From assembly GCA_025463905.1 (NCBI GenBank), contig JAODBJ010000147.1, forward strand, positions 1 to 41,794: 41,794 nucleotides of DNA. The letters are read 5' to 3'. The position numbers were made by a program, and so were the translations under genes. This DNA comes from Actinomycetes bacterium. Its GTDB lineage: Bacteria; Actinomycetota; Acidimicrobiia; IMCC26256; PALSA-610. The first letter of the stretch is position 1, and every line of letters begins with the position of its first letter. Of this stretch, positions 1 through 41,794 are shown in pieces. Under the pieces are notes generated by a model, which saw nothing but the letters and a program-made list of their open reading frames with translations, was not told the DNA's origin and made no database searches.

Positions 1-2
1 CC

Positions 3-1349
3 GCCGGCGTGTTGCTCGGGCCGTTGCGCGGTTTCGACGAACTGCAGTTCACGTTCCTGGTGTTGGGGTCGTTCGCTGCGGTCGTCGTCGCGCGCATGCA
101 CAGCCTCGTGCTCGGTTACGTCGGGTCGCTGCTCATCGGCCTGCTCCAGGAGTTCTCGGCGACGACGCAGTTTCAAGACTTCATGGCGCACTTCGTCAAC
201 CCCGACAGCGTGCTCATCCGCGGTATCCGACCGAGCGTGCCGTTCATCATCATGATCGTGTTCTTGCTCGCGTACCGTGGCCTCCAGAAAGAAGGGTTCA
301 CGCTCGACACCCGGGCTGGCGCCGAAGTCGCGCCGCCGGTGGTTGCGAACACACGGCTCCCACTCTGGCGGCGGCTCCTCCCGATCGCGGTCGTGCTCGC
401 GGGCGTGCTGATCGCGCCGGAGTTCCTCTCGGGCTTGTGGCTCAGCATCGTGGCGAAGGGCTTGGCGCTCGCGATCGTTTTCCTGTCGTACGTGGTCGTG
501 ACCGGCGAAGGCGGCATGATCTCGCTCTGCCAGGTCACGTTCGCGGGTATCGCGGCGGCCATCACGGCACAGTGGGCAACGAACAACGGCATGTCGGTGT
601 TGCTGGCAATCGTGCTGGCCGCGCTCGTGGTGGTGCCGTTCGGTGTGCTCGCCGCGTTACCCAGCTTGCGGCTCGGCGACCTCTACCTCGCGCTGGCCAC
701 GCTTGCCTTCGCCGAGTTGGTACAGAACACGTATTTCCAGTTGTCGTCGGTGAGCAATTTCAACCAAGGCGTTCCCGTGGTACGGCCGAACGGTTTCGGG
801 AATGACCGTTCGTTCTATTACTTGCTCGTCGTGTGCTTCGTGCTCGTCGCGTTGCTGGTGCGAAACATCAAACGGTCCACGACGGGCCTCAACCTCGCCG
901 CGATGCGCGCCAGTGAGACGGCGACCGCGGCGCTCGGCGTCAACATCGTGTGGTCGAAGCTCGTCGCGTTCGGCGTCAGCGCGTTCATCGCGGGCATCGG
1001 TGGCGGCCTCTACGCGAGCTACGGCGGTTTCGCCAACCCACAACAGTTCGACGTGCTCATCGGCGTCGTCTGGCTGGCGGTCACCGTCACCTGGGGTATC
1101 CGCTCGATCACCGGAGCCATGCTCGCGGGCCTGAGCTTCGCGGTGTTGCCGCAGCTGTTCTCCGAGCACCTGCACGGCAGTTGGCTCGAATTACCGACGT
1201 TGCTGTTCGGCCTCGGCGCGATCGGGTTGGCGCGCGATCCGCGGGGCGTCGTGCATTCGGTCGTATCCGGGTTCCGCCGGCCGCCGCGCCGGCGCGAACG
1301 AGCAGCGCCCGGGGTCGCTGCGCTCGACACCATGCGCGTGGCGGAGTGA
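3..1349 (+). CDS. Branched-chain amino acid/amide ABC transporter permease, LivH-LivM fusion (5' truncated by window edge)
   Basis: N-terminal part resembles the end of LivH (LGYVGSLLIGLLQEF...PFIIMIVFLLAYRGLQ); the remainder is LivM-like (GEGGMISLCQVTFAGIAA...). Followed by two LivG/LivF-type ATPases. Confidence 0.85.
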   Translation, partial: AGVLLGPLRGFDELQFTFLVLGSFAAVVVARMHSLVLGYVGSLLIGLLQEFSATTQFQDFMAHFVNPDSVLIRGIRPSVPFIIMIVFLLAYRGLQKEGFTLDTRAGAEVAPPVVANTRLPLWRRLLPIAVVLAGVLIAPEFLSGLWLSIVAKGLALAIVFLSYVVVTGEGGMISLCQVTFAGIAAAITAQWATNNGMSVLLAIVLAALVVVPFGVLAALPSLRLGDLYLALATLAFAELVQNTYFQLSSVSNFNQGVPVVRPNGFGNDRSFYYLLVVCFVLVALLVRNIKRSTTGLNLAAMRASETATAALGVNIVWSKLVAFGVSAFIAGIGGGLYASYGGFANPQQFDVLIGVVWLAVTVTWGIRSITGAMLAGLSFAVLPQLFSEHLHGSWLELPTLLFGLGAIGLARDPRGVVHSVVSGFRRPPRRRERAAPGVAALDTMRVAE

Positions 1350-2149
1350 ACAGTCGAGTGAACGAACCCACGCCCCTTCTCGAAGCCCGCGACCTGACCG
1401 TGACCTACGGCGGGCTGCTCGCACTTCACGACCTGTCACTCGTGGTGCCGCCCGCGTCGATCGTCGGGCTGATCGGTCCGAACGGAGCGGGCAAGAGCAC
1501 GTGCTTCGGTGTGTTGTCGGGATTCGTGCGGCCCCGTGAGGGGTCGGTGTACATCGACGGTGTCGACGTGACCAGGGCCACGCCCCAGGCCCGCGCCCGC
1601 CGCGGGCTCGCCCGCACCTTCCAACGCCTCGAACTGTTCGACGAACTCACGGTGCGCGAGCACTTGGTGGTGGCGTATCGCGCGGGACGCCGGCGCACCC
1701 TGTTCGACCTCGTGCGGTATCTCCCGCTCGATCTGATCGGCGTCGGTGCACGCCCGGCGCCCGGCGAAGACGACGCGATCGATCAGATCATCGACGTGCT
1801 CGGTCTGCGCTCGGTTGCGCACGTGCCCGCGGCGGCGATCGGGCTCGGCACGGGACGCCTGGTGGAGATAGCTCGCGCGATGGCCGCGCATCCGCGGCTC
1901 CTGTTGCTCGACGAGCCGTCGTCGGGGCTCGACGCGCGCGAGACGGAGGAACTGTCGGAGGTGTTCCGCCGCCTACGCGACGACGAGCAGGTGTCGCTCG
2001 TGCTCGTGGAACACAACGTCGACATGGTGCTGGGCCTGGCCGACGATGTCACCGTGCTCGACTTCGGCGAAGTGATCGCGCGCGGGTCGCCCGACGCCGT
2101 GCGCAACGACCCCACCGTGCAGGCCGCGTACCTCGGTGCAACGACGTGA
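1346..2149 (+). CDS. Branched-chain amino acid-type ABC transporter ATP-binding protein (LivG-like)
   Basis: Walker A GPNGAGKST, LIGPNGAGKSTCFGVLSG, Walker B LLLLDEPSSGLD; GTG start at 1346 or 1358. The ORF-track start at 950 is an over-extension. Confidence 0.9.
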   Translation: MNSRVNEPTPLLEARDLTVTYGGLLALHDLSLVVPPASIVGLIGPNGAGKSTCFGVLSGFVRPREGSVYIDGVDVTRATPQARARRGLARTFQRLELFDELTVREHLVVAYRAGRRRTLFDLVRYLPLDLIGVGARPAPGEDDAIDQIIDVLGLRSVAHVPAAAIGLGTGRLVEIARAMAAHPRLLLLDEPSSGLDARETEELSEVFRRLRDDEQVSLVLVEHNVDMVLGLADDVTVLDFGEVIARGSPDAVRNDPTVQAAYLGATT

Positions 2150-2871
2150 CCGTCGCGCTGCAGGTGCAACAACTCGCGGTGTCGTACGGCGACGCACGCG
2201 CGCTTTCGGGGGTCACGTTCGATGTGGCCGAAGGACGCGCGCTGGCCGTGCTCGGCGCGAACGGCGCGGGGAAGAGTTCGCTTGCGGCGGCGATCGCCGG
2301 CGTGGTGAAGCCGGCCGCGGGTTCCATCCGTTTGCGCGGAACTGAAATCGGTGGGAGCCCTCCGCACCGGATCGCGCGGCTCGGCGTTGCGTACGTGCCG
2401 GAAGGGCGCGGCATCTTTCCGAACTTGTCGGTCACCGAGAACCTGCGCGCGATGTTGCGCTACGCGGTGCCGCGCAGTGAGCGCGCCGCGGCGGTCGACC
2501 GTGCGATCGCGTTGTTCCCGCTCTTAGGCGAACGTCGACGCCAACCCGCGGGCACGTTGTCCGGCGGGGAACAGCAGATGCTCGCGCTAGCTCGTGTGCT
2601 CGCCGCGCCACCTTCGATCCTTATTGCCGACGAGATGTCGCTCGGATTGGCACCCAAACTCGTCGACCTCGTCTTCGACTCGCTTGCCCGCGCCAAGGAA
2701 GAAGGCGTGACGGTGGTGCTGGTCGAGCAATACGTGAAGCGTGCCCTCGAATACGCAGACGACGCGGTCGTTTTGCGCCAGGGCGAGGTCGCGTGGTCCG
2801 GCCGTGCGAGTGAGGCGCACAGTGAAGCGCTGGCGAGCTATCTCGGTGCAAAGGGCCTCGAATCCCAGTAA
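2146..2871 (+). CDS. Branched-chain amino acid-type ABC transporter ATP-binding protein (LivF-like)
   Basis: Walker A GANGAGKSS, LSGGEQQMLALARVL, ILIADEMSLGLAP, VEQYVKRAL; overlaps the previous CDS by ATGA/GTGA-type coupling. Confidence 0.9.
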   Translation: MTVALQVQQLAVSYGDARALSGVTFDVAEGRALAVLGANGAGKSSLAAAIAGVVKPAAGSIRLRGTEIGGSPPHRIARLGVAYVPEGRGIFPNLSVTENLRAMLRYAVPRSERAAAVDRAIALFPLLGERRRQPAGTLSGGEQQMLALARVLAAPPSILIADEMSLGLAPKLVDLVFDSLARAKEEGVTVVLVEQYVKRALEYADDAVVLRQGEVAWSGRASEAHSEALASYLGAKGLESQ

Positions 2872-2904
2872 ACGCGACAACGTGTCCGGCCTTCGTGTTG
2901 CTCC

Positions 2905-2933
2905 TTGCAATCCGACGGTTGCGTTTGTAGGTT
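2905..2933 (+). promoter_or_regulatory. Candidate sigma70-like promoter upstream of the beta-helix gene
   Basis: TTGCAA (2905-2910), 17-bp spacer, TAGGTT (2928-2933). Motif match only. Confidence 0.3.
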
Positions 2934-2976
2934 CCGAACGCGCATACCGACGCAGACTCGAACGCAGGTGGGGGCG

Positions 2977-3047
2977 CGTTCTCACGCTCCTTGTGTTGTC
3001 GTGCGAATCGGTTGCGCGCAAACCAGTGCTTCAAAGGAGCGTGAACG
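2977..3047 (+). promoter_or_regulatory. 5'UTR inverted repeat occluding the Shine-Dalgarno sequence of the beta-helix protein gene
   Basis: CGTT-ct-CACGCTCCTT (2977-2992) is complementary to AAGGAGCGTG-AACG (3034-3047): 10 bp + 4 bp with a 2-nt bulge and a ~41-nt loop. The right arm contains the AAGGAG SD for ATG 3049. Confidence 0.6.
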
Positions 3048-3048
3048 T

Positions 3049-4515
3049 ATGACCTCTCGTCAATCTCGTTCGTCGCGCGCGCCCGGATTACGGGTTGCGC
3101 TACGACGTGCCATGGTGCCGCTCATTGCGGCAACCCTCGGAGGAGCAGCATTGGCAGCGCTCCCCGCGCAGGTTGCCGGTGCGGCAACCCGCACAACCCT
3201 CTGGGTGAGTAGTACGGGTACCGACGCCGCGAACAATTGCACGGTCAAGACGTCGCCCTGCAAGACCATCAGCCACGCGCTCACGTTCGTCGCACCGACG
3301 GGCAGCAACATCAACGTCGTGACTGGCAGCGGACCGATCGTTGATCAGGCCACGATCAGTCATAGCGACGTGACGATCAACGGCAACGGCGCCTCGATCG
3401 CGCCTGTCACCGACAACGTCAACGGGTCGACGCCGAGCGGCGCTGATGTAAGGGCAGTAGTGAGCGTCACGTCCGGGTTCACGAACGTGTTGCTCAAGAA
3501 CCTGACGATTGACGGCACCGGGATGCCGGCAGCGGCCGGGTGTGTAGCCGGTCCCGGCCACACCGGGCTGTACGTGCGCAGCGCGTCCGTGACGCTCAGC
3601 AAAGTCAACGTTACGAGCATCACGTCGGGCGCCCCGAACTTGCTCGGCTGCCAGAACGGGCTCGCCGTCTACGTGCGTAGCCAGAGTGGCCCGAGCGCCA
3701 CGCTGAAGATGAGTGGCGGCAAAGTCGACAACTACCAGAAGAACGGCATTACGTGTAACGACACCGGGACCACGTGCAAGATCTCGTTGACCGAGGTGGT
3801 GGGGCGCGGGCCGGTCGGCCTCGGTGACGCCGCGCAGAACGGCATCCAGTTCGGCTTCGGTGGTGGTGGCACCATCAACAAGGCGAAGGTGCACGGCAAC
3901 AACTACACGCCCGACGGCGAAGGCACCGGCATTTTGCTTTACGACACGGCGAGTAACGCCTCGGTGATCAGCAGCGAGGTGTTCGCCAACAACGTCGGCA
4001 TCTACGCGCAGAATGACTCCGGCAACTCGACGGCGAGCGTCACGTTGAAGAGCAACAACGCCCACGATGCCGCGCCGGCAACGAACGGCTTCAACGGCGA
4101 CGGCATTTTCCTCGACAGCGTGAGCAACGCAACCGTCATCAGCAACACGGTAAAGACCAATGGCGACGGCGGCATCATCGGCTACGGCGCGAAATTGAGC
4201 ACGATCAAGTCGAATCACCTATCGGCCGCCAACGGCACCGGCATCGGGCTTGCCGGCCCCGGTTCCGTCAACGCCACCAGCACGTCGAACCTCGTAACGA
4301 TGAATACCGTCGACGGCAGCACGGCCGACGGTATTCAGGCGACGGCTGACGCGACGGGCAACGCATTCAGCAACAACACGATGAGCAACAACCAGCCGTT
4401 CGACGCGCACGATTCGTCGAGCGGCGGGGGCACTGCGGGGACGGCCAATAACTGGTCGGGTAACGCGTGCCACAACGGTGGTGGTGGCGGCAGCCCTGCG
4501 GGGATCTGCAGCTGA
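3049..4515 (+). CDS. Secreted right-handed parallel beta-helix repeat protein
   Basis: Signal peptide (RRAMVPLIAATLGGAALAALPAQVAGAA), TLWVSSTGTDAANNCT...SPCKTISHAL, then repetitive N/G/S/T-rich beta-helix repeats (NNVGIYAQND, NGDGIFLDSVSNATVISNTV); SD AAAGGAG before ATG 3049. Confidence 0.8.
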   Translation: MTSRQSRSSRAPGLRVALRRAMVPLIAATLGGAALAALPAQVAGAATRTTLWVSSTGTDAANNCTVKTSPCKTISHALTFVAPTGSNINVVTGSGPIVDQATISHSDVTINGNGASIAPVTDNVNGSTPSGADVRAVVSVTSGFTNVLLKNLTIDGTGMPAAAGCVAGPGHTGLYVRSASVTLSKVNVTSITSGAPNLLGCQNGLAVYVRSQSGPSATLKMSGGKVDNYQKNGITCNDTGTTCKISLTEVVGRGPVGLGDAAQNGIQFGFGGGGTINKAKVHGNNYTPDGEGTGILLYDTASNASVISSEVFANNVGIYAQNDSGNSTASVTLKSNNAHDAAPATNGFNGDGIFLDSVSNATVISNTVKTNGDGGIIGYGAKLSTIKSNHLSAANGTGIGLAGPGSVNATSTSNLVTMNTVDGSTADGIQATADATGNAFSNNTMSNNQPFDAHDSSSGGGTAGTANNWSGNACHNGGGGGSPAGICS

Positions 4516-4549
4516 CCAACTGACTTCCCTCGACGGGGAGTGACTGCGC

Positions 4550-4577
4550 GAGGCCGGGCGTTTCGACGCCCGGCCTC
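4550..4577. terminator. Perfect 12-bp hairpin with TTCG loop between convergent genes (bidirectional terminator candidate)
   Basis: GAGGCCGGGCGT-TTCG-ACGCCCGGCCTC; no U-tract evident. Confidence 0.65.
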
Positions 4578-4583
4578 GTCGCG

Positions 4584-5036
4584 TTACGCGGTCGCGCTCA
4601 GCTGCTCGTAGCACGAGCGCAACAAGCGCGCGGTGTCGCGCTCCTCGGCGATATAGCGGCCGAGCAGCTCGCCGGTTGCGATGTCGATCGTGTGGTCGCG
4701 GAAGAAGTTGTCGAAGATGTCGGGTTCGCTGCCGGTGTCGAGCGTGTTGAGCTTCAGGAGCTCCATCTTCTCGAGATCCGATCGATCCGAGGCAGCGATC
4801 GCCATCACTTTCTCCGCGCTCGGGTCATCCTTCGGGCGCACCTCGTACCCGAGCTCGCTGATGCGCTTGGCAAAGCTCATGCCGTGCTCGCCTTCACGGG
4901 CCGCGACTCTGAGAAGCACGTTGCGCACGTCGTCGCTCGGCGTCTTCTCGGCCCAGACGACGAGGTACGCGTAGGCGCGCGACTCGATGAGCGAGATCGC
5001 ATTCAGGAGTCCCAGGTAGCTGGGCTTGCCGGCCAT
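4584..5036 (-). CDS. Ferritin-like / rubrerythrin-like helical protein
   Basis: Helical protein with ISLIESRAYAYLVVWAEKT...AAREGEHGMSFAKRISELGYEV...FFRDHTIDIATGELLGRYIAEE. Start ambiguous between the Met of MRSHMAGK (ORF to 5048) and the internal Met. Confidence 0.65.
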   Translation of the reverse strand: MAGKPSYLGLLNAISLIESRAYAYLVVWAEKTPSDDVRNVLLRVAAREGEHGMSFAKRISELGYEVRPKDDPSAEKVMAIAASDRSDLEKMELLKLNTLDTGSEPDIFDNFFRDHTIDIATGELLGRYIAEERDTARLLRSCYEQLSATA

Positions 5037-5065
5037 GTGCGACCTCATCTTTCTGCGCGGGCGCG

Positions 5066-5284
5066 CTACGGATTCACCTCGGCCGAACGGTAGCGGCGGA
5101 ACGCGATCACTGCCCAGATGGCTTCGATCACACCGAACGGCCAGGCGCCCGCGAGGAACCCGTACGAGCTCGACAGCGCGCAGCCCAGCGCGAAGCCGGC
5201 TACGAAGCGACGTCCGCGCCGCTCGAGCGCGTACATGGTCATCATGAAGCTCAGCGCGATAACGCCGTAGATCGTGACGGCCAC
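5066..5284 (-). CDS. Small (72 aa) membrane protein
   Basis: Two hydrophobic segments; GTG start adjacent to the stop of the MoaD-like gene. Confidence 0.55.
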   Translation of the reverse strand: MAVTIYGVIALSFMMTMYALERRGRRFVAGFALGCALSSSYGFLAGAWPFGVIEAIWAVIAFRRYRSAEVNP

Positions 5285-5545
5285 TCAGCCACCCGAAAGG
5301 GCTTGCATGATCGTGACCTCATCCGTAGGCGCGAGCGCGACCGAGAGATCACGCACGGCTTCGTCGTTCACGAACACCTTCATGTGCGGACGCAACCGCC
5401 CGCGTTCGTCGACCACGCGAAACCGGATACCGGCAAAGCGGCGGTCGAGTTCGGCGAACACTGCGGTGAGATCGGCACCGTCGACCGAGACGACCGCTTC
5501 GCCGTCGGTATAAGACCGCAACGGCGTCGGGATACGTACGTTCAC
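5285..5545 (-). CDS. MoaD/ThiS-family beta-grasp protein with C-terminal Gly-Gly
   Basis: VNVRIPTPLRSYTDGEAVVSVDGADLTAVFAELDRRFAGIRFRVVDERGRLRPHMKVFVNDEAVRDLSVALAPTDEVTIMQALSGG*; GTG at 5545 overlaps the upstream stop (GTGA). Confidence 0.8.
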   Translation of the reverse strand: MNVRIPTPLRSYTDGEAVVSVDGADLTAVFAELDRRFAGIRFRVVDERGRLRPHMKVFVNDEAVRDLSVALAPTDEVTIMQALSGG

Positions 5546-6678
5546 GAAGCGGGCGCGCTCGCAGCGGCGAATTCGACCGAGTAGATCTCGGGAAGATGTT
5601 GCGCGATGCAATCCCAGGTCGCGCCTTCGTCGGTGCTCGCCCACACCTCGCCGCTGGTGGTCCCGAAATACACACCGACCGGGTCCGCGTCGTCGACCGT
5701 CATCGCCTGGCGTTTCACGGTGAACCACGCCGGCACGGGCAACCCGTTGTCGCAGCGAGCCCACGACTCGCCCGCGTCGCGCGTCACGTAGACGGCAGGG
5801 CGGCCGTCGGGGCTCGTGCGGGGCCATACGTCGGTGCCGTCCATCGGGAACACCCAGGCCGTGTCGGGGTCGCGCGGGTGCAACTCGATAGGGAAACCGA
5901 TATCGCCGACGTCGGGCGGCATGTTGTCGCCGATACGCACCCAACGACCGTCGGGCCGGTCCATGCGGTAGATGCCGCAATGATTTTGTTGATAGAGGCG
6001 ATCGGGACGTTGCGGATGGAGGCGCACGCAATGCGGATCGTGACCGAACTCCGGCTCAGGATCAGGAAGGAACGTCGCCACGCTGCCGGCATTGAGCGGC
6101 TTCCAGTCGGTACCGCCGTCGGTGGTCTCGAAGACGCCACCACCCGACAGGCCGATATAGAGGTGCGCGGGGTCGCGGGGATCGATGTTCACCGAGTGCA
6201 ACATCGAACCGTCGGGCGTGCCTTCGTCGGGCCACTCCGCCCAGCGTTCCCAGTCGGGGTGGTCGTTCCAGCCCGACAGCGGTTCCCAGGTGTCGCCGCC
6301 GTCGTCACTTCGGAACATTCCCTGCGGTGAGCCACCCGCGTACCAAACGCCGGCTTCGTCGGCGTGCCCGGGCGTGAGCCAGAACACCGCGCGCAGCGCG
6401 CGCTCGAGCCGGTCGTTCGCCGCGAACGCGGGTGGCCGCCGAGCCTCGGTCCAGGTCTCGCCTAGGTCGTAGGAACGGAACACCGTTGGCCCGAGGTGAC
6501 CGGTGCTCGCCGCCATCAGGAGCGTGCGGCCGTCGCGCGGGTCGAGCACAACATGGTGCGCGATGTGACCGAGGAACATCGGTTCGGAAATCGTCCACGA
6601 CCGGCGCCACGTGTCGGCGCCGAGTACCCACGCTCCCTTGCGCGTGCCCAGCAAGAGAGCGCCAGTGTCCATGCTCAT
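5542..6678 (-). CDS. BNR/sialidase-repeat (WD40/YVTN/BNR-like) beta-propeller protein, glycosyl hydrolase-like
   Basis: Multiple Asp-box-like repeats: FRSYDLGETW, FRSDDGGDTWE, FETTDGGTDWK, YVTRDAGESW, WASTDEGATWD. Confidence 0.85.
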   Translation of the reverse strand: MSMDTGALLLGTRKGAWVLGADTWRRSWTISEPMFLGHIAHHVVLDPRDGRTLLMAASTGHLGPTVFRSYDLGETWTEARRPPAFAANDRLERALRAVFWLTPGHADEAGVWYAGGSPQGMFRSDDGGDTWEPLSGWNDHPDWERWAEWPDEGTPDGSMLHSVNIDPRDPAHLYIGLSGGGVFETTDGGTDWKPLNAGSVATFLPDPEPEFGHDPHCVRLHPQRPDRLYQQNHCGIYRMDRPDGRWVRIGDNMPPDVGDIGFPIELHPRDPDTAWVFPMDGTDVWPRTSPDGRPAVYVTRDAGESWARCDNGLPVPAWFTVKRQAMTVDDADPVGVYFGTTSGEVWASTDEGATWDCIAQHLPEIYSVEFAAASAPAS

Positions 6679-6791
6679 GGTCGGCTCATTGTCGTACTCG
6701 CTACCGACCGGGATACCCGGCCGGTGGACGCTCGCCGCTCATCTCCCAAACACTAGGGGCCGAGCATTCGCAACGCAGCCGGAATGCATGA

Positions 6792-7367
6792 TTGACACGA
6801 TGGCAACACTTGCTCGTTACGTTGACCACGTCGATCGCAGAATCCCTATCAGGGCAGCGTCGGCGTGGAGCGCGCTTGTACCACGCACCTTTGATTCCGC
6901 CCGGCACCGACCTCGTGACGGTGGTCGAGACCTCGCGCTTTCGCATCCGGCCGATGACCATCCACGATGCGATCCGAGACTACGAGGCCGTCGCGAGTAG
7001 CCCCGCCGAACTGGGTGCGGCCTTCGGCGACCCCAATGCCGTACCGGAGCCGTACACGATCGAACAGGAGATCATCGAGCTCGGATGGCACCAGAAGGAG
7101 TTCCAGATGGGCTTCTCCTTCGTGTTCATCGTGGTCCCTCCCGACGAGCACACGAGCTACGGCAACGTCTATATCTTCCCGGCGAGCCGCGGCCCATTCG
7201 ACGCCGAGGTCTATACCTGGGTCCGTAAGGACCAACAGATCAACGGTCTCGACGACGAGTTGTTCGACGTCGCTCGAAGTTGGATCGCAAAGGATTGGCC
7301 CTTCGAACGCGTCGCCTACCCGGGCCGCGAAATCGACTGGGCGACCTGGCACGAGATGGAGGCGTGA
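6792..7367 (+). CDS. GNAT-like N-acetyltransferase (start uncertain)
   Basis: SRFRIRPMTIHDAIRDYEAV...; YGNVYIFPASRGPFDAEVYTWVRKD. ORF begins with TTG; the true start may be further downstream (e.g. 6876). Confidence 0.55.
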   Translation: MTRWQHLLVTLTTSIAESLSGQRRRGARLYHAPLIPPGTDLVTVVETSRFRIRPMTIHDAIRDYEAVASSPAELGAAFGDPNAVPEPYTIEQEIIELGWHQKEFQMGFSFVFIVVPPDEHTSYGNVYIFPASRGPFDAEVYTWVRKDQQINGLDDELFDVARSWIAKDWPFERVAYPGREIDWATWHEMEA

Positions 7368-7377
7368 CTCCTTGCTG

Positions 7378-8319
7378 GTGACCGAAGGCGACGGTGCCGT
7401 CCTTGCATGCGACGACGGAACGGTGCTGCACATCACGCCGCTCGGCGGCTGTTTCGGCGCCCGTGTCGCCGGCGTCGACCTCTCGCAACCACTGCACCCG
7501 TCGGTGGTCGCCGCGCTCGATCACGCCTTCGTCGTGTGGCACATCTTGTGCTTCCCGGGCCAGGACCTGACGCCGGCCGACGAGATCCGGATCGTGCAGT
7601 ACTTCGACGACGGCGTGTACTACGAGCCCAGCGTCGTCGCGTACTCCCTGCCGGGATACCCCGAGATCGACATCATCAGCAATATCGAGGTCGACGGCAA
7701 AGCCATCGGCTACACGAACCGACGCGGCATGGAGTGGCACTCCGACCTGAGTGGCATGCCCGTGATGCCGAAAGCGTCGCTGATGTACGCGATCGAGGTG
7801 CCCGAGACCGGAGGCGAAACCTATTTCGCAAACGGGCACCTCGCGTACGAGTCCCTGCCGGCCGAGCGGCGGACCTACCTCGACGGGCTCGACGCGCGCT
7901 ACAGCTGGGTGCAACTCCAAGAGTGGCTTGCGAAGGCCAGCGGCACGTGGGAACCGATGAACCGGGAGACTGCCGCGAAGCACCCCGACGTCGTGCGCTC
8001 CCTCGTCCGCCACCATCCCGTCACGGGACGCAAGGCACTGTTCTTCTCCATCGAGGAGATTGTCGAGCTCTCCGGCCTCGACCGCTCGGAGACACGCGCG
8101 TTGCTCGAAGAGCTGATCGCGCACATGACCACCACGCCCCACGTTGTCTATCGCCACGACTGGGAGCCTGGTGAGCTCGTGGTATGGGATAACCGCTGCC
8201 TTATGCACAGCGTGTGTGAGTACAACTACGAGGGCCAGCGTCGGCTCATGCACCAGTTGAACGGCGCGGACGCGCGTTCCGCGGAGCAGACCATCGCGAT
8301 CATTCCGGTCGCACTGTGA
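7378..8319 (+). CDS. TauD/TfdA-family Fe(II)/2-oxoglutarate-dependent dioxygenase
   Basis: HITPLGGCFGARVAGVDLSQPL, EWHSDLSG (HxD-type), GGETYFAN, VVWDNRCLMHSVCEY distal His. Start GTG 7378 or TTG 7372. Confidence 0.85.
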   Translation: MTEGDGAVLACDDGTVLHITPLGGCFGARVAGVDLSQPLHPSVVAALDHAFVVWHILCFPGQDLTPADEIRIVQYFDDGVYYEPSVVAYSLPGYPEIDIISNIEVDGKAIGYTNRRGMEWHSDLSGMPVMPKASLMYAIEVPETGGETYFANGHLAYESLPAERRTYLDGLDARYSWVQLQEWLAKASGTWEPMNRETAAKHPDVVRSLVRHHPVTGRKALFFSIEEIVELSGLDRSETRALLEELIAHMTTTPHVVYRHDWEPGELVVWDNRCLMHSVCEYNYEGQRRLMHQLNGADARSAEQTIAIIPVAL

Positions 8320-8362
8320 GTACCGCGCGGCCGGCAACACTGGATCCAACCGGAGGTTGTGC

Positions 8363-9463
8363 ATGACGAGCCTGCTGGATCGCGCCGACTCGGCGGAGCG
8401 CCCGGTCTATCGCCTGCCACCTGAGGCGTATTACGACCCGGCGTGGTACGAGCGCGAGCGCCGTGAGCTGTTCGGTCGTACGTGGAACCTTGTCGGTCAC
8501 GTCAGCGAATGCATGCAGCCCGGCGATTACTTCACCGCGCTGGTCGGCACCGAGCCGGTTGTCGTGGTTCGCCAAAACGACGGCACGTTGCGCGGCTTTC
8601 TCAACCTCTGCCGTCACCGCGGAATGGTCATTGCGTGTGGCAGCGGGAACTGCGGCGAGTCGCTCCGTTGTGGTTACCACGGGTGGGAGTTCGCCCTCGA
8701 CGGTGCACTCGAACGGGTGCCGCAGCGCAAGACCCAGTTCCCCGACATCGATGCCGGCGCGCTCGGGTTGTTCGACGTGTCGGTGCAGGTGTGGGGCGGG
8801 TTCATCTTCGTGCACCCCGACCCGGCGGCGGAAGCGACGTTCACTGCGTGGCTCGGAGACTTGCCCGAGCACTGTGGCGACTACCCATGGGACGACATCG
8901 TCGAGATCGCGCGCACCCGCGTGCCGCTGCGTTGCAACTGGAAGCTCTACATCGAGAATCACATCGACTGGCTGCACCTCTGGTACCTCCACCAAGACAG
9001 CCTGAAGATGTACGAACACCATGAGGCGAGCTACGCGACGTCGGGACGCCATTGGTACTCGGCCGAGGTCCTGCGGGTTGGTGAAGGCAGCCAAACGCCG
9101 CGCTCAGTGATGCAGCCGATTCCGGGTGTCAGCGAGGACGAGTTACGTACCCTGCGCGCCAACCTGATGTTCCCGAACGTCCCGATGGCGACGATGGGGA
9201 CCATGGTGCAGACGTACCAGGTCGTGCCGACCGGCCCCGAGACGTGCGAGCTCGATATTCGCAACTACGGCGCGCCCGGCGCGGTCGTCAGCGAGGAGAT
9301 GCGCGCACAAGGTCTGTTGATCCTGCGCGACGAAGACGGTGTCGCGTGCGAGCAGATGCAGATGGCGATCCACTCCGCGCGGTTCGAGGTCGGTCCGCTC
9401 GCCATCGAGCACGAGCGCCCGATCGCCGACTTCCACGCCAACTTGCTCACGTATCTCGGCTGA
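8363..9463 (+). CDS. Rieske non-heme iron aromatic-ring-hydroxylating oxygenase, large (alpha) subunit
   Basis: Rieske motif CRHRGMVI...CGYHGWEF; catalytic-domain NWKLYIENHIDWLHLWYLH. SD CGGAGG before ATG 8363. Confidence 0.88.
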   Translation: MTSLLDRADSAERPVYRLPPEAYYDPAWYERERRELFGRTWNLVGHVSECMQPGDYFTALVGTEPVVVVRQNDGTLRGFLNLCRHRGMVIACGSGNCGESLRCGYHGWEFALDGALERVPQRKTQFPDIDAGALGLFDVSVQVWGGFIFVHPDPAAEATFTAWLGDLPEHCGDYPWDDIVEIARTRVPLRCNWKLYIENHIDWLHLWYLHQDSLKMYEHHEASYATSGRHWYSAEVLRVGEGSQTPRSVMQPIPGVSEDELRTLRANLMFPNVPMATMGTMVQTYQVVPTGPETCELDIRNYGAPGAVVSEEMRAQGLLILRDEDGVACEQMQMAIHSARFEVGPLAIEHERPIADFHANLLTYLG

Positions 9464-9496
9464 GTATCCCGCCCGGGTATCCGCGACCATCATGCC

Positions 9497-10693
9497 GTGA
9501 CGGCGAGACATGAACGGCGCGCGCTCCTTGCAGCCGCGTTCGTGTGCATGGCGAGCACCAGCGTCGTCTTCCCGCTCCTCGCCGCGTTACAAGACGAACA
9601 CCATCTTCCGACCGCCGGCATCGGGGTCATCGCGGCTGGACCATTTTTCGCCGCGGTGGCAGTGCAACTTGGCCTCGCCCACCTCGCGGACCGCGGCGGC
9701 GCTCGCCGGCTCATGGTTGCGGGCATCGTGCTTGCGTCCGCGTCATTGTTCGGCATGGCGGCGGGCCGGTCGCTGTGGCAATTCGTGCTCGCGCGCTCGC
9801 TCGCCGGCCTGGCGTTAGGCGTCTTCCTGCCGGCCGCGCGCGCAACGGCGGCGGGATCCGTCGAGGGTGAGCACGCGCACGGGCTTGGTCGTCTCTCGAG
9901 CGCAGAGCTCGCCGGCTTGGTCGCGGGCCCGGCTGTCGGGGCGGCCATCGCCGCTGTCGCCGGTGTCGTCACGGCCTTCCTCGCCGTCGGTGTCGCCGGG
10001 TTGGTCGTGGCCGTGTTCATCGGTCGCCATCTGCCGAATGGTGTGGACGGTGCGGAAGGCAGCGCGCCGGCCTTACTGCGACCCGCGGGGCGCGGGTTCG
10101 CCGCATTCGCCGGTAACCGCAACGCGGGCGCGGCGATCCTGCTCATCGTCGCGATCGAGTACCCCGTCGGGATGTTCGAGGCGACCTGGGCCCGGTACCT
10201 CGTCGATCGGGGTGCGAGCAGCTTGTTCGTCGGACTCAGTGCCGCGACGTTCGGTCTCCCGTTCATACTGCTCGCGGCCGGTGGCGGCCGAGTGGCCGAT
10301 CGCATCGGGCCGGCGCGCGCGGCGGCGTTGGCGTCGCTTGTCGTCGCACCGATCATTGCCGCGTACAGCGTCCCGCACCGGCCGGGACTGATCGTCAGCC
10401 TCGCGGTGCTCGAAGCATGCTTCCAGGCGATCGCGATTCCCGCGGCGCGGGCGGCGATGGTCGCCGCGTCGCCGCCCGATGGCGTGGCTGCCGGCCAAGG
10501 GCTCGCCGGCGCGGTGGGATTGTTCGCGACCGGTGTTGCCGCGCTCGTGACGCCGGCGGTGTACACCGCCGGCGGCGCGGTCGCGATGTGCACGTCGGTC
10601 GCGGCCGTCGTGGTGGTCATGGTGATCGGCGCGCTGATGCTCGGCCCGTCGGTGCGTCCTGCGGCTCGACCGGTCGCCGAAATGAACACGTAA
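9497..10693 (+). CDS. MFS transporter
   Basis: Twelve-TM-like hydrophobic pattern; LAHLADRGGARRLMVAGIVLA, RSLAGLALGVFLPAARA; GTG start. Confidence 0.8.
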   Translation: MTARHERRALLAAAFVCMASTSVVFPLLAALQDEHHLPTAGIGVIAAGPFFAAVAVQLGLAHLADRGGARRLMVAGIVLASASLFGMAAGRSLWQFVLARSLAGLALGVFLPAARATAAGSVEGEHAHGLGRLSSAELAGLVAGPAVGAAIAAVAGVVTAFLAVGVAGLVVAVFIGRHLPNGVDGAEGSAPALLRPAGRGFAAFAGNRNAGAAILLIVAIEYPVGMFEATWARYLVDRGASSLFVGLSAATFGLPFILLAAGGGRVADRIGPARAAALASLVVAPIIAAYSVPHRPGLIVSLAVLEACFQAIAIPAARAAMVAASPPDGVAAGQGLAGAVGLFATGVAALVTPAVYTAGGAVAMCTSVAAVVVVMVIGALMLGPSVRPAARPVAEMNT

Positions 10694-10710
10694 CCAACCG
10701 GGAACGTTGC

Positions 10711-10736
10711 GAACCATCGCGCGTGACGCGCGGTTC
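10711..10736. terminator. Imperfect hairpin between the MFS gene and the creatininase-family operon
   Basis: GAACC-at-CGCGCG-tga-CGCGCGGTTC, extendable by AACG...CGTT; terminator or operator possible. Confidence 0.35.
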
Positions 10737-10784
10737 ACGTTGACCACACCGTCCGGCAACGGACCGTATCTACCTTGACCGTCG

Positions 10785-11582
10785 ATGCCCCGGCGATGGG
10801 TCGACCAAACGTGGATGCAGCTGGAAGACCTTGCGGGCGGCGCCGAAGTCGGTCTCGTACCGGTCGGCGCGACCGAGCAGCACGGCCCGCACCTTCCAAC
10901 CGCGACCGACACCATCATCGCCACCGCGATCTGTGAGGCCGCGAGCGACCGGTGTGGTGCGCCGGTGCTCCCGGCGATTCCCCTCGGGGCGAGCTACGGC
11001 CACGGCACGGTCATGCCGGGCACGATCTCGTTGACCCCTGAGCTCCTCGCGGCGGTCGTGCGCCAGTACGTCGAGTGGGCGGCTGCGTCGGGGCTCACGC
11101 GTCTCCTGTTCGTCAACGCGCACTTCGGTAATGCCGCATCTCTCGGCATCGCGACCGATCACGTGCGGCTCTACCGGCCCGACCTGCAGGTAGGAACGGT
11201 CGACTGGTGGTCGCTCGATCCGATCGTGGCCTCCGAAACGGTCGCCGACGGCGCCGATCTGCACGCCAACCGAGCCGAGACGTCGGTGATGCTCGCGGTC
11301 GCGCCCGAGCTTGTCGATCGCGCCCGCATGGCCAACGCGGACGACCCCGACCGCACCGGCGACCTCGTGTTCCGATACACCGCACCGAGCCTGTCGACGA
11401 ACGGCGTCACGGGACGCCCGTCGGAAGCGACGGTCGAGCTCGGCGAACTTCTCGTCGCGCGCACCGCCGACGCGTTGAGCGCGCGGGTTGAGCGCGGACG
11501 TGTAGAGGAGCCGCCGCTCGGACGCGCACCATTTCCGAAACTCACCCGTCACCCAGAGGAAGTTTTGTCATGGACACCGTAA
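10785..11582 (+). CDS. Creatininase-family amidohydrolase
   Basis: VPVGATEQHGPHLPTATDTIIA, GASYGHGTVMPGTISL, LLFVNAHFGN. Confidence 0.85.
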   Translation: MPRRWVDQTWMQLEDLAGGAEVGLVPVGATEQHGPHLPTATDTIIATAICEAASDRCGAPVLPAIPLGASYGHGTVMPGTISLTPELLAAVVRQYVEWAAASGLTRLLFVNAHFGNAASLGIATDHVRLYRPDLQVGTVDWWSLDPIVASETVADGADLHANRAETSVMLAVAPELVDRARMANADDPDRTGDLVFRYTAPSLSTNGVTGRPSEATVELGELLVARTADALSARVERGRVEEPPLGRAPFPKLTRHPEEVLSWTP

Positions 11583-12937
11583 GCCCGACGACCGACGCGC
11601 ATCGCCAACTCACGACCGATCTCGCGGAACGTGGCGTCAAATACGTCGTCGGGTCATTCGTCGACATCACCGGCCGGGCCAAGTCGAAGGTCGTGCCGAT
11701 CGACCATCTCCCGAACCTTCTTGCGGGTTCGGAGCGGTACACGCCGCGTGGACTCGGCGAGCTCGGGCAGATGACGCCTCACGAAGACGAGTGCGTCGCG
11801 ATGCCCGACCCTTCGACCGTGCGTGTCATGCCGTGGGACCCGACCTTCGCGTGGATGGCCGCCGACCTTCTCTACGGCGGCACGGAACCGTTCGCGCACT
11901 GCACACGTTCGATGCTGAAGGGTCAGCTGGCCGTCGCGCAAGAACGTGGCTTCGTCTTCAACCTCGGCGTCGAGACGGAGATCTACGCGTACAAACCCGA
12001 TGCGATCGGTGCTGACGGCTACCTCGGGCCCATCGCGCCGAGCGGCCGCATCGATCCCACGCCCGGGTACGACGTCGAGAGCACCCTCGACGCGATGCCG
12101 TTCCTCGATCCGATGGTTCGTTACATGAACGAGTCGGGCTTCGGTATCTACAGCTTCGATCACGAAGGCGGCGACGCACAGTTCGAGTTCGATTTCCAGT
12201 ACGCGCCGGCGCTCGAGATGGCCGACAAGATCACGTTCTTCCGCCTGATGGCGAAGCAGGTCGCGAAGTCGGCCGGGTTGGCCGTGACGTTCATGCCCAA
12301 GCCCTATACCGACGCGTGGGGATCGGGTCATCACTTCAACATGAGCCTCACCGATGTCGAGTCGGGTCAGAACCTGTTCCGCGACGTCGACGGCCCTCGT
12401 GGTTGGAGCAAGCTCTGCTACGGGTTCATCGCCGGTATCGTTCGCCATGCCGCGGCGCTCGCCGCGATCGCGACGCCGACGGTGAACTCCTACAAGCGTC
12501 TGGTGCCGCGCCTCACCGACGGTTGCGTGTCGTGGGCGCCGGTGTGGGCGGCGTACGGCGACAACAACCGCTCGTGCATGCTGCGTCTCCCGCGTAACCG
12601 TCCGTGTCTCGAGAACCGCGCGGTCGACTCCGCCGCGAACACGTACGCGGCGGCCGCGTTCATGCTCGCCGCCGGCCTCGAAGGGATCGCCGAGGGACTC
12701 GACCCCGGCGAGCCGATCGAAGACCTCATGTACGACTCGACGAAGCGCTCCGACGCGGTGCGGCTTCCTCGCAACCTGCTCGAGGCGATCGACGCATTCG
12801 AGGCGGACCCGTTGAGCCATTCGGTCTTCCCGGCCGAGTTCGTGAGCGCGTACGTCGAGATGAAGAACAACGAATGGGACGCGTACCACTCGCAGGTCAG
12901 CGAGTGGGAGCGCGACAAGTACCTCGCGATGTTCTGA
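11570..12937 (+). CDS. Glutamine-synthetase-family ligase, GlnT / gamma-glutamylmethylamide synthetase-like
   Basis: VKYVVGSFVDITGRAKSKVVPIDHL, GVETEIYAY, FDHEGGDAQFEFDF, FMPKPYTDAWGSGHHFNMSL, RLPRNRPCLENRAVDSAANTYAA. Confidence 0.85.
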   Translation: MDTVSPTTDAHRQLTTDLAERGVKYVVGSFVDITGRAKSKVVPIDHLPNLLAGSERYTPRGLGELGQMTPHEDECVAMPDPSTVRVMPWDPTFAWMAADLLYGGTEPFAHCTRSMLKGQLAVAQERGFVFNLGVETEIYAYKPDAIGADGYLGPIAPSGRIDPTPGYDVESTLDAMPFLDPMVRYMNESGFGIYSFDHEGGDAQFEFDFQYAPALEMADKITFFRLMAKQVAKSAGLAVTFMPKPYTDAWGSGHHFNMSLTDVESGQNLFRDVDGPRGWSKLCYGFIAGIVRHAAALAAIATPTVNSYKRLVPRLTDGCVSWAPVWAAYGDNNRSCMLRLPRNRPCLENRAVDSAANTYAAAAFMLAAGLEGIAEGLDPGEPIEDLMYDSTKRSDAVRLPRNLLEAIDAFEADPLSHSVFPAEFVSAYVEMKNNEWDAYHSQVSEWERDKYLAMF

Positions 12938-13611
12938 TGCGGGTTGGCGTTGTCATAGGTCGGTACCCGACCGAGCGATACTCGCTACACCGGGGGTACA
13001 TCGACGCGCTACGCGCACTCGACGCCACGCCGGTCATCGTTCCGGCGGGCGACGGGTGTGGCCCGGCGCTCGCGGCCGAACTGCTCAGCGACTGCGACGC
13101 GTTGGTCGTGACCGGAGGTGGCGACCTCGAGTCGACCACGTACGACTCGGAACCCGCCGACGTGCGTGACGCCGACGCGAACCGCGACGCCGTCGATCTT
13201 TGGGCCGTTCGAACGTTCTACGCGATGAGCCGGCCCGTCCTCGGGATCTGTCGCGGCGCACAGGCAATCGCGGTCGCGATGGGCGGGAAGCTCGTGCAAG
13301 ATCTCGTGCACGCCGGGTTCGCCGACCACTGGCAGGAAGCGCGGCAACACGAACCGGTCCACGCCGTGGAGGCGGAACCCGGCTCCTATGCGGCGCAGGC
13401 ACTGGGTGGCGCAACCGTCGTGAATTCGATCCATCACCAAGCTGTTTGTGAACTGGGCTCGGCGTTGCGCGCGACCGCGTGGAGTCCGGACGGTGTCGTC
13501 GAAGCCGTCGAAGCCGAGGGCCTTCTAGCGTTGCAGTGGCATCCAGAACGGTTGCTCGCTGACGACGCGCGGCATCTCGCGCCCTTCGAATGGCTGGTGA
13601 AACAGATATGA
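12937..13611 (+). CDS. Class I glutamine amidotransferase / gamma-glutamyl hydrolase, PuuD-like
   Basis: DALVVTGGGDL, PVLGICRGAQAIAVAMGG, NSIHHQAV, LALQWHPE; start ATG 12937 overlaps the preceding stop. Confidence 0.85.
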   Translation: MRVGVVIGRYPTERYSLHRGYIDALRALDATPVIVPAGDGCGPALAAELLSDCDALVVTGGGDLESTTYDSEPADVRDADANRDAVDLWAVRTFYAMSRPVLGICRGAQAIAVAMGGKLVQDLVHAGFADHWQEARQHEPVHAVEAEPGSYAAQALGGATVVNSIHHQAVCELGSALRATAWSPDGVVEAVEAEGLLALQWHPERLLADDARHLAPFEWLVKQI

Positions 13612-14384
13612 CCGAATCCCGCGTTGCGGTTGTTACCGGTGGTGGACGTGGGCTCGGGCGCGGTATCGCGCTCGCGCTCGCCGATGACGGCTACGACGTC
13701 GTCCTCGGCTGGCGTTCCGACCAGGCGGCGGCGGAGGAGACGGCCGAAGCGGTTCGCGAGCGCGGTCGCGCGGTGAAGATGGTCTCGGGCGACGTCGCCG
13801 AAGCATCGACGATGACGTTGCTCGCCGACGCGGCCGCGTCACTCGGCGACCTGCGCGTGTGGGTGAACAACGCAGGCGTGTCCGTCATAGCGACGGTCGC
13901 CGACACTCCGCCGGCGGAGATGGAGTGGATGCTCGCGATCAATGTCATGGGCACGCTGCACGGCATGCAAGCCGCGGTACGCGTGATGCGCGACGCCGGA
14001 AACGGCGGCTGCATCGTGAACGTCGCTTCGGATGCCGGTCTGCAGGGCTTCGCGTATCTCGGTGGCTATGCCGCCACGAAGTTCGCGGTCGTCGGCCTCA
14101 CGCAAAGCGCGGCGCTCGAGCTCGCGGTCGACGGCATCACGGTGAACGCGGTCTGCCCGGGAACCGCCGAGACGGACATGAATCGGGCCGAGTGGCAGGC
14201 CGAGACGGCGCTCACCGAACGCAACCTCGACGACGTGCGCGCCGCGTCTCTCGACGAGATCCCGTTGGGGCGGTTCTGCACGCCGGCCGATGTCGGCGCG
14301 ACGGTCGCATGGATCGTGAGCCCCGGCGCCGCCTTCGTTACCGGCCAGGCCGTGTGTGTCAACGGCGGGATGGTCCTGCATTGA
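13608..14384 (+). CDS. SDR-family oxidoreductase
   Basis: VTGGGRGLGRGIALAL, NNAGVS, YAATKFAV, ATG overlaps the preceding stop (ATGA). Confidence 0.9.
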   Translation: MTESRVAVVTGGGRGLGRGIALALADDGYDVVLGWRSDQAAAEETAEAVRERGRAVKMVSGDVAEASTMTLLADAAASLGDLRVWVNNAGVSVIATVADTPPAEMEWMLAINVMGTLHGMQAAVRVMRDAGNGGCIVNVASDAGLQGFAYLGGYAATKFAVVGLTQSAALELAVDGITVNAVCPGTAETDMNRAEWQAETALTERNLDDVRAASLDEIPLGRFCTPADVGATVAWIVSPGAAFVTGQAVCVNGGMVLH

Positions 14385-14397
14385 ACAAGGAGACGAT

Positions 14398-15030
14398 GTG
14401 CGCCAACCGATGATCGTCGGCAACCCCGTGTTGATCGTCGTCGACATGCAGAATTCGGGAGGCCGGCCTATCGAAGAGGTCGGCATCCCGATCATGGACG
14501 GGTACGAGGAGCGGCGCGCCAACGCGCTGGAGATCGTTGCCGCGGCGCGCCGCGGGGGCGTGCCGGTGATCTTCTTCCAAGAAGCGCACCGGCGGAACCT
14601 CGTCGACTTTGGGCGCGAGCTCGACGGTACGGAAGGCATTCACTGCCTCGAAGGTGATGCCACCACCGAACTCGACCCGGCGTTACTTCCCGAGGACGGC
14701 GAATACCACATTGTCAAGCGGCGCTACTCGTGCTTCTTCGGAACGGAGCTCGAAATCCTCCTGAAGGGATTGCGCGCCGACACACTCGTGCTCATCGGTG
14801 GTCTCACCGACGTGTGCGTGCACTACACGTTCGCCGACGGCCACCAGCGCGACTACTTCATGCGGGTCGTCGAAGACTGCGTCGGCGGGTCGTCGTTCGC
14901 CGCGCACGACGCGTCGCTCGCAGCCATGGAGTACCTCCAAGGCGGCGCGCGCGTCACGACCGCAACCGTCATCGACGCGTTCGCGCTCCGCGCGGACCCG
15001 TCCATCTCTTCTGTCCCGGCTTCCGTTTAG
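14398..15030 (+). CDS. Isochorismatase-family cysteine hydrolase
   Basis: PVLIVVDMQNSGG, IVKRRYSCFFGTELEILLKGLRADTLVLIGGLTDVCVHYTFADGHQRDYFMRVVEDC; GTG start with AAGGAGA SD. Confidence 0.85.
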   Translation: MRQPMIVGNPVLIVVDMQNSGGRPIEEVGIPIMDGYEERRANALEIVAAARRGGVPVIFFQEAHRRNLVDFGRELDGTEGIHCLEGDATTELDPALLPEDGEYHIVKRRYSCFFGTELEILLKGLRADTLVLIGGLTDVCVHYTFADGHQRDYFMRVVEDCVGGSSFAAHDASLAAMEYLQGGARVTTATVIDAFALRADPSISSVPASV

Positions 15031-15077
15031 CCGTTCTCATGCATCCGCAGTCGACATCAGTACATCCAGGAGGATCT

Positions 15078-16703
15078 GTGCCCCGCCGAAAGACCGACCA
15101 CCCCCGCACGCGCTGGCTGCGGCTCGCTGCTCTTGTCGCCGCGCTCGCGCTCGCCGTCGCGGCGTGCGGTGGCACCTCGTCGGGCAACGCCTCTTCCGGC
15201 AATAACGGCGGCGGCAACGGCGGCGCGGCTTCGACGACGTTGCGAACCGCGTTCGTCGCCGACATGCAGGTTCCCGACCCCGACATCTTCTACGAGACCG
15301 AGGGCAACCAGGTCGTGATGTCGACCTATGAAGGGTTGGTTCGCTATCAGCAAAACCCGCCGACGAACGCCCTCGAAGGGCTTCTCGCGACGTCGTGGGA
15401 GAAGTCGGCCGACGGGAAGACCTACACGTTCCACCTGCGCTCGAACGTGAAGTTCGAGGATGGCACGCCGATGGACTCCGCCGCGGCGAAGGCGAGTTTC
15501 GAACGACGGCCGAAGGTGAACCAGGGCCCGGCGTACATGCTCGCCCAGGTCGCGTCGTACGGCACCCCCGACCCGCTGACGTTCGTCGTGAACCTCAAGC
15601 AGCCGGTGTCGGCGTTCATGGACTACCTCGCTGCTCCCTACGGTCCGAAGCTCTTGAGCCCGACCGCGATGACGAAGTACGCGAAGGGTGGCGACTTCAC
15701 GCAGGGCTACCTGAAGACGCACAGCATCGGCACCGGTCCGTACTACATCAAGTCGTTCACCCTCGGGCAGCAATACGTGCTCGCTGCGAACCCGAACTAC
15801 TGGGGTGCGAAGCCGAAGATCACGACGATCGAGATCAACATCGTCCCGGACCTCTCGACGCAGCAGCTGAAGATCGAAGGTGGCGACCTCGACATCCTGC
15901 ACAATCTGCCGGCCGCAACCACCAATACGTTCAAGACCAAGAGCGGCTTCCAGGTGATCACCATCCCGGCGTTGCAGAAGTCGGTGTTGAAGATCAACCC
16001 GCAGAAGGCGCCGTTCAACGACCTGTCGCTGCGCCAGGCCCTGCGCGCCGCAATCGACCGCAACAAACTCACGAGCGAGATCTACGGCAACCTCGGCACC
16101 GTGTCGACGCAGATGTTGCCGGCCGGCATGCAGCCTGCCGGTACCGGTCTCGACTCGTACACGTACGACCCGACGTTGCTCCCGGCCGCGGTGAAGAAGC
16201 TGCCGTCGTCGTCGAAGAGCATCACGATCGCGTACGCGTCTGGATTCGTGAACGACCAGCGCACGGCGGAAGCGATCCAGAAGGTGCTGGCCGACGCGGG
16301 ATTCAACGCCAAGGTCACGCCGATCACGCTCGCGCAGTTCTTCGCGCTGCGTGACCAACCCGAGTCGAAGGTGCCGAATCTCCTGGTGGAGACGGCCAAC
16401 CCCGACGCGGCGCATCCCGACACGTACCTGCGGATCTTCTTCAACACGGGAGGATTCCTCAACTACGTCAAAGGTGGGAGCAAAGCCGCCGACGCCGAGA
16501 TGGACCGCGGCTTGTACACCAACGACCCGGCGGTCGTGAAGGACGCGTACGAGAAAGCGTCTCAGCTCGTGCACGATTCGGCGACGTTCGTGACGATCGC
16601 CGACGTGAAGGGCACGTTCGTGGCAACCACCAAGCTGAAGGGCTGGACAAGTACCGGGGCGGCACCGCTGAGCCTCAACTTCCAGTCCGCGACGCTCGGA
16701 TGA
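15078..16703 (+). CDS. ABC transporter substrate-binding lipoprotein, family 5 (peptide/opine/nickel type)
   Basis: Lipobox LAVAACGG, YEGLVRYQ, LATSWEKSADGKTYTFHLRSNVKFEDGTPMDS, IGTGPYYIKS; GTG 15078 with CCAGGAGG SD. Confidence 0.9.
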   Translation: MPRRKTDHPRTRWLRLAALVAALALAVAACGGTSSGNASSGNNGGGNGGAASTTLRTAFVADMQVPDPDIFYETEGNQVVMSTYEGLVRYQQNPPTNALEGLLATSWEKSADGKTYTFHLRSNVKFEDGTPMDSAAAKASFERRPKVNQGPAYMLAQVASYGTPDPLTFVVNLKQPVSAFMDYLAAPYGPKLLSPTAMTKYAKGGDFTQGYLKTHSIGTGPYYIKSFTLGQQYVLAANPNYWGAKPKITTIEINIVPDLSTQQLKIEGGDLDILHNLPAATTNTFKTKSGFQVITIPALQKSVLKINPQKAPFNDLSLRQALRAAIDRNKLTSEIYGNLGTVSTQMLPAGMQPAGTGLDSYTYDPTLLPAAVKKLPSSSKSITIAYASGFVNDQRTAEAIQKVLADAGFNAKVTPITLAQFFALRDQPESKVPNLLVETANPDAAHPDTYLRIFFNTGGFLNYVKGGSKAADAEMDRGLYTNDPAVVKDAYEKASQLVHDSATFVTIADVKGTFVATTKLKGWTSTGAAPLSLNFQSATLG

Positions 16704-17578
16704 GCGTGCACGCGCCAGGGGCGCCGGTCCAACGCAGGTGGTTCCCGGCGCCCCTGCGCGTCACGTTCATCAGCAGCCGGCTACGCAAGGTCGGCAAACT
16801 CGAGTCCGTCGCGCTCGGCACGTTGATCGCGCTGACAATCCTCCTGTTGCTGGTGCCACTCTTCGCTCCGCACGGCGCGACCGACGACGTCGGCAAATCG
16901 CTTACGGGTCCGAGCGTGCATCACTGGATGGGCATCGACGAACAGGGCCGCGACGTGCTCAGCCGCGTCCTGTTCGGCATGCGCACCAGTTGGTTCGCCG
17001 CATTCGAAGTCATCGCGTCCGGCGTGGTCATCGGCGGTTTGATCGGTCTCGTAGCCGGCATGAGCGGTGGTTGGATCGACAACCTCCTGATGCGCATAAC
17101 CGACGTGTTCCTGGCGCTGCCGGGCCCGTTACTCGTGTTGGCGGTGGTTTCCGCCTTGGGTCCGTCGCTTCCGCACACGCTGGTCGCGGTCGGCGTCGTC
17201 TGGTGGCCGTTCTACGCCCGCATAGTGCGCGGTGAGGTCCGCTCGATCGCGTCACGCAGCCATGTGGAAGCGGCGCGCATGGGTGGTGCCGGCCGGTTGC
17301 GCGTCGCGTTCCGCCATGTCGTCCCGGGAACCTTCGGTGCGGTGCTCGTGACCGCATCCCTCGACATCGGTGCGCTGTTGCTCACGTTGGCCGGGCTTTC
17401 CTTCCTCGGGCTCGGATCGCCGGCGCCGGCTCCGGAGCTCGGAGCGATGACGTCGCGAGGTCTCGCCTACCTGTTCGACGCGTGGTGGGTGCCGGTGTTC
17501 CCCGCATTGGGTGTGTTCCTGCTCGCGTTCATCGGCAACGTCGCCGGCGACGGCGTGCGCGACCTCGTGGAGGCTTGA
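16700..17578 (+). CDS. Opp/Dpp-type ABC transporter permease (DppC-like)
   Basis: HWMGIDEQGRDVLSRVLFGMRTSW, MRITDVFLALPGPLLVLAVVSALG, EAARMGGAGRLRVAFRHVVPG. Confidence 0.88.
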   Translation: MSVHAPGAPVQRRWFPAPLRVTFISSRLRKVGKLESVALGTLIALTILLLLVPLFAPHGATDDVGKSLTGPSVHHWMGIDEQGRDVLSRVLFGMRTSWFAAFEVIASGVVIGGLIGLVAGMSGGWIDNLLMRITDVFLALPGPLLVLAVVSALGPSLPHTLVAVGVVWWPFYARIVRGEVRSIASRSHVEAARMGGAGRLRVAFRHVVPGTFGAVLVTASLDIGALLLTLAGLSFLGLGSPAPAPELGAMTSRGLAYLFDAWWVPVFPALGVFLLAFIGNVAGDGVRDLVEA

Positions 17579-17581
17579 GCC

Positions 17582-18595
17582 GTGTCCCGGATGATCCTGG
17601 TTCGCATCGGTTCACTCATGGTCGTCTTGCTCGTGCTCACGCTCGCCGTGTTCATGATCAAGGCCGTGCTGCCGGCCGACCCGGTCCGGGCCGCCGTAGG
17701 TGCCCAGGCGAGCGAGGAGATCGTGCAGGCCAAGCGGCACGAGCTCGGCTACGACAAGCCGCTGCCGAACCAGTACGTGCGCTTCCTCGGCAACGTGATG
17801 CACGGCGACTTTGGCGACTCGCTTCGCACCCGCCGTCCGGTGCTCGACGACATCAACCGATACGCACCGGCAACGATCGAGCTTGCGCTTTGCGCCGCGC
17901 TTCTCGCCGGTTTCCTCGGCATCCTCCTCGGTTTGTGGTCCGCGCACGGCGGGCGGGGCTCGGGGAGCGCGCGCGTCACGATGCTCGCGTTCGCGTCGGC
18001 ACCCACGTTCTTTCTCGGGATCTTGCTCCTCTTGCTGTTCTACGGACGGTTGCATTGGCTGCCGGCGTCCGGCCGGCTGAGCAACAAACACGTCGACAGT
18101 GGACCGACCGGTTTCTTGATCATCGACTCGCTCATCCATCGCAACCCGGGCGAGTTGGTCGACGCGTTGCAGCATCTCGCCATACCGGCGGTGTGCCTCG
18201 CGCTCGGTCCTGCCGTCGCGATCGGTCGGGTGTTGCGCAGTTCGCTGCTCGACGTGATGCGCCAGGATTACGTGCGAACAGCACGCGCCAAGGGCCTGTC
18301 GGAGTGGATGGTGGTGCTGCGCCACGCGTTGCGCAACGCGTCCGGCCCGGCGCTGTCGATGGCCGGACTACAGGTCGGTCTGTTACTCGCCGGCGTGGTT
18401 GTCGTCGAACTCGTGTTCGCGTGGCCCGGTCTCGGCCTGTACACGCAGCAATCGATCCAGCAGGCCGACTTCCCGGCGATCATCGGCATCACGCTCGTGT
18501 TGGGCATCGCGTACGTCGCAATCAACGCAATCGTCGACGTCATGCAACTCGTCGCGGACCCAAGACTCCGGGTCGTCGGAAGAGCGGTGGCATAG
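17582..18595 (+). CDS. Opp/Dpp-type ABC transporter permease (DppB-like)
   Basis: KRHELGYDKPLPNQYVRFLGNVMHGDFGDSLRTRRPVLDDI; LDVMRQDYVRTARAKGLSEWMVVLRHALRNA. Confidence 0.88.
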   Translation: MSRMILVRIGSLMVVLLVLTLAVFMIKAVLPADPVRAAVGAQASEEIVQAKRHELGYDKPLPNQYVRFLGNVMHGDFGDSLRTRRPVLDDINRYAPATIELALCAALLAGFLGILLGLWSAHGGRGSGSARVTMLAFASAPTFFLGILLLLLFYGRLHWLPASGRLSNKHVDSGPTGFLIIDSLIHRNPGELVDALQHLAIPAVCLALGPAVAIGRVLRSSLLDVMRQDYVRTARAKGLSEWMVVLRHALRNASGPALSMAGLQVGLLLAGVVVVELVFAWPGLGLYTQQSIQQADFPAIIGITLVLGIAYVAINAIVDVMQLVADPRLRVVGRAVA

Positions 18596-20692
18596 GTGAG
18601 CATCATGGAAATCGAACCCGCGACGATCGACTCCGGCGGCAACGGCAGCGGCAACGTTGTCGCGTCGGTGCGCGATCTCGAAGTTGAGTTCAAAACCGGC
18701 AAGGGCATCGTGCGCGCGCTTCGAGGCGTGTCGCTCGACATCCATGCCGGCGAAGTCGTCGCGCTCGTCGGTGAGTCGGGATCGGGCAAGAGCGTCTTCG
18801 GCATGTCGTTGCTCGGACTCCTGCAAACGTCGGCGCGACCGACGATTCGCGGGCAAGTCCATGTCGCCGGCATCGACATGCTGCACGGCGCCGGCGGCGT
18901 CCGCCGCCGCGTCCGCCAAGAATTGCTCGGCGCGGTGTTCCAAGACCCGCTCACGTCGCTGAACCCGACGATGCGTGTCGGCCGTCAACTCCTCGAACGG
19001 GGCATCGACCGTGAACGGGCGCTGCGCCAACTGGGCGAAGCCGGTGTTCCCGACCCCGAGCGCCGGTTCCGCCAGTACCCGCACGAGTTGTCGGGTGGGT
19101 TGCGCCAGCGGGTGATGATCGCGATGGCGCTCGGTGGCCGCGGCGACATCGACCAGTCCCGGCGGCGTAAGAAGCGCCACGCACCGGTGGTGGACCTCGC
19201 CGGGGCGGAGGCGGCGGAGCTGCCGGTGACCGTGGCGCACGACGCGAGCGACGCGCCTCGCCTCATCGTCGCCGACGAACCGACCACCGCGCTCGACGTG
19301 AGCGTGCAAGCCCAAGTGGTGTTGCTGTTCGACCGGCTGCGGCGCGAGCACGGCTGCGCGGTGCTGCTCGTCACCCACGACCTCGGTGTCGCCGCGTCGA
19401 TTGCCGATCGGGTGGTCGTGCTCTACGGCGGGCGAGTCTGCGAGGTCGGCCCGGCCGCGAGCGTGCTGCGCGATCCCGCGCACCCCTACACGAAGGCGCT
19501 CCTCGCGGCGCGCCTGTCGGTCGACGGAACGACGGTACGCACCGATCCGATGCCCGGCGATCCGCCGAACCCGCTCGCGCTGCCACCCGGTTGCGCGTTC
19601 GCGCCACGGTGCTCGTCGGCCACGGTGGAATGCGAGGTCGAACCGCCCGAACTGACGCCGCGCGCGCGCGAGCACGCGGGGGAGGTCGCGTGCCTGCATC
19701 CATGCAGCGTCGGCGAGGCTGATGCAAGCACGTCGCGGGTTGCGGTGACGATGACGCGCGTTGCGTCGCCGCGCCCGGCGGGCGCCGGCGACGCGCTGGA
19801 GCTCGTCGACGTGAGCAAGACATACGAGGTCAACGGGGGCGGGCTCGGCAAGGCGAAGCTCGTCGCGGTCGATTCGGTGACGCTCACGGTGCCCGCGCGA
19901 GGTTCGGTCGCGCTGGTGGGGGAGAGCGGGTGCGGCAAGACAACCACGTTGCGCATCGCGACCGGTCTCCTCCAACCGGACCGCGGGTCGGTGCGTTGGG
20001 CGCCCGACGGTGGCCGCCCGCAACTCATCTTCCAAGACTGCGGAAGTTCGCTCACGCCGTGGATGTCGATCGGCATGCAGGTCGAGGAGCGGCTCCGAAT
20101 GCTCGGTGTGCCAAAGGGGCAGCGCCAAGCGAAGGCGCTCGACTATCTCGGTCGGGTCGGTCTCGATCGGCGAGCATCGGAGTCGAAGCCGCGCGAGTTG
20201 TCGGGTGGTCAGCGCCAGCGCGCAGTGATCGCGCGAGCGCTGGCATCCGATCCGAAGCTGCTCGTCTGCGACGAACCGGTAAGCGCGCTCGACGCGTCGC
20301 TCGCTGTCCGCGTCCTCACGCTGCTCGAATCGCTGCGCGACGATCTCGGCGTCGCGCTGCTCGTCGTCACCCACGACCTCGCCGCGGCGCGCCGCATCGC
20401 GGACGAGGTGGCCGTGATGTACCTCGGCGCGATCGTGGAGCAGGCACCGGCGGATGTGCTGTTCGAACACCCGTCGCATCCGTATACGCAGGGTTTGATC
20501 GCCGCGAGCCCGACGACCGAGCCGGGACGTCTTTCGCCGACCCTCGCGGGCGAGGCGCCGAGCGCGATCGGCGAACGGCACGGCTGCGCGTTCGCGCCTC
20601 GTTGCCCCGTCGCGACCGAGGTGTGCGTCGAGGAGACGCCGGAGTTCAAGGTTCGCGGCGCCGGCTTACCCGTCGCCTGTCATCACGCCTGA
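18596..20692 (+). CDS. Fused double Opp/Dpp-type ABC ATPase (DppD-DppF fusion)
   Basis: Two Walker A (GESGSGKS; GESGCGKT), two signature motifs (LSGGLRQRV; LSGGQRQRA), two Walker B (LIVADEPTTALD; LLVCDEPVSALD), each half ending in a Cys-containing oligopeptide-ABC C-terminal region (GCAFAPRC...). Confidence 0.9.
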   Translation: MSIMEIEPATIDSGGNGSGNVVASVRDLEVEFKTGKGIVRALRGVSLDIHAGEVVALVGESGSGKSVFGMSLLGLLQTSARPTIRGQVHVAGIDMLHGAGGVRRRVRQELLGAVFQDPLTSLNPTMRVGRQLLERGIDRERALRQLGEAGVPDPERRFRQYPHELSGGLRQRVMIAMALGGRGDIDQSRRRKKRHAPVVDLAGAEAAELPVTVAHDASDAPRLIVADEPTTALDVSVQAQVVLLFDRLRREHGCAVLLVTHDLGVAASIADRVVVLYGGRVCEVGPAASVLRDPAHPYTKALLAARLSVDGTTVRTDPMPGDPPNPLALPPGCAFAPRCSSATVECEVEPPELTPRAREHAGEVACLHPCSVGEADASTSRVAVTMTRVASPRPAGAGDALELVDVSKTYEVNGGGLGKAKLVAVDSVTLTVPARGSVALVGESGCGKTTTLRIATGLLQPDRGSVRWAPDGGRPQLIFQDCGSSLTPWMSIGMQVEERLRMLGVPKGQRQAKALDYLGRVGLDRRASESKPRELSGGQRQRAVIARALASDPKLLVCDEPVSALDASLAVRVLTLLESLRDDLGVALLVVTHDLAAARRIADEVAVMYLGAIVEQAPADVLFEHPSHPYTQGLIAASPTTEPGRLSPTLAGEAPSAIGERHGCAFAPRCPVATEVCVEETPEFKVRGAGLPVACHHA

Positions 20693-20716
20693 AATCGTGT
20701 TGACGGGGCCACCGAA

Positions 20717-20771
20717 CTGGTTTTGATCTCAAAAACCGGCCGCTTTCGGGGTCTTTCTGAGATCAAAACCC
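20717..20771. repeat. Palindromic element copy A (13-bp perfect terminal inverted repeats)
   Basis: GGTTTTGATCTCA (20719-20731) ... TGAGATCAAAACC (20758-20770); related to copy B at 31110-31164. Confidence 0.85.
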
Positions 20772-21605
20772 CATTCTTTCGTCCCAGGTGGGGTAGCCGA
20801 GCTCGCGGGTGAAGGCGGGCCACACGTCGGGATCGTGACCCGGCAGCAGGCGGTACCCGCGCGCGGCGGCGATCGACTTCAGCCGCCGGATTGCTTCGAC
20901 GGTCTGTTCGGGCGGCATCCCGATCGCGTGGCCGACGGGTAGCTCGTCGTCGAGGTTCTCCTGAAGATCGGCGGCATCGAACGCGAACACGTACCCGCCG
21001 CCACCGACCGACTCGTCGAGATCGATCACGAAGCTTTGATGCCCCGGCGAATGCCCGGCGGTGAGTACCGCGGTGACGCCGGGCGCGATCTCGACGTCGC
21101 CGTCGGCGACGTGCCAGTCGATGTTCGGGTCGTCGACATCGACGCGGAACATCGCGTTGCGTTCCGGTTCTGGGTGCGGCGAGTCCAGCACGTACTCGAG
21201 TTCCGCGCGCTGCGCGAACACCGGTACCTCACCGGCGAACCAGCGCAACCCGCCCGAGTGGTCGAGATGGAAGTGGCTCACGCCCACTGCGGTAACGATC
21301 GACGGGTCGAGGCCCACGAGGTCGAACGCGGCGACGAGTGGATCGCGCACCGGGTCCGGGAGTTCTGCTTCGTAGTCGCCGAGGCTGTCGTTGAACCGGC
21401 GCCGGAACGGGACGTCGCGTACGAACGCCGGGTTGAAGCCCGTGTCGAGCAACAGCCAGCCGCCGTCCACTTCGCACAGCACTCCGGGCACCGGTTCTCG
21501 CATCCGGATCGACGGGTCCGCGCCGTATACGGACACCGACTTGCCCAGGTGCTCCCATCCGAAGGTGAGCGGTACGACTCGCCGTACGCCGCTCATCGTG
21601 CGCAC
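20763..21605 (-). CDS. MBL-fold metallo-hydrolase (N-acyl homoserine lactonase-like)
   Basis: SHFHLDHSGG, GHSPGHQS, FAFDAADL, LLPGHDPDVW; GTG 21605 or ATG 21596 start. Confidence 0.8.
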   Translation of the reverse strand: MRTMSGVRRVVPLTFGWEHLGKSVSVYGADPSIRMREPVPGVLCEVDGGWLLLDTGFNPAFVRDVPFRRRFNDSLGDYEAELPDPVRDPLVAAFDLVGLDPSIVTAVGVSHFHLDHSGGLRWFAGEVPVFAQRAELEYVLDSPHPEPERNAMFRVDVDDPNIDWHVADGDVEIAPGVTAVLTAGHSPGHQSFVIDLDESVGGGGYVFAFDAADLQENLDDELPVGHAIGMPPEQTVEAIRRLKSIAAARGYRLLPGHDPDVWPAFTRELGYPTWDERMGF

Positions 21606-21676
21606 ATGGTTTCATGTTCACGATGCCGTGACGTTTCCGACATCGCCTGGTCTTCCCATCGACGGAGCATCGTTGC

Positions 21677-22516
21677 GTGACCCTTCCTGTGATTGATCCA
21701 TGGTTCGCTCGTCGTCGCGTCGACGACCGCATCACCCTGCTGTGGGAACCGCACGTCGACCGGCTCGTGCAGTGCAACATCTGGCACGTGCGCGGCCGCG
21801 ACCGCGACCTCCTCGTCGACACCGGCCTCGGAATCGCGTCGCTGCGTAGTGCCGCCACTGACCTGTTCGACAACCGCCTGCTCGCCGTGGCGACGCACTT
21901 CCACTACGACCACACCGGCAGCCTGCACGAGTTCGACCAGCGCGCGATCCATCGCGCCGAGGCCGCGGTGATCGCGGAAGAAGGCGGGATCGGCGGTGGG
22001 CTCGTCGTCGCCGACATTCCCGACGACGTACGCGACGCGATCGTCACCGGCGGGTATCCCCTCGACGACGACCTGCTCGTCAGTGCGGTGCCCGACGCTG
22101 GTTATGACCCGTCGACCTACACCGTGCCGCCCACCGCGCCCACGATCGTGCTCGACGAAGGCGACGTCATCGACCTGGGCGACAGCGCGTTCGAGGTGCT
22201 GCACCTGCCCGGCCATTCGCCTGGGAGCATCGGCCTCTGGGAGGCGTCGACCGCGACGTTGTTTTCGGGCGACGCGCTTTACGACGGCCCCCTGCTCGAC
22301 GAAGTGCCCGGCGCCGACATCGAGGCCTACATCACGACGATGGAACGCCTGCGCGATCTGCCGGCCGGCGTGGTGCACGCAGGTCACGACCCGAGCTTCG
22401 GGCGCGAACGTCTCGTCGAGCTCACGACGGCGTACCTCGACATGCGTAAGCCCGGTCATGGCAACGTTGCCGCACTGTCGTCCGCGGCGGGCTCCGCGTT
22501 CCCCGAACCCAAGTAG
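21677..22516 (+). CDS. MBL-fold metallo-hydrolase
   Basis: DLLVDTGLG, ATHFHYDHTGS, LPGHSPGSIGLW, LFSGDALYDG, VHAGHDPSFG. Confidence 0.85.
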   Translation: MTLPVIDPWFARRRVDDRITLLWEPHVDRLVQCNIWHVRGRDRDLLVDTGLGIASLRSAATDLFDNRLLAVATHFHYDHTGSLHEFDQRAIHRAEAAVIAEEGGIGGGLVVADIPDDVRDAIVTGGYPLDDDLLVSAVPDAGYDPSTYTVPPTAPTIVLDEGDVIDLGDSAFEVLHLPGHSPGSIGLWEASTATLFSGDALYDGPLLDEVPGADIEAYITTMERLRDLPAGVVHAGHDPSFGRERLVELTTAYLDMRKPGHGNVAALSSAAGSAFPEPK

Positions 22517-24240
22517 GCCCGCCAGCCGCCGAAGTCGGTGATCTCTCGTGCGTGTTCGAGCGCGTACGGCTCGCAGACGAAGCCCGGCACCCAGGTTCCG
22601 TCGGCGAGTTCGAGCGAGCCGATCCCGAGGGGCGTGCGCACACCGGCGACGAAGCGCCCGAACGCGGCGTCGTCGAGCGCCCACACTTCGACCTCGATCG
22701 CGCGGCCGCGTTCGGTGTCGCGCACGAGGCCGGGCTTGGGCGGCGTGACACGCAGGTCGAACAGCCGGTAGCTGAAGCTTGTCGTCGTCTGCGCGACGAA
22801 GCTTCCGCGGAGGTCGCGCAGTTGCGCATTGAGCGGCTGGCCGCGCAGGTGAGCGCCCGCGACTGCGACCAGGTGTTGCGACGCCGTCGATGGCGGTGCG
22901 AATGTCGGTGTCACTTCGTCGCGATAGGTCGAGGCGAGCGCAAGCAGCGCTCGGTCCGCGAAGGCGGGACCGATGAACGACACGCCGAACGGCAAGCCGG
23001 ACGCGCGCCGGCCCGCGGGGACCGCGATCCCTGCGAGGTCGAGTGGGTTGACGAAGTTGGTGTACGCACCGAGTTCCCGGCTCGTTGCGATCGGCGCCGC
23101 GAGCGCATCCGCGATGGTGGGATGCCGAGCAATTGTCGGCAAGAACATCGCGTCGATCGTGCGCCAGAGCGGTTTCGTCGCGGCGTGGACCCGTTCCAAG
23201 CGATCGAGGGCACGGAAGGCCGATGGTCCGTCGTATCCGGCGGCTTCGAGCACGATCTTGCGCACGGAGGGGTCGACTGCGTCCGGGTCGGCGGCGACGA
23301 ACTGGCCGAACGCGGCGTAGCGCTCGGCGATGATGGCACTCTCGTAGAGGAGTGTGGCCGCCTCGTGAAACGGTTCGAAGTCGAACGGCACGAGCGTCGC
23401 ACCGGTGGCGTCGAGTGCGTCGAGCGCGGCTTCGTAGCAGACGGCTGCATCGTTGTCGCCGAACCAATCGAGGGTTCGCGGCACGCCGATCCTCCATTGC
23501 GCGGGCGCCGGGAAATCGGTGCCCGCGCGTGCGTACGGATCGTCGGGGTCGCGGTCGGCAACGACGCCGAACACGCGCGCGACATCGCGGCACGACGGTG
23601 CGAACACCGATACGCAATCGAGTGACCACGCGGCAGGGACCACACCGCGGGTCGTGAGTCGTCCCCGACTGGGCTTCATGCCGACGACGCCGCAACACGC
23701 GGCCGGCACGCGTCCGGATCCGGCGGTGTCGGTGCCGAGCGCGAAGGCCACGTCGCCTCGCGCGACCACCGTTGCAGAGCCCGAACTCGAGCCGCCCGCG
23801 ATGTACGCGGAGTCGATCGGGTTCGCGCAGATCCCGAAGTCGGGTGAGCGCACGCCGACCAGCCCGGTGGCGAACTGGTCCATGTTGGTCTTGCCCGCGA
23901 AGATCGCGCCCGCGTCGAGCAGATGTTGCACGACCGGTGCCGACTCTTCGGCGACGTACGCGAAGCTGCGTACTCCGGCGGTTGTGGGGACGTCCGCGAC
24001 GTCGATGTTGTCCTTCACCGCGAACGGCACACCCCGCAGCGGCAGGACGTCGGTCTCGGGCCGCTCGGCGAGCTCGCGTACCCGGGCCCGAAGTTCGTCT
24101 TCGCCGACGGCGTAGGTCCACGCCGTGGTTGGCGGGGCTGCGCCGCGTCGCGTGAGAAGTTCGTCGACGAGCGCGTCGAGGTTCGTGGCTGCGAGTGCCT
24201 GTGCGTCCTCGATTGCCCAGTGGCGGCTGGTTTCAGGCAT
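22456..24240 (-). CDS. atzF: Allophanate hydrolase
   Basis: Amidase signature GGSSSGSATVVARGDVAFALGTDTAGSGRVPAACCGVVGMKPSRGR plus the allophanate hydrolase-type C-terminal domain (GAHLRGQPLNAQL...GFVCEPYALEHAREITDFGGWRAYL); adjacent to the carboxylase. Confidence 0.9.
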   Translation of the reverse strand: MPETSRHWAIEDAQALAATNLDALVDELLTRRGAAPPTTAWTYAVGEDELRARVRELAERPETDVLPLRGVPFAVKDNIDVADVPTTAGVRSFAYVAEESAPVVQHLLDAGAIFAGKTNMDQFATGLVGVRSPDFGICANPIDSAYIAGGSSSGSATVVARGDVAFALGTDTAGSGRVPAACCGVVGMKPSRGRLTTRGVVPAAWSLDCVSVFAPSCRDVARVFGVVADRDPDDPYARAGTDFPAPAQWRIGVPRTLDWFGDNDAAVCYEAALDALDATGATLVPFDFEPFHEAATLLYESAIIAERYAAFGQFVAADPDAVDPSVRKIVLEAAGYDGPSAFRALDRLERVHAATKPLWRTIDAMFLPTIARHPTIADALAAPIATSRELGAYTNFVNPLDLAGIAVPAGRRASGLPFGVSFIGPAFADRALLALASTYRDEVTPTFAPPSTASQHLVAVAGAHLRGQPLNAQLRDLRGSFVAQTTTSFSYRLFDLRVTPPKPGLVRDTERGRAIEVEVWALDDAAFGRFVAGVRTPLGIGSLELADGTWVPGFVCEPYALEHAREITDFGGWRAYLGSGNAEPAADDSAATLP

Positions 24241-27200
24241 CAGCGACCAGTACGACGAGTGGTGATCCCGGCGACACCATCTGGCCCTCTTTGCACACCA
24301 CGCGATGCACGATGCCGGCGACCGGTGCCGTGACGACGGTCTCCATTTTCATGGCTTCGATTGTCACGAGGTGGTCGCCGGCCGCAACCGCGCGACCCTC
24401 TCGCGTGTCGATCCTCCAGACACACGCGGACATGAAGGCCTCGACCACTACCGCACCATCGGGCAACGGATCACTGCCGAGGTCGTCGAGCGCGGTGTCG
24501 AGCGCGCCCAGCGCGGCGTTGTCGGCGGCCGCGAACTCGCCTCGCCGTTCCCAGTCGGCGCGTTCGAGGTCGAACGCGGTTTGACGTTGCGAACGGAACC
24601 GTTCGATGTCGTCGCGGTGTTCGTCGACGAACGCGCGGTGTTCGGCGCGTCGGAAACGACCCTCTTCGATCTCGAGCTCGAGGCGGCCCGCGTGCGCGTC
24701 GGCGCGCAACTCCAGCAGCTCGTCGGCGGCGACGGGGTACCAGCGGATGCGGTCGAAGAAGCGCAACAGCCACGGCTCACGAGCGTTGGCGTGCGGTCCG
24801 GCGCCGTAGCGATGCCAAACCGGCACTGTCCGACCCACTAACTGGTACCCGCCCGGGCCTTCCATCCCGTACACGCACAGGTACGCGCCGCCGATGCCCA
24901 CCGCGTTTTCGGGTGTCCACGTGCGCGCCGGGTTGTACTTCGTCGTCACAAGACGGTGGCGCGGATCGACCGGCACCGCGACCGGAGCACCGAGGTAGAC
25001 GTCGCCCAGGCCGAGCACCAGGTACTCGGCGTCGAACACGATGCGGCGAACGTCGTCGACGGTCGCGAGACCATTGATTCGGCGGATGAACTCGATGTTC
25101 CACGGGCACCAAGGCGCGTCGTCTCGCACCGACTGCATGTAACGCGAAATGGCCTCGCGTATCGCAGGGTCGTCCCACGACAGCGGCATGTGCACGATCC
25201 GACTCGGTACTTCGAAGTCGTCGAGCGCCGGCAACTCTTGCTCGGCCGAGCGCACGATCGTGAGCAGTCGCTCCATGCTCAACGACGTTCCGTCGACCTG
25301 CACCTGCAGGGAACGGATGCCGGGCGTCGTCTCGACGATGCCCGAAATGTGAGCGTCGTCGAGCCACGCTGCGAGCGCGTGGGCGCGCAACCGCAGGTCG
25401 AGATCCAGCACCATCGGGCCGTACTCGACCAGCAGCGCGCGATCACCAGACCGGCGGTACGTGACACTTGGCGTGTCGCCGTGCGCGGGAAGCGCGTCGA
25501 GCACCGTCGGGTGCAGCGGCGCACGTTTCGAAGCCAGGTTCGCGGTCACGGCTGGAGGATCGACCCGTGTGAAGCGCACGGTGTTCCCCGGCGCGAGTTG
25601 CCCGAGCTTCCACCGTTCGCCGGCGACGACCGTGAACGGGCAGACGAAACCGCCGAGGCTCGGGCCGTCGGGACCGAGCAGGATCGGCATATCGCCGGTG
25701 AAGTCGACCGCGCCCACGACATAGGGCGTGTCGTGGATGTTCGACGGGTGAAGTCCGGCTTCGCCACCGTCGGTGCGTGCCCACGCGGGTTTGGGTCCGA
25801 CGAGGCGCACGCCGGTTCGCGACGAGTTGTAATGGACGCTCCAGGCGGTCGTGTACAACGCCTCGATGCCCTCGTCGGTGAAGAACTCGGGTGCACCGTG
25901 CGGGCCGTCGAGGACCGCGAGTTCCCAATTCTCGACGAATGCGGGGGGCGTAACGGGGAGCGCCGGCGCGGGCGCGGCCGGCGCTGCCGTCTCGGTGCCG
26001 GCCGCGATTCGCAGCACATCGCCGGCGCGCAACGCCCGGCCGCCGTGACCGCCGAAGTTGCCCAACGTGAACGTCGACGCGCTCCCGAGATAGTCGGGAA
26101 CATCGAAACCGCCCCGCACGAGCAGGTACGAACGCAATCCGGGACCGTCGACGGCACCGACCGTGAGGACTGCGCCGGCCTTCACCTCGACGGGCTCCCA
26201 CCACGCGACAGGCGCGCCGTCGAGCGTCGCGCGCATACGCGCGCCGGCGAGGCAGATCCACGCCGCGACGTTGAAGCACAACGTCGGTCCGTCGGCGGTG
26301 CATTCAAGCCCGGGCGCGCCCGTCGGGTTCCCCAGGATCTCGTTACCGATCCGGAACGAGAGGTCGTCCATCGGGCCGCTCGGCGGCACCCCTACATGCC
26401 AGTAGCCGAGGCGTCCCGGATAGTCCTGCACGGTCGTCGCGGTACCGGGGTGCAACACGTCGACTGTCGGTGCCGTCCACGAGTGCTGCTCGAGCGACGA
26501 CGTCGTCACGGTGCCCGCCGCGAGCACGTCGGAACCGGCGAACGAACGGAGCAATTCGAGATTCGTCTCGATGCCGTCGACGCGCGTGTCGTCGAGCGCG
26601 CCGCGGAGGCAGGTGAGTGCCTCGTCGCGCGTTGGCGCGTCGACGACGATTTTGGCGAGCAACGGGTCGTAGTAGGTGCTGACCTCAGTGCCCGAAACGA
26701 CCCACGTGTCGACGCGCGCCGTGTTGGGCCACCGCGCCTGTGTCACCACACCGGCGGACGGCCGGAACTCGTGCGCGGGATCCTCGGCGTATACGCGGAC
26801 TTCGATCGCGTGCCCACGCGGCTCGTGCGTGTACGTGCGTACGGGAGTTGCGTCCCCGGCCGCGAGTCGCACCATCCACTCGACGAGGTCGACGCCCGTG
26901 ATCGCTTCCGTGACCGCGTGTTCTACCTGCAACCGCGTGTTGACCTCGAGGAAGAAGAACTCGTCGGTGCTCGCGTCGAAGACGAACTCCACCGTGCCGG
27001 CCGAGCGGTAGCACTCAGGTTCGAGGAGCCGGCGGGCCGCGTCGTGCAACGCGGTGCGTACGTCGGACGGGAGATTCGGTGCGGGCGCTTCTTCCACCAC
27101 CTTCTGCCGGCGCCGCTGGGTCGAGCAGTCGCGTTCGCCGAGGACCGCGACCAGTCCGGCGCCGTCGCCGAAGACCTGCACCTCGACATGGCGCGCTCGA

Positions 27201-27802
27201 GTGACCAGGCGTTCGAGGAAGACGCGCCGGTCACCGAACGCTTGTTGAGCCTGGCGCATCGCGCGTTCCACGACGGCGGCGAGGTCGTCGGCGGCGGTGC
27301 ACGCGAGCATGCCGATACCTCCGCCACCAGCGACGCTCTTCACGAGCAAGGGGAAACCGACGGTGTCCACAAGTTCCTGCGCGGATCGAACATCGTCGAG
27401 GGCGTCGGTGCCGGGGAGTAGCGCGCATCCCGTCGTAGCTGCGATCGCGCGGGCGTTGTCTTTCGATCCGAACCGCCTGAGTTGCTCAGGTGTCGGCCCG
27501 ACGAACGCCAGGCCCGCCGCTTCGACGGCCGCCGCGAACTCCGCGTTCTCGGCCAGGAAGCCGTAGCCGGGGTGCAACGCGTCGGCGCCGCTTCGAGCGC
27601 AGGCATCGAGGATGCGTTCCGTCGACAGATAGCTCGCGCTCGGCGCGGGATCTCCGAGCGCGACGCTGTGGGTCGCGAGCCCGACGTGCGGCGCGCCCCG
27701 GTCGGCCTCCGAATACACGGCTACCGATTCGATGCCCATGCGGTCGAGCGTGCGGATGATGCGACACGCGATCTCGCCTCGGTTCGCGATCAGGACGCGC
27801 AT
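24233..27802 (-). CDS. Biotin-dependent urea/guanidine carboxylase
   Basis: Biotin carboxylase domain ([23 protein letters not shown]), central KipI/KipA-like domains ([41 protein letters not shown]), biotinyl motif EAMKMETVV; 1189 aa as expected for this family. Confidence 0.92.
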   Translation of the reverse strand: [1189 protein letters not shown]

Positions 27803-27804
27803 CG

Positions 27805-28437
27805 TCAGCGCCAGACCACCAAGCGGATCGGGGTTGGGTTGAAACCGTTACACGGATTGTTGATCTGCGGGCAGTTCGAGATCACGGCGAGCACGTCGGT
27901 GTCGGCACGGAGGTCGACAAAGAGGCCGGGTGCCGAAATGCCATCGACGATGCCCAGCGTGCCGTCGTCGTCGACCGGCACGTTCATGAACCAGTTGACG
28001 TTGCTCGTCATGTCGGGCTTGCCCATCCCACGCCACGAATGCGCGAGGAGGAAGTTGTCGACACACGCGTGCTGATGCTTCGTGTGGAAGCCGTAGCGCA
28101 ACGCGTTCGATTCCTGGCTGCACGCACCGCCGATCGTGTCGTGGCGCGCACACGTGGTCGCGGTGACGGTCATGAGGGGATTTCCCTCGTTCGATATGAG
28201 CCGGCTGCCCGTGACGAGAAAGATGTTCCCCTGCTCGACCATCGTGTCGGGCGCGCTGTAACGCTCGGTCGGATCGGCGGCGCGATAGGCGAGGAAGTCG
28301 ACCGCCTGGTTGCCTTCGAGGTCGACGATCCGCAACGTGTCGCCCGCATCGATCACTCGCGCCCACGGGGCACGGGCATCCACCACCTCGTCGTGCAGGA
28401 CCGTGCCAGGCGTCGCAACATCTACGGAGGTGCTCAT
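27805..28437 (-). CDS. DUF1989 urea-carboxylase-associated protein (candidate carboxyguanidine deiminase subunit)
   Basis: LRIVDLEGNQAVDFLAYRAADPTERYSAPDT, TTCARHDTIGGACSQESNALRYG, SNVNWFMNVPVDDDG. Confidence 0.85.
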   Translation of the reverse strand: MSTSVDVATPGTVLHDEVVDARAPWARVIDAGDTLRIVDLEGNQAVDFLAYRAADPTERYSAPDTMVEQGNIFLVTGSRLISNEGNPLMTVTATTCARHDTIGGACSQESNALRYGFHTKHQHACVDNFLLAHSWRGMGKPDMTSNVNWFMNVPVDDDGTLGIVDGISAPGLFVDLRADTDVLAVISNCPQINNPCNGFNPTPIRLVVWR

Positions 28438-29252
28438 TGGAAGTCTTCCGTCTGCAGGAATGCGCGTTCGGATTCCGGCGAGGACGTCCAGAGGGGGTCG
28501 TTCGGTCCGGTGGGTTCACCGGCCCACGCCGTCACCCGAAGTGGCGAGACGGAGTAGGTGGGGCGAGGGTCGAGCACGTGCGGCGCGTTGACGACGGCGA
28601 ACAGCACTGGCAGTTCGGCTCGCAGTTCCACGGTCGCGCCGGGCGCGGAGGCGTCCCCGGTGAAGGCAAGTGCGCCGTTCTCGGAAACGCGCGCGCCCTT
28701 GAAGAAGTTGATGTTCGGCGCCAGGTCGCGTCGTTCCAGACCGTATTTGGCCAACGCGACCGCGAATCGATCGCGCGCGTTGGGGTACGGGCCATGGGCG
28801 CCGCCGGTGCCGTACTTGTCGGTGTTGCGGCGTTCGTTCGAACACCCGCACAGCGCGTCATGCGCGCCGCCGGTGTTCCCGACGATCGACATCAGGACGC
28901 GTCCCATGTCGGAGAGCAAGAGCGACCCGACACCGAGGTACGCCTGCCACTGCACCTTCACCGTGTCGGCGACGTTCAGTCGTTCGATGGGTCGTACCGC
29001 GTTGTAGACGAGGACGCTTGCGCACGCGTCACCGTCGACGTCGACGAGTTGCACCGTCGCACCCCGTGGAAGGATGCGTGCCGCGTAGTCACCGGGACCG
29101 AGCAGATCGGCCCACAGCAGCTGCTCCGCCGGCACACCGGGCGGCGGGTCTGCCACTTCGCGTGCAGGGATTGTCGGCCGGAAGCGCGTTGCGGTACCGG
29201 CTTGGGCGCGCGCGTGTTCCCGGGCGCCCTTGGTCGTTCCCGTGTTGCTCAT
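28434..29252 (-). CDS. DUF1989 urea-carboxylase-associated protein (candidate carboxyguanidine deiminase subunit)
   Basis: GATVQLVDVDGDACASVLVYNAVRPIERLNVADTVKVQW, GGAHDALCGCSNERRN, PNINFFKGARV; ATGA overlap with the next gene. Confidence 0.85.
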   Translation of the reverse strand: MSNTGTTKGAREHARAQAGTATRFRPTIPAREVADPPPGVPAEQLLWADLLGPGDYAARILPRGATVQLVDVDGDACASVLVYNAVRPIERLNVADTVKVQWQAYLGVGSLLLSDMGRVLMSIVGNTGGAHDALCGCSNERRNTDKYGTGGAHGPYPNARDRFAVALAKYGLERRDLAPNINFFKGARVSENGALAFTGDASAPGATVELRAELPVLFAVVNAPHVLDPRPTYSVSPLRVTAWAGEPTGPNDPLWTSSPESERAFLQTEDFQ

Positions 29253-29411
29253 AGGTCAGCCGAGCCTGTACTCGCGATGGGGCGGTCATGGAGTTTTGAT
29301 GATGTATCGAAAGTCGTTTGCCATGCTCGACAACCCCCGCGCGAAGGTCAAGCGCCGAGCGCGCCTGTTCACGCGCCCGTTACACCCGCGGGGCGGGTAC
29401 CGTCGGGCGCC

Positions 29412-30134
29412 ATGACACCGGCTCGATCGCCGAATGGAACTCGGCGAACGGGCCGCCCGCGTCGAAGCGCCGCGGTCGTGAGCGACGAACCGCGCCGGGA
29501 AATCCTGGCCGCGGCCTCGCGGTTGTTCGCCGCGGGCGGTGTCGGCGCGACCACGATGGCCGAGATCGCGCGCCGTTCCGGGCTCCAGCAGTCGTCGCTC
29601 TACTACTACTTCCACAGCAAAGAAGCGTTGCTCGACGCCCTCGTCACCGAGGCGAACCGCGCGCCACTCGAGTTGGTCGAGCGCATTCGCAGCGAGGGTG
29701 GTGCGCCCGCGGTGCAGCTCTACCGCTTGATCCGAGCGGACGTCGCGGCGCTGAGCGCGTTGCCGTACGACCTCAACGAACTGCACCGCATGGCGGCCCG
29801 TGACCCCCGCATGTTCCGGCGCTACTGGCGCGAGCGCGAACGGCTTATCGCGGCGGTGACGGAGATCATCGCGGCCGGTGTCGCGTCGGGCGAGTTACGC
29901 GCCATCGACCCCGCGCTGAGCACGCTAACCATCCTGTCGAACGACGAAGCGACCCAGCACTGGCTGCGGGGCGACCTGAAGCGTGCGTCTCGGAGGTCGC
30001 GCCCGTCGACGGTGACCGCCGACCCCACCGAAGCCGGCCGGTTCCTCGCCGACCTCACCCTGCGCGGGCTCATGACCAGACCCGCGTCGCTCGAGCAGAT
30101 TCGCCGGCGGGCACGCACACTCGACGACTCGTAG
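29412..30134 (+). CDS. TetR-family transcriptional regulator
   Basis: HTH: EILAAASRLFAAGGVGATTMAEIARRSGLQQSSLYYYFHSKEALLDALV. The ORF-track start at 28437 is an over-extension. Confidence 0.9.
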   Translation: MTPARSPNGTRRTGRPRRSAAVVSDEPRREILAAASRLFAAGGVGATTMAEIARRSGLQQSSLYYYFHSKEALLDALVTEANRAPLELVERIRSEGGAPAVQLYRLIRADVAALSALPYDLNELHRMAARDPRMFRRYWRERERLIAAVTEIIAAGVASGELRAIDPALSTLTILSNDEATQHWLRGDLKRASRRSRPSTVTADPTEAGRFLADLTLRGLMTRPASLEQIRRRARTLDDS

Positions 30135-30135
30135 C

Positions 30136-31107
30136 ATGCGCCTCGTGAAAGCGGCGGTGTACTACGAGACCGGCGGTCCTGAGGTCTTCCGTTACGAAGA
30201 CGTGCCCGATCCGGTGTGTTCGGCTGGCGAGGTCGTCGTCGACGTCGAGGCGATCAGCATCGAGGGCGGCGACACCCTCAACCGTTGGCACGGCGAGATG
30301 GCGACAACGCCGCACATCGTCGGCTACCAGTGCGCCGGGACGATCCGCGAAGTCGCGCCGGACGTTCTTGATCGTCGGGTTGGTCAGCGCGTGGTGGCGA
30401 CGATGTTTTGGGGCTCGCACGCGGAACGGGTTGCGGTGCCGGCGGTGATCACGTGGCCCGTCGCCGACGGTGCCGACGTCGTGGCCGCCGCGTGCGTGCC
30501 AGTTGCGTTCGGTACCGCGCACGATTGTCTCTTCGAGTTCGGACACCTTCAGGCCGGTGAAACCGTGCTCGTGCAGGCCGGCGCAGGTGGCGTTGGCGTC
30601 GCGGCGATCCAACTCGCGAAACGCGCCGGCGCGACCGTGCTCGCAACCGCGTCGAGCGACGACCGGTTGGAGCGACTCCGCCCACTCGGTCTCGACCGTG
30701 GCGTGAACTATTCGTCGAGTGATTGGGTGAGCGAAGTGCGCGCGCTCACGGGCGGCCGCGGCGTCGACCTGGTGGTCGACTCGGTCGGCGGCAAGGTGTT
30801 GCAGGGGAGTGTCGCGTGTCTGGCCTATCGGGGCCGGTGCATCACCGTCGGAAGCGCCGGTCGCGATCCGCAACCCTTCGACGTGTCGGTGCTCGGGATG
30901 GGCAACCAGTCGATCACCGGCGTGTTCCTCGGCGCCGAGATCATCACCCCGCGTGCGCAGGCCATGATCGCCGAGCTCGTCGACGACGTCGGCGCCGGGC
31001 GGCTGCAGGTCGTGGTCGATCGCACATTTCCGCTCGCAGACGCCGCCGACGCGCACGCCTACGTCGAGAGCCGTCAAGCCGTCGGCCGAGTGGTCCTCAT
31101 CCCGTAA
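30136..31107 (+). CDS. Zinc-type alcohol dehydrogenase-like / NADPH:quinone oxidoreductase family protein
   Basis: MKAAVYYETGGPEVFRYED-like N-terminus, VLVQAGAGGVGVAAIQLAKRAGATVLAT, GGRGVDLVVDSVGG. Confidence 0.88.
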   Translation: MRLVKAAVYYETGGPEVFRYEDVPDPVCSAGEVVVDVEAISIEGGDTLNRWHGEMATTPHIVGYQCAGTIREVAPDVLDRRVGQRVVATMFWGSHAERVAVPAVITWPVADGADVVAAACVPVAFGTAHDCLFEFGHLQAGETVLVQAGAGGVGVAAIQLAKRAGATVLATASSDDRLERLRPLGLDRGVNYSSSDWVSEVRALTGGRGVDLVVDSVGGKVLQGSVACLAYRGRCITVGSAGRDPQPFDVSVLGMGNQSITGVFLGAEIITPRAQAMIAELVDDVGAGRLQVVVDRTFPLADAADAHAYVESRQAVGRVVLIP

Positions 31108-31109
31108 AG

Positions 31110-31164
31110 CTGGTTTTGATCGCAGAAACGGACGTTTTCCGGCAGAATCTGAGATCAAAACCAG
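31110..31164. repeat. Palindromic element copy B
   Basis: CTGGTTTTGATC (31110-31121) ... GATCAAAACCAG (31153-31164), perfect 12-bp inverted repeat, with clear similarity to copy A at 20717-20771. Confidence 0.85.
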
Positions 31165-31190
31165 TTGGCGGCGTCGCACCGAGGAGAACG

Positions 31191-31646
31191 ATGGGCAGCA
31201 TGCGGTTCAACCACATGGAGTTGACGTTCCCTCGCGGCACGTTGAGTGACGAGTTCCGCGCCGACATCGACGCGTTCTACGGCTCGGTGTTCAACTGGGC
31301 CGCGACCGACACTGATGTCGTCGGTCAGCGCTGTCACATCTTCCTGCCCGACGACGGGCAGTTCATACTGCTGGCCGAAAGCGACAAGCCGATCGCATCG
31401 CCGGGTTACGACCATCTCGGGTTGCTGCAGGAGACGCGCTCGGAGGTCGACGCGATGCTCGACGCGTGCAAGCGCTACCAGGAGAAGGACGATCGAGTGC
31501 AGATACGCGAGTACGAAGACCTCGTGTACCCGAACCTCACCGTGCACGCCTTCTACGTGAAATATCTGCTCCCGATATTTTTCGACGTGCAGTGCATGGA
31601 GCACCCGTCCGGCGCCGGACCCCAGAAAAGCTGGCAGTACGTCTAA
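31191..31646 (+). CDS. VOC/glyoxalase-like protein
   Basis: MRFNHMELTFPRGTLSDEFRADIDAFYGSVFNW...YDHLGLLQE; GAGGAG SD before ATG 31191. Confidence 0.6.
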   Translation: MGSMRFNHMELTFPRGTLSDEFRADIDAFYGSVFNWAATDTDVVGQRCHIFLPDDGQFILLAESDKPIASPGYDHLGLLQETRSEVDAMLDACKRYQEKDDRVQIREYEDLVYPNLTVHAFYVKYLLPIFFDVQCMEHPSGAGPQKSWQYV

Positions 31647-31652
31647 CGGCTT

Positions 31653-31729
31653 GCGACCCGGGTATCAGTAGGGGAAGGGGCGGCGGGCTGCGCAGCGAAG
31701 CGAGCACGGCCGCTCGCGACCCGGGTATC
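31653..31729. repeat. Pair of 14-bp direct repeats GCGACCCGGGTATC flanking a GC-rich hairpin
   Basis: Copies at 31653-31666 and 31716-31729; internal hairpin GCGAGC-acggcc-GCTCGC (31700-31717) between convergent genes. Confidence 0.7.
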
Positions 31730-31736
31730 TATCGCG

Positions 31737-32558
31737 CTACGGATGTCGCGCGAGGACTATCTCGGTGTCGCCGGGCCAGTCCCAGAACAAGCCACTCGGT
31801 GAGTGTTCCTTGCAGATGTCTCGCACGTCGGCCGCGAAGGAGTCGAGTCGGTCGCCGAACAGGTGCGGCGCCGCGTACGACATCGAGAGGTAACCGGCGA
31901 GCACGCTTTCCGTGTCGCGAACGATGTCGGGTCGGCCGGGCGCGAACAGGATCTTCGCGACGCCGAAGCGCGTCCGTGCGAGCGCATCTTCGTAGCGATC
32001 CGGCGGCGCCGTCCGGTAGCCCTGCCCTGAGCGCTTGCGTGGTCCGAGGTACCGGTCCACCACGCGCTCGATTTCGTCGTGGGGGATCGGCGGATAGTCG
32101 GGACCCTCCGGTTTCGGCCGGCCGGCGACCGTGGGCGCGATGCACGCGATCGCACCGCCGGGTTCGAGCGCGTCGTACACGGCTTCCGCCACCTGTTCGC
32201 GCGCCGTCCATTGGAACGACTGCCCGAACGTAACGAGCCGGAAGTGCCCGAGCTGACAATCAGGTATCTCTTCCGCGACGGCTTGTACCCAACGCACGTT
32301 CGCGATGCCGGCCTCGCTCGCGCGCCGGGCCGCTTCCGCCAGCATGTCGGCGTCGGGGTCGAGACCGATTGCTTCGTCGAAGTTGGCGGCGAGTTCCAGA
32401 GTGAGGACGCCGGGACCGCAACCGGCGTCGAGCAGGCGACCCGAACCGTCGAGCCCCAGCGCGTCCCGCAGCGTCGCGACCAGTTCGCGTGAGTACGGCG
32501 GCCGGCCGTACACGTAGTGACGCGCCGCGCCGCGGTCGATCGTCGGGTCGTAGGACAT
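31737..32558 (-). CDS. Class I SAM-dependent methyltransferase
   Basis: GRLLDAGCGPGVLTLELAANFDEAIGLDPDADMLAEA; FRLVTFGQSFQWT. Confidence 0.88.
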   Translation of the reverse strand: MSYDPTIDRGAARHYVYGRPPYSRELVATLRDALGLDGSGRLLDAGCGPGVLTLELAANFDEAIGLDPDADMLAEAARRASEAGIANVRWVQAVAEEIPDCQLGHFRLVTFGQSFQWTAREQVAEAVYDALEPGGAIACIAPTVAGRPKPEGPDYPPIPHDEIERVVDRYLGPRKRSGQGYRTAPPDRYEDALARTRFGVAKILFAPGRPDIVRDTESVLAGYLSMSYAAPHLFGDRLDSFAADVRDICKEHSPSGLFWDWPGDTEIVLARHP

Positions 32559-32630
32559 TGGGATACGGGTGCGGACACCCGCCCTTTCGTCGCGTGCTCC
32601 CGCCGGGCTGCTAGAAGGTTGCTCGACGAG

Positions 32631-32702
32631 TGCCCCCGGCAGGATTCGAACCTGCGCACACGGCTCCGGAGGCCGATGCTCTATCCCCTGAGCTACGAGG
32701 GC
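32631..32702 (-). tRNA. tRNA-Arg (anticodon CCG)
   Basis: Reverse complement GCCCTCGTAGCTCAGGGGATAGAGCATCGGCCTCCGGAGCCGTGTGCGCAGGTTCGAATCCTGCCGGGGGCA; 7-bp acceptor stem, D-arm GCTC/GAGC, TPsiC arm GCAGGTTCGAATCCTGC, anticodon loop CTCCGGA. No encoded CCA. Confidence 0.93.
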
Positions 32703-32761
32703 GGGGCGGACGATCGTACCAGCGGGTGTTGCCGGGACGCCGCTGAACCGATGAGCACACG

Positions 32762-33676
32762 ATGACCGACGACCTCATCATCTGTACCCGGAACCGCCCC
32801 CGCGACCTGGCGCGCTGTCTGGAATCTGTGCTCGGGCAGACGCACGTGCCCACCTGCACCACCATTGTCGACTCGAGCGACGGCGACGCATCGGCGCTTG
32901 TGGTCGAAGCGTTCGCGAAGCGGTGGCCCGATGGCAACCAGCTTGTGCACGTCTCGTCGGAACCGGGGCTCGTGCACCAACGGCTGGTCGGATTGCACGC
33001 GACGCAGGAACCGATCGTCCACTACATCGACGACGACACGGTGCTCGAACCCGGGTATATCGAAGGGATCCTCGCCGCGTTCGCCGACGCCGACGGCGCC
33101 GGCACCGTCGGAGGAGTGGGCGGCTACGTGACCGACCAACCCGCGCATCGCTATCGCCGCATAGACGAATGGCTGGGTCTCGACAGCCGGCGCGAAGGTG
33201 TGGTGCTGCCCTCCGGCCGCAACATCCGGATCTATACGCAACCGGCGCACGACATCGACGTCGACTGGTTGCCCGGATGCGCAATGTCGTACCGCCGGCC
33301 CGTGCTCGAAGCCGAACCGCCCGACGAAAGAGTCGGTCGCAACCGCAACGGCGAAGACGTGCAGTTGAGCTACCGCATCCGGCAACGATGGCGGCTCGTG
33401 ATTACGCCGCGAGCGCGCCTCGCGCACATCACGTCGGATGTCGAACGCCGCAGCGTCGAGAAACTCACCACCGTCGAGCTCGTAAGCCGGTGGGAGCGTG
33501 TGCACGCGGGCACCGGACGGCTCAGTGAGCGCGCGTTCTGGCTATCGGTGTTCGGTCAGCTCGCGTGGTACAGCACGAAGGCCGCGACGACGTTGTCGGC
33601 CGAACGATGGGGGATCGCGCGGGCGACGTGGCGCGGCGTCGTCGAGATTCGCGACCTGCGCCGCGAGGCTCGTTAG
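32762..33676 (+). CDS. Family 2 glycosyltransferase
   Basis: DDLIICTRNRPRDLARCLESVLGQ, IVHYIDDDTVLEPGYIEGIL, DWLPGCAMSYRRP, GEDVQLSYRIRQ. Confidence 0.85.
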   Translation: MTDDLIICTRNRPRDLARCLESVLGQTHVPTCTTIVDSSDGDASALVVEAFAKRWPDGNQLVHVSSEPGLVHQRLVGLHATQEPIVHYIDDDTVLEPGYIEGILAAFADADGAGTVGGVGGYVTDQPAHRYRRIDEWLGLDSRREGVVLPSGRNIRIYTQPAHDIDVDWLPGCAMSYRRPVLEAEPPDERVGRNRNGEDVQLSYRIRQRWRLVITPRARLAHITSDVERRSVEKLTTVELVSRWERVHAGTGRLSERAFWLSVFGQLAWYSTKAATTLSAERWGIARATWRGVVEIRDLRREAR

Positions 33677-34347
33677 ACCTCGACGGCGAGGAGATACGAG
33701 AGGCGGCGATTGACCGCGGAGAGCGTGGCGCGCGCAGTGGCGTCGATCGAACTCGCGCCCGCCGCAAGGCCGTAGTGCAATCCGGTGTCGTCGTCGACCG
33801 CGACGGCGATCAGCACGCTGGTGTCGTCGTCGCCGTTCGGTTCGAGCGGCCGCGCCCAGCGCGGCTTCGGCTCGAAGTCGGCGCCGAAGCCCGAGAGCGC
33901 CTCCACCGTCGCGTCGGCTACGCCGATGAGGCCGCGGCTGCCGGGGGCGCGCCCGATGGTTCGCCGGCCGTCGAGGATGAGGTGCACCTCGATCTCGTCG
34001 GTGTCGGGGAACGACAGGACGGCGAGGAGCCGAGGACGGCGACCGTCGACTTCGGTGCCGACACGAAGAGCGGCGTCGTCCGATCCCGGGGCCTCCGGCG
34101 GCGGCGCGGGCGCCGGAACCATGACTTCTCGGATTTCGGGTGCCCGCCAGCGCACGACTTCGACCGCTACCGGACGATCGGAGTGCCGCGCCGCAATGCG
34201 CGTAGCCGCGACCGGCAGGGGCTGATCGCCCCGCTCGGGGCCCGCATGCAGCTGGATCAAAAGCACGTCGTCGCGTTGGTCGAATCCTGCCGAATGGACC
34301 CCGGGCAGCTTGCGCAGCTCGAGCTCGAGATCGTCGAGCGTGTTCAT
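33673..34347 (-). CDS. Hypothetical protein, translationally coupled downstream of the GGDEF gene
   Basis: ATG at 34347 overlaps the TGA of the GGDEF gene; N-terminus MNTLDDLELELRKLPGVHSAGFDQRDDVLLIQLHAG. No family recognised. Confidence 0.7.
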   Translation of the reverse strand: MNTLDDLELELRKLPGVHSAGFDQRDDVLLIQLHAGPERGDQPLPVAATRIAARHSDRPVAVEVVRWRAPEIREVMVPAPAPPPEAPGSDDAALRVGTEVDGRRPRLLAVLSFPDTDEIEVHLILDGRRTIGRAPGSRGLIGVADATVEALSGFGADFEPKPRWARPLEPNGDDDTSVLIAVAVDDDTGLHYGLAAGASSIDATARATLSAVNRRLSYLLAVEV

Positions 34348-35219
34348 GACCGACCGTCCTTGGCTTGGTAGAGCCTCTCGTCGGCCAGTCTCACGAGGGA
34401 GTCGAACTCGTCCGCTTCCTTCGGGCATTGTGCGACTCCGAACGAGAAGGACGGGCACTCGGTGTCGAGCCCAGGGGCGGTCCGGACGCGTTCCAGGAGC
34501 GCGGGAACCAGTTCGGGTTCGGTATTCGGAAGGATCATCGCGAATTCGTCGCCGCCGATACGCGCGGCACTGTCGCCCGAACGCAGGACCCGGCGGAACC
34601 GTTCGGCGAGGTCGCGCAGGGCGGCGTCGCCCGCGGGGTGACCGTGCTGGTCGTTGATCGCCTTCAACCCGTCGAGGTCGAGGATCACGAGCGTGAACGG
34701 CCAGCTGTACCGGTTGCTTCGGGCAATCGCCATGTCGAGCAGGCGATCGAAGCTCCGGCGGTCGTAGAGGCCGGTGAGCGGGTCGTGCCAGGCGTCGTAG
34801 CGCAACAGATCGAGGCGCAACGCCAGCACGCACAGCGAGATCACCAGTGACCGGTCGAGGCCCTGGTTCTCGATCGGCGGCTCCGTGTAGAGGCCGGGCG
34901 CGGCGGTGAGCAGCGTCTCGTCCTCCATATCGAGCGGGCGCCGCCCGGCGCGAAAGACCTGCCGCCCGAGGCCGGCTTCTTCGATGACGATGGCCGCGTC
35001 CTCGAGGCCGTACTGGGCGACCATCGCGTCGAGGGCGCGATAGATGAGCCCCAAACCGGAATCCGTGCTCGCCAAACCCTCGGCGAGCTGCGCGCTCAGG
35101 TCCCCCACTGCGATTGCCCCGTGTTCTTGCAATGCTGTTCCAGACGCGTCCGTGCGTTCGCCTGAAGCGCCCGGCAGCAGTGCTGCGAGCCCGCGCCCCA
35201 AGCCCGACTGCTGCGGCAC
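34344..35219 (-). CDS. GGDEF-domain protein (putative diguanylate cyclase) with ParB-like N-terminal motif
   Basis: DPLTGLYDRRSFDRLL, DLDGLKAINDQHGHPAGDAAL, I-site-like RSGD five residues before GGDEF (RSGDSAARIGGDEF). N-terminus MPQQSGLGRGLAALLPG; GTG start with AGGAGGGG SD. Confidence 0.9.
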   Translation of the reverse strand: MPQQSGLGRGLAALLPGASGERTDASGTALQEHGAIAVGDLSAQLAEGLASTDSGLGLIYRALDAMVAQYGLEDAAIVIEEAGLGRQVFRAGRRPLDMEDETLLTAAPGLYTEPPIENQGLDRSLVISLCVLALRLDLLRYDAWHDPLTGLYDRRSFDRLLDMAIARSNRYSWPFTLVILDLDGLKAINDQHGHPAGDAALRDLAERFRRVLRSGDSAARIGGDEFAMILPNTEPELVPALLERVRTAPGLDTECPSFSFGVAQCPKEADEFDSLVRLADERLYQAKDGRS

Positions 35220-35282
35220 AGCCGCCCCTCCTGGTTCTGTTCCGCCTTTGACTCAGCCTGCCTTGCCGTGTTCTCAGGCTGT

Positions 35283-35370
35283 ATTGCCTTCGTGAATTGC
35301 CTTCGTGACGTCCTGCCAGGTCGTCCGTATAGCTCCGTGTAGCGCCGTGTAGCTCAGTGACGTCCTGCCA
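35283..35370. repeat. Mosaic of short tandem/direct repeats upstream of argS
   Basis: ATTGCCTTCGTGA x2 perfect tandem (35283-35308); TAGCTCCGTG/TAGCGCCGTG/TAGCTCAGTG (35330-35359); GTGACGTCCTGCCA at 35305-35318 and 35357-35370. Confidence 0.9.
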
Positions 35371-35484
35371 AAGCCGTCGCTGACGTTCGCATTTCCCCCA
35401 GCCCCCAGAACATTACTTCTCCGCGCGCGCAGCGGGAAACGGACCCGGCACCCAGCGCGCGCTCAACTACGATTGTCGTTCCCG

Positions 35485-37170
35485 ATGATTCGCGACGCGC
35501 TCCAGCAGACCGTGCGCGAGGCGCTTCGTGACGCCGATCTTCCCGAGCCGGCCACGATCGTGCTCGATGTGCCGAAGCAGCGTGACCACGGCGATTTCTC
35601 CACGCCGGTAGCGCTCCAACTCGCGAAGCAGGTGGGCGCCAAGCCGCGCGATATCGCAGAGCGCATCCGCGCGGCGATCGACGCGAATGCACAGGCGTTC
35701 ATCGAGAGGGTCGAAATCGCGGGTCCGGGATTCCTGAACTTTTTTCTCGCGCCGGTCTGGTTGTCCGACACGCTGCGAGACGTGGTGCTCGCAGGCAGCG
35801 GGTTCGGACACAACGACTCGCTCGCCGGCCAGCACATCAACCTCGAGTTCGTGTCGGCGAATCCCACCGGGCCGTTGCATGCCGGCGGCGGTCGGTGGGT
35901 CGCGATGGGCGACGCGATTGCGAACCTGCTCGCGTCACAGGGCGCCGACGTACATCGCGAGTACTACCTCAACGACGCGGGCAGCCAGCTCGACATCTTC
36001 GGCGCATCGCTTTACGCGCGCTACCGCGGCGAACCGCCCCCCGACGACGGTTATCGCGGCGAGTACCTCGTCGAGATGGCGGGCCGGCTTCGTGCCGAGC
36101 TGGGCGACGACGTCACCGAGGAAGCGGCGCGTGAGTGGGGCTACCACGACATCGTCCGACAGTTGCGCGAAGACCTCGAGCGCATCGGCGTGCACTTCGA
36201 CACCTGGTTCTCCGAACGCCTGTTGCATTCGCGCGGCGACGTCGAAGATGTGCTGCGCCAGCTCGGCGAGCTCAACGTCACCTACGAGCACGACGGTGCA
36301 ACCTGGCTTCGCACCACTGATTTCGGCGATGCCCGTGACCGCGTGCTCATCCGGTCGAACGGCACCAGCACCTACCTCGCCAACGACCTCGCGTATCACC
36401 GCGACAAGTTGCGGCGCGGGTTCACGCACCTCATCGACATCTGGGGCGCCGATCACCACGGCCAGGTCAAGTCGCTGCAGTCGGGCATGCACGCACTGGG
36501 CTACGGCACTGACGACGTTCCCGAGCCGGAGGTAATCCTCGGCCAGCTCGTGCGGTTGCTGCGCGGCGGCCAGGAGGTCCGGATGTCCAAGCGCGCGGGC
36601 GACATCATCACCCTCGAAGACATCCTCGACGAAGTCGATCCCGACGTCGCGCGGATGACGTTCCTCCTGCAAGGGATCGACTCGCAGCAAACCTTCGATC
36701 TCGACGTCGTGACGGCGCAGTCGATGGAGAACCCCGTCTACTACGTGCAGTACGCGCACGCGCGGGTCGCGTCCATCGCGCGTCGTGCCGCGGAGGCGGG
36801 CATCGAGCGGCGAGCGGTCGACACCATCGACCTTTCGGTGCTGCGCCACGAACGCGAAGAAGCGCTCTTGCGTGCGCTTTCCACGTTCCCTGAGGTCGTC
36901 GCCGATTCGGCCGCAGGTCGGGCGCCGCAGAAGATGTCGACATGGGTGCGCGACTTCGCGCGTGAATTCCACGGCTTCTACCGAGACTGCCGCGTCATCT
37001 CGGACGACGACATGCTTACGCAGGCTCGGCTCTGGCTCTCCGAAGCATCTCGCATCGGCCTTGCGAACGCGTTGGCGTTGCTCGGCGTGAACGCGCCGGA
37101 TGAGATGGCGCGCCTCGACGACGACGAAGACGAAGACGAAGACGAAGACGAAACGGCACCGGCGCAATGA
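35485..37170 (+). CDS. argS: Arginyl-tRNA synthetase
   Basis: INLEFVSANPTGPLHAGGGRWVAMGDAIANLL, YYLNDAGSQLD, DIWGADHHGQVKSLQ, EVRMSKRAGDIITLEDI. Confidence 0.95.
   Translation: MIRDALQQTVREALRDADLPEPATIVLDVPKQRDHGDFSTPVALQLAKQVGAKPRDIAERIRAAIDANAQAFIERVEIAGPGFLNFFLAPVWLSDTLRDVVLAGSGFGHNDSLAGQHINLEFVSANPTGPLHAGGGRWVAMGDAIANLLASQGADVHREYYLNDAGSQLDIFGASLYARYRGEPPPDDGYRGEYLVEMAGRLRAELGDDVTEEAAREWGYHDIVRQLREDLERIGVHFDTWFSERLLHSRGDVEDVLRQLGELNVTYEHDGATWLRTTDFGDARDRVLIRSNGTSTYLANDLAYHRDKLRRGFTHLIDIWGADHHGQVKSLQSGMHALGYGTDDVPEPEVILGQLVRLLRGGQEVRMSKRAGDIITLEDILDEVDPDVARMTFLLQGIDSQQTFDLDVVTAQSMENPVYYVQYAHARVASIARRAAEAGIERRAVDTIDLSVLRHEREEALLRALSTFPEVVADSAAGRAPQKMSTWVRDFAREFHGFYRDCRVISDDDMLTQARLWLSEASRIGLANALALLGVNAPDEMARLDDDEDEDEDEDETAPAQ
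37123..37152 (+). repeat. (GACGAA)x5 hexanucleotide tandem repeat within the argS 3' end
   Basis: Encodes the DEDEDEDEDE acidic tail near the ArgS C-terminus. Confidence 0.95.
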
Positions 37171-38480
37171 CCGCGCCGATCGACCTGTCATTGCTGCCGC
37201 GCTCCGCGCGCGTCGACGCCGCGGGACGCTTGTCGATCGCGGGCGTCGACCTCGCGGGTCTGGCCGATCTCTACGGCACGCCGCTCTATGTATACGACGA
37301 AGACGAGCTGCGTGCCCGTTGCCGCGTGTACCAGAACAACTTTCCTGGCGGTGTTGCGTATGCAAGCAAGGCGTTCTTGTGTATCGCGATGGCGAAGCTC
37401 ATCGCCGAGGAAGGGTTGTCGCTCGACGTCGCGACGGGCGGCGAGCTACACGTCGCGTTGAGCGCCGGGTTCCCGGCCGAGCGCATCGAGATGCACGGCA
37501 ACAACAAGTCGGAAGACGAGCTCAGATACGCGATCGACGCGGGCGTCGCCCGAATCGTGGTCGACTCGTTCGACGAGCTCGATCGACTGGAGCGGATCGC
37601 GGACCACGACGGGAGTGTGGTTGCCGTTCACGTGCGGGTCACGCCGGGAGTCTCGGCGGATACGCATGAGCACATCGATACCGGCGCGGAGGACTCGAAG
37701 TTCGGTTTCAACCTCGCGAGCGGCGACGCGCTTGCGGCGGCGCGGCGAGCGGCGGAGAGCGACGCGCTTCACCTCACTGGTCTTCATTGCCACATCGGTT
37801 CGCAGGTGTCGCGCCTCGACGGGTTCGAACGGGCTTTGCACAAGATGGCCGTGCTGGTTCGCGAGTTCGAAGACGCGACCGGCGCCACGATCGAGGAATG
37901 CAACGTCGGCGGTGGGTTGGGCGTGCGCTACACGTCGAACGACGACCCGCCGCCGATCGAGCAGTACGCGGCCGCGTTGCACGACGCGTTCGCGAAGGCG
38001 TTGATCGACGTCGATGCGAAGTCGAAGCCGCGTTTGATGGTCGAACCCGGCCGATCGATCGCGGCACCGGCAGGGGTCACGCTCTATCGCGTGGGCACCA
38101 TCAAGCACGTGCCGGGCATCCGTACCTATGTCGCGGTCGATGGCGGGATGAGCGACAACCTCCGTCCCGTCGCCTATGGCGCGGCGTACGAAGCGTTCGT
38201 TCCCACTCGCGCCACGGCCGATCGCCCGCTCGTCGCGACCGTTGCGGGCAAGCATTGCGAGCAGGGCGACCTCCTCGTGCGCGACGCCACGCTCCCGGCC
38301 GACATCGCGGTCGGCGACGTCCTCGCCACGCCGTGCACCGGGGCGTACGGGGCCTCGATGGCGTCGAACTACAACAAAGTGACTCGCCCGGCGATCGTGT
38401 TCGTGCACGACGGCGAGTCGCGGATCGTGGTCAGGCGCGAGACTTACGACGACCTGATCCGGCTCGACGCCACGTCCTGA
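37167..38480 (+). CDS. lysA: Diaminopimelate decarboxylase
   Basis: YGTPLYVYDEDELRARCRVYQ, YASKAFLCIAMAKLIAEEGLSLDVATGGEL, HCHIGSQ, EPGRSIAAPAGVTLYRVG; ATGA overlap with argS. Confidence 0.95.
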   Translation: MTAPIDLSLLPRSARVDAAGRLSIAGVDLAGLADLYGTPLYVYDEDELRARCRVYQNNFPGGVAYASKAFLCIAMAKLIAEEGLSLDVATGGELHVALSAGFPAERIEMHGNNKSEDELRYAIDAGVARIVVDSFDELDRLERIADHDGSVVAVHVRVTPGVSADTHEHIDTGAEDSKFGFNLASGDALAAARRAAESDALHLTGLHCHIGSQVSRLDGFERALHKMAVLVREFEDATGATIEECNVGGGLGVRYTSNDDPPPIEQYAAALHDAFAKALIDVDAKSKPRLMVEPGRSIAAPAGVTLYRVGTIKHVPGIRTYVAVDGGMSDNLRPVAYGAAYEAFVPTRATADRPLVATVAGKHCEQGDLLVRDATLPADIAVGDVLATPCTGAYGASMASNYNKVTRPAIVFVHDGESRIVVRRETYDDLIRLDATS

Positions 38481-38530
38481 GCCGTCCCCTAAAGCACGCG
38501 CAGCGCCCGGCGTTCGCGAGACTGGTACTG

Positions 38531-39832
38531 ATGTCTTCCCCATCCGACCATCCTGTGTATGTCGGGCTGCTCGGGTGCGGCAACGTCGGCGCGCCGCTCG
38601 TGCAGCTGCTGTCGCGCAACGCCGATCTGATCAAAGCGCGCACCGGCGTCGAGATCGAGATCCGTCGCGTCGCGGTACACAACCTGGCAAAGGAACGCGA
38701 CGTCGAACTCCCGCACTCGGTGTTCACCAACGACGCCGACTCGGTGGTGAACGACCCGTCGATCGACGTAGTCGTGGAACTCATCGGCGGCATCGAGCCG
38801 GCCCGGTCGCTGATCCTCGCCGCGCTGAAAGCGGGCAAGCCGGTGGTGACCGGCAACAAAGAACTGCTCGCAAACGTCGGCAAGGAACTGTTCGAGGCCG
38901 CCGAAGCCGCGGGCGTGGACTTGCTGTTCGAAGCATCGGTCGCGGGCGGGATCCCGTTGATCAGGCCGTTGCGCGAGTCGCTCGCCGGTGAACGCATCAC
39001 CCGCGTGATGGGCATCGTGAACGGCACCACGAACTTCATCCTCACCCGCATGTCCGAGGAAGGATCGTCGTTCGCGGAGGCGCTCGCCGAGGCGCAGGTA
39101 CTCGGGTACGCCGAACGCGACCCGACCGCCGACATCGAAGGTTTCGACGCCGCGGCGAAAGCAGCGATCATCGGTTCGATCGCATTCGGCGCGGTCGTCG
39201 TCGCGGGCGACGTGTACCGCGAAGGCATCACCGACATCACACCCGACGACATCGCGGCGGCCGCCGAACTCGGCTACGTGGTGAAGCTCCTCGCGGTGGC
39301 TGAGGAACGCTCCGGCGCGGTCGCGGTGCGCGTGCACCCGGCGATGCTGCCGGTGGAGCACCCGTTAGCCACCGTGCGTGGTTCCTACAACGCGGTGTTC
39401 ATCGAGGGCGAGGCGGTAGGACAGCTGATGTTGCTCGGTCGTGGCGCCGGCGGGCGGCCCACGGCCTCGGCGGTGCTCGGCGACCTCATTGATGCAGTGA
39501 AGAACCTCCACCCGGCGGGGCGGGGCGCAACGTTCGGCACGCTCACGCGCAAGCCGATCCAGCCGATTGATGACATCGAGTCGCAGTTCTACGTGACGCT
39601 CGACGCGCTCGACCGTCCCGGCGTGCTGGCGACGATCGCCGGCGTGTTCGGACAGCACAAGGTGTCCATCCAGTCGATGCAGCAAAAGGGTCAGGGAGAT
39701 GAGGCTCGCTTGATCTTCGTCACGCACCTCGCTCGGGAGGCCGACCTGAGGGCGACGATGCATGAGGTGCGCGACCTCGACATCGTGAAGCACGCAGGTT
39801 CGGTTCTACGGGTGGTGGGAGGCGAGGAATGA
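38531..39832 (+). CDS. hom: Homoserine dehydrogenase
   Basis: [72 protein letters not shown]-terminal ACT-like domain. The ORF-track start at 37787 is an over-extension. Confidence 0.95.
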
Positions 39833-40899
39833 GCACGGCAACGCCGCAGCCGAAGTGGCCGGGCGTGATCGAGGCCTACCGCGCCCGCCTACCGGTCTCC
39901 GCCGGGACGCCCGTTGTCACCCTGTTCGAGGGCGGCACGCCGTTGCTCGACGCGCCGCGCCTCTCGGAACGGGTCGGCGCGCGCGTCCTGCTGAAGATCG
40001 AAGGCGCGAACCCCACTGGCTCGTTCAAAGACCGTGGGATGACAGTCGCGATATCGAAGGCCGCGGAGGAGGGCGCAAAGGTCGTGGTGTGCGCGTCCAC
40101 CGGCAACACCTCGGCCTCGGCCGCGGCCTACGCGGCGCGCGCCGGCATGCTGGCCGCGGTCGTGCTCCCCGAGGGCCACGTCGCGTTGGGCAAGCTCGCG
40201 CAGGCGCTCATTCATGGCGCGCGCGTCGTGCAGGTACGGGGCAGCTTCGACGACGCGCTCGCGCTCGTCCGCCGGCTCGGCGAGCGGGGCGAGGTCACAG
40301 TGGTGAACTCCATCAACCCCCACCGCATAGAGGGTCAGAAGACGGCTGCCTACGAGATCTGTGACGTTCTCGGCGACGCACCCGACGTCCACTGCATCCC
40401 CGTTGGCAATGCGGGGAACATCACTGCGTACTGGCGTGGGTACAAGGAATACGCAATGGATGGCCTCAGCACCAAGAAACCCCGCATGCTCGGCTGGCAG
40501 GCTGCCGGTGCCGCACCGCTCGTGTCGGGCGAGCCGGTCTTGCATCCCGAGACGATCGCCACCGCGATCCGCATCGGGAACCCGGCTTCTTGGCAGGGTG
40601 CCATCGACGCGCGCGACGAGTCGGGCGGCGCGATCGGCGCCATCTCCGACACCGACATCCTCGAGGCGTACCGATTGCTCGCGTCGCTCGAAGGCGTGTT
40701 CGTGGAGCCGGCATCGGCCGCGTCGATCGCAGGCGTGATGCGCGCCGGCGCGCAGGGTCTCGTAGAAGCGGGCGAAACCGTGGTGTGCACGGTGACGGGC
40801 CATGGCTTGAAGGATCCGAACCGCGCCATCGCGGAAGTGGAAGCGGTGCCCGCGGTCGACGCGAACATCGACGCGGTGTTGCGAGAGTTGGGTTTGTGA
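39829..40899 (+). CDS. thrC: Threonine synthase
   Basis: [76 protein letters not shown]. Confidence 0.95.
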
Positions 40900-41615
40900 T
40901 CCGTCGCCTGGCCCGCAGTCGGCGGGCGCTGATGGCACTCACGCTCACGGTGCTCGTCGGCGCGTGCGCGTCGACGGCGGTCGTGATGAGTCGCGCCGAC
41001 GCGAAGAACACCGTCGACGATCCTGGGCTCGCCCGAGTCGCCGCCACGACCACCACGACGGCGACGCCTCACCCGACGCATTGGGCGACGACCACCACCA
41101 CCGAGCCGCTGCCGATGCCGTTCGCGGCGCCCGCCGATCCGTATGCGAACGTTCCGCTCGTACAGATCGGCACCGTCGAGATCCCCAAGATCGGGCTCAT
41201 CCATCCGATCTTCGAAGGCATCACTCTCACGGTGATCGACCACGGCCCGGGGCACTGGCCGGGGAGCGCGCTACCCGGCCATCGAGGGAACGCGGTCTTC
41301 CCGGGGCATCGCGTCACGCACACGCACCCGTTCCTCGATCTCGACCTGTTGGCGCCGGGCGACCAGGTGATCTTCCGCATGGCTGACGGCGTCTTCACCT
41401 ACGCGGTCACCGGAACCCAGATCGTGACGCCTACCGACATGTGGGTGACCGACCCGACCCCGCAGCCCACCATCACGCTGATCGCGTGCCACCCCAAGCA
41501 CAGCGCAGCGCAGCGGATCGTCGTAAAGGGCAAACTCGTCGCATCGGTCCCGAGTGCGGGTGTGGTGTCGGGCGCGCAAGATGCGGCCCGGCGCAGCGCA
41601 GCCGTCGGCATCTGA
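40896..41615 (+). CDS. Class E-like sortase
   Basis: [48 protein letters not shown], catalytic [15 protein letters not shown]-terminal hydrophobic segment and T-rich linker; GTG overlaps the thrC stop. Confidence 0.88.
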
Positions 41616-41624
41616 GGAGCGGCC

Positions 41625-41794
41625 ATGAGCTCGCCCATTACGTCCACGACGACGCAAAAGACCCGCCCCCTCGCGCTCGTCACCGGCGCCTCGGCCGGCA
41701 TCGGCCAATCGTTCGCCCGTCTGCTCGCGCGCGACGGCTACGACCTCGTGCTCGTCGCTCGCGATTCGATGCGGCTCGACGTGCTCGCGAAACA
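41625..41794 (+). CDS. SDR-family oxidoreductase (3' truncated by window edge)
   Basis: ATG 41625 with GAGGAG SD upstream; [34 protein letters not shown]. Confidence 0.85.

Follow-up and report, generated by a model that had tools for sequence, protein, structure and literature searches.

Gene content of the locus

The window, the whole 41,794-nt stretch of Acidimicrobiia DNA that was analyzed, carries five tightly spaced forward-strand genes that encode, in order, a creatininase-family protein (Crn), a glutamine synthetase (GS)-like ligase, a C26/PuuD-like protein, a short-chain dehydrogenase/reductase (SDR) and an isochorismatase-like hydrolase (Table 1). All five open reading frames lie where a first-pass annotation had placed them, with Pfam matches far beyond chance. 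The Crn and ligase genes overlap by 13 nt, the ligase and C26 genes share a TGATG at 12937, and the C26 and SDR genes share an ATGA (another in-frame ATG for the SDR lies at 13590). A gap of 13 nt precedes the isochorismatase gene, which starts with GTG and has an alternative ATG at 14410. The same annotation took the creatininase and isochorismatase proteins to bracket an isolated module; in fact the same-strand array runs on both ways (7390-10693 and 15030-20692), and the five genes form the middle of it, with TauD, Rieske and MFS genes upstream and a Dpp/Nik-type importer downstream.

Convergent to the array, at 22–29 kb, lies a cluster encoding guanidine carboxylase (GC), CgdAB and AtzF, a complete GC pathway. 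The guanidine carboxylase signature is Asp at K. lactis positions 1330 and 1584 (PMC11410670). The window protein carries this signature: in an alignment to 5i8i, the residue opposite K. lactis N1330 is its D700, and Asp is found at the D1584 position too. The adjoining carboxyguanidine deiminase genes are a UAAP1/UAAP2 (DUF1989) pair, both scoring above their cut-offs.

TABLE 1. Genes of the window discussed in the text.
Feature	Coordinates	Strand	Evidence and remarks
TauD-family 2-oxoglutarate/Fe(II) dioxygenase	7390..8319	+	PF02668 2e-56
Rieske non-haem oxygenase	8357..9463	+	PF00355 + PF00848
MFS transporter	9497..10693	+	PF07690 1e-30
Crn, creatininase-family metallo-amidohydrolase	10785..11582	+	PF02633 Creatininase 1.3e-64; core of module
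GS-like, predicted gamma-glutamyl ligase (GmaS-like)	11570..12937	+	PF00120 Gln-synt_C 9e-90; core of module
C26 / PuuD-like, probable gamma-glutamyl hydrolase	12937..13611	+	PF07722 Peptidase_C26 7e-46
SDR oxidoreductase	13608..14384	+	PF00106 adh_short 6e-48
Isochorismatase-like cysteine hydrolase	14398..15030	+	PF00857 Isochorismatase 6e-37
ABC importer substrate-binding protein (SBP_bac_5, Dpp/Nik type)	15030..16703	+	PF00496 4.8e-75
ABC importer permease 1	16700..17578	+	PF00528
ABC importer permease 2	17582..18595	+	PF00528
Importer ATPase, fused double	18596..20692	+	ABC_tran, 2 stretches
Metallo-beta-lactamase-fold hydrolase (AiiA/pyridoxolactonase-like)	20763..21605	-	PF00753, NCBIfam matches
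AtzF allophanate hydrolase	22456..24240	-	TIGR02713 657 bits vs cut-off 511
Guanidine carboxylase	24233..27802	-	TIGR02712 1722 bits
CgdA-type carboxyguanidine deiminase subunit (UAAP2/DUF1989)	27805..28437	-	TIGR03424 327 bits vs cut-off 285
CgdB-type carboxyguanidine deiminase subunit (UAAP1/DUF1989)	28434..29252	-	TIGR03425 282 bits vs cut-off 206
TetR-family regulator, divergent from guanidine carboxylase cluster	29478..30134	+	TetR_N 4e-17, TetR_C_24

A conserved pair in guanidine-linked loci

Crn and the GS-like ligase are a conserved, co-evolving pair. Of 44 loci, 41 have the two genes side by side, as against none of 37 control loci with more distant GS genes, and the distance matrices of the two proteins are correlated in a mirror-tree comparison (r = 0.85; 0 of 2000 permutations as high). 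The pair stands downstream of a guanidine-I riboswitch (RF00442) in 11 loci; riboswitch-led pairs occur in Actinomycetota and Pseudomonadota, and the pair is also present in Verrucomicrobiota. The riboswitch is directly 5′ of Crn or GS in L033, L036, and L037, while in L045, L050, L052, L053, L055, L059, L060, and L071 it is followed by ABC-Crn-GS. Moreover, 26 of the 44 loci have GC or Cgd genes close to the pair, versus 0 of 36 controls. No CgdA was detected in the genomes of L036 and L037, which carry the module.

The suggestion that the five genes are conserved as a unit held in part: the set without the isochorismatase gene recurs in several actinobacterial loci. The C26 gene follows Crn-GS in L030, L033, L037, and L123, and SDR orthologs with 55-60% identity occupy the same place in these four and in L031, in all five cases followed by the importer substrate-binding protein gene. 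The order GS-C26-SDR is kept in L030, L033, and L123, and two loci (L033, L037) have the full arrangement riboswitch–Crn/GS–C26–SDR–importer. The proteobacterial versions of Crn+GS lack both SDR and C26, and these two proteins are therefore not essential to the core reaction. The isochorismatase-like protein, which resembles biuret hydrolase, RutB and N-carbamoylsarcosine amidase, was rejected as a fixed fifth member, as it is absent from that place in all relatives examined; its relatives belong to a separate riboswitch-led operon, with copies 67-68% identical in the importer operons of L127 and L141. Copies of the lactamase-fold hydrolase (60-67% identical) likewise occur in riboswitch-led L127, L131, and L141. 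Rieske relatives adjoin Crn-GS in L030, L032, and L123, and another is present in riboswitch-led L131. TauD and MFS were considered as conserved partners and discarded, since neither was found with the module in the other loci examined, except for a TauD relative (32%) in L122. Ureohydrolase-family genes are riboswitch-led in L131 and L128.

No guanidine-I riboswitch was found in the window, even at a relaxed E-value, or in the whole genome, and we therefore infer regulation in this genome from its relatives. The window TetR is 46% identical to a TetR divergent from Crn in L030 and may be a regulator in place of the riboswitch here. A search for an operator shared by the two window clusters gave only short inverted repeats, nothing convincing. 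No paper listed in the literature searches linked guanidine riboswitches to creatininase, although an earlier mention of the Crn-GS pair is possible (Nelson, 2017; Schneider, 2020; Sinn, 2021).

Sequence features of the encoded proteins

The closest PDB matches of the ligase are 9qur, a glutamate-methylamine ligase, and 7cql, RhGmaS. GmaS enzymes are characterized by the absence of Asp50′ and of the Glu flap and by catalytic D177, E186, and R312 (PMC7948447). The window ligase has Thr at the Asp50′ position and Trp at the Glu-flap position, and it retains these three catalytic residues along with K30, Y147, E179, and W300 of RhGmaS. Comparison with GmaS, which the first-pass annotation had proposed, thus gave a divided answer: the ammonium-handling acids are missing, Asp50′ and flap Glu304 being absent in 54 of 54 clade members, while every one of the 47 Crn-linked sequences has T, S and D in place of GmaS A48 and the amine-site residues Q175 and N188, respectively. 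The Asp at the N188 position also occurs in true glutamine synthetases and is therefore no proof of guanidinium binding. In the phylogeny the 54 sequences form a separate clade with 99/99 support, outside of which both GmaS references fall.

An ordinary glutamine synthetase was rejected because the Asp50′ and flap Glu, by which ammonium is bound and deprotonated, are replaced by Thr and Trp. The "type III glutamate-ammonia ligase" model TIGR03105 scores 443, slightly below its cut-off of 470; the PuuA model scores 212, far below its cut-off of 650; and the genome has further GS genes with stronger GS scores. A gamma-glutamyl-ligase function is supported as a prediction by the GmaS-like residues; the amino-alcohol idea is not supported. 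In the literature we found no experimentally tested enzyme of this ligase/Crn subfamily.

Creatininase, the enzyme after which the Crn family is named, breaks the acyl-guanidine bond of creatinine. Crn scores 118 bits against the creatininase cut-off of 235 (NCBIfam TIGR04448); it has NAHFGN where creatininase has NGHYEN, the W174 region is absent, and the creatininase residues E122 and W174 are missing, so that acylguanidine chemistry in Crn is an analogy only. Plain creatinine degradation was rejected on this cut-off and these residues, and no creatinase was recognized. Mycofactocin maturation (MftE) was rejected as well, with Crn at 137 bits against a cut-off of 172 (TIGR03964) and no mft genes recognized in the window. 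"Creatininase" is probably a misannotation for this Crn subfamily, as is "type III glutamine synthetase" for the ligase, and both labels would be corrected.

The C26 protein scores 70.9 against the 266 bits of the PuuD equivalog NF008471 and matches PuuD structure 6vtv at 3.5e-18. The PuuD-family Cys and His-Glu motifs are present, in agreement with the earlier call of a PuuD-like hydrolase, and the protein therefore likely has the same fold and chemistry as PuuD.

Comparison with known systems

Guanidine breakdown routes described in the literature found number only two, carboxylation and direct Ni-dependent hydrolysis, to which MgdH/MgdL adds a route for methylguanidine (PMC12508155). In riboswitch-led relatives the module shares its regulon with the GC-CgdAB-AtzF operons (guanidine-I/II riboswitches). 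Among proteobacteria, Methylobacteriaceae included, a NitT ABC importer follows the riboswitch, and Crn and GS come next, ahead of the Cgd and GC genes. However, the GC operons described in PMC12186494 and PMC12508155 lack a creatininase or GS-like ligase, and the L036/L037 genomes have the module without detectable CgdA. In methylguanidine demethylation by MgdH/MgdL, extra enzymes in a guanidine riboswitch operon widen the range to alkylguanidines (PMC12508155); at the family level the likeness extends to a 2-oxoglutarate dioxygenase there and a TauD-family one here, but that system has no ligase or creatininase. The aniline and 1-naphthylamine dioxygenase systems AtdA1-A5 and NpaA1-A5 combine a GS-like ligase, a GAT-like hydrolase and a Rieske oxygenase, and their enzymes act on a glutamylated nitrogen compound (PMC11335346). 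Here, in contrast, no small Rieske subunit was recognized, a creatininase and an SDR are added, and relatives have a guanidine riboswitch. The first-pass annotation did not recognize the layout as a described pathway, and we likewise found no description of the arrangement in the literature searched.

A proposed guanidine glutamylation module

The gene set, the co-evolving pair, the riboswitches in relatives, the neighboring GC pathway and the residue losses of the ligase are established at the level of sequence. Because relatives are riboswitch-led and lie beside guanidine-breakdown genes, this is likely an uncharacterized enzyme set for guanidine-type nitrogen, not an ordinary amine pathway. 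We see an even chance that this part of the Acidimicrobiia genome belongs to a guanidine regulon and carries a glutamylation module for guanidine or alkylguanidines, in which Crn would be an acylguanidine-type amidohydrolase; substrate and step order are part of this conjecture. The importer at 15-20.7 kb would take up guanidine-type compounds, and the GmaS-like ligase would join the gamma-carboxyl of L-glutamate to guanidine or an N-alkylguanidine, giving an N-acylguanidine, a much weaker base than free guanidine. The acylguanidine that Crn might then hydrolyze could be what the ligase makes, or else an N-formyl/acyl form arising from oxidation by the Rieske or TauD enzyme plus the SDR, and the PuuD-like hydrolase might remove or recycle the gamma-glutamyl group. 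Freed guanidine could pass to the neighboring guanidine carboxylase, CgdAB and AtzF and yield ammonia and CO2. Against this reading, a pure glutamylation route gives no reason for the pair and guanidine carboxylase to occur together in many operons. More tentatively, the pair may constitute a second guanidine assimilation route in which gamma-glutamylguanidine (or gamma-glutamyl-alkylguanidine) made by the ligase is processed by the dedicated creatininase-family enzyme, beside carboxylation or replacing it where CgdA was undetected.

Less probable is a ligase that uses methylamine, dimethylamine or a similar small amine set free by alkylguanidine breakdown in the same regulon and forms a gamma-glutamylalkylamide as GmaS does, with C26, SDR and Crn then releasing and oxidizing the carbon part. 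The closest solved relatives and the retained RhGmaS residues fit such a substrate, as do the riboswitch-led ureohydrolase-family genes, some members of that family releasing amines from guanidines. The clade that leaves out both GmaS references, the T/S/D replacements and the partnership with Crn set the module ligase apart from GmaS, however; no N-methylglutamate pathway genes (mgs/mgd) were recognized beside the pair in an unsystematic look, and the riboswitch upstream is of the guanidine-binding class. It is improbable that the ligase is instead a specialized glutamine synthetase capturing ammonia from guanidine, with guanidino compounds handled independently by Crn and the other proteins. 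Breakdown of one guanidine yields three ammonia, and the Asp at the N188 position and the near-threshold TIGR03105 score are GS-like, but the ammonium-handling acids are lost throughout the clade, other GS genes of the genome score better as such, and a private glutamine synthetase leaves the tight coupling to Crn unexplained.

An equally poor prospect is the original proposal of an amine or amino alcohol that is gamma-glutamylated, oxidized by the SDR on its carrier and hydrolyzed as in PuuA-PuuD (putrescine) and IpuC/IpuF (isopropylamine), with no guanidine link. The logic of ligase plus C26 hydrolase is shared with those pathways, the conserved GS-C26-SDR order fits it, and Rhodococcus opacus pR1CP1 has AllG-like, GS, C26 and cytosine permease genes without nearby guanidine genes. 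What survives of the Puu/Ipu-like module is the GlnT/GmaS-type ligase without ammonium-handling acids and the PuuD-family hydrolase; the amino-alcohol idea found no support. The PuuA and PuuD models score far below cut-off, the array has no recognized counterpart of the Puu/Ipu amine oxidases or aldehyde dehydrogenases, and SDR oxidation is not the core, given that many loci, including the proteobacterial ones, have Crn+GS without SDR and C26. In L033 and L037 the Crn-GS-C26-SDR set is headed by guanidine-I riboswitches, and guanidine carboxylase genes lie nearby in the window and in many relatives; the genomic and riboswitch evidence thus favors guanidine or guanidino compounds. A riboswitch-led ligase-amidohydrolase pair would mean that guanidine metabolism includes a step not yet explained, for which there are few candidate substrates.

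Gene array and guanidine carboxylase cluster

The first-pass annotation had described five closely coupled genes, encoding a creatininase-family protein (Crn), a GmaS-like gamma-glutamyl ligase (GS), a PuuD-like hydrolase (C26), an SDR and an isochorismatase-like hydrolase; ORFs, domain matches and junction sequences confirm all five and their overlaps and short gaps. They are part of a longer array. Between MFS and Crn lies a gap with a GC-rich inverted repeat (GAACC..CGCGCG / CGCGCG..GGTTC), a hairpin that may be a terminator or operator, and given this gap a separate transcript may start at Crn. Of the edge ORFs, the distal one has a tblastn relative (42%) beside the allophanate hydrolase gene (AtzF) in L125.

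In the convergent guanidine cluster, both DUF1989 proteins exceed the UAAP1/UAAP2 cut-offs, and the carboxylase aligns with Asp at the Asn1330 position of K. lactis urea amidolyase and retains Asp at 1584, the residues used as criteria for guanidine carboxylases (PMC11410670). With AtzF, these features give the window, by annotation, a complete guanidine-to-ammonia pathway. The genome, a 4.85-Mb draft assembly of 366 contigs, has its relatives among Acidimicrobiia, by kinship and closest named matches.

Features of the window and of related loci (L numbers) in other genomes
Locus	Feature	Position	Strand	Context
Window	ORF, no Pfam match	6792-7367		array edge
Window	TauD	7390-8319	+	first in array
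Window	Rieske	8357-9463	+	after TauD
Window	MFS	9497-10693	+	before Crn
Window	gap	10694-10784		91 nt
Window	Crn	10785-11582	+	
Window	GS	11570-12937	+	
Window	C26	12937-13611	+	
Window	SDR	13608-14384	+	
Window	isochorismatase	14398-15030	+	
Window	SBP, two permeases, double ATPase	end 20692	+	array end
Window	ORF, no Pfam match	21593-22216		array edge
Window	two DUF1989, urea carboxylase-family carboxylase, AtzF	29252 down to 22456	-	convergent to array
Window	TetR	29478-30134		divergent from CgdB
L030	TetR	8367-8975		divergent from Crn
L033 (Frankiaceae MAG)	riboswitch	552-658		Crn (720), GS, C26, SDR, SBP, ATPase
L037	riboswitch	5623-5747		GS (5809), Crn, C26, SDR, SBP, ATPase, permeases
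L036 (MAG labelled Acidobacteriota)	riboswitch			GS, Crn
Seven Methylobacterium/Methylorubrum loci, L071	riboswitch			ABC genes, Crn, GS
L131	riboswitch operon	3869-8248		
L129	riboswitch, two ORFs	8731-10208		
L032; L123; L030	HRI1-family	8597-9196; 1566-2186; 7267-7959		after Rieske
L047	NikR-like	11365-11823		directly after GS
L042; L071	TIM-barrel	6116-6961; 12458-13321		near pair
L121	AllG-like, GS, C26, permease	10664-15573		plasmid pR1CP1

Conservation of the Crn-GS pair

With the ligase as query, 80 loci were recovered from a collection of 84,980 genomes. Crn was adjacent (within 300 bp) to 41/44 GS genes of at least 43% identity and to 0/37 more distant ones, in a sample shaped by this cut-off and the scan's peptide patterns and composed of mutually non-independent relatives. 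Crn and GS distance matrices correlate (r = 0.85; 0/2000 permutations that high). The usual proteobacterial order is a NitT-type ABC importer, Crn and GS, often followed by carboxyguanidine deiminase genes (CgdB, CgdA), guanidine carboxylase and AtzF. Guanidine carboxylase or Cgd genes occur in the fetched flanks of 26/44 pair loci vs 0/36 controls, many remaining loci being short contigs. Searches of the L037 and L036 genomes returned no CgdA-type match, which MAG incompleteness may explain, and the L054 genome yielded no urea/guanidine carboxylase of full length; if such absences are real, the module is more than a mere accessory to carboxylation.

Other neighbors recur. A small HRI1-family protein (PF16815) lies beside the pair in three Acidimicrobiia. 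The NikR-like nickel regulator of L047, adjoining guanidine carboxylase genes, was tested there only; similar-looking ORFs occur in the proteobacterial loci L044, L066 and L070. A xylose-isomerase-like TIM-barrel protein, Pfam-tested in L042 and L071 and with look-alikes in L061, L065 and L068, also accompanies the pair in Thiomicrorhabdus, Cellvibrionales and, judged by eye from an FKTLWG motif, Verrucomicrobiota.

Riboswitches and regulation

Guanidine-I riboswitches were called from RF00442 matches above the gathering score or matches to a model built from these. They stand 5′ of the pair in 11 loci, all intervening genes being same-strand (the GS of L036 and L037 are nearly identical), and RF00442 family matches occurred in 1/14 control genomes. 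Riboswitches also lead close relatives of other window genes (identities to these in brackets): in L127 and L141 (the L141 aptamer scoring 59, below the 63 cut-off) ATPase, permeases, isochorismatase (67-68%), SBP and a lactamase-fold protein (60-67%), and in L131, whose genome yielded no CgdA, Rieske (38%) and the lactamase fold (66%) between two agmatinase-like ureohydrolases. In L129 one precedes two ORFs: one of 116 aa with no hit in Pfam, and a DIOX_N/2OG-Fe(II) oxygenase that could be a hydroxylase releasing guanidine. RF00442 searches found no match in the window genome (whole draft) or that of L030; the TetR proteins of the two are 46% identical, and the riboswitch's role may have passed to such a regulator protein. 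The pair very probably belongs to a guanidine regulon.

Ligase and Crn chemistry

Ligase residues are numbered as in PMC7948447. Throughout the 54 clade rows, Thr occupies the Asp50′ position and Trp the flap Glu position, and K30, Y147, E186 and R312 are present; the ligase's substrate is likely something other than ammonia, and ammonia itself is improbable. Among solved structures, it matches glutamate-methylamine ligase 9qur and RhGmaS 7cql best. A released small amine as substrate seems rather unlikely. The 47 Crn-linked rows all keep D177 and carry S175 and D188 in place of the Q and N found in the two GmaS references; these references fall outside the clade (support 99/99), although long branches there call for caution.

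Crn scores below the creatininase and MftE cut-offs. Aligned to creatininase chains, with creatininase residue numbering, it retains the E34, H36, D45 and H120 positions, whereas E122 (located via the E-to-Q chain 3a6j) and W174 (via the W-to-F chain 3a6e) are not kept. Because creatinine is a cyclic acylguanidine, an acylguanidine would be a natural guess for its substrate; the family also has a formamidase member (PMC9478397). Our literature search, which fell short of some key papers, found no experimental data on any subfamily member, and our gradings are judgements. Guanidine or an alkylguanidine as the compound glutamylated, with Crn as an acylguanidine-type amidohydrolase, is the best explanation, at even chances; the first-pass proposal of an amino alcohol is as improbable as ammonia.

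Rhodococcus opacus 1CP carries on plasmid pR1CP1 a same-clade GS (52%) without Crn, among AllG-like (DUF1116), C26 hydrolase and cytosine permease genes.
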